Shown here one piece after another: positions 1 through 64,000 of a DNA stretch of 64,000 nt (position 1 is its first letter; every line of letters starts with the position of its first letter). The DNA lies in assembly GCA_003246365.1 (NCBI GenBank), contig QKAN01000184.1:1-64000 (forward strand). The letters are read 5' to 3'. Source of the stretch: Clostridia bacterium. Lineage in GTDB: Bacteria; Bacillota; Clostridia; Christensenellales; CAG-138. Below the pieces are notes generated by a model. It saw only the letters and a program-made list of their open reading frames with translations. It did not search any database and was not told the DNA's origin. The position numbers and the translations under genes were made by a program.

Positions 1-594
1 GCTACGCGCTAAAATCGCGGAATGAGACGTGCTTCCGCCAACCTCCGTCACAATCGCGAGAACGTTTTTGCGGTCCATCGTTGCCGTGTCGCTCGGCAGC
101 AGATCGTGCGCGACGACGACAACCGGTTCCTTAAGCGAAGAAAGCTTTTTTTCCGTTTCCCCGTGTAAAACGCGAATCAGACGGTTGCGCACATCGCGAA
201 TATCCGTTGCCCGCGCGGCAATTAACTCATCCGCCACTTTACTCAGCAGCAGCGCAAACTCCGTATAAACGCGATTGACCGCAAAATCTGCCGCCTGGCG
301 TTTTTCCAGTATCGCACTGCGAATCTCATCGTCGATCTCTTCGTCCGATAAGATTTCACGATGCGCTTCAAAAATCTTCGCTTTATCCGCATGTTCGGCA
401 GAAAAAGAGCCGATTAGAAGCCGCAATTCCTCGTCGGCTTCGCGCGCCGCCTGTTCATAGTGTTCCAGTTCTTCTTTTTCCGCGCCTTCCTGCACATAGG
501 TTTCATACACATCGCAGGCAAACGCCTGAAAAAGATAAACGCGCCCCTCTGCAACACCGCTGGAAACCGGTGCGCCTTTGAAGATCTTCATCAT
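1..594 (-). CDS. ptsI: PTS Enzyme I (phosphoenolpyruvate-protein phosphotransferase), N-terminal part, cut by window edge
   Basis: Enzyme I takes phosphate from PEP and passes it to HPr in the cytoplasm. The visible 198 residues hold the N-terminal HPr-binding domain and the phosphohistidine loop GGSTSHSAIL, with the active His near residue 191, the usual place in EI. The PEP-binding C-terminal domain lies outside the window. The start is set by the neighbour: the HPr stop codon directly abuts an ATG (TAAATG), with a second in-frame ATG right after it. It is the last visible gene of a mannitol-type PTS operon, so this is probably a dedicated EI copy and not necessarily the only one in the genome. 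Confidence 0.93.
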   Translation of the reverse strand, partial: MMKIFKGAPVSSGVAEGRVYLFQAFACDVYETYVQEGAEKEELEHYEQAAREADEELRLLIGSFSAEHADKAKIFEAHREILSDEEIDDEIRSAILEKRQAADFAVNRVYTEFALLLSKVADELIAARATDIRDVRNRLIRVLHGETEKKLSSLKEPVVVVAHDLLPSDTATMDRKNVLAIVTEVGGSTSHSAILARS

Positions 595-873
595 TTAATC
601 CTCGCCAAGTCCGGTTTCGATCAGCTCAACCAGTTTGTCGACCGCAGCATTTTCATCTTCGCCCTCGGCGGAGATTTCGATTCTCGTGTTAACCGGAATC
701 CCTTCCGCCAGAACACGGACGATGGATTTTGCGTTTGTTGGCACAGCGCCCGGTTTATCGGCATTCCGAATGAATATGTTTGAAGTAAACTGCTTTGCGC
801 AAGCTACGAATTCAGAAGCGGGGCGCGCATGAAGCCCGGACGCATTCTTCAGAACGATAATTCGATGATACAT
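595..873 (-). CDS. ptsH: HPr phosphocarrier protein
   Basis: A 92-residue HPr that carries phosphate from Enzyme I to the EIIA of the same operon. The active-site motif SGLHARPAS places the phosphorylated His at residue 15, as in the family. The regulatory serine region is present as NAKSIVRVL (Ser50, aligned to Ser46 of Bacillus HPr), so HPr-kinase control is possible, although the flanking residues differ from the usual AKSIMGVM. It lies 19 bases after the dehydrogenase and is immediately followed by ptsI. Finding ptsH and ptsI inside a substrate-specific operon is unusual, because they normally form a separate housekeeping operon. Confidence 0.95.
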   Translation of the reverse strand: MYHRIIVLKNASGLHARPASEFVACAKQFTSNIFIRNADKPGAVPTNAKSIVRVLAEGIPVNTRIEISAEGEDENAAVDKLVELIETGLGED

Positions 874-892
874 ATCTGTTTCTTCTCCTTTC

Positions 893-2143
893 TCAGTTCC
901 AATGGCTCAGCAAATATTCCTCCGCTTGCGCACACCAAAGACCGTTGTGCGCTTTTACGATTTCATGCAGTTCTCCGAACCGTGCATCTTCCTTTGAAAG
1001 CGACTCAAAGTCATCGATGGCATACATCGGCATGGATATATGATTGTAAACCAGCTTTTTTCCGCCGGGAATATGCGGCAGGTTTAAAATGGTTTCCGCT
1101 GCGGAATCGAGTCCTCCGACATGCGTAATCATCACCGCCGGGTCAATTTGCTCGGCAGCGGTCAGGCGAAGCGACTCTATCATGTCTTCTGTATTGCCTC
1201 CGGTTGTTCCCATCAGATGCGTCGAGTTATAGTGCACATCGTAAAGATTGATCTTCGCGCCGAACGCTTTGTCGATTGGGCCGGCGAAGAAATTCATGCA
1301 TCCATCGCGACCCAATATGGCATTGCCCAACTCGGCAACCGCCGCAACTGGCGCAAATACGAGCACGTCGTCAAATCCGCCGTCGGACAACTTCAATAAT
1401 TCATCTGCCGGGTTACCCATTTTCGACGTATCCGCAAAAATCACTTTTACGCCGTTTTGAGCCGCCTTTTTCGCAAATATTTCTTCTGCGCGTTTGAGGC
1501 GCACAGCATCGATATCGGCAACCAGAACGAGCGACGGTCTTCTATCGCAGCTAATCGCATAATCCAGCGCGCCTAGCCCCATTGGACCGGCACCGGCAAC
1601 AATTGCCAGTTTGCCGCCTTCTTTAATCCCCATAATATGATGATAATCGCCCATGCGCGTGTGATATGCCGCATGAAACGCGCCAATGCTGCAGCTCATG
1701 GGTTCCGCAAGCGACGCTTCAAAATATGCCCTGCCCTTATACTCGAGAAAACACCCGAGTTCCATAACTTCCTGCGGAATGATATTGTAGGTTGCGTTTC
1801 CGCCAAAATACGGATAGGAGTAGCCGGGCGACCACATCGTCCCTTTATAGTTGAGCGCGGGTTGCAGCGTAAATTTCGTACCAGCGTGATATTGGCCGGC
1901 ATATTTTGCCCCGACGGCGATGATATCCCCCGCCATTTCATGTCCCATAATCGTTGGATGATGCGCAACATCCGGCGGAACGCGCTTGTGTTCCTGCCCC
2001 AAAATTGCGCATTTATGCGTAGACATACAAACGCTGTCCGAAACCACTTTCACCAGGATTTCGTCGTCCTTCATTTCCGGCAGATCGAATTCCTCAAGCC
2101 GGAGATCGCCGGCGCCATATAAGCGAACCGCTTTTGTTTTCAT
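893..2143 (-). CDS. Zinc-type MDR dehydrogenase, polyol-phosphate or L-sorbose-1-phosphate reductase-like
   Basis: A 416-residue medium-chain dehydrogenase, somewhat longer than ordinary alcohol dehydrogenases. A catalytic zinc Cys (about residue 39, DSVCMSTHKC) and the GHE motif (about 68) are visible, followed by a Rossmann motif GAGPMGLG. The structural-zinc CxxCxxC lobe is absent, as in SorE-like proteins. The family interconverts a ketose phosphate and a hexitol phosphate with NAD(P). In this operon it takes the place usually held by mtlD (mannitol-1-phosphate dehydrogenase), so it probably oxidises the hexitol phosphate delivered by the PTS. It starts 10 bases after pfkB. Family call is good; the exact substrate is inferred from context. 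Confidence 0.75.
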   Translation of the reverse strand: MKTKAVRLYGAGDLRLEEFDLPEMKDDEILVKVVSDSVCMSTHKCAILGQEHKRVPPDVAHHPTIMGHEMAGDIIAVGAKYAGQYHAGTKFTLQPALNYKGTMWSPGYSYPYFGGNATYNIIPQEVMELGCFLEYKGRAYFEASLAEPMSCSIGAFHAAYHTRMGDYHHIMGIKEGGKLAIVAGAGPMGLGALDYAISCDRRPSLVLVADIDAVRLKRAEEIFAKKAAQNGVKVIFADTSKMGNPADELLKLSDGGFDDVLVFAPVAAVAELGNAILGRDGCMNFFAGPIDKAFGAKINLYDVHYNSTHLMGTTGGNTEDMIESLRLTAAEQIDPAVMITHVGGLDSAAETILNLPHIPGGKKLVYNHISMPMYAIDDFESLSKEDARFGELHEIVKAHNGLWCAQAEEYLLSHWN

Positions 2144-2153
2144 ATCTTTTCTC

Positions 2154-3089
2154 CTATTCGTTTAACACCTGAATCTCTATTTGCGGAATCATCGCATCCA
2201 CCGCTTCGCGCTGCGGCGGGCTGCTTCCGGGACACGTTACCTTCGCCGTTGCGCAGGCTATGGCAAAACGGGCGGCGTCTTCTCGCTTAAAATCGGATTT
2301 TGTTGCATAGAGGTATGCCGCGGTGAGCGCATCGCCTGCGCCAACGGTACTAACCGCATCTACGCGAGGCGCTTTGCCATGAAGAACACCTGTTTCATCT
2401 ACAAAAAGCGCGCCTTTTTCGCCAAGAGAAACGATCACGTGCATAATTCCGAGCTGAACCAACCTGCGCGCCGCGGCGCAAAGTGTTGGAATTTCCTTGT
2501 CCGGCAGTGCCATCAGTTCAAAAAGTTCGTGTTCGTTTGGTTTCACCAAAAACGGACAGATTTTAATCATTTCGCGGAGTGTTTCGCCGTCCTGATCAAC
2601 AGCTACCAGAACACCGCGCGATTTTAACTCCGAAGCCCAAGACACAGGATCGGAAACGGATACCCCGGCGGGGAGACTGCCGGCAAACAAAACGATATCG
2701 CCGGGCGACGTAACATCAAACAGCTTCTTTTTTAATTGCTGTAAATCGTCCTGCGAAACTGCAGCGCCGGGCTCGTTCAGGTCTGTATAGGTGTGTCTTT
2801 CCGGATCGAACACCTTCAGGTTCGTACGCGTCTCGCCTTGCGTACGAACAAAATCGCTGCGAATCTGCATGCGTTCCAGTTCGGCGGAAATCACCGTTCC
2901 GCTGGAGCCGCCTAAAAAGCCTGTTGCGAGCGAATCCCCGCCGAGACTTTTCAGCACTTTAGAAACGTTGACTCCTTTTCCTCCGGGATCCTGCCGCCCG
3001 GACACCGCCCTGTTGACGGCGTCCAGCGTAAAGCGCGGAATCACCAAGGTTTTATCCAACGCGGGATTCAACGTTACGGTTACGATCAC
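2154..3089 (-). CDS. fruK: PfkB-family 1-phosphofructokinase / tagatose-6-phosphate kinase
   Basis: A 311-residue cytoplasmic sugar-phosphate kinase that should give a ketose bisphosphate for aldolase. The N-terminal signature VTLNPALDKT and the GGKGVNVSKVL motif are typical of FruK and LacC, and the C-terminal VGAGDALTA carries the catalytic Asp of the PfkB family. The start overlaps the EIIA stop by four bases, showing translational coupling. With the neighbouring dehydrogenase it completes a route hexitol-P to ketose-P to ketose-1,6-bisphosphate. FruK and LacC cannot be separated by eye, so fructose-1-P, fructose-6-P or tagatose-6-P are all possible. Confidence 0.8.
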   Translation of the reverse strand: MIVTVTLNPALDKTLVIPRFTLDAVNRAVSGRQDPGGKGVNVSKVLKSLGGDSLATGFLGGSSGTVISAELERMQIRSDFVRTQGETRTNLKVFDPERHTYTDLNEPGAAVSQDDLQQLKKKLFDVTSPGDIVLFAGSLPAGVSVSDPVSWASELKSRGVLVAVDQDGETLREMIKICPFLVKPNEHELFELMALPDKEIPTLCAAARRLVQLGIMHVIVSLGEKGALFVDETGVLHGKAPRVDAVSTVGAGDALTAAYLYATKSDFKREDAARFAIACATAKVTCPGSSPPQREAVDAMIPQIEIQVLNE

Positions 3090-3565
3090 AGATCTTCGCC
3101 TCCGCTCATCAAGCTGCGATAGATAAACGCCGGATCGGTCGAACGTTTGATCTGATCGATCAGCACTTCGTCCAACATAACATTCGCCAATGCCTGCAAA
3201 ATCGGAAGATGTGCGTCCTCCTGCCCCGCAATGCCGATTACGAGATATGCTTTTTCGTCTCCAAACGGAACGCCATCCGGAAACTGAAGAACGGAGAGTC
3301 CGGTCTTTTTGATGAATTTTTTTGCGGCGCCAACACCATGCGGAATTGCGACGCCTTCTCCGATATAGGTGGTTACAACATCCTCACGCGCCAACATCGC
3401 GTCTATGTATGCTTCCTCTACGCATCCACGCGCAACCAACTGTTCCCCTGCCATTCGAATCGCGGTATATTTGTCTGCGGCGGTAAGTCCGGTGCGTACA
3501 TCTTCCTGTAGGAGGACGTTTAATCCTTCTGCCGCGTTGTTGTTCTGGGATTGCTCGGTACTCAT
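3086..3565 (-). CDS. mtlF: PTS mannitol-type EIIA component
   Basis: A 159-residue EIIA of the mannitol/fructose family that receives phosphate from HPr and donates it to the EIIB domain of the EIICB upstream. The phospho-acceptor motif GVAIPHGVG has its His near residue 76. An in-frame ATG at 3595 would overlap the end of the regulator gene and lacks a ribosome site; the ATG at 3565 has AAGGAGA at good spacing and lies 10 bases after the mtlR stop, so that start is preferred. Its stop overlaps the pfkB start. Confidence 0.88.
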   Translation of the reverse strand: MSTEQSQNNNAAEGLNVLLQEDVRTGLTAADKYTAIRMAGEQLVARGCVEEAYIDAMLAREDVVTTYIGEGVAIPHGVGAAKKFIKKTGLSVLQFPDGVPFGDEKAYLVIGIAGQEDAHLPILQALANVMLDEVLIDQIKRSTDPAFIYRSLMSGGEDL

Positions 3566-3575
3566 TTCGTTCTCC

Positions 3576-5633
3576 TTATTGTCTTGTGATTTCATTATAA
3601 TATGTATTCAGAACCTTCTCGACGGCAGCATAACACGCTTTCCAATCGCCGGTGTGAAGCGTTTCCATAAACGTTTCGTTTTCGACAACTGCGCGCGAAA
3701 TGGATCCCAGTGTGCCGAGCACCTGTCTGGCTGCTGCTTTCGGTGCAAACATGACCAGTACCGTCTCAAGGTGTATTGTCTCATTTCGATATTGATAAAG
3801 AAGTTTTTCGGGGCGAACGATGCCGAACCAAATCTGATCTACCCCGTCTGTTCGGCAATGCAGCAACATAGTACGTTTGTCGGTCGAAATTGTGCTTCCG
3901 TATTTTTCCCGCTCGTACAAATCGCTGTAAACCGTGTCAACGAGAGATTTAGATGCCGCTGTGCGTTTTGCAACGCGCTTCATCACGTCGTCCACGGTTT
4001 TTGAAGTATCATCCGTGTCGATGAAAAAATTGGAAAGAATTGCCAATATTGTATCGATTACGCTTCTTGTTTTTGCAAGCGTCGTTGCAAGGTCTGCCAG
4101 CGACGCGTGATCCGCCGATTCATGCGGAAGGGTTTTACAGGACTTGAGCAACTGCCATACGGAATCCTTTTCTTCATCCGTAAGAAACGGCGACACCTGT
4201 ACGCAGGGAATTTGGCTGTCTGAAAGCGCAGCTGTGGATATGATCATCTCGACGTTGTTTTCCAGTAGTTGTTCATAGTCTAAATTTGAAGTCGAAACCA
4301 CATCCGCTATTTCAATTTCCGGATATTCGCGGTTCACGCGCAGCGCAAGCAATTGTGCCGTAACCATACCGCTCGGGCAGCAAACAATTGCGCGGCAGCG
4401 TCGAGAATAGTAACTGCGGCTGTCCTCCAGCGCAACACCCAGATGAACCGCAAGATAGCCAAGCTCCGAGTCCGGAACGGTAACGTGCAATTCGTCTTCA
4501 ACAACACAAGCGCACTCGCGCGCCAGCTGATACAGCGGGCCGTAATGCTGTTTGATGTCCTCCAGAATCGGGTTTCGGATATCCATCCCCATCGACAATC
4601 GCATGATGGTCGGCACCAGATGTTTTTTTAACGCCTCCAGAAATCCGCCGTTTGGGTCGATCATAACGCCTGTGCGTGCTTCCGCCATGTGTATCATCCG
4701 GCTGGCTAGCCGCGTAGCCTGCAAGTCTGCTTCTTCGCTGGAAACGCCACCCAGTCCCTTTGTCGTGTGTAACAGCATCGCAAGATAAACGCGTTCGCCT
4801 TTGGGTATTTCAACATGAAACCGTTTTTCCAGTTCGCTGATCAGCACCTCTGCGAGCGGCAACGACGGATCATTCTGAGATAGTTTTTCTGTTTCGGTGG
4901 TTATTCCCGCGCCTTGATTCACACGCAGCAATATGAGATAAAGATGCACGACAAGCGCTTTCCGGTTGCGATCGTTCTGAATCAATCCCTTCAGCTGGCT
5001 CGTTTCGCTCAACATCCGGTCGATTTGATTTACCTTTGCCGGATCGAACAGTTCGCGCACATTTGCGGTCTTTGGTAGTTTGTCGTATTGAATTCTTGCG
5101 TCCTTTTTCTGCCCGTTGTCCGTATGCGAATAATAAAGCCGGACAAGCGCCTGCCTACGCTGCAACTCGTCCGCTTTTACGTAAACGCCGACGCCCGGTT
5201 TTCGAATTAACGTAATTCCGTTTGCCGCAAGCCAGGTTTCGCAAAGGCTCAGGTCTGTGCCAACCGTCGTTTCCGAAACGCCAAGACTGCGCGTAAATGT
5301 GTAGATTTTACGCGGTTCTCCCTCCATCAGCAGTGCCAGAAGGATTGCGACAACCCGCTCCTGCTGCGAATAGACGGGGCGCAGATTTGCTGCGCTTCCA
5401 AACCGGCCGAGAAGACGCCGACTGTCTTCTTCTGTTCCGCGAAAACGGATGCCATATCCGGTCTTTTTCTCGATTAAGTTTTCGTCTGCGCCGAGAAAAA
5501 CATCGATTACATCCAATTCCCGCTGCACGGTGCGCGCGCTGAGGCTAAATCGTTCCGCGATACTGGATGTTGTCACAAAATCATCCGTTTGCAGTATGTA
5601 TGCGAGTATCTCAAACTGTCGCGTGGTCAGCAT
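3576..5633 (-). CDS. mtlR: PRD-containing PTS-regulated transcriptional activator, MtlR type
   Basis: A DNA-binding activator of about 685 residues. An N-terminal helix-turn-helix (FSLSARTVQRELDVI) is followed by two PRD regulatory domains (a PRD histidine is seen in YLAVHLGVAL), an EIIB-like domain with Cys in CCPSGMVTAQ, and a C-terminal EIIA-like domain. Family members are tuned by PTS phosphorylation and switch on the mannitol operon. A longer frame opens at 5654, but that ATG sits on the GGAGG that serves the ATG at 5633, so 5633 is chosen. The order mtlA-mtlR-mtlF matches Geobacillus mannitol operons. A likely target site is the inverted repeat at 7239-7266. Confidence 0.88.
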   Translation of the reverse strand: MLTTRQFEILAYILQTDDFVTTSSIAERFSLSARTVQRELDVIDVFLGADENLIEKKTGYGIRFRGTEEDSRRLLGRFGSAANLRPVYSQQERVVAILLALLMEGEPRKIYTFTRSLGVSETTVGTDLSLCETWLAANGITLIRKPGVGVYVKADELQRRQALVRLYYSHTDNGQKKDARIQYDKLPKTANVRELFDPAKVNQIDRMLSETSQLKGLIQNDRNRKALVVHLYLILLRVNQGAGITTETEKLSQNDPSLPLAEVLISELEKRFHVEIPKGERVYLAMLLHTTKGLGGVSSEEADLQATRLASRMIHMAEARTGVMIDPNGGFLEALKKHLVPTIMRLSMGMDIRNPILEDIKQHYGPLYQLARECACVVEDELHVTVPDSELGYLAVHLGVALEDSRSYYSRRCRAIVCCPSGMVTAQLLALRVNREYPEIEIADVVSTSNLDYEQLLENNVEMIISTAALSDSQIPCVQVSPFLTDEEKDSVWQLLKSCKTLPHESADHASLADLATTLAKTRSVIDTILAILSNFFIDTDDTSKTVDDVMKRVAKRTAASKSLVDTVYSDLYEREKYGSTISTDKRTMLLHCRTDGVDQIWFGIVRPEKLLYQYRNETIHLETVLVMFAPKAAARQVLGTLGSISRAVVENETFMETLHTGDWKACYAAVEKVLNTYYNEITRQ

Positions 5634-5723
5634 ACAACGACCGCCTCCTCTCATTTTTGATAGGGGGGAAAGAGTACCCTAACCTGATACCCTTTCCCCT
5701 TGCCGCGAGGCATTCAATGGAAA

Positions 5724-7103
5724 TTATTTCAGGAGTTCTTTAATAAAGGTATCATACTCCTGCGCGTTCATAAAGTTATCGATCGTAAATACTTTTGCAC
5801 CCGGCACTTTTGCGCGTACGCGGTCTGCAAGCGAGCTTTGCGTTACAACATATTCCACATCGCCCGGAATGTCTTCGATGGCACTATGTTGTACTTTGGT
5901 GTCAAACCCGGCTTTATTGATTTGTTTGCGCAACGTCGTCGCACCCATTGCGGAAGAACCCATACCCGCATCGCAAGCAAACACGATTTTAACATCCAGC
6001 GGCTTCAATTGACCCTTGCTCGCTGCTTTTGTAGAGGCAACCTCCTGCTGTGCGTAGGCAAGCAAGTCGTCGGCCGGCTGATTCTTTGCATTACGCTTTA
6101 CAAATATGGAAGCGATGCCAAACGAAACAGCGCACGAGGTGAGTACACTCAGAAGCACCAGCAGTGTGTCGCCTTTTGGCGCCATGGCAAGCAGTGCGAA
6201 GATGCTGCCCGGAGATGGTGTTGCGACGAGACCCGCGCCGGTGATGACATTGGTCAAGACGCCGACCGCACCGCCGCCGATAACGGCAAGCAGGAGCACC
6301 GGACTCATCAGCACATAGGGGAAATAGATTTCATGAATACCGCCAAGGAAATGGATAATCGCCGCGCCCGGCGCTGTGCTCTTTGCCTGACCTCTTCCGA
6401 AGAGCCAATATGCAAGGATGATGCCCATGCCCGGGCCGGGGTTGGTTTCAATGAGGAACATGATGGATTTTCCGGCTTCGGCGGCCTGCTGGATGCCGAT
6501 CGGGCCCATGATGCCGTGGTTGATCGCATTGTTGAGGAACAGAACTTTCGCCGGCTCAACAAAGATGGAGATCAGCGGCAGCAGTTTAGCATTGTAAATC
6601 CAGGTAGCGCCCGTCGTCAGAAGCGCCGTAATCGCGGCCACAAACGGCCCTACCAGATAGTAACCAATGATTGCAAGAATCGTTCCGATGATGCCGAGAG
6701 AGTAGTTATCGACAAGCATTTCAAATCCTGCTTTGACTTTGCCGTCGATCAGTTTGTCAAACTGTTTGATGAGCCACGCTGCAAGCGGCGCAAAAATCAT
6801 GACGCCGAGGAACATCGGGATGTCGGTACCGACGATAACGCCGATGCTTGCGATACAGGCAATGACCGCGCCGCGTAGGCCGGCGATATTTTTACCCGCA
6901 GTGTACGCGACCATCAGCGGCAGCAGATATGTCAGCATCGGGCTGACGAGAGTCGCCAACTTTTCATTCGGCAACCAACCGGTCGCAATAAACAGCGCAG
7001 TAATCAAGCCCCACGCGACAAACGCTCCAATGTTGGGCATAATCATTCCGCTCATGCTGCGGCCGATTCTTTGGACAGTGGCTTTTGTGTTTCCCTTAGA
7101 CAT
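5724..7103 (-). CDS. mtlA: PTS mannitol-type EIICB transporter
   Basis: A 459-residue integral membrane permease that takes up and phosphorylates a hexitol. The hydrophobic EIIC part occupies about residues 15-340 and contains GGIHEIYFPY, a hallmark of mannitol permeases. The C-terminal EIIB domain carries the phosphorylated Cys in CDAGMGSSAMG (about residue 377). The EIIA domain is a separate protein (3086-3565), as in many Firmicutes. GAGGAGG precedes the start. It is the first gene of the operon, behind a TTGAAA-N18-TATAAT promoter. Because mtlD is missing downstream, the true substrate may be mannitol or another hexitol. Confidence 0.93.
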   Translation of the reverse strand: MSKGNTKATVQRIGRSMSGMIMPNIGAFVAWGLITALFIATGWLPNEKLATLVSPMLTYLLPLMVAYTAGKNIAGLRGAVIACIASIGVIVGTDIPMFLGVMIFAPLAAWLIKQFDKLIDGKVKAGFEMLVDNYSLGIIGTILAIIGYYLVGPFVAAITALLTTGATWIYNAKLLPLISIFVEPAKVLFLNNAINHGIMGPIGIQQAAEAGKSIMFLIETNPGPGMGIILAYWLFGRGQAKSTAPGAAIIHFLGGIHEIYFPYVLMSPVLLLAVIGGGAVGVLTNVITGAGLVATPSPGSIFALLAMAPKGDTLLVLLSVLTSCAVSFGIASIFVKRNAKNQPADDLLAYAQQEVASTKAASKGQLKPLDVKIVFACDAGMGSSAMGATTLRKQINKAGFDTKVQHSAIEDIPGDVEYVVTQSSLADRVRAKVPGAKVFTIDNFMNAQEYDTFIKELLK

Positions 7104-7173
7104 GCAATTACCTCCTCGATATTGAATTGTTGAAAGATGAGATGTGTGTATCGGAGCTACTGCTCACAAATCG

Positions 7174-7203
7174 ATTATATGAGTGCGCGAATTGTTTTTT
7201 CAA
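7174..7203 (-). promoter_or_regulatory. Sigma-A-type promoter of the mtlA operon
   Basis: Read on the minus strand: TTGAAA (7203-7198), an 18-base spacer, then TATAAT (7179-7174). The start codon of mtlA is about 70 bases further on. The box quality is good; use of this promoter is inferred. Confidence 0.7.
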
Positions 7204-7238
7204 CGAAAAGAAAAACCATCTTGACCGATTCCATTACG

Positions 7239-7266
7239 GACATAATCTTATTACCATAATTATGTC
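7239..7266. promoter_or_regulatory. Inverted repeat upstream of mtlA, candidate MtlR operator
   Basis: GACATAAT (7239-7246) and its exact complement ATTATGTC (7259-7266) are separated by 12 bases. The centre lies about 50 bases upstream of the -35 box of the mtlA promoter, the position expected for an activator site. It is the only perfect dyad noticed in this region, and mtlR lies in the operon it would control. Assignment to MtlR is inference. Confidence 0.5.
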
Positions 7267-7543
7267 GTTATTTCAATAGCAACATTTAAATCAGCTCATA
7301 TTTGCCTGATTATCAGCCTTTTTATAGGCATAAGCAAAAAGCACAACACAACATCTTTGCATGCGCTCGATTTATAGACTCCGAACCCCTCTTGTTTTAT
7401 ACTGTTTTAATTTGTTGATGTTTAGCATGCATCTTTCTGACTTTAGGGAACATTCTTTGTCTTCCTGAATGGCATTCATTTGAATATGTTAAGCGAATAT
7501 TAAGAACGCGGTCTGGCGGTTCGCCAAATGTTACGCGAAAAGA
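7267..7543. other. Intergenic region with no gene, between the mtlA upstream region and the lipoprotein terminator
   Basis: AT-rich, with many stops in all frames. Apart from a short TGGCG/CGCCA hairpin near 7514-7526, nothing was recognised here. Confidence 0.6.
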
Positions 7544-7576
7544 AGCCCCCGAAAACGAACCGTTTTTCGGGGGCTT
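7543..7576. terminator. Strong bidirectional intrinsic terminator
   Basis: A 13-bp stem AAGCCCCCGAAAA / TTTTCGGGGGCTT with an 8-base loop. Read on the minus strand, the G-rich arm is followed by CTTCTTTT. It ends the lipoprotein transcript, whose stop codon is about 25 bases before it. Confidence 0.85.
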
Positions 7577-7600
7577 GTCATGCGTTTGTTTCGTTGTTGT

Positions 7601-8851
7601 TTATCTGCCAGGTTTGCCGGAACCACCCGATTGCGTTCTGCCACCGCCGCCCATCTGGGACTGCGTCAGCACCGTCACAACCTCGCCGTTCACTGTTACA
7701 GTTCCGCCGTTCAATTCACCCGTTCCATTATAATCGAACGCTGAGTTTGCGGTGATATTCACCGTTCCGCCGTTGATATATAAATCGCCGTTCGAGTCCA
7801 GCGCATCGGTGTCGCCGCTGCTCATTTTCACAGTGATTGTTCCGCCATTAATCTCAAGTACCACATCATACGAGCTTTTTTGCGTTGCATTGATGCCATC
7901 GTCTGTCGCATAAATATCGATTTCGCCGCCGTTGATCTGTACATATGTTCCTTCAATCCCTTCCAGACTGGTTTCAATGTTGATTGTTCCGTTATCTATT
8001 TGAACAATCGCATTTCCTTGAATCCCATCGTCGCTGGCGGAGATGTTCATTTGCACGTTGTAGATGTAGATATATCCAAGCGTATTATCCGCATCATTCT
8101 CGCTGTGCAATCCGTCTTTTCCTGCAACAATTGAGATTTCTCCATCGTAAATCCGGATGGAATCGTTTGCTTCTATCGCGTCTTTTGCGGCTTGAATCGT
8201 ATAGGTTCCGCCCGTGATCTTTAAATCATCTTTGGATGTAATACCGTTGCCTGCATTGGACACAACTTCCAGCGAGCCGGTTCCGTTTAGCACAAGATCC
8301 GATTTCGAGAAGATCACAGCGTCAATGCTCGTTGATGCATAATTACCCGATACTTCCAAATAGTTTGTGCTGTCAGACAGCGTAATAAAAACTTTATCCG
8401 CCGTTACAACATAGATTGCCGGTTCGTCGGTGTTTACAATGCTGACGCCATCCAGCACAAGCTGAACTTTCGCTTCGTCGTCCGCGTCGATTTCGATTGT
8501 AACGTTGCTGACGTCCCCGCTGATCACATATACGCCTTCCTCTGTGATCGAAACGTCTTCGTCGCTGACCAGCGTAATATACGTTGCGTTTTCAAGGTCG
8601 GCTGTTTGCTCAAGATCCCGTTCGGTGAACATGTCCGACACGTCCAGTTTCGAGCCTGCCACCGCCGTAATAACGCTTGCCGTATCTGTATCTGTGTCCT
8701 CCGTTGCGGCGGCTGTTGATACAGCGCTTGCGGTAATCGTTTGTGTCGTTGTGCTCGCTGAATCAGCCAATGCCGAGCTCGTGCTGCATCCGCCTAACAG
8801 CAAGGAAAAGAATATGGATAGCCCCATAATGAATCCGATTGTTTTTTTCAT
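7601..8851 (-). CDS. Carbohydrate-binding domain lipoprotein (Cthe_2159 / DUF4353-like beta-helix)
   Basis: A 416-residue secreted lipoprotein. The N-terminus has a signal peptide ending in a lipobox LLLGGC, so it is anchored to the outer face of the membrane. A Ser/Thr/Ala-rich linker (about residues 22-65) leads to a repetitive body in which short beta-strand units such as DGIQGNAIVQIDNGTINIE recur, as in right-handed parallel beta-helices. The tail is Gly-rich (GGGGRTQSGGSG). Cthe_2159-family proteins bind polygalacturonate-like carbohydrates; the ligand here is unknown. GGAGGGGG precedes the start. A dyad upstream at 9012-9040 may control it. It is followed by a strong terminator, so it is monocistronic. 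Confidence 0.78.
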   Translation of the reverse strand: MKKTIGFIMGLSIFFSLLLGGCSTSSALADSASTTTQTITASAVSTAAATEDTDTDTASVITAVAGSKLDVSDMFTERDLEQTADLENATYITLVSDEDVSITEEGVYVISGDVSNVTIEIDADDEAKVQLVLDGVSIVNTDEPAIYVVTADKVFITLSDSTNYLEVSGNYASTSIDAVIFSKSDLVLNGTGSLEVVSNAGNGITSKDDLKITGGTYTIQAAKDAIEANDSIRIYDGEISIVAGKDGLHSENDADNTLGYIYIYNVQMNISASDDGIQGNAIVQIDNGTINIETSLEGIEGTYVQINGGEIDIYATDDGINATQKSSYDVVLEINGGTITVKMSSGDTDALDSNGDLYINGGTVNITANSAFDYNGTGELNGGTVTVNGEVVTVLTQSQMGGGGRTQSGGSGKPGR

Positions 8852-9449
8852 GGTACCCCCTCCTGGAGAAAGTTATTTTGTTGAAATACAGTCATCATTG
8901 ATTTTTATTGTTACCGGTTCGGCTTGCTTTGCGGTTCGAACATCGAAATCTTTTATCGCATGTTCCCGCCTAGCTTTGTTGTATTTCGTACTATGAGTCT
9001 ACAATGCCTTGCTGAAAGTAATCTTAAGTAATGCTTTCAGGGTTTTTTCAGGCTTGTGTAATTTTTTTGTTTAGATTTGATAAACAAAATGTTGAATTTG
9101 ATTGATTTTTCCAAAGTGTTCCGTTGCATTCGCCGGCTCTGCTTTTTGCTATTATTTCGCATATCAAATAAATCAGGTTGAAATACGGATTGATACATAA
9201 GCCAACCTACTATATAAAAATAATTGGAGCGCTGTTTCTAGTAGACGCGCAATCCTTTGGTTTTACATCGCGATTTATTTCATCCGCTTTATTTCAATTA
9301 CATATTTCATTCGATATCCTGTTCCATGTGCCAGTTCTGTCTAAGTCGTTTTCTTGTTTTCGTAATTAACTGCGCATCAAAAGAGCGTTCGTGTTTCGTT
9401 TAACGCGACGCTAACAATATAAAAATAAAGAATAACGGAGGGGTTAAAT
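8852..9449. other. Divergent intergenic region between the lipoprotein gene and the iron alcohol dehydrogenase gene
   Basis: About 600 AT-rich bases with stops in all frames. It must hold divergent promoters. The one clear structured element is the dyad and direct repeat at 9012-9040. No convincing gene was seen; the short frame at 9178-9369 lacks a ribosome site. Confidence 0.6.
9012..9040. promoter_or_regulatory. Dyad with 10-bp-spaced direct repeats, candidate response-regulator or repressor site
   Basis: CTGAAAG (9012-9018) and its exact complement CTTTCAG (9034-9040) enclose AGTAAT CTTA AGTAAT. The AGTAAT copies are 10 bp apart, the spacing typical of OmpR-family binding sites. It lies about 165 bases upstream of the lipoprotein start. 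The role is inferred from symmetry and position only. Confidence 0.4.
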
Positions 9450-10637
9450 TTGCTGAACGATTTTGATTTTTGTTCTTATACACGATGTGTTTTCGGGAAA
9501 GACGCGGAACGAAAAGCAGGCAAACTACTCTTGGAAGACGGCGCGAAAAAAGTGCTTGTCATTCACGATGATGGTGCTTTTTTAAAGGAAAGCGGTATCC
9601 TGACAAACGTTTTTCAGGATCTAACCGATGCAGGGCTGGAATATGTTGACTTCGGTGGTGTTCGTCCTTGCCCACTGCGCAGTCATTGCGTAAAGGGTAT
9701 TGAAACATATCGAAACGAGGGTTGCAATTACCTGCTGGCGGTTGGCGGCGGCAGCGCAATTGACACCGCAAAAGCGATTGCGGCAGGCGTTACATACGAC
9801 GGTGATTTTAACGATATGTTTTCTCAGGATATCGGCGTCGACGTTTCGCGCAAACCGCATGTCGCAGTTATCGTTACCATAGCGTCAACCGGCAGCGAAA
9901 CGGGATTTGCCTGCATCATATATGACGATACCAAACCCGGGTTGCAGTTCGGTTCGGGGATTCGCGCGACGGGCAATTTATTGCGCCCCGAAATCGCGTT
10001 TATGAATCCGGCGTTGACCGCCACCGTTCCGCCGTATCAAACCGCGTGCGGCATTGTAGATATGTTCGGTCATGTTTGCGAACGGTATATTACCGTAATT
10101 GACTACGGCGTCGTCGATTATCTGGCGGAAGGGTTGATGCGTTCAATCGTTGACTTCGGGCAAAAGGTGATTCGAAATCCGGGAGATTTGGAGGCGCGCG
10201 GCGAGCTGCTCTGGGCGGCCAGTCTTGCGCACAACGATACGGTCGGCGTCGGACGAAATAAAGATTTCGGAGCGCATTCCGTTGGCGGCGCATTTGGTCC
10301 GTTGTTCGGAACCGTGCACGGCGCAACAATTTCCGTGGTTATGGCTTCTTGGATGCGCCATATCTATAAACAACACATCGACCGCTTTGTCCGGTATGCC
10401 GTGGAAGTTTGGCATGTCGAAAACGATCCTGCGAATCCCGATCGCGTAGCGCTCGAAGGGATTGCAAGAACGGAACAATTCTTCCGCTGTATCGGTGCGC
10501 CGACGAATTTTAAAGAAGCCGGCATCCCGATGGACAACATCGAAGAAATCGCAAAGTATGCCGGCGGTGGACGCGTCATAAAACTAGGTTATGACGATGT
10601 GCTCTCAATTTTGTGGGCTGCCGCAGGAATGAAATAA
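9450..10637 (+). CDS. Iron-containing alcohol dehydrogenase, butanol dehydrogenase (BDH/YqhD) type
   Basis: A 395-residue group III alcohol dehydrogenase that reduces aldehydes with NAD(P)H. The nucleotide-binding GGGSAIDTAKAIA lies near residue 110. The metal ligands are visible as DMFGH (Asp and His) and two later histidines in HSVGGAFG and VHGATIS. The start is a TTG preceded by GGAGGGG six bases away; no better start exists. It is followed by a long bidirectional terminator, so it is monocistronic. It may be used for fermentative aldehyde disposal; the natural substrate is not visible. A second member of the family is at 47234-48457 and is only distantly similar. Confidence 0.85.
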   Translation: MLNDFDFCSYTRCVFGKDAERKAGKLLLEDGAKKVLVIHDDGAFLKESGILTNVFQDLTDAGLEYVDFGGVRPCPLRSHCVKGIETYRNEGCNYLLAVGGGSAIDTAKAIAAGVTYDGDFNDMFSQDIGVDVSRKPHVAVIVTIASTGSETGFACIIYDDTKPGLQFGSGIRATGNLLRPEIAFMNPALTATVPPYQTACGIVDMFGHVCERYITVIDYGVVDYLAEGLMRSIVDFGQKVIRNPGDLEARGELLWAASLAHNDTVGVGRNKDFGAHSVGGAFGPLFGTVHGATISVVMASWMRHIYKQHIDRFVRYAVEVWHVENDPANPDRVALEGIARTEQFFRCIGAPTNFKEAGIPMDNIEEIAKYAGGGRVIKLGYDDVLSILWAAAGMK

Positions 10638-10706
10638 CATTCCTCCATCACTGATGGCACATAAACAATAATTGTCTTTCTTATCTCTCGAAACTGAAAC
10701 GAGAAT

Positions 10707-10765
10707 AAAACGACCGGATTTCATCGATTGCTTATCGTATAAGCATCGGTTCATCCGGTCGTTTT
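10707..10765. terminator. Long bidirectional terminator hairpin
   Basis: AAAACGACCGGAT (10707-10719) pairs with ATCCGGTCGTTTT (10753-10765). The inner part also pairs (CGATTGCTTA with TATAAGCATCG, one mismatch). A T-run follows on both strands. It serves the convergent iron alcohol dehydrogenase and MATE genes. Confidence 0.85.
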
Positions 10766-10808
10766 TTGTGAGATACGATTAAAAATATTTATGAAAATCA
10801 GATTTCGT

Positions 10809-12209
10809 TTACGTTTTTTCAGCTGTCGATGAAAGAATAACGTGTTTTCTCGTCCGCCAAAGTCCGGTAAACAAATATGCCAAGCCGATGAAGAACGGAA
10901 CATATCCGGCAAGAGAATGCGCGTACCAATATCCGAGCAACCCCATGCCGCACAGATTTCCGAGGATGAGCGCCAAGCCAATGCGCGCAACAATTCCGTC
11001 TAACAGTCCGACAATCAGGTTGAGTCTGGAGTTGCCGGACCCGGATACCAGCGAGTTCATTGTTCCGCGCAAGGCGCTTCCAAAATACAGCGTAACCGCG
11101 ACAGGCACATAGGTTAACGCGAGTTTTAGCACGTCCGGATCGCTCGAGAACATGCCGAATACCGCATTCGGAAACAGAACCGTTATCGCAGTTAAAATGA
11201 CGGCGAGACTGACGCTCACCAAAGCGGATAATCCTATAATTCGATAAACGCGATTATATTTTTCCGCGCCAATACATTGGCCAATCATCGTTCCGCCAGA
11301 AACAGACATGGAATTCGAAAGTGTGTTCATCACGATTTGCAGTTTTGTTCCAATGCCAGTTACAGCGGCGGCGATCACACCATAAGAATAAATCCACGAA
11401 TTCACAATTAATCTGGAAAAGTGAAGTAACGAAAACGTAAGGGTCATTGGAATTCCAAGTTTTAGCAGCGGAATAAACACGTCTTTTCGTATAATAAAGC
11501 TCTCTGCTTTAAAATCGAAACAAAACCCTTCTTTTCTATGGTATAGATAAACCAACGACCAGATGAAACTTCCGGCTTGCGCTAAAATCGTTGCCAACGC
11601 AACACCGAACACCGCCCAACGAAACACCACAACAAACAGAACATCGAGCGCAACATTAAGCCCCGACGCAATTCCGACAAACATCAACGGATGCTTGGAG
11701 TCTCCCATGCCGCGCAGGATTGCGCTGATCATGTTATACCCATAGATAAATACCAAACCCGCTGCGCAGGTCATGATATAAGTCATGGTATAACTCCATG
11801 CATCCGTAGGCGTATTCATCCAAAACAGAATATGACCCCGCAGCAAAAAGCAAATACCGCTAAGAATCAGCGCACAGATTGAACCGAATGAAAGTATCGT
11901 GCCGATTAGATGATTCAGTTTTTCCCGCATACCCGCGCCAATGTATTGCGCAACAATAATCTGTCCCGCGCCGGAAAACCCAATGGCGATAAACGTAATA
12001 AAACTCAACACATCGCCGCCGATGGAAACCGATGAGAGTGCGTTTGCCCCGACAAATCTGCCGACGATGACCATATCGACTATGTTGTACAGCGCCTGCA
12101 ACAGGTTTGACAAAAACAACGGCGCCGCAAAGACAATCAATTGCTTTGCGACGTTTCCGTTTGTTAGGTCATTGATAAATTCGCTCGGTTGCGTTTTCTT
12201 TCGTTCCAT
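10809..12209 (-). CDS. MATE family efflux transporter
   Basis: A 466-residue membrane protein with about 12 hydrophobic segments in two repeats, starting with QLIVFAAPLFLSNLLQALYN and VDMVIVGRFVGANALSSVS, the family pattern. MATE pumps expel cationic drugs or metabolites using a Na+ or H+ gradient. It begins seven bases after the stop of the ABC exporter gene and has no clear ribosome site of its own, so translation is probably coupled to that gene. The pair probably forms an export operon. The cargo is unknown. Confidence 0.88.
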   Translation of the reverse strand: MERKKTQPSEFINDLTNGNVAKQLIVFAAPLFLSNLLQALYNIVDMVIVGRFVGANALSSVSIGGDVLSFITFIAIGFSGAGQIIVAQYIGAGMREKLNHLIGTILSFGSICALILSGICFLLRGHILFWMNTPTDAWSYTMTYIMTCAAGLVFIYGYNMISAILRGMGDSKHPLMFVGIASGLNVALDVLFVVVFRWAVFGVALATILAQAGSFIWSLVYLYHRKEGFCFDFKAESFIIRKDVFIPLLKLGIPMTLTFSLLHFSRLIVNSWIYSYGVIAAAVTGIGTKLQIVMNTLSNSMSVSGGTMIGQCIGAEKYNRVYRIIGLSALVSVSLAVILTAITVLFPNAVFGMFSSDPDVLKLALTYVPVAVTLYFGSALRGTMNSLVSGSGNSRLNLIVGLLDGIVARIGLALILGNLCGMGLLGYWYAHSLAGYVPFFIGLAYLFTGLWRTRKHVILSSTAEKT

Positions 12210-12216
12210 CTTGTTT

Positions 12217-14106
12217 TCAGGCCGTCGGCTGATAACGCGACGCCTGCGCGGAAAACAGTTCGCAATAGCGCCCGTTTTTCTTCATCAAACGGCAATGGTT
12301 TCCAATCTCGATGATTTCACCGTTTTCGAGCACAACAATTTTGTCCGCCAACGTTGCGCTGGATAACCTGTGCGAAACGAAAATTGTCGTTTTATCCTTG
12401 CGCAGCTCGTCAAACTGATTGAATATCTCCTGCTCTGCAATCGGGTCGAGCGACGCGGTTGGTTCGTCCAGTATGATAATGTCCGAATCACTGTAAAACG
12501 CCCTTGCAATCGCAAGTTTCTGCCACTGACCGATGGAAGGCTCCACACCGTTGGACTCAAAATAGCGCATCAGCGGCGTGTCGTATCCGTTTGGCATGTT
12601 TTTAATAAACGAATCCGCGCCGCTCTGCTGCGCCGCGCAGCAAACGGCATCCTGTTCGGCTTGCCTGTGAATATCGCCAAACTGTATGTTTTCTTTTGCG
12701 GAAAACGCATACTTGCCGAAATCCTGGAAGATGATGCCAAACATCGCATACAGCTCTTCCACCGAATATTCTTTCAGGTCGTGTCCGTCCAACAATATCC
12801 GGCCTTCGGTTGGATCATAGAGTCTGGTCAAAAGTTTGATCAGCGTTGTTTTTCCCGCGCCGTTTAACCCGACGATGACAACCGTATCACCCTGATCAAT
12901 TTTCAAGTTGATGTGCTTGATCACATCTTTTTGCGTTCCGGGATAACGGAAGGATACGTTTTCAAACACAATCGTGTGTCCGGTATGGCGCTCGACGGAG
13001 CGCGGATCCTGCGTTGCGGGAACAATGCTCGGCTTCTCATTCATGAAGGAAATCAGGTTGTTGGTAAACAGCGTTCCCTCATAAATCGACGCAACCGTTG
13101 TAATCAACGAGCTGACGCCCGAACCAAACGCGGTAATCGCGCCGGTATAGAGCGAATAATTACCAACTTCAAACGTTCCGGCAAAAACGCCTTTCGCGAA
13201 GAAAACATACAGGAACAGGAAAACAACATTGGAAACAACAACGCTCAATATGTTCCAAATCGTTTCGCCTAATTTGAGTTGCTTTAACCCTTTGTAATAC
13301 TGGGTAAATACTTCCTGATATTTTTCGCAAAAAGTGTCCGCAAGGCCAAACATACGAATTTCTTTTACAAGATCTTTGTTTATGAGAATATTCGCATAAT
13401 AGTCCATTTGCCTGCGGTTTTTCGATTTCTTATAACGATAGTTCACATTCTTCTTGCGATAGATAAAATTGACAATCGTTGCAGGAATCGAAACAAGAAT
13501 AATCACAAGTGGCGCAGTGCGGTTAACGCCAAACAAAATAATCACATAACCGATCATGCTGATCAACGTTCCCAACACAGAAAACGTTGATTTCATGATT
13601 TCGATCGGTCGCGTTCCCGCCTCGCGGTTGGCGTTTTCCATCTTCGCATAAAACTCCGGCGAATCATAACTGGCCAAATCCACCGTTTTCGCTTTTTCCA
13701 TGATACGGAGCCGCACATGGTTTGTCACGAGTTCTCCGGAAACGCTGGTTATCATGCTGTAGATATATGTCATTGCGCTGTTGAAAAACAGATATGAAAA
13801 CTGCCAGATCAGCAGCACAGAAATAACGCCGAACGTTAACAGTTCGCCGGAATATGCAAGCGCTAATTTGTTCAAAATATTCGCCGCGATCAGCGATCCG
13901 ATAACCGGCATAACACCGTTAAACAGCGCCATAAAGATCATCGCGAAAAGCAGCGTTTTTCTTGCGTTCCAAACCAGTTTAAAGATATAGAATAACCGTT
14001 CAAAGAAGGTTTTCGTCAGCGTATCGATATAGGCCGGAACCTCTTTCAAGCTTTTCGGTTTCGGTACACGATATTGGTCGTTGATTGCGCTTGGACCTCT
14101 TCCCAT
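12217..14106 (-). CDS. ABC exporter, fused permease and ATPase
   Basis: A 629-residue half-transporter that should act as a homodimer in the membrane. Six transmembrane segments (about residues 40-340) precede a nucleotide-binding domain with Walker A GLNGAGKTT, a signature motif read as PSIGQWQK (the usual second Gly of LSGGQ is Ile) and Walker B DIIILDEPTASLD. The sequence resembles multidrug or peptide exporters of Clostridia. An AGGA lies 12 bases before the ATG, so initiation may be weak. The downstream MATE gene is coupled. No bacteriocin precursor or modification gene is adjacent, so the cargo cannot be named. Confidence 0.85.
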   Translation of the reverse strand: MGRGPSAINDQYRVPKPKSLKEVPAYIDTLTKTFFERLFYIFKLVWNARKTLLFAMIFMALFNGVMPVIGSLIAANILNKLALAYSGELLTFGVISVLLIWQFSYLFFNSAMTYIYSMITSVSGELVTNHVRLRIMEKAKTVDLASYDSPEFYAKMENANREAGTRPIEIMKSTFSVLGTLISMIGYVIILFGVNRTAPLVIILVSIPATIVNFIYRKKNVNYRYKKSKNRRQMDYYANILINKDLVKEIRMFGLADTFCEKYQEVFTQYYKGLKQLKLGETIWNILSVVVSNVVFLFLYVFFAKGVFAGTFEVGNYSLYTGAITAFGSGVSSLITTVASIYEGTLFTNNLISFMNEKPSIVPATQDPRSVERHTGHTIVFENVSFRYPGTQKDVIKHINLKIDQGDTVVIVGLNGAGKTTLIKLLTRLYDPTEGRILLDGHDLKEYSVEELYAMFGIIFQDFGKYAFSAKENIQFGDIHRQAEQDAVCCAAQQSGADSFIKNMPNGYDTPLMRYFESNGVEPSIGQWQKLAIARAFYSDSDIIILDEPTASLDPIAEQEIFNQFDELRKDKTTIFVSHRLSSATLADKIVVLENGEIIEIGNHCRLMKKNGRYCELFSAQASRYQPTA

Positions 14107-14150
14107 TCTTGTTCATTCCTTTGCCAATTTCAATGATTAATTGAGCCGCA

Positions 14151-14189
14151 GGGGCATACTGTGCCGTTATATACGGCGCAGTATGCCTC
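14151..14189. repeat. Near-perfect inverted repeat between the 2-hydroxyacid dehydrogenase and ABC exporter genes
   Basis: GGCATACTGTGCCGT and ACGGCGCAGTATGCC pair over 15 positions with one G-T wobble and a five-base loop. On the minus strand, the direction of both flanking genes, no T-run follows, but on the plus strand GGTTTTTAG does. It may be a T-poor terminator, an mRNA end stabiliser or an operator for the exporter gene 45 bases downstream. Confidence 0.55.
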
Positions 14190-14257
14190 CGGTTTTTAGC
14201 AATATTGCTTTACTTACAGTTTCTTCTTGCGGTTTGTGCTGAGTGATTTGCTTTTTC

Positions 14258-15301
14258 TTACACTGCGGGCGGCGGAACAATGTTGGTCCAGTTGCCGCTT
14301 TGGAAATAATCTTCGATGCACTTTGCTACGATTTTAAATGTAATATCGAATATGTTGGAGCAATCTCCCGCAAGATGCGGCGTAATCGTAACGTTATCAA
14401 GGCCGACAAACGGGCTGGTAGCCGGAAGCGGTTCCTCTTTGAAAACATCCAGCGCGGCTCCGCCGATCTTTTTGTTCTTCAGCGCATCCAGCAGAGCGTC
14501 TTCGTCGATCAGCTCCGCGCGAGCGGTGTTGACGACAAACGCGGTCGGTTTCATCAACTCAAAATGCTTTGCGCTAAGAAGACCTTTTGTTTCTTCCGTC
14601 AGGCGATAATGCATGCAGAGCACATCCGCTCTTTTACAGAGCTCGTCGAGTTCAACAACTTCGTATCCTTTTTCTTTCAATGCGGCGGCGTTCGCATATG
14701 GATCATACACAAGAACGCTGGCTTCCATCGCGTGCATGACCTTCGCAACGCGCGCACCGACAGCGCCGCACCCGATAATGCCTATTGTAGCACCATCAAT
14801 GTTAATGTTATAAGGACGGTTCGGAAACTTGTTGTTCCAAACGCCTTTGGAGAGCAGCGAATACCCGCGCGCAATGTTCTTCATCTCCGCAATAATAAGC
14901 CCTACCGTATATTCAGAAACGGGAACCGCCAATCTGCCCGGTGCGTTGATGACGCGAACATTTGCTTTGGCAGCCTTCGCGCGGTCTACGTTTTCTACGC
15001 CGCTGCGCAGAATGCAGACGGCTTCCACATTGCCGCCCTCAAAGGCAGCGGAAGGCACAGGCGCCATCGCGGTAACGATAATGTTTGCGGAGCTCAGCGC
15101 GGCAATATATTCCGGCGTATATTCAAACGAATCCGGCCCCATCTTTTCCATTTGACGGTTTCTCATCAAACCGGTATTGCTTTCAATTACGCATTCGTCG
15201 ATAAACTCAACTTCAGCGCCTGCTACATCATTCAGGAAGCCGAACCGCTTCATCTTCTCCGCGTTTCCACTCTGGAGAATTACCATGACTTTTTTGCTCA
15301 T
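14258..15301 (-). CDS. D-isomer-specific 2-hydroxyacid dehydrogenase (phosphoglycerate dehydrogenase-like)
   Basis: A 347-residue NAD-dependent enzyme that interconverts a 2-hydroxyacid and a 2-oxoacid. The cofactor motif GIIGCGAVGARVA and the catalytic residues are visible: Arg in RSGVENVD, Glu in DVFKEEP and His in TPHLAG. There is no ACT domain, so it is not a regulated serine-pathway SerA. It is the last gene of the catabolic minus operon, 47 bases after a zinc dehydrogenase. A paralogue of the same length class ends the divergent plus operon (31477-32571), which suggests both operons handle substrates that yield a 2-oxoacid or hydroxypyruvate-like product. Confidence 0.85.
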   Translation of the reverse strand: MSKKVMVILQSGNAEKMKRFGFLNDVAGAEVEFIDECVIESNTGLMRNRQMEKMGPDSFEYTPEYIAALSSANIIVTAMAPVPSAAFEGGNVEAVCILRSGVENVDRAKAAKANVRVINAPGRLAVPVSEYTVGLIIAEMKNIARGYSLLSKGVWNNKFPNRPYNINIDGATIGIIGCGAVGARVAKVMHAMEASVLVYDPYANAAALKEKGYEVVELDELCKRADVLCMHYRLTEETKGLLSAKHFELMKPTAFVVNTARAELIDEDALLDALKNKKIGGAALDVFKEEPLPATSPFVGLDNVTITPHLAGDCSNIFDITFKIVAKCIEDYFQSGNWTNIVPPPAV

Positions 15302-15348
15302 GACTTTTTTGTTTCCTTTCCCTTGCGCGTTTCTGTTGCGCCTATGCG

Positions 15349-16500
15349 TTATGATTCAAACGTTAATACGCCCTTGAGATAATCCGGGTTTGCCATGAGC
15401 TTTGCCGTCGGCACCAACCCTTCGAGCGTATGGAATTCATGCGTAACGAGCTTTTCGAAAGGAATCTCTTTCCAGCGCATCAAAAAGCGCATCGTGCGGT
15501 TGAAGCATGCGGGCGTGTTTGCGCTTACGCTGGTGAGATGCACATTCTTCTTGAACACAAGCCGGTTTGAAAGCGTCGGCGTATCCGCATTGATTGCGCC
15601 AATTTCAACATATGTGCCGAGCTTGCGGATCATATGCAGTCCCTCTATGGTAGCGCTCGGGTGATTTGCCGCGCCGATTACGATATTCGGGCCACCGCAG
15701 GTTGCCTCCTGAACGAGTGCAACTTTCTGTTCCAATGTCAATTTGGAGGTGTTGATCACCATGTCCGCACCGGAAATCGCCTTGGCATTTTCCAGCTTTT
15801 CATCCAGAAAATCAAGATAAACAAGCTGCTCAACGCCCATTTCCTTCAGGATCATGCCCGCCATAATACCAATCGGGCCTGCGCCGATGATTAAGCAACG
15901 GCTGGAAATCGAATACCCTTCCGCAAGACCGCCGATGCTCGTCATAACCTGTTCAACAGCGCGCATTGCAACCGCACAGGGATCGAGCAGAACGCCGATT
16001 TTCGCCGGCATGTCGTCCGGCACTTTCCAGACATACGTATTTGCAAAAATATGTACATACTCTGCAAATCCGCCTTTAAAGTGGGGCCATACCGTCGGGT
16101 CGTTGTTCTTGATGTCGCTGGTGTTCACTTTGCCGCCGCCATACATGAAGTCGTTGTCGCAAACGCAAACGCCGTTGCCGTATGTCATGCAAACGTCGCA
16201 CTTGCCGCATGTGATATGCGGATAAACGACGATTCGGTCGCCAATATTCAGCGTTCCGCCATAGGAATGGATCGCTTCGTTCGCGTTTTTGCCCATGGCA
16301 ACGATTTTTCCGAGAAATTCGTGCCCGATGGTGCGCGGTTTCGCCGGTTTTGTCGTCAGATTATGTTGATCCGAACCGCAAATAGCGGCGGCCTCAACTT
16401 TGATGACTAAGCCGTCGTCCAACGGTTCCGGAATCGGGTATTCCTGAATTTCAACATCCAGCACGTCTTTTATGACAGCTATTTTCGCCATATTACCCAT
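15349..16500 (-). CDS. Zinc-dependent MDR alcohol/polyol dehydrogenase
   Basis: A 383-residue medium-chain dehydrogenase, probably oxidising a polyol or sugar alcohol with NAD. The catalytic zinc site shows AAICGSDQHN and IGHEF, and the structural zinc lobe is present (CGKCDVC, then a fourth Cys). The Rossmann motif is IIGAGPIGIMAG. The first ATG (16500) is supported by GGGAGG seven bases upstream. It lies between the MFS transporter gene and the 2-hydroxyacid dehydrogenase in the minus catabolic operon. Sorbitol/threonine-dehydrogenase-like by family; the substrate is not visible. Confidence 0.85.
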   Translation of the reverse strand: MGNMAKIAVIKDVLDVEIQEYPIPEPLDDGLVIKVEAAAICGSDQHNLTTKPAKPRTIGHEFLGKIVAMGKNANEAIHSYGGTLNIGDRIVVYPHITCGKCDVCMTYGNGVCVCDNDFMYGGGKVNTSDIKNNDPTVWPHFKGGFAEYVHIFANTYVWKVPDDMPAKIGVLLDPCAVAMRAVEQVMTSIGGLAEGYSISSRCLIIGAGPIGIMAGMILKEMGVEQLVYLDFLDEKLENAKAISGADMVINTSKLTLEQKVALVQEATCGGPNIVIGAANHPSATIEGLHMIRKLGTYVEIGAINADTPTLSNRLVFKKNVHLTSVSANTPACFNRTMRFLMRWKEIPFEKLVTHEFHTLEGLVPTAKLMANPDYLKGVLTFES

Positions 16501-16573
16501 GATAAGCCTCCCGTTTTTGTCTTTCTCAATTTATTCTTTCTCAATTTATTCAAGCTTTAATAGTTTCTCTTGA

Positions 16574-17812
16574 TTAGGCTTTTATCGCTCTGCTCTCAAA
16601 TTCTAATTCCGTGTTGCGAATCGGTTTCCTTGCGATAATTAATATTGCCGCCGCGATCCCGATCGGAATCATCACAAGGCGGAACATCATCGCATATCCA
16701 AGCGTTCCCGCGATTACACCGGCAAGAATCGGCCCGACGAAGCTGCCCAGATCGATTGCAATAAAGCTGGTGTTGCTCGCAACGCCGCGTTTGTCATCCG
16801 AAACAGATTTTACGCACAGCGTCTGCATTGCCGGTTGGCAGGTTCCCTGACCGATTCCGCCAAAGAACGCGGCAATCAGGAACACCGCAAGCGTCTGTGC
16901 AATGCTGATCAGGTAGAAACAAATCATAAAACAAACCATTGCCGGAACGACAACTTTTACTACTCCGATTCGATCCATCAATTTGCCAAACAATGGTCTG
17001 GTGACCAACATCACGAGCGCGTTGATCGTGTAATATGCGCCGATTTGTACCGCAAGGTTGGTTCCAAGATTTTCGCCAAGGTTTTTTGCGTAAATATTTA
17101 AGAAGGAAGATATGCTCATTGCAGCCATCATGATTAAAAACAGAACGATTGCCGGCAAAACCGCTTCTTTCGAAAATATACTCTTAATCGAAATTTTAAA
17201 TGCTTTTTTGGAAACATGCACATGTTTTATCATCGTCGCCATCAACGCGCCGATGATCATGCCAGCACTGCCGATGATAAACAAATAGTGATATCCGACC
17301 GCATCGATCAACCAGAGGCCGATCGTCGGCCCGATACTCATCGAAATAACCTGTCCCAGCGAGAAATAACCGATGCCTGTTCCCATTTTGTCGGAAGGCA
17401 GCGCTTCCGCTGCGAGCGCAAGGCATGTGCCGGATGCAAGCGCCTGCCCGATTCCCTGTACCAGCCGGAATACGACCAGCAGCGAGATCGAGCTCGAAAG
17501 ACTATAGCCAAAGTAAGAGATCGCGAGGACACCCATCGCGATAATTACCAGAATTTTCTTGTTGAATGTCTCCATTGCAGGGCCCGCAAATACCCTGAAG
17601 AGCAATGCGGTAATTGCGAACATGCTTACGACGATACCGACCATTGCTTCAGAAGCTTGAAGATAATCTGCATAACGCGCAACGACGCTCTGGACAACCG
17701 ATTGACTTAACTGCATTAGTATGTTTGCCATAAAAATGCTGATAAATGTCGGATTCCATACTTTTGTATAGGATCCTAATTCAATCGGTGATACGGTTTC
17801 TTGTTTGTTCAC
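16574..17812 (-). CDS. Major facilitator superfamily transporter
   Basis: A 412-residue membrane protein with 12 predicted transmembrane segments and the MFS loop motif GKLMDRIGVVKV after segment 8. The start is GTG with AGGAG six bases upstream. In this operon it most likely imports the free substrate of the dehydrogenases and FGGY kinase, or exports a product. A nested hairpin at 17893-17943 lies in the 201-base gap before it, so its mRNA level may differ from that of the upstream dehydrogenase gene. Confidence 0.88.
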   Translation of the reverse strand: MNKQETVSPIELGSYTKVWNPTFISIFMANILMQLSQSVVQSVVARYADYLQASEAMVGIVVSMFAITALLFRVFAGPAMETFNKKILVIIAMGVLAISYFGYSLSSSISLLVVFRLVQGIGQALASGTCLALAAEALPSDKMGTGIGYFSLGQVISMSIGPTIGLWLIDAVGYHYLFIIGSAGMIIGALMATMIKHVHVSKKAFKISIKSIFSKEAVLPAIVLFLIMMAAMSISSFLNIYAKNLGENLGTNLAVQIGAYYTINALVMLVTRPLFGKLMDRIGVVKVVVPAMVCFMICFYLISIAQTLAVFLIAAFFGGIGQGTCQPAMQTLCVKSVSDDKRGVASNTSFIAIDLGSFVGPILAGVIAGTLGYAMMFRLVMIPIGIAAAILIIARKPIRNTELEFESRAIKA

Positions 17813-17892
17813 TTTGTCTCCTAACTCACATGCATCTCGGTCGAATTTCTTCCGGTTCCGAACGTGTTTCTCAACGAATATTAAACGTATTC

Positions 17893-17943
17893 AGGCGGCC
17901 CGAAAGTCTCGCCACCGAACGGTGGCGGACTGCCGCGCCGCCT
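17893..17943. repeat. Nested inverted repeat in the gap between zinc dehydrogenase and MFS genes
   Basis: An outer stem AGGCGGC (17893-17899) / GCCGCCT (17937-17943) encloses an inner hairpin CGCCACCG / CGGTGGCG (17910-17927). No T-run follows on the minus strand. It could stabilise mRNA ends, act as a weak terminator or be a protein-binding site. Confidence 0.5.
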
Positions 17944-18013
17944 GTCCTATTTCATCAAATGTGTTTTTTGCCCGTGCGTATAGCTGCTTAGCATCCGGAC
18001 AAAAAACAGCTGA

Positions 18014-19075
18014 TCAGATATCCTGCAGGTCTACGGTAACGCGGTACATATCGGGCTTAGTCGCATGTTTGTATGCTTCCTGAAGATCTTTCAGGCCGTA
18101 GGTGACACCTTCCCAACCAAACGCCGCGTCAACCAGTTTAGCGTTGATCAGCTTTGCGGCAAGCGCAACATCCTGAACGTCCGCGCCGATTGTTCCGATA
18201 ATTTCCGAACGGCGATAGTGAACTTCGTTCGGATCCATATCCATCTCAGGTTTCGGATGGCCTGCCGAGAAGAGCAGGAAGCGGCCGTCGCTCTGTTTGA
18301 GCATCTTGTACGCCTGATTGTAAGCAGCGGTGAGGCCAACGCATACGGTAACCGCATCCGCGCCGACGCCGTCGGTCAATTCAAACACTTTCTCAACGGG
18401 ATCACACTCTCTCGAATCGATTACGTCCGCCCAGCCCAAATCACGGGCGCGCGCCAGTTTCTTATCGGAGAGCTCGGTGATGATCACGCGCGCGCCATAA
18501 GCATGCGCCGCAAGCGCGTTCATCATACCCATTGTACCCGCACCGACAACAACGATGTTTTCGCCGGGTTGTGCGCGGAGCTTTCTCATGCCGTTGATGG
18601 CAGCGGAGAGCGGTTCAAGGAACGAGCAAAGATGCGCGGGAATCAGCTTGTTCATTTTCACCAGTTCGTCCTGGTTACGAATGCTGAAGTTGCTGAATCC
18701 GCGTCCGCCGCGATATCCGTTGATGATCGGATGCGGGCCGTGAGGCGCGGTGCAGCCGGTCGGTTGACCCATGCGGCAGGGAATGCAGTGACCGCAGCGG
18801 CCGCCGCAAGGCCCGACATAATCGCCAACTTTGTAAACCGAAACGTTATCGCCAACTGCGATTACTTCTCCACACCATTCGTGGCCAGCAGCCATCGGGA
18901 AACCCATGTGGTTTCTTTTGCCGTCCCACTGCTGATAGTCCGTCGTGCAGATGTTGCACGTAAGCATCTTTACAAAAACATCGTCCGGACCCATCTCGCC
19001 GATCGGTTCTTCATGTACTTCGGCGACTTTAGGTTCTACGATTACGCCCATTCTACGAGTTTTCGGTAGTTCCAT
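18014..19075 (-). CDS. Zinc-dependent MDR dehydrogenase
   Basis: About 353 residues from the ATG at 19075. That start is chosen because the paralogue at 36389-37474 begins at the aligned position (MELPKTRR against MLPDKIHF); an alternative ATG at 19090 has no ribosome site. The catalytic zinc site shows CNICTTDYQQ and GHEW; the structural lobe shows CGGRCGHCIPC and a fourth Cys; the NAD motif is GAGTMGMMNALA. It follows the FGGY kinase by 177 bases. It probably oxidises a polyol or sugar to a ketose that the kinase then phosphorylates. The strong likeness to 36389-37474 suggests related substrates. Confidence 0.85.
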   Translation of the reverse strand: MELPKTRRMGVIVEPKVAEVHEEPIGEMGPDDVFVKMLTCNICTTDYQQWDGKRNHMGFPMAAGHEWCGEVIAVGDNVSVYKVGDYVGPCGGRCGHCIPCRMGQPTGCTAPHGPHPIINGYRGGRGFSNFSIRNQDELVKMNKLIPAHLCSFLEPLSAAINGMRKLRAQPGENIVVVGAGTMGMMNALAAHAYGARVIITELSDKKLARARDLGWADVIDSRECDPVEKVFELTDGVGADAVTVCVGLTAAYNQAYKMLKQSDGRFLLFSAGHPKPEMDMDPNEVHYRRSEIIGTIGADVQDVALAAKLINAKLVDAAFGWEGVTYGLKDLQEAYKHATKPDMYRVTVDLQDI

Positions 19076-19252
19076 GTTGTTACCCCACATTCTAAATAGT
19101 ATTCTTTTTGGTTTCTGTTATGATCACGCCGCTGCAATCGTCCATTAGCTTGTGGCTTTTTGTCTTACTGTTTAATTGGAAAATTGCAGCGGTACTGTTT
19201 TTGATGAATTGAAATCCTTGAACATCTCCCGCATATTCAGCCGATTCTAAAA

Positions 19253-20713
19253 TCAGGAATGAAACAGCGGATAAAGCGGCTCCTGCGCCTCATATACCTT
19301 TTCGTATAAACTAATAAGTTCTTTGTATCGTTCGTGGTGTTCCGGGTTTGGAATAGTGAGGGATGTGATGCTGTTAAATTTTTCGATTTCGCTGATGTCC
19401 CGGTAAACACCGATGCCGATTCCGCCAAGTACAGCAGCGCCCTTTGCCGCGGTAAATTCGGAATTTTCCATCGTTACGAGTTCTACGTTCATGATATCGG
19501 CAAACGTCTGACGGATATTTTTTCCTTTGCTCATGCCGCCGATGAACGGCGCGCGTTTCACAACGACGCCAACATCACGAACATGCTGCATGCAAAGATT
19601 TAAATTGAATCCGATTCCTTCTATGACGCTGCGCATGATATCTTCGCGCGTGGTGCTGAGCGATAACCCAACGAACGACCCGCGCGCGGAAGGATTGTTC
19701 AGCACACCGCGCTCCCCTTGCAAATACGGATGGAACATTACGCCGTTTGAGCCGATCGGCGCCTGATCGATCTTTTCATCGATCAAACTAAATACATCCT
19801 CGCCCTTGGAAGCGGCAATTTGCTCTTCCTCCGCGCAAAACACGTTTTTCAGCCAAACCATTGCGGCGCCGGTAGACGATGTGCCGCGAATGTTCACCTT
19901 TTTTCCATCCAGTCCGATGGCGCCAACGCCACCGGACGTACCCGCATTCAAGCATACGTCGCCGCTCTTGATCATGCCCGTTCCAACACTGGAGCAGTAG
20001 CCGTCCGATGCGCCGATTACAAGCCGCGTACCTGGAGCAAGTCCGCATTCATCCGCGATGTTCGCCGGAACGGTTGCCACTACATCGGTCGATCGATGCA
20101 GTTCGGGCAGCATGCTTTCCGGAATGTCAAGCAACTTGAGTAAATCATAGGACCAACCACTCCGGTCGGGGGTTGCCATTGCCATACTCCAGGCGATGTC
20201 GGTGTCTGTCATGGCTCTTCCGGCAAGACGCATCAATACATAATGGCTGTTTGCGCCGATCACTTTCGCGGTTTTCTGAAATACATCCGGCCAATTCTTG
20301 CGGATCCATTGTAGTGCAACCAGCGTTCGGGACGGCCCCAGGACACCACGCCCATCGAGCAGCTCAGGTGGTAGTCGCTCAATGATTTCGCTTGACTCTG
20401 CGGTGGCGCGGTTGTCCTGCCAAATGATTGCTTTGTGCAATGGCTTAAGCTCATCATCTACGCACAGGCAATTGGGGCACGTTCCGCTGAAAGAGACGCA
20501 CAATGCACTCGATTTGTCGATTCCGTCGAGGAGGATCTTATTATTTGCACAAAACGCTTTCCACCAGTCTTCTGGGTCTTGTTCCGCCCATGTGGAATGC
20601 TCCCGGTAAACCGGATAACTCACCGTATTGCTGCGCACCATCTTTCCGTCGACGGTAAAAAGCGCTGCTTTTGCGGAACTGGTTCCGAAATCGTGTGCAA
20701 TAATATAATCCAT
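19253..20713 (-). CDS. FGGY-family carbohydrate kinase (xylulokinase-like)
   Basis: A 486-residue kinase with the actin-like ATPase fold. The N-terminal phosphate loop AHDFGTSSAKAALF and the catalytic Asp in GASDGYCSSVGTG are visible, and NAGTSGGVGA forms the adenosine-side loop. It lies 19 bases after the aldolase gene, so the two are co-transcribed. The likely job is phosphorylation of a ketose made by the neighbouring dehydrogenases before aldol cleavage. Xylulokinase-like by overall motif order, but it is not a close match to any one substrate class that can be judged by eye. Confidence 0.87.
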   Translation of the reverse strand: MDYIIAHDFGTSSAKAALFTVDGKMVRSNTVSYPVYREHSTWAEQDPEDWWKAFCANNKILLDGIDKSSALCVSFSGTCPNCLCVDDELKPLHKAIIWQDNRATAESSEIIERLPPELLDGRGVLGPSRTLVALQWIRKNWPDVFQKTAKVIGANSHYVLMRLAGRAMTDTDIAWSMAMATPDRSGWSYDLLKLLDIPESMLPELHRSTDVVATVPANIADECGLAPGTRLVIGASDGYCSSVGTGMIKSGDVCLNAGTSGGVGAIGLDGKKVNIRGTSSTGAAMVWLKNVFCAEEEQIAASKGEDVFSLIDEKIDQAPIGSNGVMFHPYLQGERGVLNNPSARGSFVGLSLSTTREDIMRSVIEGIGFNLNLCMQHVRDVGVVVKRAPFIGGMSKGKNIRQTFADIMNVELVTMENSEFTAAKGAAVLGGIGIGVYRDISEIEKFNSITSLTIPNPEHHERYKELISLYEKVYEAQEPLYPLFHS

Positions 20714-20732
20714 TGCGATTCCTCTCCGAGTC

Positions 20733-21596
20733 TTATTCTTTCCAGGCCTTTCCGTTGCTGCCGTAGACTTTGATCATTTCCTTGAGCTTGTTCTTAAAGC
20801 CTTCTGTTGCAAGGGCAAACGCGTTGCCTTTTCCGCCGGAATTCATAACGTTGTCCATCGCCGCCATGCTCAGGTCCGTCGCGATGTTGACCTTGTTGAT
20901 GCCCATACGGCAAGCTTCGTAAAGCTGCTCAATCGGCGTGCCGGAGCTTCCGTGCAGAACGAGCGGGTAATCCTGACCAAGAATGCTCTTGATCGCCTTC
21001 AGGCGGTCAAAGTCAAGCTGCGGAACAACGCCTTTGGGATATGCGCCGTGTGCGGTGCCGATGGAAACCGCCAGGCAGTCTACGTCGGTTTCTTCAACGA
21101 ATCTCTTTGCTTCATCAACGTTGGTGTAAACAAAGTCAATCTGATCGCCTTCATCGCTCATGTTGGAAGTTTTGCCGACATGGCCGAGTTCTGCTTCGCA
21201 GGAAATGCCCGCGGCATGCGCCGCTTCGCAAACCTTTTTCACTTCAGCGATGTTTTCTTCCAGCGGCAGGGACGAACGATCGGCCATGACGGAAGTAACG
21301 CCGCACTGGATATTTCTGATGGCAGTGATGTAAGATCTGCCATGATCTTCGTTGATTGCGATCGGAACCGGCGAAAGAATGCAGCGCATGCGCATCCAGT
21401 CTGCAAATTCCCGCGGATACGGAACCTTTGTCGGTCCGATGTTATCAAAGTGTACGTCGAGAATGAGCGGTGCGTCAAGTTCTTCCGCGGCTTCGACCGC
21501 AGCGTTAACCTCGCACGCGTTGCCGACGTTCGGGGCTGCAATCGCATAATTTTCTGCGCTTGCACGAACCAAGAGTTCTTTCATTGTTACTAACAT
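20733..21596 (-). CDS. Class II fructose/tagatose-bisphosphate-type aldolase
   Basis: A 287-residue zinc aldolase of the FbaA/GatY/KbaY family, which cleaves a ketose (bis)phosphate to dihydroxyacetone phosphate and an aldehyde. The Asp-His pair is in NEDHG, where GatY has HLDHG, so the leading His is Asn while the zinc-ligand His is kept. Further zinc histidines are in GTAHG and LVLHGSSG, and the EAELGHVG motif is intact. It is the first gene of the minus catabolic operon, with AGGAGG six bases upstream of the ATG. Its promoter carries the 45-bp element shared with the ABC importer operon. Confidence 0.87.
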   Translation of the reverse strand: MLVTMKELLVRASAENYAIAAPNVGNACEVNAAVEAAEELDAPLILDVHFDNIGPTKVPYPREFADWMRMRCILSPVPIAINEDHGRSYITAIRNIQCGVTSVMADRSSLPLEENIAEVKKVCEAAHAAGISCEAELGHVGKTSNMSDEGDQIDFVYTNVDEAKRFVEETDVDCLAVSIGTAHGAYPKGVVPQLDFDRLKAIKSILGQDYPLVLHGSSGTPIEQLYEACRMGINKVNIATDLSMAAMDNVMNSGGKGNAFALATEGFKNKLKEMIKVYGSNGKAWKE

Positions 21597-21866
21597 ACCT
21601 AACCTCCTAGATGTTTATAAATATTGGTTGCTGTTTTTTATTGCTAACGATTACAGCCTCCGCATATTTGCTTCGTTAATCTTTTGCCGTCGTTGGCAGA
21701 TCATTTGGTTTGTTTCTTAGAAGTTTTCGCTGAAGAACCTTTTTCAGCTTGATTTAAAGCAGTTTATCGTGCTTGAGGGGAGATTGATGCCGGATCGGAT
21801 TCCAAGTGTATAGGCAATCGGATCGCATGTGTTTGATGGTGTTAATCGATTTTTATTACTACTATT

Positions 21867-21934
21867 CTTATACTATATACATTTTTTTCGAGCAATCCGT
21901 TTTCATCAACCGTTTATGCAGCAGTGGAAATAAT
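21867..21934 (-). promoter_or_regulatory. Promoter of the aldolase-FGGY operon with a 45-bp conserved upstream element
   Basis: On the minus strand TTGCTC (21895-21890), a 17-base spacer and TATAAG (21872-21867) form a promoter with a poor -35 box, as expected for activator dependence. The block 21890-21934, which begins at the -35 box and runs upstream, matches 45379-45423 at 41 of 45 positions. Inside it AAACGGTT and AAACGGAT repeat with a 13-bp period. This is the clearest shared regulatory site in the window. Confidence 0.75.
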
Positions 21935-21984
21935 GACTCTTTTTGCAGTTCCCTGTTTTTGAGATTTTCCCGAAAATGCGCTAA

Positions 21985-22017
21985 AAAAAGCTCTCCGGCA
22001 AAATCGAAGAGCTTTTA
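21985..22017 (-). terminator. Intrinsic terminator after the LysR-type region
   Basis: AAAAGCTCT (21986-21994) and AGAGCTTTT (22008-22016) pair; on the minus strand the stem is followed by a T-run (CTTTTTTTAG). It fits the end of the transcript from the LysR gene and the LysR fragment. Confidence 0.7.
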
Positions 22018-22171
22018 AAACAAATTAATTTTCTTTTGAATCGTTTTATCTCGTAACGTGTTTTTGATTACAATTGACTTCCTGCCTTGTTTTCTCTGCC
22101 GTTGTTTTCTCTATATAAATAGATTCCGTTTTTTGGCGAACAACGCGCGATACATTTTGATCGAATGGAGT

Positions 22172-22447
22172 TTATTCCACGTTCGATTTCTTTAGATCGG
22201 CGGCCTCCTCGACCAGTTGTGAATGGATTTCTACCAGTTGCTGGGCATACGGTAAAAAAAGTATGCCGAATTCATTGATTTCGACAGCCCGGGTTGTGCG
22301 GTTGAGCAGGGGCGCGCCTATCTCCCGTTCCAGATATTTCATATGCTTGGTCAGAGTCGCGGACGAAATGGACAGGAGTTCAGCTGTTTTTTTGAATTCT
22401 CCGGTTTTAACCAACGCCAGGAATTCCGCTATATAACTTAGCCTGAT
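22172..22447 (-). pseudogene. Stand-alone LysR winged-helix fragment with ATC at the expected start codon
   Basis: Read from 22447 the frame gives about 91 residues that match the N-terminal DNA-binding domain and linker helix of LysR regulators (KTAELLSISSATLTKHMKYL, then LNRTTRAVEI and FLPYAQQLVEI). It stops just where the effector domain should begin. The codon that aligns with the start of the LysR gene at 35346 is ATC (22447-22445). An AGGAG lies exactly nine bases before it, while ATG, GTG and TTG are absent until 22414. It looks like a decayed gene or a small DNA-binding-only regulator with a non-standard or mutated start. It is clearly a relative of the LysR gene just upstream. Confidence 0.6.
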
Positions 22448-22507
22448 AAAAATCCGCTCCTTTCTAACTGATGTTCGTTCTCATCTGGAATCTGGTCGAA
22501 CTATTGT

Positions 22508-23461
22508 TTATTCTCGCGTCCTGTCGATATAGGATCTGATGTATTTCAAAAAGTTGTTTCCTGCCGCGCTGGCCATGTCTTTTCTGAATATCAGATCGAT
22601 ATAAACCTTCGTTGTCGGTTTGATGTCCATAACGATGGTGTTCGAGCGGCAAAGATACGTCGCGTTTTTCTTTAGATGAAGCGTAATGCACAAACCTTGC
22701 CCGACGAGACCGATATTGACGCGTCCGGTTGTTTTATAGGGTGCGATCTTTGGCGAAAATCCCGCCTTCTTAAACGCATATGTGCAAATCTTATGCAAAT
22801 CACCGTTTTTCAGCGGCAATAAAAATCCCTCGTTTTGTATTTGATCGAACGAAACGGATTTTTCTTTCGCCAGAGGATGTTCCGACGACATCAACGCCGA
22901 AAGCACATCTTCCGCAAACCGGAGTTTTGCAAATTCACCCGCAGGGTCACCGTGCACGCCGAGGACAAACGCAAAATCACATTCTCCCGAACTGACCATC
23001 TTCTTTAACGTGCAAGACTCGTGTTCCACGCTGTCGATCTCTATCTTCGGATATTCTTTCGCGAAACTGCCGATCGGATCGGAAATGTTATAGGCGGCGA
23101 TGCCCGGAAACACGCCGATCGTCAGCTTTCCGTTGATGTCTTTGGCTTTTTGCGCGAATGCCGCGTTGCACTCTTCATAAACCTTGGTCATGCGCTGCGC
23201 ATAAGGCAGAAGTCGGGCGCCGGCTTTCGTTAGTTCAATCGTTCTCGTCGTACGTTTAAACAAAGGCAACCCGAGATTCTTTTCCAGTTGCATAATATGT
23301 CTGGATAAAGAGGGTTGCGAAACAAACAAGTCCTCTGCCGCCTGAAGGAAATTCTTCGTTTCAGCCAGCACAAGAAACTCGCGAATGATTTCTACTGTTA
23401 TGTTGTCTTGACCATCAAGATTGTCTGGGCCGTCCCAGTGTTCCATGTCATCCATAGGCAT
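22508..23461 (-). CDS. LysR-family transcriptional regulator
   Basis: A 317-residue regulator. The helix-turn-helix FLQAAEDLFVSQPSLSRHIMQLEKNL covers about residues 36-62, preceded by a roughly 20-residue acidic N-terminal extension (DDMEHWDGPDNLDGQDN) that is unusual for the family. A type-2 periplasmic-binding-like effector domain follows (GKLTIGVFPG onward). Either the ATG at 23461 or that at 23455 could be the start; GGGGG lies just upstream. Its promoter is a full-consensus TTGACA-N17-TATAAT. It sits between the two divergent catabolic operons, so it is a candidate activator of the aldolase operon and the ABC importer through the shared 45-bp element. That target is inference. Confidence 0.88.
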   Translation of the reverse strand: MPMDDMEHWDGPDNLDGQDNITVEIIREFLVLAETKNFLQAAEDLFVSQPSLSRHIMQLEKNLGLPLFKRTTRTIELTKAGARLLPYAQRMTKVYEECNAAFAQKAKDINGKLTIGVFPGIAAYNISDPIGSFAKEYPKIEIDSVEHESCTLKKMVSSGECDFAFVLGVHGDPAGEFAKLRFAEDVLSALMSSEHPLAKEKSVSFDQIQNEGFLLPLKNGDLHKICTYAFKKAGFSPKIAPYKTTGRVNIGLVGQGLCITLHLKKNATYLCRSNTIVMDIKPTTKVYIDLIFRKDMASAAGNNFLKYIRSYIDRTRE

Positions 23462-23518
23462 CCCCCATAGTCGCGAGTATTTGATCGCAGATTAGAAGTT
23501 AATTTATGGACTACTTAT

Positions 23519-23551
23519 TGACATTATATTTTAAACCAAATACCATGTCAA
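23519..23551 (-). promoter_or_regulatory. Consensus promoter of the LysR gene within an inverted repeat
   Basis: Minus strand: TTGACA (23551-23546), 17 bases, TATAAT (23528-23523), a perfect match to both boxes. TTGACA at 23519-23524 on the plus strand makes an inverted repeat with the -35 box (N21 spacing), which could be an autoregulatory site. Confidence 0.75.
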
Positions 23552-23742
23552 TTTCGGTAAAAACTGTACAGTAAACAACACCTAACGGATTCTCACTAAA
23601 AAAGACTGCATAAGGTGCGGTCAACTTCCGCAATGGTTCAAGGTAAGCATTGTTCGTTTTTCTGTTATTTCAAATAATTTCCGCCATTTCGGGTCGATAC
23701 GCCCGTTAGTTTCCATCACTTCCTATAATAGTTTTATCGTTT

Positions 23743-24621
23743 TTAATCCGCGTCTATAGGCTTATCTTTATATTCCGCATAAAGCTGCGGTAAAAACGTG
23801 CTCAAATGCTGCGCTTCAACGGTGTTATGAATCAACACCAACTTCAGCCTGTCGTTTGAAAGCTTGTATGCCGGGGTATCTTTGTCGCGCCGAATGTTTC
23901 CTTCAATCAAGCCATATCCCGGCCAGGACAGCGTAAGTTTCTCCATTCCCCCCGAGGAATGCGGACGGGATATCGACACCGAAAAGGTTGATCCCGGAAT
24001 AGGCGTGTGCGGTTCCTGAAGCGTCCGGTTCTTAATCGTTGCAGCGTCGATGGTTACGCCTGCGCTTTTCAACGTCTTCTCAACTTGCTCCGTCAGACCG
24101 AGTTCCCTGAGATTTACCGGGGACAGAACAGAGTATGACATGTTGCCAAGACCATGCTCTGATGCGCCGTAGTTCAAATCCTGCGACTCAATCGTGAATA
24201 CGCCGTTGCGGCTGTCCTTACCGTTGACAAACCCGTGGGTAAAGTGATCGGCTGGGCACCATATTTTATATCGTATATTTCCGGTTCCTTCCGGCTGACT
24301 TTTTGAGGGCGTATTGATCCAGTTCAGGTACCATTTCATCATCGTCTGGGTACAGTTCGGGTAGTATGCATATTGCGCAATATATCCGCTCCCGTCCTCC
24401 ATCTGACAATAGCCAAAGCTTTTTCTTTGATATACATCGGGCAGTTGCAGATGTTCGAGCCATCTGTCAATGCTGAGCGCATCTTTTTCGGGATCGAGCG
24501 GGCCGGCATCTATGATTTGCCGATATAAAGGACCAAGTTCGTGAAGCGGCAAATTATAGTACTTTGCAAGCGGTAGTTTTCGCTCTTTCGGGCTTAATTG
24601 CGGTCGGTTCGTTATCATCAC
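23743..24621 (-). CDS. DAPG/phloretin hydrolase-like C-C bond hydrolase (PhlG family)
   Basis: A 292-residue cytoplasmic protein resembling PhlG (2,4-diacetylphloroglucinol hydrolase) and the phloretin hydrolase of Eubacterium ramulus, zinc enzymes that cut a carbon-carbon bond next to a carbonyl on a phenolic ring. The shared landmarks are EDGSGYIAQY, RYKIWCPADHF with the first metal His (about 126 or 129), a Glu near 145 and the C-terminal HNTVE pair (His265, Glu269), which matches the HxxxE of PhlG. Start is GTG 24621 or ATG 24618, with AAAGGAG upstream. It stands alone between the LysR gene and the divergent plus operon. The substrate is unknown; family assignment is from motif memory. 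Confidence 0.7.
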   Translation of the reverse strand: MMITNRPQLSPKERKLPLAKYYNLPLHELGPLYRQIIDAGPLDPEKDALSIDRWLEHLQLPDVYQRKSFGYCQMEDGSGYIAQYAYYPNCTQTMMKWYLNWINTPSKSQPEGTGNIRYKIWCPADHFTHGFVNGKDSRNGVFTIESQDLNYGASEHGLGNMSYSVLSPVNLRELGLTEQVEKTLKSAGVTIDAATIKNRTLQEPHTPIPGSTFSVSISRPHSSGGMEKLTLSWPGYGLIEGNIRRDKDTPAYKLSNDRLKLVLIHNTVEAQHLSTFLPQLYAEYKDKPIDAD

Positions 24622-24993
24622 ACGGCTTCTCCTTTGACGCCCGACTCCTCGCGGTTCAAATTCAGTCTATTATTATTTTGAGCGGGCGATCAATTCATTT
24701 TCGGTTTCGATTTATTCGGGTTTCGTTCGTTTTTTCCAAAATTCAAAGCAATTCGTCTTTTAAATCCAACCCATTCATTTGAATTTAAAATCCACATGAT
24801 TTTCCTGCCGATCCATTTTCTTTTGCAAACTTCGCATTTCAAAAAATCAAAAAAGCCGCATATTCCCTTTCAAAATCGATATTTATCGTTCTCGATGATC
24901 GCTCTTTTCCTTTCGTTTGAATACACCAAATAATCGAACTTGTAATGAATTTCATTTATTTCAAAAGGTAATAGGCGCTACCAACAATTCGAA

Positions 24994-25022
24994 TTGAAAG
25001 GGCATGTTAACTGTTCTATATT
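24994..25022 (+). promoter_or_regulatory. Promoter of the plus catabolic operon
   Basis: TTGAAA (24994-24999), 17 bases, TATATT (25017-25022). It is about 50 bases upstream of the first start codon. Confidence 0.65.
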
Positions 25023-25035
25023 TTTCTTATAGAAC
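25013..25035. promoter_or_regulatory. Inverted repeat overlapping the -10 box, candidate repressor operator
   Basis: GTTCTATA (25013-25020) and TATAGAAC (25028-25035) form a perfect 8-bp dyad with a 7-base spacer. It covers the -10 box and probable start point, the classic place for a repressor. Confidence 0.6.
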
Positions 25036-25073
25036 TGTGTTCAGGTAGAACCGAGTTCGGGGAAGGAGTCATT

Positions 25074-26039
25074 ATGCCGGATGTAATCGGATACGGCCAG
25101 GCAGTCATGGATCTTTGCATGACATTTGACCAAAGGCCGGGCGTTAATGAAGCCGCCTTTGCGACAGAATTAAGCTGGCAATATGGCGGAACGGTACCCA
25201 CGGGATTATGCGCAACACGCATCCTGAGCGGATGTTCCTGCGGAATGGTAACCGCATATGGCGGTTCTGTCGGGCAGTTTATCATTCAGGATCTGGTTCG
25301 ACACGGAATCGATGTTTCCCACGCAATTGAGCGGCCAGAGCAAACATCGCGGTTGACCGTTGTATTGTCTTATGAAGGTTCGCGGTCGCCATGCGGTCTT
25401 CCGCATATGCTCACCGACCTTCAACCGGAAGAAATCGATCCTGCCTATCTGGACGGAGCAAAATATCTTTACACGCACAAATACCTGCCGGGACACATTC
25501 AAGCCGCGAAAATAGCGCATGAAAAAGGAATTAAGGTTGTTCTGGATGGAGACAATTACGGGCAGGGAACCCCTTCGCTTCTCCCCTATGTGGACTATTG
25601 CATCATCTCTGAAAAGTTCTATCACGATATGTATCATCAGGAAGGCTCAATCGAAACCAACTTAACAAACTTGCGCTCACTTTGCGCTGCCGGCGCCGTA
25701 GTAATTCTGACACAGGGTGAAAAAGGGCTGACCGGTCTGGACGACGACGGATTCTTTCATCTGGAAGCGTTTAAAGTGGACGTAGTCGATACGGCGGGAT
25801 GCGGCGACGTATTTCACGGCGCATTTATCGCGGGATTGCTTCGCGGCATGGACAATAAAACCTGCGCGCGCTATGCGTCGGGTTGCTCTGCCATCAAAGC
25901 GACGCGCATTGGTTGCCGCGCTGGTATTCCAACCCACGAAGTTTTGATGCATTTTCTGGAAACCGGCGAGATCGATTATACGGAGATCGATCAACGCATC
26001 GCATATTACTCAAAAATGCCGACCATCATCAACCCGTAA
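25074..26039 (+). CDS. PfkB-family carbohydrate kinase (ribokinase-like)
   Basis: A 321-residue cytoplasmic sugar kinase. The PfkB C-terminal motif is DTAGCGDVFHGAFIAG with the catalytic Asp, and the glycine-rich substrate region GGTVPTGLCAT is near residue 43. AAGGAG lies five bases before the ATG. It is the first gene of the plus operon (25074-32571). PfkB kinases of this type phosphorylate a free sugar or a sugar acid such as 2-keto-3-deoxygluconate. The operon also has two FGGY kinases, so at least two separate phosphorylation steps or substrates are served. Confidence 0.85.
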   Translation: MPDVIGYGQAVMDLCMTFDQRPGVNEAAFATELSWQYGGTVPTGLCATRILSGCSCGMVTAYGGSVGQFIIQDLVRHGIDVSHAIERPEQTSRLTVVLSYEGSRSPCGLPHMLTDLQPEEIDPAYLDGAKYLYTHKYLPGHIQAAKIAHEKGIKVVLDGDNYGQGTPSLLPYVDYCIISEKFYHDMYHQEGSIETNLTNLRSLCAAGAVVILTQGEKGLTGLDDDGFFHLEAFKVDVVDTAGCGDVFHGAFIAGLLRGMDNKTCARYASGCSAIKATRIGCRAGIPTHEVLMHFLETGEIDYTEIDQRIAYYSKMPTIINP

Positions 26040-26068
26040 AAAAATCAAGATTGGAAAGAGGTACCAAT

Positions 26069-26749
26069 ATGAACGCCGAGAACTTAATGCGTAAACACAT
26101 CTGCGAAATCGGACAGAAGCTCTGGCAAGCAGGTTATACGCCGTCCAACTCCGGAAATATCTGTGTAAGAATTTCAGACAACGAATTCCTCGCAACACCG
26201 ACAGGCATTCAAAAGGGCATGTTGACGCCGGACATGTTGCTCAAGCTCCGCTATGAGCCGGAAAAACCGGAAGAAGAACGCATCACTGTGCTGCAGTGCA
26301 CAGATCCATATAAGCTCACCTCGGAAATTCGCATTCATCTCGTTGCGCTCGCGGAGTTTCCGCAGTTGAACGCAACCATCCATTCCCACGCGCCGTATAC
26401 CCAGCTTTTCTCTATGCTTGGCGTGAAAGCAATCCGTCTGCCGGACAATTTCGCCGGCGCACGAAATATTCCTATCGTCCCCTGGGTCAAACCGGGCACA
26501 TGGGATATCGCATACGGAAACGTCGAAGCGCTGAAAAGCTGCCCGAAAGATAAGTTTGTTGTAATGGGACTGCACGGCCTGCTGACCGTTGGCCGCGATC
26601 TTGAGGATGCATTCCTGATTCAGGAAAAAATCGAAAGCTCCGCGCAAGCGGCGTATCTCTATCAAACATACACCCGCATCGTCGGCGATGACGCGTTTGT
26701 TCTCAATGCGCCGCCAGCAGAAGCCAAGGCGGACGACGGCGTACTGTAA
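26069..26749 (+). CDS. Class II aldolase/adducin-family aldolase (FucA/AraD type)
   Basis: About 226 residues from the ATG at 26069, the first good start after the kinase gene; the open frame reaches further up but overlaps that gene. The zinc-binding pair is HSHAPYT, the third His is in LHG, and the catalytic Glu is in TSEIRIHL, matching fuculose-phosphate aldolase and ribulose-phosphate 4-epimerase. Such enzymes cleave a ketose-1-phosphate to dihydroxyacetone phosphate and a lactaldehyde or glycolaldehyde. It is followed at 42 bases by a rhamnulokinase-like gene, a natural kinase partner. No isomerase is present, so the ketose may arise by dehydrogenation. Confidence 0.85.
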   Translation: MNAENLMRKHICEIGQKLWQAGYTPSNSGNICVRISDNEFLATPTGIQKGMLTPDMLLKLRYEPEKPEEERITVLQCTDPYKLTSEIRIHLVALAEFPQLNATIHSHAPYTQLFSMLGVKAIRLPDNFAGARNIPIVPWVKPGTWDIAYGNVEALKSCPKDKFVVMGLHGLLTVGRDLEDAFLIQEKIESSAQAAYLYQTYTRIVGDDAFVLNAPPAEAKADDGVL

Positions 26750-26791
26750 CCGTTCAACTGTCGGAAATCAACGCGATAAGGGGGCCTGTGG

Positions 26792-28198
26792 TTGAAACAG
26801 ATAAACGTACTGGCTTTTGACATCGGCGCTTCCGGCGGAAAAGCGATGCTCGGCAGTTTCGACGGCGAGTCGCTCTCTGTTTCGGAAGCCGGACGCTTTG
26901 TGAACGCCCCCGCTAATCTCGGCGTTGTTTCCTACTGGGATTTCTGCAGGTTATTCAACGACATAACCACGATCATCGCCGCAACGCAGTCAAAAGTGGA
27001 CGTCGCATCGGTCGGCGTGGATAGCTTCGGCGGAACGCCATGTTTCGTAGACCGGTGCGGCAGGCTCCTCGAAAATCCGCATTTTCCCCGCGACCCAAAT
27101 ATGCAGCAATATCTGGATGAAGCGGCGAAGTTACTTCCTATAGAAATGGTAAACAATGCTATGGGGGTCGACATGCGCGGGGAATATCGCCAATTGCTGA
27201 AGCTGCGCTATCTGACCGCGTTTCGAAAAGGCTTTGCCTCCGAAATAGACAAACTTCTGTTTCTACCGTCGTGCATCGGCTATTACCTCAGCGGCGCGGT
27301 ATATGCGGAATTCAGCTATGTCGCCAGTCTTCAATGGTGCCACACGGGCAAGCCGGATTGGAACACCGATCTGCTTTCCCTCGCCGGAATCCGCGCGGAA
27401 ATATTGCCGCCCATCGTTGCGTCCGGCACATGCGTCGGCAAACTGACCGACAGCATCCGAACCGGCAACAACCTAAAACCCGCAAACATGATTACGGTAA
27501 CTGAGCACGACACCGGGTCGGCGATGAGTTTGCTTACCGCCGAAACCGACGACTGCGTTTATCTCAATCAGGGCACGATGTCGGTCATCAGCGTACCGGT
27601 TACAAAGCCGGCGCTGAGCGCAAACGCGCTGGAAAACCACCTCAGCATTGAGGCAAGCTTTGGCGACCAACTGCGATTAACGCGAAATCTCGCCGGCTTG
27701 ATGCTCATTCAAAAATGTCGAGCAGTCTGGAATCGCACCGGAACAACTCAATCCTTTGACGAGTTGGATGCCGCCGGATGCAAGGCGGCCTCGCGGCAAT
27801 ATCTGTTTCGGGTGGACGATCCCGCCCTTCGCTTAACCGAAGATGCACCGTCGCTGATCGGTGAATTATGCGGCGCAAAGCTCACCCCGGGCGAAACCGT
27901 CCGCGCTGTCTATGACTCCCTGGCAGAAACATATCTGGAAACCATTCGTTTAATGGAGCACGAAACCGGAAAACGCTATCGAAAAATCCGTGTGCTCGGC
28001 GGCGGCTGTCGCTCTCCCCTGTTGTGTCAGATCATTGCTAACACCTGCGGTATTCCTGTCGAAGCCGGTCCGGTGGAAGGCTCTGCCATCGGTAACATCT
28101 GTGTGCAGCTCATCGCCTCCGGCGAGGTGAAAAACATGCAGGAAGCGGTGCAGGCAATGCAAAAATCTGAGTCGCTCGTCTGCTATACGCCCCGCTGA
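26792..28198 (+). CDS. FGGY-family kinase, rhamnulokinase-like
   Basis: A 468-residue FGGY kinase that is closest in motif pattern to rhamnulokinase: AFDIGASGGKAML at the N-terminus, a catalytic Asp in TEHDTGSAM where RhaB has SHDTASA, and GGGCRSPLLCQ near the C-terminus. The start is TTG at 26792, with AAGGGGG upstream; no ATG is available. It should phosphorylate a ketose at O1 for the FucA-type aldolase just upstream. The absence of rhamnose isomerase and mutarotase in the window argues against plain L-rhamnose use. Confidence 0.82.
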   Translation: MKQINVLAFDIGASGGKAMLGSFDGESLSVSEAGRFVNAPANLGVVSYWDFCRLFNDITTIIAATQSKVDVASVGVDSFGGTPCFVDRCGRLLENPHFPRDPNMQQYLDEAAKLLPIEMVNNAMGVDMRGEYRQLLKLRYLTAFRKGFASEIDKLLFLPSCIGYYLSGAVYAEFSYVASLQWCHTGKPDWNTDLLSLAGIRAEILPPIVASGTCVGKLTDSIRTGNNLKPANMITVTEHDTGSAMSLLTAETDDCVYLNQGTMSVISVPVTKPALSANALENHLSIEASFGDQLRLTRNLAGLMLIQKCRAVWNRTGTTQSFDELDAAGCKAASRQYLFRVDDPALRLTEDAPSLIGELCGAKLTPGETVRAVYDSLAETYLETIRLMEHETGKRYRKIRVLGGGCRSPLLCQIIANTCGIPVEAGPVEGSAIGNICVQLIASGEVKNMQEAVQAMQKSESLVCYTPR

Positions 28199-28280
28199 CA
28201 TGTGTATGAATTCATATTGGTGTTAATTATTTAAATAGGTAGAAAAAATTCGCGCGACGAAAAGAAAGGTGCGATCCGGC

Positions 28281-29762
28281 ATGAAACGAGAAGTCATCAT
28301 CGTTTTTGACGTAGGAACATCCAGCGTGAAAACTTCGGCAATCGACATCCACAACGGGCGAATCATCGGCCTGGAAACCGCGCAATATCCTGCGGTTTTC
28401 CCGAGGCCGGAGTATATGGAAATCAAGCCGGAGATGCTTTGGGGTGCACTTCAAAGCTCGCTGCAAACCCTTCTAAGTAAGCATGACTCACTCTTTGTCC
28501 ATTGCATTTCCTTCTCCTGGTTTTCCGATAATCTCGTGCTTTGCGACGAAAACTACGAGCCGACGACAAACATCATCCTGTATTTTGACTTGCGTGCGAA
28601 AGACACCTATGAGTATTTCTTGAAGAAAAACCCCGAGCAGATCTGCAAAAAACTCGCAATTCGCCCGGTTTCACCGAACAACGAGCCAATGAAAGTGCTT
28701 TGGCACAAGCAAAATCAGCCAAAGACGTTCGCGCGCTCCAAATACATGTTTGACAATCAACAGTTCGTGTTTTCGCGTCTGCATGTCGAACCGGTGAACG
28801 ACGATTCCATGTCCCTCTTTAAACAGGTTGAGGATGTTCCGAATCGCAGATGGTCCGAAGAACTACTCGATCTATACGAGATTCCGCGCGAAATGTGCAA
28901 GGAACGGATTGTCGGCTGCACAACTGTCATCGGAACCGTCAGCAGTGTCGGCGATGTTAAATTGCCCAATCCGAACGTTCCGGTCATTGCCGGCGCGCAC
29001 GACGAGCTCTGCGGCGCAATGGGCGTTGGCGTTCTTCCGGAAAACGGCCCATATATCGCGGACATGATGGGCACGAGCGATACGATTATCTTTTTAACCG
29101 ACTATTCCAACCGAACCGATTTTCCGGCCACCGGAACACTGCCGATTCGCACCGAGCACGGAACCTATAATTCCAGCGGCCGCGGCTTCCCGCTTTTGGG
29201 CGGTTCGCTCGAATGGTATGTGAAACAATATCACGCAAACGAGAGCCGCACAGGATTGTTCGAGCGCTTGTTCCGCGAAGCAAAGTTTGACGGCAGCAAT
29301 AATGTATTGATGGTTCCTTGGTTCGGCAAACAAAAAGTCGGCATCCGCGGAATCACCGCCGGAACAACACCCGCGCATATCTTCTGCGCACTGGTAGAGG
29401 GACTTACCTATGAGTGTTCCTATTCTATGCAGCACAACGACGAGCTGATGGTTGCCGCGCGGGGAGAACATATCTCTCTGGTGCGCGCCGCCGGCGGCGG
29501 ATCGCAGTCCGACGAGTGGCTGCAACTGCGCGCGAGCATATTCGGCATCCCCGTGCAACGCACCGAAACGCCGAACTCCTGCTCGGTTGGCGCGGCAATT
29601 CTCGCCGCAACCAGCATGGGTATTTACCCAAGCTTCAATGAAGCCAGCAAGAGCATGGTTCGTCTCGGAAAAACGTTTGAGCCGGACCCCGTCCAGCGTA
29701 GCATCTATATGGAAAAAGAACCAAAGTTTAAAGAGTTTCATAATTATATTATGGGTCAGTAA
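28281..29762 (+). CDS. FGGY-family carbohydrate kinase
   Basis: About 493 residues from the ATG at 28281; a GTG at 28269 in the same frame lies on the ribosome site. The N-terminal loop FDVGTSSVKTSAID, the catalytic AGAHDELCGAMG and the C-terminal AAGGGSQSDEWLQL are intact. It is a second FGGY kinase in the operon and is closer to the third one at 33611-35038 (both have GAHD and GGG-S-W-LRA patterns) than to the rhamnulokinase-like neighbour. The substrate is not known. Two FGGY genes in a row suggest two different ketoses or polyols converge on this pathway. Confidence 0.85.
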   Translation: MKREVIIVFDVGTSSVKTSAIDIHNGRIIGLETAQYPAVFPRPEYMEIKPEMLWGALQSSLQTLLSKHDSLFVHCISFSWFSDNLVLCDENYEPTTNIILYFDLRAKDTYEYFLKKNPEQICKKLAIRPVSPNNEPMKVLWHKQNQPKTFARSKYMFDNQQFVFSRLHVEPVNDDSMSLFKQVEDVPNRRWSEELLDLYEIPREMCKERIVGCTTVIGTVSSVGDVKLPNPNVPVIAGAHDELCGAMGVGVLPENGPYIADMMGTSDTIIFLTDYSNRTDFPATGTLPIRTEHGTYNSSGRGFPLLGGSLEWYVKQYHANESRTGLFERLFREAKFDGSNNVLMVPWFGKQKVGIRGITAGTTPAHIFCALVEGLTYECSYSMQHNDELMVAARGEHISLVRAAGGGSQSDEWLQLRASIFGIPVQRTETPNSCSVGAAILAATSMGIYPSFNEASKSMVRLGKTFEPDPVQRSIYMEKEPKFKEFHNYIMGQ

Positions 29763-29873
29763 ACAGCAAGTGTAAAAGTCAGGGTGTTTCATAGCGATAC
29801 GCTTGGCCAAATACTTGAAACGCCTGAATCAATCCAATTGCGTGTTTCTATTGATCTAGAAAAGGAGAATGCT

Positions 29874-30650
29874 ATGGATCTGCATTTAACCGACAAGATC
29901 GTCGTCATCTCGGGCGGCAGCTCCGGAATCGGTGCCGGCATCAGCGAGGCGTTCGCGCGGGAAGGCGCAAAAGTTTGCTTTACGTATCACTCCAAGAATC
30001 CGGACAGCGTTCAGCGCGCAGAAGCATTGAAGGAAAAACTCGATCTTGCCTATCATTGCGACTGTTTCTATTTTCCCGTGGACTGCGGAAACGAGCAGGA
30101 AGTCAGCGCTCTTTTTGATGCGGTTGAACAAAAGTTTGGCGGCACCGTGCAGATTCTCTGCAACAACGCCGGAATGACCGGCCCGAGCGGCACCATGCCG
30201 GACATTACCACGGAAAAATGGAATCAGTTTATCCAGAATCACATGACCGGATATTTCATGATGTCCCGCGAGTTCTGCAAGCGGATTATTCCGACAAAGC
30301 TGCCCGGCTGGATCGTCAACACACTCTCAAAAGCATCTTTATCTTCTACGACAAAAGGCAGCCTCTGCGTTGTGGCAAACAAAGCCGCCGAACTCGGAAT
30401 GACGCGCGCGATGGCGGTTGACTTAACGGACTATAACATCCGCGTCAACGGCGTGATGCCCGGCTACGTGAAAAACAGCCGACCGGGCGACCCGGAACGC
30501 GAAGCACAGCGCATTCGCCGCGTACCGATTCACCGGATCGCCGATCCGATCGATATCGGCAACATTGTCGTATATCTGGCAAGCGACCAGTGCAACCTTG
30601 CCGTTGGCACGGCGTTTGACGCAACGGGCGGACTGCTGCTCGGATTTTAA
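29874..30650 (+). CDS. SDR-family protein lacking the catalytic Tyr
   Basis: A 258-residue short-chain dehydrogenase-like protein. The start at 29874 has AAAGGAG six bases upstream. The cofactor motif GGSSGIGAGIS and CNNAGMTG are intact. However, where the family has YxxxK this protein reads SLCVVANK: the Lys is kept and the Tyr position is Val. Classical SDRs need that Tyr for catalysis. It is followed after 30 bases by a second SDR that has a normal YIAVK. It may be a structural partner in a heteromer, use another acid/base residue or bind a ligand only. Confidence 0.82.
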   Translation: MDLHLTDKIVVISGGSSGIGAGISEAFAREGAKVCFTYHSKNPDSVQRAEALKEKLDLAYHCDCFYFPVDCGNEQEVSALFDAVEQKFGGTVQILCNNAGMTGPSGTMPDITTEKWNQFIQNHMTGYFMMSREFCKRIIPTKLPGWIVNTLSKASLSSTTKGSLCVVANKAAELGMTRAMAVDLTDYNIRVNGVMPGYVKNSRPGDPEREAQRIRRVPIHRIADPIDIGNIVVYLASDQCNLAVGTAFDATGGLLLGF

Positions 30651-30680
30651 AAGTATCTTTAAAACAAAGGAGAGCGCGAA

Positions 30681-31466
30681 ATGGATTTGGGATTGAAAGG
30701 GAAAGTCGTATTGATCACCGGCGGCGCCCACGGCATCGGCGGCGGCATCAGCGAAGTATTTGCGCAGGAAGGCGCAGACGTCGTGATGAATTATTATCAC
30801 TCGGACGCTGCGGACTGCGATGCGTTTGCAAAAAAGCTCGAAGAACGATATGGCATTCAGGCGATTGCTGTATCGGCGGATATCACGGAAGAAGCGAATA
30901 TTCTGCGTTTATTCGATGCAGCATATGAAAAATTCGGCACGGTGGATATCGTTGTAAACAACACAAACTTCATGAATGGTGCAAACGGACCGATCGATAC
31001 ATTTGACGTTGCAAAATTTCAGGTTGCGGAACGCGCGGACGTCGAGGCAATGATGATCACCAGCCGCGAACTGGTCAAGCACTGCAAGTCCCTCGGTAAA
31101 CCCGGACATATCGTCAACGTTTTGACCAAAACCGTGTTTTTCAGCAGCGGCATCGACAATACCCCCTATATCGCCGTGAAAGGTGCATGCACAGCGTTTA
31201 CGAGAGGGCTGGCGCATGAGGTTGCCAAGGATAACATCTTTGTCAACGGAATTATTCCCGGCTATGTCATGATTGAAAAAACCATGAAAAAGCCGGAACG
31301 GTACGAGCAGACGCTCAATTATATTCCAATGAAGCGTTATGCCACACCGATGGAAATGGGATACGTTGTTGCTTTTCTGTGTTCCAACAAGGCGGTTCAG
31401 TGCAACGGTGCGCTGGTCGACTGCTCCGGCGGAACCATGAACGGCGGATATTATTACCACAATTAA
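30681..31466 (+). CDS. SDR-family oxidoreductase
   Basis: A 261-residue NAD(P)-dependent oxidoreductase. TGGAHGIGGGIS binds the cofactor and PYIAVKGA gives the YxxxK active site. The usual NNAG is changed to NNTN and the catalytic Ser position appears to be Thr. Ribosome site AAAGGAG is present. It is a neighbour and distant homologue of the preceding SDR without Tyr, and lies 10 bases before the 2-hydroxyacid dehydrogenase. It probably oxidises or reduces a sugar or polyol intermediate of the operon. Confidence 0.82.
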   Translation: MDLGLKGKVVLITGGAHGIGGGISEVFAQEGADVVMNYYHSDAADCDAFAKKLEERYGIQAIAVSADITEEANILRLFDAAYEKFGTVDIVVNNTNFMNGANGPIDTFDVAKFQVAERADVEAMMITSRELVKHCKSLGKPGHIVNVLTKTVFFSSGIDNTPYIAVKGACTAFTRGLAHEVAKDNIFVNGIIPGYVMIEKTMKKPERYEQTLNYIPMKRYATPMEMGYVVAFLCSNKAVQCNGALVDCSGGTMNGGYYYHN

Positions 31467-31476
31467 GGAGGACTAT

Positions 31477-32571
31477 ATGAAAATTCTATCTATGGTGGAG
31501 ACCCAGCGTCCGCTGATGGCTCCCTATATGCTCGAAGCAGCAAAAACCCTTGGCAATGTCGAAGTGGTCGAAGGCCACTGGTTCGGCCCGAAGGACGAAG
31601 ACTATCTGAACGTGATGCGCCGCATCGAAGTCAACGGTCCAGCCTGCGTCGATGTACCGGATGAGTATGCCAATTTCAGCGATGCGGACGTCGCCATCGG
31701 TTCCTTTACCCCGTTCTCTGCGGAAGGTATGGATGTGCTCAAGAGCGTAAAGGTCATCGGCATCATCCGCGCCGGTCTGGAAAACATCGATATCAAGGCA
31801 GCAACCGAACGCGGAATTCTGGTCATCAACGCCGGTGGACGCAACGCGCACGCCGTGTCCGATTTTGCCATCGGTCTGTTGATTGCGGAAACACGCAACA
31901 TCGCGCGTTTGCATCATAACTTTGTCAGCGGCTACTATTTCAAAGGCCCGCGCGACCAGTCCAACCTGCACGATCTCTACGGCAGAACAATCGGTCTGGT
32001 CGGCTTCGGATATATCGGAAAGCTTATGGCGAAAAAACTCAGCGGATTTGAAATGCGCATCCTCGCATACGATCCGTATGCGAGCGCAGAAGACGCAAAG
32101 GAATTCAATGTTGAACTGGTCGACAAGGACACGCTGTTCAGCGAATCCGACTATATCAGCGTTCACGCACGGCTTCTCCCGGAAACGCACCATATGATCG
32201 GCCGCCATGAAATCGGCCTTATGAAAAAGACCGCTTTCTTCATCAACACGGCGCGCGCAGGTCTTGTGGACACCGAAGCGCTCATCGAAGCGTTGCAGGA
32301 AAAGCGCATTGCCGGCGCGGGCATCGATGTGTTCGACGAGGAGCCTCTTCCCCTCGATAACCCGCTGTATAAGCTCGACAACGTCACGCTGACCCCTCAC
32401 CGTGCGGGCGTTACCATCGACGCTACGGTACACTCGCCGCAGATGGTAATTGACCGTGTTTCCGCCGTCATCGACGGTATTCCGACCGATGGTCTGGTAA
32501 ACCCCGAAGTCATCCAGACACCGGAATTCCAGAAGTGGATTCAGGCATCCAAAGCCGCTCTGGGAAGATAA
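31477..32571 (+). CDS. D-isomer-specific 2-hydroxyacid dehydrogenase
   Basis: A 364-residue NAD-dependent enzyme of the phosphoglycerate dehydrogenase family. GLVGFGYIGKLMA binds NAD; the catalytic Arg (RAGLENID), Glu (DVFDEEP) and His (TPHRAG) are all present; no ACT domain. AAGGAGG precedes the start. It is the last gene of the plus operon and is followed by a good terminator. It is a paralogue of 14258-15301, which occupies the same last place in the divergent operon. The substrate could be hydroxypyruvate, tartronate semialdehyde-derived or another 2-oxoacid; not determined. Confidence 0.85.
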   Translation: MKILSMVETQRPLMAPYMLEAAKTLGNVEVVEGHWFGPKDEDYLNVMRRIEVNGPACVDVPDEYANFSDADVAIGSFTPFSAEGMDVLKSVKVIGIIRAGLENIDIKAATERGILVINAGGRNAHAVSDFAIGLLIAETRNIARLHHNFVSGYYFKGPRDQSNLHDLYGRTIGLVGFGYIGKLMAKKLSGFEMRILAYDPYASAEDAKEFNVELVDKDTLFSESDYISVHARLLPETHHMIGRHEIGLMKKTAFFINTARAGLVDTEALIEALQEKRIAGAGIDVFDEEPLPLDNPLYKLDNVTLTPHRAGVTIDATVHSPQMVIDRVSAVIDGIPTDGLVNPEVIQTPEFQKWIQASKAALGR

Positions 32572-32623
32572 AAGATTTCAGTACACAGAATCATTTCATG
32601 AGCCCCTAATAACCCCCACAACG

Positions 32624-32653
32624 TAAAAGCAGACAGATAACTGTCTGCTTTTA
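32624..32653. terminator. Bidirectional intrinsic terminator of the plus catabolic operon
   Basis: A perfect 13-bp stem TAAAAGCAGACAG / CTGTCTGCTTTTA with an ATAA loop. It separates the plus operon from the convergent minus gene at 32732-33565. Confidence 0.88.
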
Positions 32654-32731
32654 CTTTGGAGAGAAGGATCTTTGGAGTATGCGCTATTGCGTTTTTCGTG
32701 AAAGGGCAAATGCCTTTCAACGAAACTATAA

Positions 32732-33565
32732 TTACTCGGTTTTTCCGGAACCTGTATCTGCGATCAATGCAAGGCGAAAGCCCAACCCGTTAAGGCGGTA
32801 ACTCTCCTCGTCTATTCCGCGTCTTGCCGCGCGGCATCGCCATGGCGGACTCTTCCAGGAGCCGCCGCGCACTACGCGTTCGCGACCGTTTAACGATCCT
32901 TTGGGATCCAATGTTTCGTGTTTGTCCGCCGAATAATGTCCATATCGGTCAAATACCCATTCGTGAATATTGCCGAGCATGTCGTACAGGCCCCAATCAT
33001 TCGGCTGTTTTAAGCCAACTTCCATGTGTCCGTCCGACGAGTGATTGTGCACATACCAGGCAATTTCGTCGAGGTTTAGGCACTTTCCCTCTTCACTCGT
33101 CAACTCTTTTCCGTTGTACAGGGCGCTTTCGCTGCCTGCACGGCAGGCATATTCCCACTGCGCCTCCAACGGAAGCGAAAAGCGATATCCGGCAGGAAGA
33201 ATCCCGGCAAAGCGCACATTCAACCTTGCGCAAAAGCGCATAGCATCCTTCCAACTGACGCATTCAACCGGATGATTTCCGCCCGTTTTAAATGCGCTTG
33301 GGTTTGTGCCCATAACGGCCTCGTATTGACTCTGCGTAACGGGATATTTCCCGATCATAAAGTCTTTGCTCAGCGTAACATAATGGCGGGTCTCATCAAG
33401 CCGCATCACGCCCGTTTCTCCGCTGGGACTGCCCATCCAGAAGCTCCCTGCGCGAATACACACCATCTCAAGCGTAGCGCTGCGCGGCAACGCAACAACG
33501 CCGTTAAATCCCGCTGATTCAATGCATTTTTTCGCGGTATTCTGCTGTTGATGCGCTTCTATCAT
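32732..33565 (-). CDS. SUMF1/FGE-family protein without the first catalytic Cys
   Basis: About 277 residues from ATG 33565 (a TTG two codons earlier is possible). The formylglycine-generating-enzyme fold is clear: GSFWMGSPSGE, PVTQSQYEAVMG, PLEAQWEYACRAG, WGLYDMLGNIHEWV and RVVRGGSW. In true FGE the C-terminal segment carries two Cys (CHxSYC); here it reads SPPWRC, so the first is Ser. No sulfatase gene is nearby. It is therefore probably another member of the SUMF1/EgtB/PvdO superfamily and not a sulfatase activator. It follows the third FGGY kinase by about 45 bases, in the same direction. Confidence 0.8.
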   Translation of the reverse strand: MIEAHQQQNTAKKCIESAGFNGVVALPRSATLEMVCIRAGSFWMGSPSGETGVMRLDETRHYVTLSKDFMIGKYPVTQSQYEAVMGTNPSAFKTGGNHPVECVSWKDAMRFCARLNVRFAGILPAGYRFSLPLEAQWEYACRAGSESALYNGKELTSEEGKCLNLDEIAWYVHNHSSDGHMEVGLKQPNDWGLYDMLGNIHEWVFDRYGHYSADKHETLDPKGSLNGRERVVRGGSWKSPPWRCRAARRGIDEESYRLNGLGFRLALIADTGSGKTE

Positions 33566-33610
33566 GCTCAAGTCTCGCCGTTTCTGGTCGTAGGGTGAGG
33601 TTCGTGTGCT

Positions 33611-35038
33611 TTAGCTATGCGTCGGAATTCGTTCCAGATATTCGCGATAACGCTCGTTATAAGCCGCTTGCCGCTTTGCGTCCGGCTCAAACACATCCTT
33701 GATTACGATCATTTGATCCACTGCGGCTCTAAGGTTGGGGTAAAGTCCAACGGCCGCTGCAGCCATGATTGCCGCGCCCAATGCGGAACTGTCGTGGTTG
33801 ACAAGCCGTTCAATCTTCATGCCGGTAACGTCCGCGCGCAGCTGCGTCCAAACATCCGAGCGGGCCGGTCCGCCGCCGATGCGGATGCGGGTGCAACCGC
33901 CCTGTTTGCTGGCGAGCGCCTGCTCCATCCCGCGGCGCGTCTCAAAAGTTAACGCCTCCAGCATCGCCTTAAATAAATCATGTCTGGTGACAGACAAGCT
34001 TAATCCTGAGAACATGCCGTTTCCGGAAAAAGACGGATTCACAAACACCGGTCCGGGAGCGCCGTCAAACACATTGTTCGTTTCCATGTCCGCATATGCA
34101 TCCCGATCGCTGCTGCCGACAATTTCGCGCATAAACCACTCTACATCCGCGCCATAGGTCGGAAAGCCATACATGCGGACAAACGTGTTTTCCAGAGGGC
34201 CGGGCGCCCATTTTGCGGTCATCGGGCGATCTGGATCGATATTGGCAAGAAAGCCTATGTGGTCAAACGTTCCTGCCGATTCCCCCAGCACATCTTCCGA
34301 TTCATCCATGATACCAAGGCCGATGATACCGATGGCTCCGTCGTGCGCACCGACCAAAACAGGAACTTTCACGCCGAGGTCAACGTCGCCAAACTTGCTG
34401 ACCAGACCCGCAATTCCATCGGACGCAAGCACTTTCCCGCTGAGCTGTTCAACTGTGATTCCTGTGTCGTCCAGAATATCCTGATCCCATGTTTTGTTCG
34501 CCGGGCTATACAGATACTGCAAATTTGCAATTGTCGGATCCCATGCGGGTTCAAGGCCGAGCCGCGCAAGGATGAACTGCTGTATCGACCAGAAGTACCG
34601 CGTTTTTTCGTAAACTTCCGGCATCGTGTTTTTGATGTGCTTAATTTTTGCCGCGGACGCCCACTTTGAAAAATGAAACGTCTGCGTTGCAAAGCGCTTT
34701 GCCATTTCTTCCGCTTCGGAAACAGCGCGGCTGTCGAAGCAAAGAATACAGGGATACGTCGGCTTGAATCGCTCGTCTACGCAAATCAAGCTGGTTCCGA
34801 TAAAGGAAAAATTGATCGCGCAAATGCGAACATCTTCGAGAGAGCGCACCACTTCGCGCACACACTCAACCGAGAAACGCCAAAGTTCCTCGGGATCAAG
34901 TTCCGAATATCCCGGTTTCGGCGAAGAAATCGCATACTTCCGCGAACAGGATTCAATCGCCGTCCCATTTTTTGCGTCAAACGCAATAGCCCGGCAGTTG
35001 GATGTTCCAAAATCAATGACAAGAATCGCATCTTTCAC
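33611..35038 (-). CDS. FGGY-family carbohydrate kinase, divergent from a LysR gene
   Basis: About 475 residues from the GTG at 35038, chosen because GGAGGT lies nine bases upstream and the FGGY N-terminal motif VIDFGTSNCRAIAFD begins at once; the open frame extends to 35119 without family sequence. The catalytic Asp is in GAHDGAIGIIG and GGGPARSDVWTQLRA is near the C-terminus. It shares a compact divergent promoter region with the LysR gene at 35346, the usual arrangement for LysR control. It resembles the kinase at 28281-29762. The substrate is unknown. Confidence 0.86.
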   Translation of the reverse strand: MKDAILVIDFGTSNCRAIAFDAKNGTAIESCSRKYAISSPKPGYSELDPEELWRFSVECVREVVRSLEDVRICAINFSFIGTSLICVDERFKPTYPCILCFDSRAVSEAEEMAKRFATQTFHFSKWASAAKIKHIKNTMPEVYEKTRYFWSIQQFILARLGLEPAWDPTIANLQYLYSPANKTWDQDILDDTGITVEQLSGKVLASDGIAGLVSKFGDVDLGVKVPVLVGAHDGAIGIIGLGIMDESEDVLGESAGTFDHIGFLANIDPDRPMTAKWAPGPLENTFVRMYGFPTYGADVEWFMREIVGSSDRDAYADMETNNVFDGAPGPVFVNPSFSGNGMFSGLSLSVTRHDLFKAMLEALTFETRRGMEQALASKQGGCTRIRIGGGPARSDVWTQLRADVTGMKIERLVNHDSSALGAAIMAAAAVGLYPNLRAAVDQMIVIKDVFEPDAKRQAAYNERYREYLERIPTHS

Positions 35039-35084
35039 GTTGGAGACACCTCCGCATATCATCATAATTAAGTTTGATAAGTCT

Positions 35085-35113
35085 AATATACCGCTGATCA
35101 GATTGACATTCAA
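35085..35113 (-). promoter_or_regulatory. Promoter of the divergent FGGY kinase gene
   Basis: Minus strand: TTGAAT (35113-35108), 17 bases, TATATT (35090-35085). Its -35 box shares a base with the -35 box of the opposite LysR promoter. Confidence 0.65.
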
Positions 35114-35121
35114 TTCCAATC
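35101..35121. promoter_or_regulatory. LysR-type T-N11-A box
   Basis: GATTG (35101-35105), exactly 11 bases, CAATC (35117-35121): a perfect dyad with the spacing of LysR recognition sites. It covers both divergent -35 boxes, so binding could repress the regulator gene and control the kinase gene. Confidence 0.65.
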
Positions 35122-35131
35122 AGACTATACT
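35103..35131 (+). promoter_or_regulatory. Promoter of the LysR gene at 35346
   Basis: TTGACA (35103-35108), 17 bases, TATACT (35126-35131). The leader to the TTG start is about 210 bases; nothing structured was recognised in it. Confidence 0.72.
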
Positions 35132-35345
35132 TATATTAAATTTTCTAATAATTCATTCACAATCCACTTTTTGTAACAACAATGCCTCAAAAACACAGAT
35201 AATTTCAATCGTTTCCATTGCGCTGCCGCGCAAATATACTTTGAAAGAACAGCCTTCGTTAACATCAACAGATTGACCGACGCTTGTTTCGGCGAACAGG
35301 ATAAAGCCCCGTGTCACCGCCGTAGCAGCGCAGGAGGAGGATATT

Positions 35346-36239
35346 TTGGATATTGAATATATTCGTGAGTTTGTCGTTCTCGCCGACATAGGCGGCTTTC
35401 AAAAGGCGGCGGAACAGCTTTATATTTCCCAATCCTCCCTGTCTCAGCATATCAAGCGTCTTGAAATGGAACTGGGCGCAAGGCTCTTTAACAGAACAAC
35501 GAAAATGGTGGAACTTTCTGATTTCGGAAAAATCTTTTTGCCATATGCGACGCAGATTTCGAATTTACAGGAACAATATACGGAAAAGCTGAAATCCGCT
35601 CTGAAAAACAGCCAAAAGAGCATCACCATTGGCTCCATGGAATTGCTCGACTTATACAACATCACCGATATTCTGGCAAAGTTCAAAAAGAAAAATCCGG
35701 AATACTCCGTCAATGTGATTCAGGGAAAGACAAAATATCTTGAATCGCTTTTGCGGCGAAACCAATGCAGCATGATCGTAATCCGCGAGTTGAGCGATCA
35801 GGAAAACGTCGAATTTAACAAAGTGACGTATGCGGTAGACCCGCTTGTTGCGGTTCTTCCGGCAAACCATCCGCTCGCCGGCCTCGATCATATGTCTGTT
35901 GCAAATCTGAAGGACGAGCCGTTTATCATGTTTTCCGAACGTTCTCTCACCTACAACCTCTGCACGCAACTCTGCAAAGAAGCAGGATTTGAGCCGAACA
36001 TCGCCTTCACATTCGGACGCACCGGAAACGTTTTAAACATGATTGAAAAAGAGATGGGCGTGAGCATCATGACAAGAAAAATGCTGCAGGAGATCCCGAC
36101 GCATTCGATCGCTGCGGTTCCGATTGAACCCGCGGTTTCCGTGTATGTCAACATCCTTTATCCGAAGGCGGACACCCTTCCGCTTGCCGCGCGGCTGTTT
36201 CTGGACTGTGCGCTTGAAGCGCCTCTTGTGATCAAATAA
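35346..36239 (+). CDS. LysR-family transcriptional regulator
   Basis: A 297-residue regulator of normal length. The helix-turn-helix FQKAAEQLYISQSSLSQHIKRLEMEL covers about residues 18-43, followed by a linker helix and an effector domain (SITIGSMELLDLYN onward). The start is TTG with AGGAGGA upstream; a TTG start commonly keeps regulator levels low. It is divergent from the FGGY kinase at 33611-35038 across overlapping promoters with a T-N11-A box, and upstream of a zinc dehydrogenase and an aldo/keto reductase on its own strand. Those are its likely targets. Confidence 0.9.
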   Translation: MDIEYIREFVVLADIGGFQKAAEQLYISQSSLSQHIKRLEMELGARLFNRTTKMVELSDFGKIFLPYATQISNLQEQYTEKLKSALKNSQKSITIGSMELLDLYNITDILAKFKKKNPEYSVNVIQGKTKYLESLLRRNQCSMIVIRELSDQENVEFNKVTYAVDPLVAVLPANHPLAGLDHMSVANLKDEPFIMFSERSLTYNLCTQLCKEAGFEPNIAFTFGRTGNVLNMIEKEMGVSIMTRKMLQEIPTHSIAAVPIEPAVSVYVNILYPKADTLPLAARLFLDCALEAPLVIK

Positions 36240-36388
36240 ATAATCAATTTCTTTTATTATATTTCCTGATTTATAACCATACAAATCTGATTTGACGCTG
36301 CTAACCTGGATGCGATACGATCCATTTGGGGGAGCTCATGTCGTTTTTTTTGCATCTCCCGCCAAAAATTCACGCAAGGAGAACTGAC

Positions 36389-37474
36389 ATGCTTCCAGAC
36401 AAAATACACTTTGGCGCAATCATGGATGTCGGAAAAGCCGAGATGCATACAGGCAATTTCCCGGAGCCCGGGCCGGAAGATATCGTCGTTAAGATGAATA
36501 TCTGCAACATTTGCACCAACGACTACCAGCAGTTTAACGGCATGCGTAAAAAAGATTTGCCAATGGCTGCCGGACATGAATGTTCGGGGTATATCGTTTG
36601 GAAGGGAAAAAACGTAAATCCGCTATATGAAATCGGCATGCAGGTAAGTAACTTTATCAACAGTTGCGGCGTCTGCTATGAATGCAGAACCGGAAACCAG
36701 GACCTTTGCACCGGTAAATTCTCGGAGGACGGTCCCTGCTCTGACGGATTTTATGGACGCAAACCCGGTGAACGCGGATTTTCGGACTATATGGTCGTCA
36801 ATCAACGCCGTATGATTTCCGTCTCAAATGACATAGCGCCGGCTTGCGCGGCGTTTCTGGAGCCGTTTTCCGCGGCGTTGCACGGCCTTCGCAAAGGCCA
36901 TGTCATGCCGGGAGAGGACGTTGTCATCATCGGCGGCGGAACCATGGGTCTCGTGAACGCACAGACGGCGCATGCGCTCGGCGCGCGCGTGATCATCACA
37001 GAAATCGATCCGTACAAAATTGACCGTGCAAAATCCATGGGTGTTGCGGATGTAATCGATTCTAGAAACAACAACGCGGTTGAAGAAGTCAAACGCTTGA
37101 CCAAGGGAAAAGGCGCCGATGTCGTCGTTCCCTGCGTTGGTCTCTCCGCTGCCTATAAACAGGCATACGATATGCTGCGCAAAGCCGCAGGTCGTTTCAT
37201 TATATACTCCGCCGGATATCCTGCGCCGGAGTTCCCGCCGGATATGGTCAACTCGAACAAAGTCCACTATAATAAACTGGACATTATCGGAACGATCGGC
37301 GCAAACAGCAGCGACTGTGCGGATGCTTCCCGTTTCATCTCAAACCGTCTCGTTAAGCCGGAATTTATCCTGCAACTGAACAAACCAATTCCACTGCGGG
37401 ACATTCAAAAAGCCTACGAGTTCGCCAGCACGCCCGGTACATACCGCATTTCTGTGGATTTGCAGGGCGTATAA
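36389..37474 (+). CDS. Zinc-dependent MDR dehydrogenase
   Basis: About 361 residues from the ATG at 36389, which has AAGGAG upstream; the open frame extends further but without family sequence. The catalytic zinc residues are in CNICTNDYQQ and GHECSG; the structural lobe has SCGVCYECRTGNQDLC; the NAD motif is GGGTMGLVNAQ. It is a clear paralogue of 18014-19075 (shared NICTxDYQQxxGxR, ALGARVIITE, ADVIDSR and SAGxPxPE segments). The two probably catalyse the same type of polyol oxidation in parallel branches. Confidence 0.87.
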   Translation: MLPDKIHFGAIMDVGKAEMHTGNFPEPGPEDIVVKMNICNICTNDYQQFNGMRKKDLPMAAGHECSGYIVWKGKNVNPLYEIGMQVSNFINSCGVCYECRTGNQDLCTGKFSEDGPCSDGFYGRKPGERGFSDYMVVNQRRMISVSNDIAPACAAFLEPFSAALHGLRKGHVMPGEDVVIIGGGTMGLVNAQTAHALGARVIITEIDPYKIDRAKSMGVADVIDSRNNNAVEEVKRLTKGKGADVVVPCVGLSAAYKQAYDMLRKAAGRFIIYSAGYPAPEFPPDMVNSNKVHYNKLDIIGTIGANSSDCADASRFISNRLVKPEFILQLNKPIPLRDIQKAYEFASTPGTYRISVDLQGV

Positions 37475-37522
37475 GCAGCCATTCATCAAGACAGGCGCAG
37501 CATAGCCAACAAGGAGGAACCG

Positions 37523-38680
37523 ATGCAATTTAGAACATTCGGTCGTCAGAATAATCCGGCATCGGTTTTAGGTTTTGGTTGTATGCGCCTGCCTGTTTTA
37601 GACGGAAGATCGGAACGCTCCGGCATCGATGAAGCCGAAGCGCTCCGCATCATTCGTCACGCAATTGACAGCGGCGTAAATTATATCGACACGGCATATT
37701 TCTATCACGACGGTCAAAGTGAGGTGCTGGTTGGAAAAGCGCTGAAAGACGGATATCGTGACAAAGTCAGGCTCGTTACAAAATCGCCTGTAAACGGAAT
37801 CGTCAATCGAAAAGAGGATTATCGCCGGATTCTTGACGAGCAACTGAAACGGCTGAACGAGGAAACCGTCGATCTTTATTTGTTTCACGGGTTGAATAAA
37901 AAAAGCTGGGGCATCGTCCAAAGCGAAGATTTAATCGGTTGCGCGCTGAAAGCAAAACAAGAAGGAAAAATTCGCGAAATCGGATTTTCTTTTCATGATG
38001 AATATTCTGTGTTCGAAGAAATCGTCAACGGATATGATGGCTGGTCGATGTGCCAGATTCAATATAACTATATGGATACGGATCGGCAGGCCGGAACACG
38101 CGGGTTAAAGCTTGCGGCATCCAAAGGTTTGGCGGTCGTTGTAATGGAACCGATTCTCGGCGGAAAGCTAGCCAATCCGCCTGAAGCAATTCAAAGACTC
38201 ATACGCGAATCCGGCTATCCGGGCACGCCCGCGGATCTTGCGCTGCAATGGGTTTGGAATCAACCCGAAGTTTCCGTCGTTTTAAGCGGAATGTCCAACA
38301 TGAATCAGGTGCAGCAAAATCTGGATTCGGCTGAGCGCTCCGGCATTGGAACGCTTTCAACCGAAACGCTTGCATTAATCGAAAAAATCAAGGCCTATTA
38401 CAACGCCGCGGATACCATTCCTTGTACTACATGCAAATACTGCATGCCCTGCCCAAGCGGCGTCAATATCCCGCGCAATATAAAGGTTTATAACGAAGCT
38501 ATCACCTATCAAAACACAGCGGAAGCCGGAAAAAAATACGCCAATATGAAAAGCATCACCGGAACTCCCGAATCTGCCGACCTCTGCATCGGGTGCGGTA
38601 CCTGCGAAGAAAAATGCCCGCAAAAGATATCGATTCGCAGCTGGATGGAGCAAATCGATTCATTCCTCGGGCAAAAGTAA
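37523..38680 (+). CDS. Aldo/keto reductase with C-terminal 4Fe-4S ferredoxin domain
   Basis: A 385-residue protein. The N-terminal two-thirds is an aldo/keto reductase barrel with GFGCMRLP, IDTAYFYHDG (catalytic Tyr), VTKSP (Lys) and LFHGL (His). The C-terminal part has CTTCKYCMPCP and CIGCGTCEEKCPQ, enough Cys for one or two 4Fe-4S clusters. This two-domain type is common in strict anaerobes and supports an anaerobic host. AAGGAGG precedes the start. It follows the zinc dehydrogenase by 48 bases and so is probably in the same unit. The electron partner and substrate are unknown. Confidence 0.88.
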   Translation: MQFRTFGRQNNPASVLGFGCMRLPVLDGRSERSGIDEAEALRIIRHAIDSGVNYIDTAYFYHDGQSEVLVGKALKDGYRDKVRLVTKSPVNGIVNRKEDYRRILDEQLKRLNEETVDLYLFHGLNKKSWGIVQSEDLIGCALKAKQEGKIREIGFSFHDEYSVFEEIVNGYDGWSMCQIQYNYMDTDRQAGTRGLKLAASKGLAVVVMEPILGGKLANPPEAIQRLIRESGYPGTPADLALQWVWNQPEVSVVLSGMSNMNQVQQNLDSAERSGIGTLSTETLALIEKIKAYYNAADTIPCTTCKYCMPCPSGVNIPRNIKVYNEAITYQNTAEAGKKYANMKSITGTPESADLCIGCGTCEEKCPQKISIRSWMEQIDSFLGQK

Positions 38681-38748
38681 TCCGTATTTCCGTACACTTT
38701 ATATAACAACTTAAATTGAATAAGGTTCGCGCGTATTGTTACGAGTGA

Positions 38749-39402
38749 TTACATAATGAAATCTTCTTCTGTTTTCGGTACGCAGTTTTCATTTGGTACT
38801 CTCTCGTACTGAATTTTATTTTCTTTTCTCCAGATTAATAGCAATAGTAATCCGCCCAGTGCGTATATCGCAGCGTTGAACAATTCATAACCAACGTCTT
38901 TCACAAAAATGAGCGACAGGATGGACGAAAGCGAAAGTATGCCCATACTGATTGCACCCGCCAGACTGGCCGTAATCAACGGCTTATTTGTCGCCTTAAA
39001 TTCGCCAATCGTCAACTTGCGCCCAGCAGGAAGATAAGATAGCAGCACAAACAGTATCCAACCGGACATCAAAATCGCTATCATTCCGAGCAACGCCATA
39101 AACTTCGTATAGTTGCTCAATGCGTTTCTGGACATGCCCAAAATGAGCGCGGCCACCGCAAGCAGATACGATAGTCCATACACGATCTTCAGCTTTTTCC
39201 ATTCATCGTCAGGCATCTCATGCTTGTAGTATTCCCCGGTATAAACGCGTACAATCCGCGTCCCTTTGCCGTTTTTTCTGGGTACTTTTTTTTCGGTATA
39301 GTTTTCAAAATAGCGGTGATATGCATTCCGGTGTTTTTCACGCCGGGAAAACCTGATCTCTTCAGGATCTCTTTTTTTGCTTCTGCCAAATGAATCACTC
39401 AT
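38749..39402 (-). CDS. Hypothetical four-helix membrane protein
   Basis: A 217-residue protein not recognised by family. The first 70 residues are very basic and hydrophilic (KKRDPEEIRFSRREKHRN), followed by four hydrophobic segments around residues 74-93, 100-126, 140-166 and 170-190 and a short acidic cytoplasmic tail. GAGG lies eight bases before the ATG. It stands alone between the aldo/keto reductase gene and the terminator of the ABC importer operon. Such proteins occur beside transporters in Clostridia, but no function can be read. Confidence 0.7.
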   Translation of the reverse strand: MSDSFGRSKKRDPEEIRFSRREKHRNAYHRYFENYTEKKVPRKNGKGTRIVRVYTGEYYKHEMPDDEWKKLKIVYGLSYLLAVAALILGMSRNALSNYTKFMALLGMIAILMSGWILFVLLSYLPAGRKLTIGEFKATNKPLITASLAGAISMGILSLSSILSLIFVKDVGYELFNAAIYALGGLLLLLIWRKENKIQYERVPNENCVPKTEEDFIM

Positions 39403-39514
39403 ATTGCTTGCCTCATTGTTTTCGACTCAGTCTTAACGAATTTCTTCCTATTATTATAGAATGATATAAATTGCGGCGCAAGAAACGTCGCTTTCGGTCT
39501 ATTGCAGTATAGCA

Positions 39515-39555
39515 GATAAAACACGGCGGAGAAGAAATCTCCGCCGCGTTTTTGT
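39515..39555. terminator. Terminator of the ABC importer operon
   Basis: CGGCGGAGA (39524-39532) pairs with TCTCCGCCG (39538-39546); flanking A and T runs extend the stem. On the minus strand TGTTTTATC follows, and on the plus strand GTTTTTG follows. Confidence 0.85.
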
Positions 39556-39607
39556 TCCTCCCGGGAACACTTCGTATCAAATCGACCGATCCAATCCTCT
39601 AACGTTT

Positions 39608-40561
39608 TTATCCGTTGATCTCTCTTGCTCTGCAGCAGGATACGAAGTGATTCGGCGCGAGCTCCTCGAGCACTTGCGGTTGTTTGCAGGCGTCGGTCGC
39701 ATAAATGCATCTCGGCGCAAACCGGCAGCCTGGTCCGGGATCGATAGACGATGTAATCTCGCCTTTCAGCATGATGCGGCTCAGCGGTTCGTGAATGTTT
39801 GTTGACGGAATCGCGGAGAGCAGCGCCTTTGTATAGGGGTGAAGCGGTGCTTTAAACAGCTCTTTCGTGGGACTTGTTTCTACCAGCTGGCCAAGGTACA
39901 TAACGCAGATGTTATGCGAAATATGTCGCACAACCGACAGGTCATGCGTTACGAACATGAACGTCAGCTGCTTTTCATCCTGCAAATCCATCAGCAAATT
40001 CAGAATCTGCGCTTGAATGGAAACATCCAGTGCCGATACCGGTTCATCGCAAACGACAAATTCGGGGTTGAGCGCAATTGAACGGGCAATCGCGACGCGT
40101 TGACGTCTGCCGCCGTCCATTTCATGCGGATAGGCAAGCTGAAGGCGTTCTTCAATGCCGACCAAGCGCATCAGTTCGGAAACCTTTTCCTCTATCTCCT
40201 TGTTGCTGTATTTACCGGAAATTTTCAAAGGTTCCCGTATCGTGCTCTTAACCGTTTTACGCGGATCGATGGACGAGTATGGATCCTGAAAAATATACTG
40301 CATCGCTTCACGTGTCCGCTTCAGCTCTTTTCCTTTTACATCCGTTACGTCTATTCCGTTTAAAAATATCTTTCCGCCCGTTGGTTCCAGAAGATGGATA
40401 ATCGTTCTGCCCAGCGTCGATTTGCCGCAGCCGGACTCGCCGACAACGCCCATCGTCTGGCCTTTTTCAATTTTGAAGGTCACGTCGTCAACCGCATGGT
40501 TCAAGCCGGACGCAACTTTGAAATATTTCTTCAGGTGTTGTATTTCAATTGAAGTAGGCAT
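39608..40561 (-). CDS. oppF: Opp/Dpp-type ABC importer, ATPase F
   Basis: A 317-residue ATPase of the peptide/nickel importer family. Walker A GESGCGKSTLGRTI, Walker B PEFVVCDEPVSALD and the C-terminal Cys-rich GCRFAPRCIYATDACK typical of OppF are visible. The signature motif reads MDGGRRQR where most have LSGGQRQR. The start abuts the stop of the D subunit gene. It powers import with the D subunit. Members of this importer family carry oligopeptides or oligosaccharides; shared control with the aldolase operon suggests a sugar-containing cargo here. Confidence 0.9.
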   Translation of the reverse strand: MPTSIEIQHLKKYFKVASGLNHAVDDVTFKIEKGQTMGVVGESGCGKSTLGRTIIHLLEPTGGKIFLNGIDVTDVKGKELKRTREAMQYIFQDPYSSIDPRKTVKSTIREPLKISGKYSNKEIEEKVSELMRLVGIEERLQLAYPHEMDGGRRQRVAIARSIALNPEFVVCDEPVSALDVSIQAQILNLLMDLQDEKQLTFMFVTHDLSVVRHISHNICVMYLGQLVETSPTKELFKAPLHPYTKALLSAIPSTNIHEPLSRIMLKGEITSSIDPGPGCRFAPRCIYATDACKQPQVLEELAPNHFVSCCRAREING

Positions 40562-41548
40562 TTATTTACCCTCCTTCGCGTCAATATTGCAGCAGTAGCA
40601 TTTATGGCCGGGCGCTACTTCCACCGCCTCGATTTCGCCATGACGGCAGGCCTCGATTGCAAATCTGCAACGCGGATGGAACTTGCAGCCGGCGGGCAAA
40701 TCCCGCGGATCCGGCGGCAGGCCCTTAATCGGTTTGAGTCGGGTTTTATCCTCGTTCATGCTCGGTAAAGAATTGAACAACCCGATGGTATACGGATGTT
40801 TCGGATTATCAAAAATTTCCTCGCGCGTGCCGGATTCAACAATCTGTCCCGCGTAAATGATTGCGACTTTGTTGCAAGTTTGCGCAACGATGCCGAGATC
40901 ATGCGTGATTAAGATCATCGCGGTGCGGAACTTCGTCTTCAGCGCGCTGATCATTTCGAGCACCTGCGCTTGAATCGTAACATCCAAAGCTGTCGTCGGC
41001 TCGTCTGCCAGTAAGAGCTGCGGATTGCAAGCAAGCGCCATCGCGATGACCACGCGCTGTTTCATGCCGCCGGAAAACTCATGCGGATATTCTTCCGCGC
41101 GCTTTCCTTCGATTCCGACCATCTCCAGCATTTTGATCGCCGCTTTATCGGCTTCCGATTTGGAGCATTTTTCGTGGATCTGTATGACTTCGGAAATCTG
41201 GCTGCCGATGTTCATCGTCGGGTTCAACGCAGTCATCGGATCCTGGAAAATCATCGCTTCTTTTTTACCGCGAATCTTCAGCATCTCTTTTTCGTGGAGT
41301 TTTAAGAGATCTTTTCCGTCAAGGATAATTTCTCCGCTCTTCACCTTCGCGGGCGGGTCCGGCAGAATACGCATGATCGCTTTCGCAATCGTCGTTTTTC
41401 CCGCGCCGGTTTCGCCGACCAATCCAAGCGTTTCTCCTCTGTCGAGATCGATGCTGACTCCGTTTACCGCATGAATCACATCGCCGCCGGAAGTATATTC
41501 GACAACCAAATCTTTAATTTGCAGATAGGCTTCATTTGTAGTACTCAT
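40562..41548 (-). CDS. oppD: Opp/Dpp-type ABC importer, ATPase D
   Basis: A 328-residue ATPase with Walker A GETGAGKTTIAKAI, signature FSGGMKQRVVIAMALA, Walker B QLLLADEPTTALD and the C-terminal CKFHPRCRFAIEAC. GAGG precedes the ATG. It is 13 bases after the C permease gene and directly joined to the F gene. It forms the ATP-hydrolysing heterodimer with OppF on the inner face of the membrane. Confidence 0.92.
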   Translation of the reverse strand: MSTTNEAYLQIKDLVVEYTSGGDVIHAVNGVSIDLDRGETLGLVGETGAGKTTIAKAIMRILPDPPAKVKSGEIILDGKDLLKLHEKEMLKIRGKKEAMIFQDPMTALNPTMNIGSQISEVIQIHEKCSKSEADKAAIKMLEMVGIEGKRAEEYPHEFSGGMKQRVVIAMALACNPQLLLADEPTTALDVTIQAQVLEMISALKTKFRTAMILITHDLGIVAQTCNKVAIIYAGQIVESGTREEIFDNPKHPYTIGLFNSLPSMNEDKTRLKPIKGLPPDPRDLPAGCKFHPRCRFAIEACRHGEIEAVEVAPGHKCYCCNIDAKEGK

Positions 41549-41561
41549 TCAGGTTACCTCG

Positions 41562-42482
41562 TTAGTCCTTAAGCTTTGGATCCAGTGAATCACGCAGCCC
41601 GTCGCCAATCATGTTGATGCTCAACGCCGCAATCGCAATTGCAGCACCCGGCGCAATCAGCAGGAACGGATACTTTTGTATGAAGTTCTTGCCCGCGGAA
41701 AGCATCGCGCCCCATTCGGGAGCAGGCGGTTGAACGCCCAGACCCAGATAAGAAAGACCGGCGCACTGCATGATGACCGACGCGACTTTCATGGTTGTGG
41801 TGACGATAATCGGAGCCAGGATATTAGGCGTAACGTGCTTTGCCATAATACCGATCGGACTGCAGTTGATCGACCGCTCCGCTTCAATATATTCCATCGT
41901 CCGCTCTTTTAGGCACATGGCGCGTGCAATACGCACATAGGCGGGTATGTTTCCAATTATCATTGCTATGATCGTATTCACATAGCCTGCGCCAAGGCCG
42001 GTTGAAATCAAAATTGCAAGCAGCATGGACGGAATTGCCGACCAGATATCGATGATACGCATTGCGAAAATATCGACCGCACCACCGATATAACCGATTA
42101 ACACGCCAATTGCAAGGCCAATGATCGCCGCGCCGACTGCACCCGCAAGGCCGAGGCCCAACGACTGCCGCGCGCCATACATCAACCGCGTCAGAATATC
42201 TCTGCCGAGCTCGTCCGTTCCGAACAAATGGCTTGCGGAAGGAGCAGCATACATGTTTGCGATGTCCATCTCGTTGAAACCATAAGGCGTCAGCAGCGGA
42301 GCAAACGCGGCGCAAAACACCAGCAAGCCAAACAAGATTAAGCCGATCAGCGATTTATTGTTTTTAAAAAGACGTCTCATGACTTCCCGGAACATCGAAG
42401 TCTTTTTCAACGTTTTTGGTTTAATAACCGTGTCGCTCTTTCTTAACCGTTCCGTTAACTTTCTCTCTGCCATCTTGATCAC
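41562..42482 (-). CDS. oppC: Opp/Dpp-type ABC importer, permease C
   Basis: A 306-residue permease with an N-terminal tail and about six transmembrane segments; GTDELGRDILTRLMYGARQSL is the conserved stretch after the first periplasmic loop. The EAA loop (EAERSINCSPIGIMAKHVTPN) contacts the ATPases. The start is GTG 42482 (four-base overlap with the B gene stop) or ATG 42473; the latter has better ribosome spacing. It pairs with permease B. Confidence 0.9.
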   Translation of the reverse strand: MIKMAERKLTERLRKSDTVIKPKTLKKTSMFREVMRRLFKNNKSLIGLILFGLLVFCAAFAPLLTPYGFNEMDIANMYAAPSASHLFGTDELGRDILTRLMYGARQSLGLGLAGAVGAAIIGLAIGVLIGYIGGAVDIFAMRIIDIWSAIPSMLLAILISTGLGAGYVNTIIAMIIGNIPAYVRIARAMCLKERTMEYIEAERSINCSPIGIMAKHVTPNILAPIIVTTTMKVASVIMQCAGLSYLGLGVQPPAPEWGAMLSAGKNFIQKYPFLLIAPGAAIAIAALSINMIGDGLRDSLDPKLKD

Positions 42483-43417
42483 TTCCCTTTGCCAACAAAC
42501 TGCGCTTTAATTCTAGGATCGATCGCAGCATAAACGATATCTACGATCAGTTGCACGAGTGCAGCGAAAAACGCGAGAATGAGTATGCAAGACCGAACGA
42601 CCGGATAGTCTCTAGCGGCAATCGCGGTCATCATGTATAAGCCGACGCCCGGGAACGTAAACACGGTTTCGATGACGACCGAGCCGGCAATACCGGAAGA
42701 AAACTGACTGCCCAGTTCGTTAATAATCGGAATCATCGCGTTCGGCAGCATGTGTTTCCAGATGACAACTCTTTCTTTCACGCCTTTTGCACGCGCTGTC
42801 GAGATGAAATCGGCACGAACCGTTTCCAATACCGTTGCGCGCGTCAAACGCGAGTTTGCGTTGATGCTGGGCATCGAAATCGCGATGACAGGCATAATCC
42901 AACACAGCCAACTCGAAATACCAAACGCCGGCAGCCATTTCAGATTGAGCGAGAACAATATAATCATCATGAGCGCCAGCCAGAACGACGGGATCGAGAT
43001 GCCCATCATTGCCATTACCATCAAAGAATTGTCGGCGAAACTGTTGCGCTTGAGCGCGCATAATATACCAATAGGTATTCCGACTCCTGCCGCAAGAATC
43101 ATACCCAGAACATTCAATGTAATAGTACGGGGCAGGCGGGCAAACAGTTCGGTGACGACTGGAACTTTGTAGATCCAGGAAACACCGAAATCCAATGTAA
43201 ACGTATCGAGGAGATAATTCCCCAATTGTACGAGATACGTTTGATCCAGCCCGTAAATATGTCTAAATTCAGCTTTATCTGCTGCGCTGGCGGTATCCGG
43301 CAGAAGAACGTCCGCTGCGTCGGTCGGCATCAGATACATGATCGTAAAAATCAAGACAGCCGTTCCCGCGAGGACGAAGATTAACCAAAGGAGTCTTTTC
43401 CCAACATATTTGTACAT
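42479..43417 (-). CDS. oppB: Opp/Dpp-type ABC importer, permease B
   Basis: About 312 residues from the ATG at 43417, chosen because MYKYVGKRLLWLIFVLAG is the typical OppB N-terminus and GAGGG lies upstream; the open frame to 43492 runs through the terminator-like hairpin and is not coding. Six transmembrane segments and the EAA-type loop TARAKGVKERVVIWKHMLPN are present. It is the first permease gene, 80 bases after the binding-protein gene and behind a hairpin that should lower its expression. Confidence 0.9.
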   Translation of the reverse strand: MYKYVGKRLLWLIFVLAGTAVLIFTIMYLMPTDAADVLLPDTASAADKAEFRHIYGLDQTYLVQLGNYLLDTFTLDFGVSWIYKVPVVTELFARLPRTITLNVLGMILAAGVGIPIGILCALKRNSFADNSLMVMAMMGISIPSFWLALMMIILFSLNLKWLPAFGISSWLCWIMPVIAISMPSINANSRLTRATVLETVRADFISTARAKGVKERVVIWKHMLPNAMIPIINELGSQFSSGIAGSVVIETVFTFPGVGLYMMTAIAARDYPVVRSCILILAFFAALVQLIVDIVYAAIDPRIKAQFVGKGK

Positions 43418-43456
43418 AAGTAATCCCTCAAGGTTCTTTAGAATAGTCCGTCTTAA

Positions 43457-43487
43457 AAAACAGGGCGGGGAGCGCCCGCCCTGTTTT
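43457..43487 (-). terminator. Intercistronic attenuator hairpin between binding-protein and permease genes
   Basis: AAAACAGGGCGGG (43457-43469) pairs with CCGCCCTGTTTT (43476-43487), and a run of six T follows on the minus strand. It looks like a complete intrinsic terminator inside the operon. Partial read-through would give much more binding protein than permease. Confidence 0.82.
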
Positions 43488-43497
43488 ACCAATTGCC

Positions 43498-45195
43498 TTA
43501 GTTAGGATTCACGTAGGTAAACGATCCGGGTTGATACTGGCTCTGCGGGCCTGCAAAGGTCAGGCTCTGGATCAGGTCTGTGCTGTAAACAGAGCAGAGG
43601 TACAGCTCACCGATGGTGTAGCAATATGCATTATCGATGACGTATTCGGCAAATGCCGCTTCGTTTTCCGGACTAAAGGTCGCAACGTGGCGCGCCGTGC
43701 TCAGCAGTTCGATCATCTGATCGTCCTGAATACCGGTCCAGTTCTGGCCTTCTACCGTGTTGCCGCTGCCGGAGTAATCAAAGTAGTTGTACCAAATGTT
43801 AACCATGTAGTCGTTGGAGTGCATCGCCATCAGGTCAATATCCCACGCAGAGAGATCGGAGCGGTTGCTCTTTTCAGTGCTGCTGTCAAGCGCCATGATT
43901 TCCGTGTTGATGCCGACGTTGTTCAGGCACTGTGCGATGTACTGCGCCATGGTCTTACGAGTGCCGCTGTTATCTGTGCTGTTGCACATAATGCGGATCG
44001 TTTCGCCGTTATAACCCGATGCTGCGATCATTTCTTTTGCCGCTTCGGTGTCAAAGTTGTGCTCAAAGTCGTCGCGTCCGGCCCAGATTGTCGGGTCATA
44101 GTCCGCATAACGGCTTCCACCGAGACCATACAGGGGGTTGCCCATGCCTGCGCCAAGCGCTGCCATGATCATATCGTGATCGATCGCATAGCCGATTGCA
44201 AGACGAAGGTTCTTGTCGCTCAAGGGGCTCAGAGAAGAGCAGTTGAAGAACATAACTTCGATATCGTTGGATGCGATGACATCAACGCCGAAGCCGTCCG
44301 AATACAGACCGCCCTGCATGAAGTCCGAGGCCACAGAGTAGGTAATCTGCGGTGCGAAATCCATTTCGTCGTTTACAAGAGAGATCTGCTTCTGCTGATC
44401 TTCGGAAACGAAGTAGTAAACAATCTTGCTGACGTTACCCATATCGATCGGGTGAATAACGGTGGAATCCGTCTGCCAGAAATTATCGTCTTTTTCCAGC
44501 GTAATGCTGACGCCAGGCGTATAATCGGTGATTTTATAGCGTCCAGTGCCGCATGCATCAGAAGCCAGGTTGGACGGGCTTGCATCAAATGCTGCTTTCG
44601 TCGCGCAGTCGGTGTTTCCTAGATAGTAGAATAATTCGCCGACGTTTTCAATAGGACCGCTCAAAGTGAACTGAACGGTTTGATCGTCAACCGCAACGAT
44701 TCCGGTGTCGATGTCAAGCTTCGGAACGTTGCTGGCATAGCCTTCCGCTTTCCACTGCTGATAGCTGAACACGACGTCGCTCGCGGTAAAGGCGTTGCCC
44801 GACTGATCGTGGATGCCGTCATAGAGGTGCACTGTGTAAACAAGACCGGTGCTGTCAACTTCGTAGTCTTTTGCAAGTACGCCGAAGAGCTGACCGTCAT
44901 TGCCCATGCCAAAGAGGCGCTGGTAAACCATAAAGAAGATGGACTTCTGCGATTTCGCACCGTAGAACGGGTCAAGGTTCGTCGGGTCTGTTCCGGCAAT
45001 GCGGATGGTGTCGGCTACGTAAGCAGCCTGATCTGTCGGTTCCGCTGTGGCCTCGCTGATAACACCGGTGTTAACAGCTGTGTTCGCGTCCTCGCTGTCG
45101 CTCGTTTGTGCCGCTGTGTTCGCGGCGCATCCGGTCATGATGCTCAATGCGAAAATAAGCACCAAGATGATTGGAACAATACGCTTTGCTTTCAT
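43498..45195 (-). CDS. oppA: Extracellular solute-binding lipoprotein, family 5 (Opp/Dpp)
   Basis: A 565-residue lipoprotein. The signal peptide ends in a lipobox IMTGCAAN, followed by a Ser/Thr/Ala-rich linker to about residue 55 and the SBP family 5 body (GTDPTNLDPFYG, VYTVHLYDGIHDQSGNAFTASDVVFSYQ). It captures the cargo outside the cell and hands it to the B/C permease. AGGAGGAG precedes the ATG. It is the first gene of the importer operon, behind the promoter that carries the 45-bp element shared with the aldolase operon. Cluster C proteins bind peptides, nickel or oligosaccharides; the cargo is inferred to be carbohydrate-linked. Confidence 0.9.
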   Translation of the reverse strand: MKAKRIVPIILVLIFALSIMTGCAANTAAQTSDSEDANTAVNTGVISEATAEPTDQAAYVADTIRIAGTDPTNLDPFYGAKSQKSIFFMVYQRLFGMGNDGQLFGVLAKDYEVDSTGLVYTVHLYDGIHDQSGNAFTASDVVFSYQQWKAEGYASNVPKLDIDTGIVAVDDQTVQFTLSGPIENVGELFYYLGNTDCATKAAFDASPSNLASDACGTGRYKITDYTPGVSITLEKDDNFWQTDSTVIHPIDMGNVSKIVYYFVSEDQQKQISLVNDEMDFAPQITYSVASDFMQGGLYSDGFGVDVIASNDIEVMFFNCSSLSPLSDKNLRLAIGYAIDHDMIMAALGAGMGNPLYGLGGSRYADYDPTIWAGRDDFEHNFDTEAAKEMIAASGYNGETIRIMCNSTDNSGTRKTMAQYIAQCLNNVGINTEIMALDSSTEKSNRSDLSAWDIDLMAMHSNDYMVNIWYNYFDYSGSGNTVEGQNWTGIQDDQMIELLSTARHVATFSPENEAAFAEYVIDNAYCYTIGELYLCSVYSTDLIQSLTFAGPQSQYQPGSFTYVNPN

Positions 45196-45266
45196 GAATT
45201 CTCCTCCTTATTTGTTATCTCGCTTATTCAAGCGCAGAATTAATAATACACGGGGAGCAAATTGAG

Positions 45267-45290
45267 TTTTTTACCAAGTTTTTTGCCAAG
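45267..45290. repeat. Tandem 12-bp repeat in the importer-operon leader
   Basis: TTTTTTACCAAG (45267-45278) is followed at once by TTTTTTGCCAAG (45279-45290). With a period near one helix turn it could be a protein site; it lies downstream of the proposed promoter, so it could also act in the mRNA. Confidence 0.5.
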
Positions 45291-45355
45291 TAGATATCAA
45301 GATCCAGAAAAGTGTTTTTGATTACTGTGCGTTATTAAGTGTTGTTTATATGTTA

Positions 45356-45423
45356 TATATACTTCATCGAATATAACTGAGCAATCCGTTTTCATGAACC
45401 GTTTATTCAACATTGGAAATAAT
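45356..45423 (-). promoter_or_regulatory. Promoter of the ABC importer operon with the shared 45-bp element
   Basis: Minus strand: TTGCTC (45384-45379), 17 bases, TATATA (45361-45356). The block 45379-45423 matches 21890-21934 at 41 of 45 positions, and in both places its edge is the -35 box followed by the same 17-base spacing. Spacer sequences differ, so the likeness is confined to the element. Confidence 0.75.
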
Positions 45424-45540
45424 ATGAATTGATTATCTTCGCATTTTAGAAGCAAAAAACTCGCAAACTTACGCAAAAAACGCAATGTTCCAACTTAAAA
45501 ACACGGATGACTTTGGACGCATAATTTTTTGTTGAATTCA

Positions 45541-45984
45541 TCAAGACTGATAACTTTGTATCAAAGACTCAATTGCTTGATAAAGAGAATCGGTCGATTC
45601 CGCGTCCGCATAATTCACTACAATATCGCCGCTTGCCGTAGAAATGACGATATAATTGGTTACATCCAGATCAACAATCAACCGGTATTCGCCGAATGTA
45701 TCGTTCATGCGCGTTCCATACATAATATTGTTGCTCGTTCCGCCGTCGACAAGTGTTCCAAAATCCATTTGATCTGTTGTAGATATATCGTTTATTTCTT
45801 CATATGGAATTTCTACTGAGTAGAGATTGGTATAAGAAAGCGTAAACGATGTATCGGTTGAATTGATTTCAAAGTGGATGCTGTTTGGCTTTAAAAAAAC
45901 GACCGCAACGGCAATAACCGCAACAAACAAAATGCCATTGATCAGTTTTCGCAACCATCCTGTTTCCTCCAAATATCGAAACAT
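45541..45984 (-). CDS. Hypothetical membrane protein with PH-like domain
   Basis: About 147 residues from the ATG at 45984 (CAGGGATAG upstream); the open frame to 46083 has no ribosome site. A single transmembrane segment (about residues 14-33, INGILFVAVIAVAVVFL) is followed by a beta-rich extracytoplasmic or cytoplasmic domain (FTLSYTNLYSVEIPYEEIND, then YRLIVDLDVTNYIVIST) that resembles bacterial pleckstrin-homology-like domains. No clear operon partner. The function is unknown. Confidence 0.65.
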   Translation of the reverse strand: MFRYLEETGWLRKLINGILFVAVIAVAVVFLKPNSIHFEINSTDTSFTLSYTNLYSVEIPYEEINDISTTDQMDFGTLVDGGTSNNIMYGTRMNDTFGEYRLIVDLDVTNYIVISTASGDIVVNYADAESTDSLYQAIESLIQSYQS

Positions 45985-46298
45985 AATTCTATCCCTGCCT
46001 TTCACCCTATTCGAAACAGTGTATATGATTTCTAACAATCCTACAATATAAACATCGCATAGTTTATTTGTTGTAAAAGACAAATTAGCGATCTAAAACT
46101 TGAACATTTTTCGTTTTGATGTTGCAAAAACTGCATTTTAAAGAAAAGTTCTTTGATTTGTATTTCAATTTCCGAATAGATCAGATACTATAAAAAAGCT
46201 TGAATCTGCCTGGATGTCTTCTTCCATTATAGAAACATTCGCGCGGAAAACAGTTCGCAATCGGCATCGCCGACAATATATACCAAAAAGGAGCCTCC
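45985..46298. other. Divergent intergenic region with no recognised site
   Basis: About 310 AT-rich bases between the PH-like gene and the HAD gene. Promoters for both must lie here, but no box pair was convincing, and no repeat or small gene was recognised. Confidence 0.5.
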
Positions 46299-46970
46299 AT
46301 GATTCGCAACTATCACAATAAGACATCGCAGCAGTTTGAAACCGTTTTTTTCGATCTTGACGGTACAATAACCGACTCAGCAGACGGCATTCTAAACGCA
46401 CTGCGTTATATGTTTGATAAACTTGATTTCCATAATTATGAAAACGCAAATCTAAAGCGTTTTATCGGTCCGCCAATTCAAAGCATATTGATGGATGAAT
46501 ATGGATTTACCGAGGATGCAGCAAATAAGGCGTTGCCGTTTTTCAGAGAATATTACAACGAGTACGGTATTTTTGAAAACCGCTTGTATGAGGGCATCAC
46601 GAAATCCATTCAGAAAATTGCAGATTCCGGAAAAGCCGTCTATATCGCCACCTCAAAATCAGAAGAACAGGCGCATCGGGTAATTGAGCACTTTCAATTG
46701 CAAAACTTGTTTCGGGGTGTGTTCGGCGCAAATCAGCAAGCCGGTATTCGCTTGAAACGCGAGGTGTTAGCGTACGCGCTTCAAAATCTGGGGCATGTGC
46801 AAAACGCCGTTATGGTCGGCGACCGGGTATATGATGTAGAAGGCGGGCGTTCCATTCAGGCGGCAACCGTTGGCGTGCTCTATGGTTACGGCGGTTTAAC
46901 GGAACTCGAAACTGCCGGATGTGATTATGTTGTTGACACGCCGGAGGATCTTTCTCAGCTGCTGGGATGA
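46299..46970 (+). CDS. HAD-superfamily phosphatase (phosphoglycolate phosphatase-like)
   Basis: A 223-residue haloacid-dehalogenase-type hydrolase. Motif I FFDLDGTITDS has the Asp nucleophile near residue 19, the helical cap follows (DGILNALRYMFDK), motif II is IATSKS, the Lys of motif III is in LKREV, and motif IV is GDRVYDVEG. The C1-type cap suits small phosphorylated sugars such as phosphoglycolate or 5'-nucleotides. AAAGGAG precedes the ATG. It is monocistronic by position. The substrate is not determined. Confidence 0.85.
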   Translation: MIRNYHNKTSQQFETVFFDLDGTITDSADGILNALRYMFDKLDFHNYENANLKRFIGPPIQSILMDEYGFTEDAANKALPFFREYYNEYGIFENRLYEGITKSIQKIADSGKAVYIATSKSEEQAHRVIEHFQLQNLFRGVFGANQQAGIRLKREVLAYALQNLGHVQNAVMVGDRVYDVEGGRSIQAATVGVLYGYGGLTELETAGCDYVVDTPEDLSQLLG

Positions 46971-47233
46971 TTTGTTGACGAAATAGTTATTTACCTCGTT
47001 ATTGCGATTATTTCGTTATGTGAAAGCTTCAACATCTGTTGTTCTTCGTATATTCAAATATATAAGAATCAATCATATGGTGCGCACTTTAAATATCACA
47101 AAATGTTATATCGTTTTTAATTATTAGAATTCGTACTATATGTTATGCGCTTTTAAAATTGCTTTTTGATCTGGATTGTCACTACAATAGAATTGAATTT
47201 AGATATTAACCATGGGTAAAGGAGAGATGAACG

Positions 47234-48457
47234 ATGAAGCAATTCAGCAACTACAATCTGTATCTCTATACAGAGTATTTTCTGTCTGATACGGCGGAAA
47301 AAGAAGTTGGAAAAATGGTGAAAAAACACGGCGGCTCCAAGGTTCTGCTCGTGTATGACGCAACGGTTAAGCTTCTGAGCCTGGATAAAACGGTGCAGGA
47401 AGCGCTGACTGCCGACGGTGTTCCCTATGTCATGATGCCGGAAGGCGTACTGCCGAACGGACGCCGCTCTCTGATGGAAAAAGGCGTAGCGCTCGCAAAA
47501 AAAGAAGGCGTCGATTTCGTCGTTGCAATGGGCGGCGGCAGCACGATTGACACCGCAAAGCTGATCGCGCAGGGCATTTGCTACGACGGCGATCCCTGGG
47601 ATTTGGTCACGGGCAAAGGCAAAATTTCCACCAACGCCAAGGTTGGTACAATCCCGACCATCGCGGCCTCCGGCAGCGAAAGCAGCCGCGCAAGCGCAGT
47701 TGTGGACGATATTGAAACCGGCCTGAAGAAGGGCAACGGCTTCCCCAATAATCGCCCTGTTTTCTGTCTGCAAAACCCCAAACTGACGATGTCTGTCCCC
47801 GCTTTCCATACGGCATGCGGCGCAGCCGACGCGTTTGGCCACACGTTTAACCGTTTCTTCTATCCTTCCTATTCTTCTCTCGCAGACTGGATCAGCGCGG
47901 GTATTCTGCACAACATCCTGAAGTTCGGCCCCATTGCGGTCAAAGACCCCGGCAACTATGAAGCGCGCCGCGAACTCCTGATGAGCGCTGCATTCGCGCA
48001 TAACGATATCACCGAAGTTGGTCACTCCGGCCCGCACGGCGGTGCGCATGATCTTTGCAATTATCTTTGCAACGAATACGATGCGCCGCACGGCGTGAAT
48101 GTTGCCATGAGCTTTGCTCCTTGGCTTGAGTTTGTTGCAGAAAAAGGCAACGAACAGAACGTCATGGATGCCGCCAATTTTGCGGTAAAAGTACTCGATG
48201 TGCCCGCGGACTATTACGACCCCAAGGGTGTTGCAATGGAAGGCGCGCGCAGAATCCGCGACTGGGTCAAATCGCTCGGCCTGCCGACAACGTTCTCTGA
48301 ATATTTCAAGATGATCGGCAAAGACATCGACCCGGCTTCGATCAGTGAAGACGATCTGCTCAAATATGCCGAGTTCAACAGCAAAGGCGTCACCAGCGGA
48401 TATATTGATATGACCCGCGAAGACCACCTGTACACGCTTGCGAAAATTGTAAAATAA
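47234..48457 (+). CDS. Iron-containing alcohol dehydrogenase
   Basis: A 407-residue group III alcohol dehydrogenase. GGGSTIDTAKLIAQG binds the cofactor; the metal ligands are in DAFGH (Asp, His), GGAHDLCN (His) and APHGVNVA (His). AAAGGAGA precedes the ATG. The protein is of the butanol/aldehyde reductase type and is only a distant relative of 9450-10637. Codon choice (many GGC, CTG, AAG) looks more biased than in the neighbours, which suggests high expression, as expected for a fermentative enzyme. It is followed by its own terminator. Confidence 0.86.
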   Translation: MKQFSNYNLYLYTEYFLSDTAEKEVGKMVKKHGGSKVLLVYDATVKLLSLDKTVQEALTADGVPYVMMPEGVLPNGRRSLMEKGVALAKKEGVDFVVAMGGGSTIDTAKLIAQGICYDGDPWDLVTGKGKISTNAKVGTIPTIAASGSESSRASAVVDDIETGLKKGNGFPNNRPVFCLQNPKLTMSVPAFHTACGAADAFGHTFNRFFYPSYSSLADWISAGILHNILKFGPIAVKDPGNYEARRELLMSAAFAHNDITEVGHSGPHGGAHDLCNYLCNEYDAPHGVNVAMSFAPWLEFVAEKGNEQNVMDAANFAVKVLDVPADYYDPKGVAMEGARRIRDWVKSLGLPTTFSEYFKMIGKDIDPASISEDDLLKYAEFNSKGVTSGYIDMTREDHLYTLAKIVK

Positions 48458-48487
48458 GAGTCTTCATTTAAATAACCCCCTGTTATC

Positions 48488-48518
48488 AAAAGCCGCCGGA
48501 TATTATCCGACGGCTTTT
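48488..48518. terminator. Intrinsic terminator after the iron alcohol dehydrogenase gene
   Basis: AAAAGCCGCCGGATA pairs with TATCCGACGGCTTTT (one mismatch). T residues follow on the plus strand as part of the stem end. Confidence 0.75.
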
Positions 48519-48640
48519 GACCATTCCTGAATTATGAATTTCGTAGAACACGATTCGTTTTTTCCGGCATGCAATCTTTTGGCTTCTTGCCGCCATTTTT
48601 CTCGATACCAAATCTGATTATTTTGAGCCATCGCGCATTC

Positions 48641-48711
48641 TACCACTTATGGTAACGCGATTTTTCCCAGCAAACACGAGCCTAGACGGGTCAAATCTAC
48701 CACTTGTGGTA
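48641..48711. repeat. Two copies of a TACCACTTrTGGTA palindrome
   Basis: TACCACTTATGGTA (48641-48654) and TACCACTTGTGGTA (48698-48711), each preceded by TC or TTC, lie 57 bp apart. The second is a perfect 6+2+6 dyad. They lie between two converging gene ends, not in an obvious promoter. Confidence 0.55.
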
Positions 48712-48755
48712 ATATCTATGTGCGCCAAAGATCTGCAAAAATCCCTAATTGATCG

Positions 48756-49040
48756 TTACAGATCCTTAGAAATGATGTCTTCGTATTGCTCTTTATTCTT
48801 GAGCAGCCATGCGTTGGCATACGAACAAGTAGCCGTCGCCTTTAATCCTTTTTCGCGCAATTGCTTGGCCACAACTTCCATCATCTTTCCCGCAGCGCCC
48901 TGTCCGCGCAGAACCGGACTGACGAATGTATGGTCGATATCGACTTCTCCGTTCGCCATATAAACATAAGTCGTTTCCGCAAGCACTTCCTGATTTTCAT
49001 CCAAGCTGAAAATTCGACCGTCTGTGATCTGAAATTCCAT
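48756..49040 (-). CDS. Small GNAT-related N-acetyltransferase (YjdJ/CG-acetyltransferase type)
   Basis: A 94-residue protein. ATG 49040 is preferred because AGGAG lies seven bases upstream; an earlier ATG at 49061 has none. The core VDIDHTFVSPVLRGQGAAGKMM contains the acetyl-CoA pyrophosphate loop RGQGAAGK, and the length matches the short GCN5-related family that lacks the N-terminal strands. Its substrate is unknown. It is monocistronic, convergent with the iron alcohol dehydrogenase gene. Confidence 0.82.
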   Translation of the reverse strand: MEFQITDGRIFSLDENQEVLAETTYVYMANGEVDIDHTFVSPVLRGQGAAGKMMEVVAKQLREKGLKATATCSYANAWLLKNKEQYEDIISKDL

Positions 49041-49571
49041 GTTGATCTCCTGTTGATTCATTTTTCTATGCCGTAAATATACGGTGTTAATATTACTATT
49101 ACAGATTTACTGCGGATATGTCAATATTCGACGCGGTTCTTTCCCTGTCGTTTTGCCTGCAAAATGACCATGTATTGTGATATGAATATACGAAAATCGC
49201 TTGTTTTGCGCAACATTATCACGCATAAATGATATTTATCGGCAGTTTTCTGTCTTTTCGGCTAAATAACCTTGCTTCTCGCCATTTTTTGCCGTCTTGC
49301 TGAAAATTGCATTCGCTTGCTCAATCAATCGTGTTTCATCTTGAATAAATATTAATCAGGTGTATATTTCTGAAATTTATTTGTTATAATGAAAATATCA
49401 ATTAACGTTTGTTTGCCGATTGCAATCTCGATTTTGACAGTGCCAGGCAGCAAATTTCCAATTCTCTTTCAGAAAATATAGCATGAAAACTTCGGAAGTC
49501 ATCGATTTAGGGAATTACCATCCCTCTGTTTTTCATAATCGCAAACCAATAATTGTTTAAAGGAGGTCATT
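49041..49571. other. Long intergenic region upstream of the HUMPS-family gene
   Basis: About 530 AT-rich bases. An extended -10 box (49382-49390) is the best promoter candidate for the gene at 49572. A weak AGGGA/TCCCT hairpin followed by CTGTTTTT lies near 49510-49537 in the leader and might act as an attenuator. No gene or strong repeat was recognised. Confidence 0.5.
49382..49390 (+). promoter_or_regulatory. Extended -10 promoter box
   Basis: TGTTATAAT: TG one base upstream of a perfect TATAAT. No good -35 box was found at 16-18 bases, as is usual for extended -10 promoters. Confidence 0.5.
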
Positions 49572-50198
49572 ATGAAATTTCAGTTAGCAATGGACATGAC
49601 AAACGAAGGCCAGTTTTGGAACGTATTGAATCAGACACAAGATCTGATCGATATTCTGGAAATTGGTAACATCGGCATGTATCTGGGCGCACAGTTGATT
49701 TCCAAGGTTCGCGAAAAATATCCCCGGCTGACGATTCTATGGGATCAAAACGTCAGAGATTTATACAACAATATTCCGGCGATCAATTTGGGGGCTGATT
49801 ACGTTACCGTTGACGCCAGCGCAAGCGACGAAGATTTTATCCTGCATCTGGAATACGCGCATAAGCTGAACTGTAAAGTTGTTGCCAACCTGAATGCCGA
49901 TACCGCCGGATCCGCGCAAATGCTCCGGCTGGAAGAGCTCGGTGTCGATCAAATATCATTTCACCCGAACGTGCACGCCAATCTATATCCGGCAGGAGAC
50001 ACGCTGCAACTGCAAATTGCCAAGCTACTTTTGACGCAAACAGAGCTCTCAACGCACGGTGGATTCACGCCCGCCAACATATTCCCGGTTCTCGAGTTGA
50101 AACCGGATATCGTATGCGTAGGCGCCGCAATCTGGAATGATCCCAATCCCAGGAGAATCACGCAAAACTTTGTCGAGCTTCTTCAAAAATACAAATAA
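49572..50198 (+). CDS. Divergent HUMPS/OMP-decarboxylase-family protein (hexulose-6-phosphate synthase-like)
   Basis: A 208-residue TIM-barrel protein of the orotidine-5'-phosphate decarboxylase superfamily, in the branch of 3-hexulose-6-phosphate synthase and 3-keto-L-gulonate-6-phosphate decarboxylase. The opening MKFQLAMDM, the EIGN segment (residues 30-33) and the late phosphate loop CVGAAIWND fit. The hallmark DxKxxD of the second strand, however, reads DQNVRD (58-63): the Lys is Asn. Family members use that Lys in catalysis, so the chemistry may differ. AAAGGAGG precedes the ATG. It is monocistronic, with a long leader and its own terminator. No isomerase partner (PHI) is adjacent. Confidence 0.75.
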   Translation: MKFQLAMDMTNEGQFWNVLNQTQDLIDILEIGNIGMYLGAQLISKVREKYPRLTILWDQNVRDLYNNIPAINLGADYVTVDASASDEDFILHLEYAHKLNCKVVANLNADTAGSAQMLRLEELGVDQISFHPNVHANLYPAGDTLQLQIAKLLLTQTELSTHGGFTPANIFPVLELKPDIVCVGAAIWNDPNPRRITQNFVELLQKYK

Positions 50199-50202
50199 GC
50201 GA

Positions 50203-50238
50203 TAGATGCGCTAACCGGTAATACCGGGATTGCATCTA
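50203..50238 (+). terminator. Hairpin just after the HUMPS-family gene
   Basis: TAGATGC (50203-50209) pairs with GCATCTA (50232-50238), with an inner perfect CCGGTA-A-TACCGG stem. Only a weak T tract follows, so it may assist the stronger terminator behind it. Confidence 0.5.
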
Positions 50239-50274
50239 CCAAAATTGTTTGAATGTCCTATTAGAGAAACAGAA

Positions 50275-50319
50275 AACGCGCTGCGAGAGAGCTGAAATAC
50301 GTTCTTCTCGCAGCGCGTT
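50275..50319. terminator. Bidirectional intrinsic terminator at the end of the polysaccharide locus
   Basis: A perfect 14-bp stem AACGCGCTGCGAGA / TCTCGCAGCGCGTT with T-rich sequence on both sides. It ends the minus-strand polysaccharide operon and the plus-strand HUMPS-family transcript. Confidence 0.87.
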
Positions 50320-50383
50320 ATTTAATTTGCTCGGTATCATCGATTCCTTGCTTTTCAGCAATAAGTCGCAGCGCTTTTTGTCA

Positions 50384-51319
50384 TCAATCGAAATTGATTC
50401 GCTCTTCCTCAACAACCAGCGGCCGATTCATAATTCTGATGTTCATGCTCATGATATACTCCCCTACCAATCCGATAAAGAACAATTGGAAGGAACCGAG
50501 CACAAGAACCGCCAGTAAAACCGGCGCGCTGCCGGCGCTGAACGTGTTCCACCAAAGCAGCTTTAGCACCAGATAAACCAACGCGATTAAAATGCTGCAG
50601 GCTGCAAGAATAAACCCGCCAATCAGCGCAACCCGTAAGCCGATCTTCGTGTACGAGGTAAAGCTGAGCATCGCCGCGTCATAGAGCGTATAGAAATTGT
50701 TGTGTGTTTTTCCCGCGCGGCGTTTCTGCTGTTCATAGGGAATTTCTTTGCGCTCAGGTCCGAGTTCCGCAACAATTCCCCGCAAAAACGGGGTTGGATC
50801 ATGTAGCTCTCTTAATGTGTTAATAAAGCTTTTATCATAGAGCCCAAATCCGGTAAAATGTTCAATCTGCTCGACATCCGAAAATTTCTTGATCATCTTA
50901 TAGTAAAGCGTACGCAAGGAGCGAAGCAGTTTGTTTTCCTTGCTTGTCGCCTTAATTCCACAAACGATTTTGTAGCCCTTTTCCCATTCGCGCACAAACT
51001 GCGGCAACATCTCGACCGGATCCTGAAAATCGGCGCACATGCTAATCGTACAGTCACCGTCTGTCTGACAGATTCCATAGTAAGGCGAGTTGAACTGACC
51101 GAAATTTTTCGAATTCAGGATTGCCTTCACCTTTGGATTACGCTTGCAGATATCGCGTAATCGATCTCTCGTGCCGTCTTTTGAACAGTTGTCAATAAAC
51201 ACTAACTCATAGTCATACTCTGATAGCTCCGCAGCCATAATATTCGCAACAGCCTTGCTCATCGGCACTACGTTTTCCACTTCGTTATAGCAAGGGATTA
51301 AAATACTGATTTTTTTCAT
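50384..51319 (-). CDS. Family 2 glycosyltransferase with C-terminal membrane helices (GtrB/DPM-like)
   Basis: A 311-residue polyprenyl-phosphate glycosyltransferase. The GT-A core begins KISILIPCYNEVENV; the DxD-like site is in ADFQDPVEM; two transmembrane segments near residues 230-290 (VALIGGFILAACSILIALVY and LLAVLVLGSFQLFFIGLVGE) anchor it. GtrB-like enzymes move a sugar from a nucleotide donor to undecaprenyl phosphate on the inner face, for flipping by GtrA. A GtrA gene is at 59019-59468 and a Gtr-like polytopic protein at 62740. It is the last gene of the locus. Confidence 0.87.
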   Translation of the reverse strand: MKKISILIPCYNEVENVVPMSKAVANIMAAELSEYDYELVFIDNCSKDGTRDRLRDICKRNPKVKAILNSKNFGQFNSPYYGICQTDGDCTISMCADFQDPVEMLPQFVREWEKGYKIVCGIKATSKENKLLRSLRTLYYKMIKKFSDVEQIEHFTGFGLYDKSFINTLRELHDPTPFLRGIVAELGPERKEIPYEQQKRRAGKTHNNFYTLYDAAMLSFTSYTKIGLRVALIGGFILAACSILIALVYLVLKLLWWNTFSAGSAPVLLAVLVLGSFQLFFIGLVGEYIMSMNIRIMNRPLVVEEERINFD

Positions 51320-51399
51320 AGTTGCTTTCTTTCCCTGATTTTTTCTTTCTTAATAGTAGATTTCAGTCGTTTCTGCTGTTTATATGTGCATTGCAATAA

Positions 51400-52344
51400 C
51401 TATTTGAGTATTCGTTCTCTTTTTGTTTTTATATACGCTATCGTTTTTTTAATTCCTTCCTCAAACGATACTTCCGGCAAAAACCCGGTGTCCGCCGTTA
51501 AGGAAGAGATGTCCGCGTAAAGATGCATCACCTGATTTTTTGAGTATGGAATTTCGCAAAATCCGATCGGCAGCGCGGGATCAATCGCATCGCGTATAGC
51601 GGTGATGTACTCTTTCAGCGGCCGCGCGATTCCGCCGCCAAGCGGATATACAACGCCGTGTTTTTCGGAATTCCCCAGCAGGTAAAACGCCTTTGCCGCA
51701 TCCTCGCTGAACAGATAGTCCCATTGCTGTTCGCCGGCTGTACAAGCCGGTTTTTGCCTGTCCAGCAAGGCGTTGATCACGCTGGATACAAGGGTTCCTG
51801 CCCCGTCGCCCGGGCCATAGACGCTTAAAACGCGAACCCACAACTGCCGCAGGCCGAGTTTTTCGCACTCGACTCGCGTCATTTCGCCAGCGCAAAGCTT
51901 CGCCATGCCGTATCCGTTTTCCGGAAAACACGGTGTGTCCGGGCGCAGCGTTCCTTCAACTCTTCCATACTCCGCCTGACTGCCCGCGCCAATGAACAGG
52001 CGGCATCCTAGTTTTGCCGCCGCGCGCACCGCATCCAGCGAGTATTGAATGTTTCGCACCTGCGCATCCATATCGTTCCGTGCCGACGCGCCAAATGTAT
52101 TGGCCCAGCCAAAGTGATAAAACACATCGTAATCATGCGCGCATTTCTCCGGAAGACTCGCCAGCTCGCTTAGATCGCACTCGATCACATCTACAAGCGG
52201 ATGCGGCGGTATTTCTTTGATGCGCGCAGACCCCGGTCTGCAAACGGCAGTCACACGAACGCCATGACGAACCAGCTCGCTGATGAAAGCGAGCCCGATT
52301 GCGCCCGTAGGCCCTGTGAGAATGACGTTTGCGATCTGTTCCAT
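51400..52344 (-). CDS. NAD-dependent epimerase/dehydratase-family sugar-nucleotide reductase
   Basis: A 314-residue extended SDR. TGPTGAIGLAF binds NAD(P) at the N-terminus and YGMAK gives the YxxxK active site. Four bases separate it from the ThDP-enzyme gene upstream, so the two are tightly coupled. In pathways for yersiniose-like branched sugars, an SDR reduces the side-chain ketone or the ring ketone after the ThDP enzyme has added a two-carbon unit; this gene or the one at 55284 could do that. It could also be a CDP-abequose-synthase-like 4-ketoreductase. The assignment is inference. Confidence 0.78.
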   Translation of the reverse strand: MEQIANVILTGPTGAIGLAFISELVRHGVRVTAVCRPGSARIKEIPPHPLVDVIECDLSELASLPEKCAHDYDVFYHFGWANTFGASARNDMDAQVRNIQYSLDAVRAAAKLGCRLFIGAGSQAEYGRVEGTLRPDTPCFPENGYGMAKLCAGEMTRVECEKLGLRQLWVRVLSVYGPGDGAGTLVSSVINALLDRQKPACTAGEQQWDYLFSEDAAKAFYLLGNSEKHGVVYPLGGGIARPLKEYITAIRDAIDPALPIGFCEIPYSKNQVMHLYADISSLTADTGFLPEVSFEEGIKKTIAYIKTKRERILK

Positions 52345-52348
52345 CCGA

Positions 52349-54154
52349 TTAAATCAATTCCATGTTCTTGTTTTGCTCGTACTCTTCCCGCTCTAAAAAC
52401 GGAAACATATCGTCGATCGGTGGGGAGACGATTTTGCCGTCCGGTAAAACGCGCGAAGAAAGTTTTGGTTCAAACGCCTGTTTGGGGCTGAGCACCGCTT
52501 CGCAGATGACCGGCCCGTCGATCTCCAACGCTCGCGCGATATCTTCGCGCAGCGTATCCGGGTTTTCCGCGCGCACAAACGGAATTTGGTATGCCGCCGC
52601 AATTCGCTCCGCTTCGGGGAAACTGATACCGCTTTCCTCGTCGACGCCGCAGAAATTCGCATGAAACACATTCGTCTGCGTCTGGCGGATCGAATGGTAC
52701 CCGTTGTTGTTCAGCCAGAAAATTTTGACGTTCAGGTGGTTATGCACGATGGTTTGCAATTCCTGCAGGTTCATCTGGATGCTTCCGTCGCCGTCTAAGC
52801 AAATCACACGCTTACCTTTTTGCGCAACCGCCGCGCCGAGTGCCGCGGGTAGGCCATATCCCATGCTGGCGCAGCCCGAGTTGGTAAACAACCGCTGCCC
52901 GCGCTTGATTTCCATCGTCTGAAACGAGCAAACGCAGGCGCTTCCGTTTCCGGTCACCGTAACTTCTCCTTCGTTCAGCTGCTCGGAAAGCGCGCGCATA
53001 AACACATATGGATTAAGCGGCGGCTGCCCTTCGTAATATTTCGGCAGCACGGCTGGATATTTTTGATTGACCATGCGGCCCCAATCGAGCCATTTTGCCC
53101 ACTTTTCCGCAGGAAAGTGCACATCAGTCGCCAAAATTTTCTCAAACACCGCCTTGATATCCGCATGGATTGGCAAATCGATGGAAAGCGTCGGTTTGTG
53201 CAGCTCTCCTTCATCAATGTCAACGGCAATTTTATACGCCTGATCGGCAAAATTCTTCCATTCGTAGCTGATCTGGCGAATGTTCATGCGGCACGCAAAC
53301 GAAATCAGCAAATCGCTGTTCTGTACAACGAAATTTCCGCCGCGTGTGCCAATGGTTCCCGGTCTGCCGCAATAGAGCGGGTGTTCGTCCCAAATCACAT
53401 CATGCGCATTCCACGCGGTAACGACAGGAATTTGCAACCGGTCGATGACCTCAAGAAACAGGTCATACGCCTTGCCCGTGCGGATTCCGCCCCCAGCGAG
53501 GATAACAGGCCGTTTCGCCTGCGCGATTTTTTCAAGCATTTGCGCGATTTTGGTTTGTTCCGGTTCCGGCGGCAAAATGTCCGCGTCCTCAGCGGGATCG
53601 TAATGCGTCAGCTCGTCCGTCTCGATCATCGCTCCCTGAACGTTCAGCGGGATATCCAGCCATACCGGTCCGGGTCGTCCATGCGTCGCCAGATACAGCG
53701 CTTTTTCCATGTGATACGCAATCGAATTCGGATCGGTTACCATTACCGTATACTTCGTCATACAGGCGACGCAATCCGTAATATTGAACTCCTGATCGCC
53801 AAGCTGCCGAAGCGGCACGTCGGTGGAGCGGATCGTCGTAGAAAACTTGACCTGACCGGATACCACAAACATCGGGATCGAATCCAGCCAGCCGCCCATC
53901 ACACCGGTGATCGCATTCGTTCCGCCCGGCCCGCTTGTTACGCATACCAGCGCAATATTTCCCGTTAGCCGTGCGTAGGCTTCCGCCGCCATTGCGCAAG
54001 CCTGTTCGTGGTGGTTATACGTGCATTTTAAGTCTTCGTGATGACCGAATGCATCGTTTAAATGCATGGCGCCACCGCCGGTTATCGTAAAAACGTCGTG
54101 TATGTTCTGCGCGGAGAAAAAGTCCGCCATGTAATTTGCCAGTTTGATCTTCAT
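52349..54154 (-). CDS. Thiamine-diphosphate-dependent enzyme, acetolactate synthase/YerE-like
   Basis: A 601-residue ThDP enzyme. The catalytic Glu is in NHHEQACAMAAEAYAR (about residue 51), a central FAD/Rossmann domain follows (KRPVILAGGGIRTG), and the ThDP-Mg motif GDGSIQMNLQEL with NNNG lies near residues 445-475. Acetolactate synthases have this layout, but in a locus with rfbF, rfbG and rfbH it fits YerE, which decarboxylates pyruvate and adds the two-carbon unit to the C4 ketone of a CDP-3,6-dideoxyhexulose. No regulatory ilvN-type subunit gene is nearby. The acyl donor may not be pyruvate (see the aldolase at 55999). Confidence 0.82.
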   Translation of the reverse strand: MKIKLANYMADFFSAQNIHDVFTITGGGAMHLNDAFGHHEDLKCTYNHHEQACAMAAEAYARLTGNIALVCVTSGPGGTNAITGVMGGWLDSIPMFVVSGQVKFSTTIRSTDVPLRQLGDQEFNITDCVACMTKYTVMVTDPNSIAYHMEKALYLATHGRPGPVWLDIPLNVQGAMIETDELTHYDPAEDADILPPEPEQTKIAQMLEKIAQAKRPVILAGGGIRTGKAYDLFLEVIDRLQIPVVTAWNAHDVIWDEHPLYCGRPGTIGTRGGNFVVQNSDLLISFACRMNIRQISYEWKNFADQAYKIAVDIDEGELHKPTLSIDLPIHADIKAVFEKILATDVHFPAEKWAKWLDWGRMVNQKYPAVLPKYYEGQPPLNPYVFMRALSEQLNEGEVTVTGNGSACVCSFQTMEIKRGQRLFTNSGCASMGYGLPAALGAAVAQKGKRVICLDGDGSIQMNLQELQTIVHNHLNVKIFWLNNNGYHSIRQTQTNVFHANFCGVDEESGISFPEAERIAAAYQIPFVRAENPDTLREDIARALEIDGPVICEAVLSPKQAFEPKLSSRVLPDGKIVSPPIDDMFPFLEREEYEQNKNMELI

Positions 54155-54234
54155 CTTTGGTGTTCCTTCCGGATTGCGTCGCTTATAATTTTATATCGCG
54201 CCTGAAAAAACAGACTGTTCTTTCAACGCATTTC

Positions 54235-55287
54235 TTATCGGGCTTTTGTTATATAGGAATATGCTTCAAATATCTCTTGCGTTTGAACATCGTGCACCAA
54301 CGACAACTGGGACGTTTCATCCATTAAAACAGCCGTTACGCCGTCGTTAATTTGCTTTTTGTCGTTTTTAATCGCGCCTAAGAGCTGTTCCGGTTTTAAA
54401 CTTACACGAAGAGCACTCGCAGGAATGATTTTATAAAGCGTATTTTCCATGCGTAAAGCAAATTGCTCCGACATGATTCCCCTTGAAACTGAAACGCGGT
54501 TTGCAGCGATCATTCCCATAGCAACCGCCGTTCCATGCGGTATTTCATATTTGCTAACCGTCTCAATCGCATGCCCGAAAGTATGCGCAAAGTTGAGGTA
54601 TACGCGTACGCCGTTGTCGAATTCATCCGCCTCAATATAGTTTTTCTTATAGAGCAGCGAACTTTCAACAAACCTGTTTGTCGTTTCGGTATCACGTTGA
54701 ATCATTGCATCGATATTTGCTTCAATATTCTTAACGCCTTCTTCACCCATCAGAAAATTGAACTTCACAACTTCTCCCAAACCGCTCTGGAAGTCGGCTT
54801 CCGATAACGTATGGAAAAACTTGGAGCATACAAATATCTGCTCTGGTGGGAAAAATGTCCCAAGCAGATTTTTATAACCCTTGTAATTTAAAGAAGTCTT
54901 TCCGCCGATGCAGCTGTCGCAAGCAGCCAGCAGCGTTGTCGGAACAAACGTCCAGTGGATTCCGCGATATAGCACATTTGCCGCAAATCCAGTTACGTCC
55001 TGCGTGATGCCGCCACCGAAAGAAATCAGTCTTGCGTTTCGTTTTGCGTGCAACTGTATCATTTTTTCACAGATTTCGAGAGCCGTTTCGATTGTTTTTT
55101 CGCTTTCCGTTGCATCCAATAAAAACAATCTATCGTTATCTACCCGCGAAAAAAGCTGCGGATATAAGCGGTATACATTTTGATCAATAACGAAAAATGC
55201 CTTTTCATCGCTCAGAAGATTCATCATCGGCGAGAAGTCCGGCGTGATCGTCAATTCATAATCTCTGATTTTTGAGTGAATCATCAC
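54235..55287 (-). CDS. 3-dehydroquinate-synthase-like sugar-phosphate cyclase
   Basis: A 350-residue protein of the dehydroquinate synthase superfamily. GGGITQDVTGFAANVLYRG (NAD), VPTTLLAACDSCIGGKTSLN, GEVVKFNFL and FAHTFGHAIE (metal) are all visible; HGTAVAMG replaces the usual HGEAVAxG. The start is GTG 55287 or ATG 55284, overlapping the SDR stop by four bases, so it is not part of an aromatic-acid operon. Members of the superfamily also cyclise sedoheptulose phosphate or other sugar phosphates to carbocycles. Within a polysaccharide locus a specialised cyclase is more likely than housekeeping AroB, but that is inference. Confidence 0.8.
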   Translation of the reverse strand: MMIHSKIRDYELTITPDFSPMMNLLSDEKAFFVIDQNVYRLYPQLFSRVDNDRLFLLDATESEKTIETALEICEKMIQLHAKRNARLISFGGGITQDVTGFAANVLYRGIHWTFVPTTLLAACDSCIGGKTSLNYKGYKNLLGTFFPPEQIFVCSKFFHTLSEADFQSGLGEVVKFNFLMGEEGVKNIEANIDAMIQRDTETTNRFVESSLLYKKNYIEADEFDNGVRVYLNFAHTFGHAIETVSKYEIPHGTAVAMGMIAANRVSVSRGIMSEQFALRMENTLYKIIPASALRVSLKPEQLLGAIKNDKKQINDGVTAVLMDETSQLSLVHDVQTQEIFEAYSYITKAR

Positions 55288-55949
55288 TTCTCCGTAAATC
55301 CTCCGTCCGCCGTAATTTTCTGTCCGGTGATATATGTGTTTTGCTCGCTTCCAAGAAAGTAGACCAACTCGGCAATTTCAGCAGGTTCTGCCATTCGGCC
55401 GAGCGGAATTTCTTTGCTGATTTCGGCAATCTGCTCTTTCGAGTTATTCTGATACGTCAATTCTGTCAGTGTAAATCCCGGACAAACAGTATTCACGAGA
55501 ATTCCGTTCGGCGCAAGTTCGACCGCAAGCGTATTCGTAATCCCATGGATTCCGTTTTTTGTTGCAGAATACGTGCATCTGCCGGCTTTTGAAACAACCG
55601 CCCAAATGGACGCTATATTGACGATTCTGCCATACCCTCTTTGTTTCATGCCTCCAACAAACCCGCGCAAAAGGCGCAAGGGCGAAGTAAGGTTGATCGC
55701 CATCGTTCGGGAAATCTCGTCATCCGTTATCTCTTCAACAAGATGAACGTCGTTGATCCCCGCGTTATTGATGATTACGTCTATTTGTTCGTTCAAATTA
55801 CGCGCAATATACGATTCAACAGATGCCGCATCTGCTAAATCCATTTCGTTTCTGGTGGGCGCAATTACGCGATATCCCGCAGAAGAAAAACGCTCGCAAA
55901 TCGCTTTCCCAATTCCTCGCGACCCGCCTGTCACTAATACGGTCTTCAT
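55284..55949 (-). CDS. SDR-family oxidoreductase (FabG-like)
   Basis: About 221 residues from ATG 55949, which has AAGGAG upstream; the open frame to 55997 has no ribosome site. VTGGSRGIGKAI binds NAD(P)H, NNAG is intact, Ser is in NIASIWA and the active site is YSATK. It overlaps the cyclase gene and follows the HMGL-like aldolase by 49 bases, so the three form a block. It probably reduces or oxidises a product of that pair. Confidence 0.85.
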   Translation of the reverse strand: MKTVLVTGGSRGIGKAICERFSSAGYRVIAPTRNEMDLADAASVESYIARNLNEQIDVIINNAGINDVHLVEEITDDEISRTMAINLTSPLRLLRGFVGGMKQRGYGRIVNIASIWAVVSKAGRCTYSATKNGIHGITNTLAVELAPNGILVNTVCPGFTLTELTYQNNSKEQIAEISKEIPLGRMAEPAEIAELVYFLGSEQNTYITGQKITADGGFTEK

Positions 55950-55998
55950 TTCTTCTCCTTGATTCTGTCGATACCAGTTGATGCTTGTATGATCCAAT

Positions 55999-57606
55999 TC
56001 ATTGCAGCGATTCCTGATAAATCGACGGCGTTACAAACTCCAGTTGAAGCGCATCCGCATGTTCGCGTAAAAACTTCGTGTTATATGCGTTGAGATAATC
56101 CACTTTTTCGTGTACAAATTTATACTCCATCTCCGCATTCAGATAGTTGCAGGCATTGTGACTATATCCGTCGAATCCAGCGAGACCGACGCTTGCAACG
56201 TTTGCCTGCAGCAGCGCCTTGAGCAGCATAACAAGCGAGTTGTCCGGAATCTCGGTTTCCGCGTCGATCAACGACCCGAAATTCAGCACAAAACTGAAAT
56301 CACGATTCACGCGGCTCAGATTCGATGTTGCAATCAGCTGAACTTGCCTGTTAACCGGCTTGATCAGCTGGGCCAGTAGCTTCGTGTACCGCAAATTATT
56401 GGTTGCAAACACGTAATCCGGACAAATATCCTCCGGCAAAGAGTTGATCGCGATCACAACCGGATGTTTTTGAGCCAGATATCGGCCGATGTCTTCCCCG
56501 CATTCCTTAACGCTCTTCCCCGGCCCGATCACGAGTATGTCTTTACCGGCCAGCATGGAGCGCAGCGTTGCGCGGTCTGCGCTGTCGTCGCATTCATCCT
56601 GTTGATAGTTTAAATAGAGCTGCTCGATATATTTCTGATCATAGAGCAATTTCTTCGGCTCTTCCAATCGCTGCAGCAATTCGTTGATGGACTTCATGGA
56701 GAGCGTGCCTTTGTCGATCAGAAACGAAACATAATTTGGGTGGCACTTTTGCGAAGCTGCGATAAAGAAAAACGGTTTGTACCCCCAAGGTAGTCTCTGA
56801 TGAATTTCCATGAGATTCATTTCAATCGCATCCAGCATGAGGCTGATATCATATTTCGTGTTAAAATGCTCGTTCAGATACATCGCAAGCAGTTCCAGCG
56901 GCGTATTCCCCGCGCTTTTTCCCATGCCGAAAAGCGTGCCGTCAACAATCAACGGTCGCTTCGTTTCGCGGCTGATAAACTCGATTCCGTTTGCGTATCC
57001 CATCTGGAAATTGTTATGCGCATGATAGGCCAATCCAATTTGCGGTTTTAGGTTTAAATCCATCACCTCAAATATCTTCATGAGCCCTTCCTGATGCAGC
57101 AACCCATAGGTATCCACAATTGAAACGGCATAAGGTTCCAATTCGTTAATCAACGAAATCAATTCGATCAATTCGCTGTCGTTGTAACTTGTAATCGAAA
57201 CGCAATTTGCAAATACTTTATAGCCGAGCGCTTTCACTTCGGCGCAGAACGCAATCGCTTTTTCTTTTTTCTCTTTTTTAAATATTACGCGGATGCCATC
57301 CAGAAACGATTCTTCGCACGGCTGCAGGTTCTCAATCGGGCATGTACCGTAATCGATCATACCCAAAATCATCGCCTGATTCGTTTCGATGCCGTCGAAA
57401 ATTTTTGCTGCGGATGCAGAATCCGGCATAATGCTGCGGTTCATGTCGAACGGACGTCGTTGATCGAGAAATCCTACTTCAATAATATCGATTCCGGCTC
57501 CAACGAGGCGCTCCAAAACACTGACCATGGTTTCATGCCCAAAAAGCCAGTCGTTGATATATCCACCATCGCGCAGGGTACAATCTAGCAACTTAATATG
57601 ATTCAT
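55999..57606 (-). CDS. Two-domain protein: HMGL-like (DRE-TIM) aldolase plus Rossmann-like C-terminal domain
   Basis: A 535-residue protein. Residues 1-300 match the DRE-TIM metallolyase family of 4-hydroxy-2-oxovalerate aldolase and HMG-CoA lyase: LLDCTLRDGGYIND (metal Asp), VDTYGL and the YHAHNN metal site. Residues 345-535 form a separate alpha/beta domain beginning GKDILVIGPGKSVKE, reminiscent of DUF115/MptE-like nucleotide-binding domains found in surface glycan loci. Aldolases of this family make or break a 4-hydroxy-2-oxoacid with pyruvate. Such a 2-oxoacid is the natural substrate type of the ThDP enzyme in the same operon. GGGGAG precedes the ATG. Confidence 0.8.
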   Translation of the reverse strand: MNHIKLLDCTLRDGGYINDWLFGHETMVSVLERLVGAGIDIIEVGFLDQRRPFDMNRSIMPDSASAAKIFDGIETNQAMILGMIDYGTCPIENLQPCEESFLDGIRVIFKKEKKEKAIAFCAEVKALGYKVFANCVSITSYNDSELIELISLINELEPYAVSIVDTYGLLHQEGLMKIFEVMDLNLKPQIGLAYHAHNNFQMGYANGIEFISRETKRPLIVDGTLFGMGKSAGNTPLELLAMYLNEHFNTKYDISLMLDAIEMNLMEIHQRLPWGYKPFFFIAASQKCHPNYVSFLIDKGTLSMKSINELLQRLEEPKKLLYDQKYIEQLYLNYQQDECDDSADRATLRSMLAGKDILVIGPGKSVKECGEDIGRYLAQKHPVVIAINSLPEDICPDYVFATNNLRYTKLLAQLIKPVNRQVQLIATSNLSRVNRDFSFVLNFGSLIDAETEIPDNSLVMLLKALLQANVASVGLAGFDGYSHNACNYLNAEMEYKFVHEKVDYLNAYNTKFLREHADALQLEFVTPSIYQESLQ

Positions 57607-57653
57607 TTGACTCCCCTTTAACGCTCAAACAATACACTTGAATCATAACACAT

Positions 57654-58940
57654 TCACGCTGAATATGCCCTTTTACTCTTCCTGTTGCGAAGAATAATTT
57701 GGGCATCTTTTATACTCTCAAAAAATATTGTTGCCACCAATCCGAGCTGTCCAAGACTACAGACGAACACGGTAAGATTTACACCGTTTGCATTCGTTAT
57801 CGTTTTAGGAATGAATTCCGCGGTACCATACGGAAGAACACAAACCGTCATCGCTAAAAAAGCGGCATATAAGTAATCAATCGCACGGCGATTATCCTCC
57901 GCAATAAACAAAGCAATCGGCAATATGTATAAACTGGCAGTATAGTAATGAGAAAACGGTGGCATCAATACGCAAAGTAGAGTAACTATAAGCATAGCGC
58001 GCCATTTTGACTGTGATATGAACGTTGCTAGAAATAGCAACGCAAGAATTGTCCTGCTTGAAATCGTTGCACCAATAACATGTAAAAGTCTTATTGCCAC
58101 CTGTGCAATGTTCATGAGATCTATACGGGATCCTCCTCCAGAGTAGCTATATCTACTAAGCAACCCCGATGCATCTTTCAGACATACTGTAAAATACTTG
58201 ATTGCTCCGGCAAAACCTCCCATAACCATAAACGGTATGAAAAACAGAAGAACTGCATACACTGCTGTAAGAATACTGTCTCGCCATCTCTTTTCGCGCA
58301 ACAACAATATTCCAAACAATGCTGGATAAATTTTTAAAGCGGCAGCCGCAGCCAGACAAATCAAGGCTATTTCTCTTAAAAATCGGTGTTCGCTTTGATT
58401 CCAGAGCAAGAACAAACCAATCAATCCGACTACAAACAAAATAATATTCCCACGCTCCAACGCAAACATAACCGGCCCAGCTGTTAAGATGCATGCCGTT
58501 AGCAACGCTTCTTTCCATCCGGAAACCTTGCTGAGCCCGCGAACTACAAACAACAAAAGCAATATATTTACAATCGATACATATACCAGTGCCATAATGG
58601 CAGTTTGCGACGTAAGCTGAGACCCACTAATATCTATCGTATCATTTTGCTGATGCATCGTCTGTGGTACTGCTTGCGCGATCAGTCCAAAAATCACATA
58701 GTTAAGCGGAGGATAGACAGCAGAATACGTAAGATACGTTTCATTCTGTGCAAAAAGCATAGAATTATACATATCCATACCAATATTCTCAAGCGGATCA
58801 TCAAGTCCTGCTTCCTGAAAGTAAATCAGCGATAGATTGTCTCCACGCGTAATTCCAACAGAAAATACAAAGGATAGCAGTGACAGTACCATTATTAAAA
58901 TCAGAAATCCTACCGGGGTCGGTTTCCATTTTTTATGCAC
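57654..58940 (-). CDS. Polytopic membrane glycosyltransferase, GT87/DUF2029-like
   Basis: A 428-residue protein with about 10-11 transmembrane segments. The first outer loop has acidic residues typical of polyprenyl-phosphate-dependent GT-C transferases (ITRGDNLSLIYF then SAVYPPLNYV). GALERGN-like FALERGNIILFV and ALKIYPALFG are hallmark segments of the DUF2029 family. The start is GTG with GGGAGAG seven bases upstream. It probably attaches a lipid-linked sugar outside the membrane. The local composition is more AT-rich than that of the rfb genes, as is usual for transferase genes in variable loci. Confidence 0.78.
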   Translation of the reverse strand: MHKKWKPTPVGFLILIMVLSLLSFVFSVGITRGDNLSLIYFQEAGLDDPLENIGMDMYNSMLFAQNETYLTYSAVYPPLNYVIFGLIAQAVPQTMHQQNDTIDISGSQLTSQTAIMALVYVSIVNILLLLFVVRGLSKVSGWKEALLTACILTAGPVMFALERGNIILFVVGLIGLFLLWNQSEHRFLREIALICLAAAAALKIYPALFGILLLREKRWRDSILTAVYAVLLFFIPFMVMGGFAGAIKYFTVCLKDASGLLSRYSYSGGGSRIDLMNIAQVAIRLLHVIGATISSRTILALLFLATFISQSKWRAMLIVTLLCVLMPPFSHYYTASLYILPIALFIAEDNRRAIDYLYAAFLAMTVCVLPYGTAEFIPKTITNANGVNLTVFVCSLGQLGLVATIFFESIKDAQIILRNRKSKRAYSA

Positions 58941-59018
58941 GATTGACTCTCCCTTGTGTATGATTCTGATTCTGTTCTACCTCTTTCCGACAATCAATTT
59001 TTAATAATCAAATCCATA

Positions 59019-59468
59019 TTAATTATTTTTTTCATCTCGGAATGCCCAGAGTTTATTCAGAACAAAGTTCGTAGGAATCGTAATGATCAAGTTGATGAAA
59101 AACGCAATATAGGGGTTGATTCCGAGGACATCAACCCAGAGGTAAAGCAGTATGTTAGCAAGCACCAGACCCGTTATCCCGTAGGAAACATATGTTTTGA
59201 GCAATGTTTTCCACCAAACGCGCTGCTCACCGTCCGATTTTTGAAACACAAAACGATTGTTGAGCATATATGACCAGGCAACGCTAATGACAAACGATAC
59301 GATGCTGGCAACAATATAGTATCCGCCCATGTAGAGGATTAGCGCATATACGACGTACGAAACCGCGGTATTGGTCACTCCTACCAGTCCAAATTTGATG
59401 AATTGAAGCAGTAGTTGCCCTTTCGGGTGTTCCGTTAGCCAATGTTTGACCGAATTGATCCAGCTCAT
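59019..59468 (-). CDS. gtrA: GtrA-family membrane protein (polyprenyl-phosphate sugar flippase)
   Basis: A 149-residue protein with four transmembrane segments. FIKFGLVGVTNTAVSYVVYALIL and the second-half NRFVFQK and KLWAFRD motifs are typical of GtrA/GtcA, which flip undecaprenyl-phosphate-linked sugar. Its ATG overlaps the rfbH stop by four bases. The usual partner gene gtrB is not adjacent but lies at the end of the same locus (50384). Confidence 0.88.
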   Translation of the reverse strand: MSWINSVKHWLTEHPKGQLLLQFIKFGLVGVTNTAVSYVVYALILYMGGYYIVASIVSFVISVAWSYMLNNRFVFQKSDGEQRVWWKTLLKTYVSYGITGLVLANILLYLWVDVLGINPYIAFFINLIITIPTNFVLNKLWAFRDEKNN

Positions 59469-60793
59469 CTGTTCACACTCTCATGAATGCTTTTTGCAAT
59501 AAAGTCGATCACCGCATCCGTCATGCCCGGATAGACGCCAACCCAAAACGCATCGCGCATAATCTGATCAGTAACGGTCAGGCTGCCGACAACGCGGTAA
59601 CCCTCGCCGCTTTCGCGCATGTCCGTAAAACACGGATGGCGCAGCAGATTTCCCGCAAACAACATTCGCGTCTGAATTCCTTTGCCTTCGAGATATTGCA
59701 CGACCGCATCGCGGCTGATTCCCGCGCGGCAGGTGATGAGAAACCCGAACCAACTGGGATCGGCTCCTTCGCAGGCTTCCGGCAAAATCAGCTTTTCCTG
59801 CAAATCCGACAATGCTTCTTTTAACCGCGTAAAGTTGCTCTTCCGGCGTTCGATGAACTGCGGCAGTTTTTTTAACTGCGCACAGCCGACCGCGGCCTGA
59901 AGATCCGTCGCTTTCAGGTTATAGCCAAAGTGCGAATACACATATTTGTGATCGTATCCCTTGGGCAGCTCGCCATACTGACGGTCGAACCGGTGCTGGC
60001 AAAGATTGTCCATACCCGAAGGGCAAACGCAGTCCCTGCCCCAGTCGCGCATGGAACGAACAATTTTATGGAGCAAGGCATCGTTTGTGTAAACCGCTCC
60101 GCCTTCGCCCATAGTCATATGATGCGGTGGGTAAAAACTGCTGGTTCCGATGTCTCCAATCGTACCGGTATATGTCCCGCGGTATTTCGAGCCGAGCGCG
60201 TCGCAGTTGTCCTCGATCAGCCAGAGCTTATGACGCGTGCAGAACGCTTTGACCGCATCCAGATCGAACGGATTGCCCAACGTGTGGGCGATCATCACCG
60301 CTTTTGTCCGCGGAGAAACCGCTTCTTCCAGCATGGCAACGTCGATGTTATATTGCGGAATCGTCACGTCCACAAACACCGGAACAGCGCCGAATTGCAC
60401 GATCGGCGCAACAGTCGTCGGAAATCCGCAGGCTATGGTAATGACTTCGTCCCCGCGCAAAACGGCGCGTTCCCCGAGAAGTGGAGACGTCAGCGCCATA
60501 AACGCAAGCAGATTTGCGGATGAACCGGAGTTCACAAGCGAGCAATGCGCAACGCTTAGAAATTTCGACAACGCCTGTTCGAATTCGTCCGTATACCGCC
60601 CCGCAGTCAGCCAGAATTCCAGCGCGGAATCGACGAGTGTCGTCATCTCTTCCCGATCATACACTCTGGCGGCATATGGAATTCTCTGTCCGGGTTCAAA
60701 CGGCGGTTTCTGATTATGAAAGGTATCGCAATAGGCCGCAACTTGCTGCAAAATCTGATCGCGTGCCTGCTGTTCCGTCATGTCCTCAAACAA
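59465..60793 (-). CDS. rfbH: CDP-4-keto-6-deoxy-D-glucose-3-dehydrase (E1)
   Basis: A 442-residue PMP-dependent, iron-sulfur enzyme that removes the C3 hydroxyl of CDP-4-keto-6-deoxyglucose. The active site YPPHHMTMGEGGAV has His in place of the Lys of aminotransferases, the hallmark of RfbH/E1. Cys residues for the 2Fe-2S cluster are in CVCPSGMDNLC. The start is TTG at 60793, three bases after the rfbG stop, with GGAGG eight bases upstream. Turnover needs an E3-type reductase (RfbI/AscD); none is seen in the window. Confidence 0.93.
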   Translation of the reverse strand: MFEDMTEQQARDQILQQVAAYCDTFHNQKPPFEPGQRIPYAARVYDREEMTTLVDSALEFWLTAGRYTDEFEQALSKFLSVAHCSLVNSGSSANLLAFMALTSPLLGERAVLRGDEVITIACGFPTTVAPIVQFGAVPVFVDVTIPQYNIDVAMLEEAVSPRTKAVMIAHTLGNPFDLDAVKAFCTRHKLWLIEDNCDALGSKYRGTYTGTIGDIGTSSFYPPHHMTMGEGGAVYTNDALLHKIVRSMRDWGRDCVCPSGMDNLCQHRFDRQYGELPKGYDHKYVYSHFGYNLKATDLQAAVGCAQLKKLPQFIERRKSNFTRLKEALSDLQEKLILPEACEGADPSWFGFLITCRAGISRDAVVQYLEGKGIQTRMLFAGNLLRHPCFTDMRESGEGYRVVGSLTVTDQIMRDAFWVGVYPGMTDAVIDFIAKSIHESVNR

Positions 60794-60796
60794 TGA

Positions 60797-61846
60797 TTAA
60801 TCCTCCAAATATTCATCGATCTGATCGCGCATGCACGCGGCGATATCCCCACCATCCAGCCAGGTGCGCGACCATTGTACCGTCTTTTCAATCGCTTGGT
60901 CTATATGCCAGCGCGGTTGCCAGTCCATCGCCTGTTTGAGTTTATCGCAGTTCAGGCGCAAGAAATTCGCTTCATGCGGTCCGGCTACGGCGCGGGACTC
61001 CCAGGTTTGACCGTCTCCCCAGCAATCGCAGAAGAGCTTGACCAGTTCGCCCGTCGTCACGCAATCCTCATCGTCCGGTCCAACATTATACCATCCTGCC
61101 AGGTCGGGCTGTTCCGTTTGCCGCCGCGCAATCATCAGATATGCAAAGATCGGCTCGAGAACATGCTGATACGGTCTTGTGGAGTTCGGGTTTCGCACGA
61201 TAACCGGCTCGTTTTTTGCCGCCGCGCGCACGCAATCCGGAATAATCCGGTCGTTCGCAAAATCGCCGCCGCCGATGACGTTGCCCGCCCGCGCAGTGGA
61301 AATTGCGCAGCGTCCGTCGGCAAAAAAAGCGTTTTTATAGCTGTGTGTCACCAGTTCGGAGCAGGATTTGCTGTTGGAATATGGATCAAACCCATCCAGC
61401 GGCTCGTCTTCCGTATACCCGAGCGAGCGCTCCTTGTTCTCATATACTTTATCCGTCGTAACATTTAAAAACGATCGAACCGTTTTGCTTTCGCGAACAC
61501 ATTCCAGTAGATTGACCGTGCCCATCACGTTCGTTTCATAAGTATATCGGGGCATCCGATAACTGTCCCGAACGATTGGCTGCGCCGCCATATGAATCAC
61601 AACCTCCGGCACTGCGGAAACAAACGTTTCTTTTAACAGATCAAAATCCCGCACATCGCCGATCACCGAACGCATCCCCTCGGCAACACCACTCAATTCA
61701 AACAGGTTCGGCTGTGTCGGCGGTTCAAGCGAATAGCCGGTCAGCACGGCTCCGGCGTCGATCAGCACGCGGCTCATCCACGTTCCCTTAAACCCTGTAT
61801 GACCGGTTAAGAAAATCCGTTTCCCTTTCCAGAACTCCAAATTCAT
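60797..61846 (-). CDS. rfbG: CDP-glucose 4,6-dehydratase
   Basis: A 349-residue extended SDR that turns CDP-glucose into CDP-4-keto-6-deoxyglucose. TGHTGFKGTWMSRVL is diagnostic for RfbG, and the active site is YSNSKSC (YxxxK). It lies between the cytidylyltransferase and rfbH genes, in biosynthetic order, 41 bases after the former. Confidence 0.94.
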   Translation of the reverse strand: MNLEFWKGKRIFLTGHTGFKGTWMSRVLIDAGAVLTGYSLEPPTQPNLFELSGVAEGMRSVIGDVRDFDLLKETFVSAVPEVVIHMAAQPIVRDSYRMPRYTYETNVMGTVNLLECVRESKTVRSFLNVTTDKVYENKERSLGYTEDEPLDGFDPYSNSKSCSELVTHSYKNAFFADGRCAISTARAGNVIGGGDFANDRIIPDCVRAAAKNEPVIVRNPNSTRPYQHVLEPIFAYLMIARRQTEQPDLAGWYNVGPDDEDCVTTGELVKLFCDCWGDGQTWESRAVAGPHEANFLRLNCDKLKQAMDWQPRWHIDQAIEKTVQWSRTWLDGGDIAACMRDQIDEYLED

Positions 61847-61887
61847 ATCAAACTACTTTCCGCAATTTGCACCGGTATCGAAACCAA

Positions 61888-62664
61888 TTACCAGACTTTC
61901 CAGGGCGCATTGCCGGAAGCCCAGAGATCCTCCAATTTTTGCTTATCCCGCTGTGTATCCATCGACTGCCAGAACCCATCATGCTGATAAGCCATCAACT
62001 GACCTTGTTGCGCAACGGCTTCCAGCGGCGTGCGTTCAAAAACTGTTTCGTCCCCTTCGGTTATGAAGTCGAAAATTTCCGGATTTAACACCATGAAGCC
62101 GCCGTTGATCACTCTGCCGTCCGTCTGCTGTTTCTCGCGAAATTTCGTAATTTTCCCGGTATGGTCAATTTCAACAACGCCAAACTGCTGACCGATATTG
62201 ATCGACGTCATCGTTGCAATTTTGCCGTGACTCTGATGAAACCTTACCAACGCCCCGATGTCCACATTGGATACGCCGTCACCATAGGTCAGCATAAACG
62301 GCTCGTTTCCGATATAGGGCGCGATTCGCTTAATGCGTCCTCCGGTCATCGTCTCTTTTCCAGTGTTGACGACCGTTACTTTCCAGGGATCCGATTCACT
62401 GCTATGAACCTGCATGATGCCACCCTGCGTAAAGTCAAACGTGACATCGCAGCGATGCAGATAGTAATCCGCGAAGTATTCTTTGATCATGTGCTGTTTA
62501 TATCCGGCACATATGACGAACTCATTATATCCATAATACGAATATAGTTTCATAATATGCCAGAGAATCGGCTGCTCTCCGATTTCAATCATCGGTTTCG
62601 GGCGGAGGTGACTTTCTTCAGAGATTCTTGATCCAAGGCCTCCCGCGAGAATGACAACTTTCAT
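61888..62664 (-). CDS. rfbF: Glucose-1-phosphate cytidylyltransferase
   Basis: About 258 residues from ATG 62664, where the family N-terminus MKVVILAGGLGSRISEES begins; the open frame to 62709 adds unrelated residues, although AAAGGAG lies 11 bases before the chosen ATG. LRPKPMIEIGEQPILWHIMK is the nucleotidyltransferase signature of RfbF. It makes CDP-glucose from CTP and glucose-1-phosphate, the first step of the CDP-dideoxyhexose pathway encoded by the next two genes. Confidence 0.94.
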   Translation of the reverse strand: MKVVILAGGLGSRISEESHLRPKPMIEIGEQPILWHIMKLYSYYGYNEFVICAGYKQHMIKEYFADYYLHRCDVTFDFTQGGIMQVHSSESDPWKVTVVNTGKETMTGGRIKRIAPYIGNEPFMLTYGDGVSNVDIGALVRFHQSHGKIATMTSINIGQQFGVVEIDHTGKITKFREKQQTDGRVINGGFMVLNPEIFDFITEGDETVFERTPLEAVAQQGQLMAYQHDGFWQSMDTQRDKQKLEDLWASGNAPWKVW

Positions 62665-62739
62665 TGATTCCGACTCTCCTTTACGAAATTGAATTCGTTT
62701 AACCGCCATTTAAAATCGAACCCGGTTAAACTTATGGCA

Positions 62740-64000
62740 TTATTGCACCGTTTCAGCCTCAATGTCAGATAGTTTTACAATCAAATATCCGCGATAAACC
62801 ATTATCGAACCTTGTTCGGGATAAACAGGCATTTGCCTGATTGTTTCATCCTTGCTTAATTCTGATATTGTATCTGAATCGGCATATGAGAAAGCAACCC
62901 CGATATAGTCTCTCAGTAATATTTTCAGATGTTCCGCATCTGTAATCGGTAAGCGAAGCCCGGTATATCCATCTCCATTGGTACCGCAGACTTGCGAAAA
63001 ATCTCCCGTTATATATTGAAATGCGTCCGGCAATTCCGTTCCGACAAAAGCAACAGGAATTTCCGTCTGGTAATCCTCCGTTTCGCGTATATCGTCTACC
63101 AGAAGAATCCCTGTTGACAATGCATTCTGATCGGCATAGCGCAAAAACTCATAACCCTGATTCGTTGTCATATACCATTGCCGCAATAACAATATCGATA
63201 CAATCAAAACAGCAATTCCCGCAGAACGCGTAAATGCGTTTCTACGTTTTAATTTCTGTTCGGTCGTCTGTTCTGTCTGCTGTAAAAGCTCAACGCGATC
63301 GATCAATGCAACCATCATAACAAAGGTCAACACAAACGGATAACACATGATCCAATGCGTATACTCGTTTTGACTTAATACGCCGACGGCGTGGATCGCA
63401 AGCGGAAAAAGAGCGACCAAAATTGCAATCAGCGCAACACGGCCCCATTTTTGATATGCTTTGGTTTTTATTCCGAAATAAGCCGCGCAAATCGCCGCAA
63501 TCATCAGCGTAGCCCAGTTCAACACTCTGAACATCGGTTCGATTCTGAAATTGTTTAAATAGATAAAAATTCCGTATATGAAGAAGTATAAAACTTTTTT
63601 ATATGCATAAACCACAGCGGAAAACAGCGAACTTAGAGAGATATTGCCAATTCGATCAATATTGCGATATTCGGATAATACGATTCCGGATGCATTCTGC
63701 ACGATCTTCAAAATAAGATAATAAAATGCAGCCGATACAATCAAAACCGCTACAAACTTAACGCCCGATAATAAAATTTCAGAAATTTTTCGTTTATTTT
63801 CCAGTAGTTCCAGAAGCAGAACGATAACAAACAATCCGGCGGCATACCCGATAAACACCGCATAGATTCCGCAAGAAAGCGTTAATAATACGATGCCTGG
63901 CAGATACCCGTGTTTCATTCGAACAGTCACAAATACAGCCAGCGCAGAGAGCAGCAACGCAAAGAAAAACACAGCCGAACCGTAAAACGTATTGGCGCTC
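62740..64000 (-). CDS. Polytopic glucosyltransferase-like membrane protein (GtrII-like), cut by window edge
   Basis: The visible 420 residues contain about 9 transmembrane segments and a C-terminal soluble domain of about 140 residues (ILLVDDIRETEDYQTEIPVAF onward). The frame stays open to the edge of the window and reads SANTFYGSAVFFFALLL across a GTG at 63972, so the true start is outside. The NTFYGS-type segment and layout resemble O-antigen glucosyltransferases of the GtrII/Glucos_trans_II group, the third part of GtrA/GtrB/Gtr systems. It is 75 bases upstream of rfbF in the same direction. Confidence 0.65.
   Translation of the reverse strand, partial: SANTFYGSAVFFFALLLSALAVFVTVRMKHGYLPGIVLLTLSCGIYAVFIGYAAGLFVIVLLLELLENKRKISEILLSGVKFVAVLIVSAAFYYLILKIVQNASGIVLSEYRNIDRIGNISLSSLFSAVVYAYKKVLYFFIYGIFIYLNNFRIEPMFRVLNWATLMIAAICAAYFGIKTKAYQKWGRVALIAILVALFPLAIHAVGVLSQNEYTHWIMCYPFVLTFVMMVALIDRVELLQQTEQTTEQKLKRRNAFTRSAGIAVLIVSILLLRQWYMTTNQGYEFLRYADQNALSTGILLVDDIRETEDYQTEIPVAFVGTELPDAFQYITGDFSQVCGTNGDGYTGLRLPITDAEHLKILLRDYIGVAFSYADSDTISELSKDETIRQMPVYPEQGSIMVYRGYLIVKLSDIEAETVQ

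Follow-up and report, generated by a model that had tools for sequence, protein, structure and literature searches.

The 64-kb stretch of DNA analysed here (hereafter the window) carries two copies of a 45-base block, one upstream of an aldolase/FGGY-kinase operon and the other upstream of a family 5 ABC importer operon. Both copies stand in the same register before a promoter-like pair of hexamers, and the draft genome holds no third copy. We propose that the block is the predicted binding region of one activator, most likely of the LysR type; it would span about -74 to -30 and take in a poor -35 hexamer. That such an activator co-induces both operons is, in our judgment, slightly favoured; that it binds and activates, which regulator it is, and that both operons share an inducer are inferences from the sequence.

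A 45-base block in the same promoter register

The two blocks and the hexamers associated with them are the following.

21890..21934 (-): block copy 1, upstream of the aldolase operon, ATTATTTCCACTGCTGCATAAACGGTTGATGAAAACGGATTGCTC
45379..45423 (-): block copy 2, upstream of the ABC importer operon, ATTATTTCCAATGTTGAATAAACGGTTCATGAAAACGGATTGCTC
21890..21895 (-): -35-like hexamer TTGCTC of copy 1, matching TTGACA at 3/6 bases
21867..21872 (-): -10-like hexamer TATAAG of copy 1, 17 bases past TTGCTC
45379..45384 (-): -35-like hexamer TTGCTC of copy 2, the last six bases of the block
45356..45361 (-): -10-like hexamer TATATA of copy 2, 17 bases past TTGCTC

Ungapped alignment on the minus strand revealed that the copies are identical at 41 of 45 bases, with mismatches at block positions 11, 14, 17, and 28. 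The alignment bore out the first-pass annotation in its coordinates, block length and identity, as well as in the TTGCTC ends, the 17-base spacers, and the TATAAG and TATATA hexamers. That annotation had also described the surrounding DNA as unrelated, and the flanks 5' of the block and the spacers are indeed dissimilar between the two copies. Outside the block, the sole run shared in register is AGTATA, at the -10; a six-base shared run anywhere in the AT-rich spacer has a probability of about 0.04.

The block pair is real and far beyond chance. In an all-against-all search it was the strongest repeat of the 64-kb window (score 33), followed by a hairpin with a score of 28, while the best repeat in each of eight Markov shuffles of the window scored 16-18. 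Pairs this good are expected by chance about 3e-9 times per 64-kb window and about 9e-6 times per 3.4 Mb.

In both copies, TTGCTC-N17-TATAAG/TATATA fits a predicted sigma-70 promoter, with a weak -35 and a spacer within the range of 16-18 bp. No other sigma-70 promoter matching at least 9 of 12 bases was found in the leader of the aldolase operon or in that of the importer operon. These results, together with the presence of two copies genome-wide, support the earlier proposal of a shared activator-type promoter region 5' of both operons. The span of about -74 to -30 presumes that transcription starts seven bases past the -10, a position deduced from the hexamers. A search for Rfam families in either leader returned none, and on this ground the reading of the block as part of an RNA leader was rejected.

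Copy number in this and other genomes

A pattern search allowing up to three mismatches in 25 fixed bases recovered exactly two copies in the draft genome (3.4 Mb in 248 contigs, 87% complete, 6.5% contamination), and both stand 5' of operons. When the 68-base promoter region was modelled, each of these copies scored 68 bits and the next place in the genome 11 bits. Thus, the genome-wide search suggested by the first-pass annotation retrieved the two known copies and no unrelated ones lacking promoters. A weaker third copy was likewise not found above noise in either the window or the genome.

The same held for other genomes. Model searches yielded nothing above noise in seven congeners, and among 396 genomes of the order no other match rose beyond chance, with a best E-value of 8e-4. 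In the 395 other genomes of this set there were six matches, with E-values from 8e-4 to 0.008, about four being expected by chance. No other match passed 0.001 in 398 genomes of the phylum, and viral contigs contained no match. Exact matches to a 19-base core (43 in 85,000 species genomes) were dismissed as chance, as they come from many phyla and their flanks differ (best 21 versus 68 bits). The two-operon element is so far known only as this one pair in one genome. Its occurrence in no second species means that there is no evidence of selection on it.

The two operons

The genes downstream of the two copies are listed below.

20733..21596 (-): class II (FBP/tagatose-type) aldolase, first gene under copy 1 (PF01116, 2e-77)
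19253..20713 (-): FGGY kinase, xylulokinase-like (xylulokinase/gluconokinase type), 19 bases past the aldolase gene
14258..19090 (-): Zn-alcohol dehydrogenase, MFS transporter, second alcohol dehydrogenase, and 2-hydroxyacid dehydrogenase, putative operon members
43498..45195 (-): family 5 solute-binding protein, first gene under copy 2 (PF00496, 3e-57)
42479-43492 and 41562-42482 (-): Opp/Dpp/Nik-type permeases, next after the binding protein
40562-41548 and 39608-40561 (-): Opp/Dpp/Nik-type ATPases of the importer operon

Copy 1 lies about 290 bases from the aldolase gene and copy 2 about 180 bases from the gene for the binding protein. Gaps of 162 and 201 bases occur around the genes at 14258..19090, which are hence only putatively assigned to the first operon. 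The best aldolases found in other genomes were at most 50% identical. The genes under copy 1 and copy 2 are not paralogous, indicating that the block was not duplicated along with them.

Candidate regulators between the copies

The interval between the two copies contains three LysR-type open reading frames.

22508..23461 (-): LysR regulator, candidate activator
35346..36239 (+): LysR regulator, candidate activator, sister of 22508-23461
22172..22447 (-): HTH-only LysR open reading frame of about 91 aa (PF00126, 1e-11)

The two full-length regulators are 30% identical over 287 aa (E 4e-47), and at 1e-30 they had no relatives but each other in 103 genomes of the family. The HTH-only frame follows directly behind the full LysR gene and has a good Shine-Dalgarno sequence, AAAGGAG, but its start codon is probably ATT, so that it could represent either a small regulator or a remnant in decay. 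It is closer to copy 1 than 22508-23461 is, so the latter is not the nearest LysR-type gene, as had been claimed. We regard these three as equally eligible candidate regulators.

The genome encodes 12 LysR HTH domains, three of which (22265-22423, 23219-23383, and 35361-35531) fall between the copies, a clustering with a binomial P of 7e-5 for an interval that was chosen after the fact. The gene at 22508 is preceded by a perfect consensus promoter, TTGACA-N17-TATAAT (23551-23523, minus strand); another TTGACA, read the other way (23518, plus strand), overlaps it and makes a possible operator. LysR genes were also found near comparable genes elsewhere in this genome: about 2 kb downstream of its closest paralogous Opp operon (contig C220; OppF 65% identical), and on the same contig as another cluster of FGGY kinase, aldolase, and ABC importer genes (C61).

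Comparison with known systems and alternative readings

Two internal features of the block are relevant to the nature of its regulator.

21897..21915 (-) and 45386-45404 (-): AAACGG direct repeat with a 13-bp period, in copies 1 and 2
21914..21933 (-) and 45403-45422 (-): TTAT-N12-ATAA dyad, centred at about -64, in copies 1 and 2

LysR activators bind at two sites, a regulatory one around -65 and one for activation around -35 (PMC5603801). The footprint of BhbR1, a LysR regulator, covers -75 to -22 and is shortened to -75 to -33 in the presence of inducer (PMC12016517). The block, at about -74 to -30, spans the stretch that is protected in such promoters, with conservation here standing in for protection. 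It also resembles them in overlapping a poor -35, in having LysR genes close by, and in preceding catabolic and transport genes. The dyad TTAT-N12-ATAA, whose spacing is an even number of bases and which is the only conserved 4-bp dyad of the block, is a possible LysR regulatory binding site. Unlike LysR promoters, the block displays no clear T-N11-A palindrome in both copies beyond this weak dyad, and the T-N11-A at block positions 6/18 has no conserved flanking dyad. LysR genes are often adjacent to and divergent from their targets and self-regulated via the same site, an arrangement that is common but not universal. The LysR genes described here are near, yet divergent from neither target, and their own promoters were found to be without the element. 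Hence, we class the block as working like a LysR site and not as a proven member of the class.

The LysR cluster between the copies and the match of block position to LysR footprints are the reasons why a LysR activator is the most likely regulator and our best guess. When its ligand is present, such an activator would help RNA polymerase to use the weak TTGCTC-N17-TATAAG/TATATA promoters, and the aldolase/FGGY-kinase and importer operons would be co-induced as a two-operon local regulon. Both copies sit alike relative to the -35 and -10, and their spacers have one length but dissimilar sequences, which argues for an activator. Against it stands the fact that chance could account for the dyad as well as for the direct repeat: a dyad placed as near -65 as this one occurs in about 10% of shuffles, and a six-base repeat arises in 9% of shuffled blocks (P of about 0.09). 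The AAACGG repeat pointed out in the first-pass annotation is therefore present, with its 13-bp period, but is not significant alone. In addition, the LysR cluster could equally serve other sugar genes located between the copies.

It is unlikely that the same shared region is bound instead by an AraC-type or other activator, such as a response regulator, whose gene lies in another part of the genome. AraC/XylS-type class II sites consist of tandem direct half-sites about 21 bp apart, extend over about 40 bp, and overlap or adjoin the -35. The block agrees with them in its length of about 45 bp, its overlap with the -35, and its direct repeat, and the genome does encode 25 AraC HTH domains. However, the period of that repeat is 13 bp and not about 21 bp, no 21-bp periodicity was detected in the block (6-7 of 24 matches at a shift of 21, the background level), and the window encodes not one of these 25 domains. 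Meanwhile, a repressor whose operator overlaps the -35 and is relieved by an inducer would explain why that hexamer lies inside the block, but so poor a -35 (3/6) leaves little basal activity to repress, and most of the block is upstream of the promoter; we consider this improbable.

The high identity of the copies, their sharp edges, and their restriction to one genome are what would be expected from a promoter segment recently copied, by recombination or as a short mobile piece, without present regulatory meaning. An identity of 91% over 45 bp exceeds that of most pairs of sites of one regulator, suggesting that recent copying of the segment may have contributed. As a full explanation copying is quite improbable, given that both copies have the same orientation, the same register before the promoter, and equal spacers, that the spacers themselves were not copied, and that there is no third copy. 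The least probable readings, to which we give hardly any weight, take the blocks as att-site repeats on either side of an integrated element of 23.5 kb or as a short coding segment. The copies are direct repeats 23.5 kb apart and one frame is open through both of them, but the window has no tRNA gene and no integrase among its annotated genes; three of the changes between the copies fall at first codon positions, three of the four alter the residue, and the similarity ends at the block. Both were rejected on the absence of tRNA and integrase genes and on the codon pattern of the changes.

Substrate of the importer

The binding protein of the importer had no close relative, with no match at 1e-50 in 391 genomes of the class. 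Its nearest solved relative is AgaA (6hlx), a distant one with an E-value of 9e-22, and binders of peptides, opines, and chitin oligosaccharides rank below it among solved relatives. On contig C61 of this genome, and also in the relatives G002 and G018, related kinase/aldolase pairs are accompanied by ABC importer ATPases. The C61 cluster comprises an FGGY kinase, an RbsA-type ATPase, a permease, a sugar-binding protein, and a class II aldolase, the kinase and the aldolase being 27% and 39% identical, respectively, to those of the window. As proposed here for the window pair, a kinase and a class II aldolase are served there by an ABC importer, in this case within one cluster; unlike in the window, that importer is adjacent and of the CUT2 type, and the 45-bp block is absent.

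Downstream of the kinase/aldolase pair of the window, the only transporter gene encodes an MFS protein, and a co-controlled distant importer would fill this gap. It is plausible, with a probability we place a little short of even, that the importer carries the substrate of the aldolase/FGGY pathway. The more specific proposal, in which an Opp-type importer for a sugar or glycoside instead of peptides replaces the usual CUT2 system and forms a dedicated LysR two-promoter regulon with this pathway, a set known so far from this genome only, appears doubtful.

The linkage of importers to pathways by shared operators is already well established, and the block pair is ordinary in kind. It is nonetheless a clean lead for the assignment of a transporter substrate. 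If the proposed regulon is correct, the 45-base repeat links a transporter of unassigned substrate to a specific catabolic operon at a distance of 23 kb and provides three candidate regulators. In a lineage that is uncultured or little studied, this would help to annotate a transporter with a binding protein that lacks close relatives.

Other features

A nearly perfect 40-bp palindrome at 32619-32658 lies between convergent genes and is likely a bidirectional terminator. The open reading frame at 47234-48457 (plus strand) has a stretch coding for GGGSAIDTAK in common with the Fe-alcohol dehydrogenase gene at 9450-10637; it is probably the real gene, opposite a minus-strand frame at 47153-48427 that matched no Pfam family. 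Within the same order, a genome from a different family (G074, contig C11, locus L108) carries five tandem genes of the aldolase family found in the window, preceded by two Fe-alcohol dehydrogenase genes. Finally, the window encodes a relative of diacetylphloroglucinol/phloretin hydrolases at 23743-24621 on the minus strand (PF18089, 2e-21), with four FGGY kinases and a number of dehydrogenases around it; this may point to plant polyphenol glycosides.
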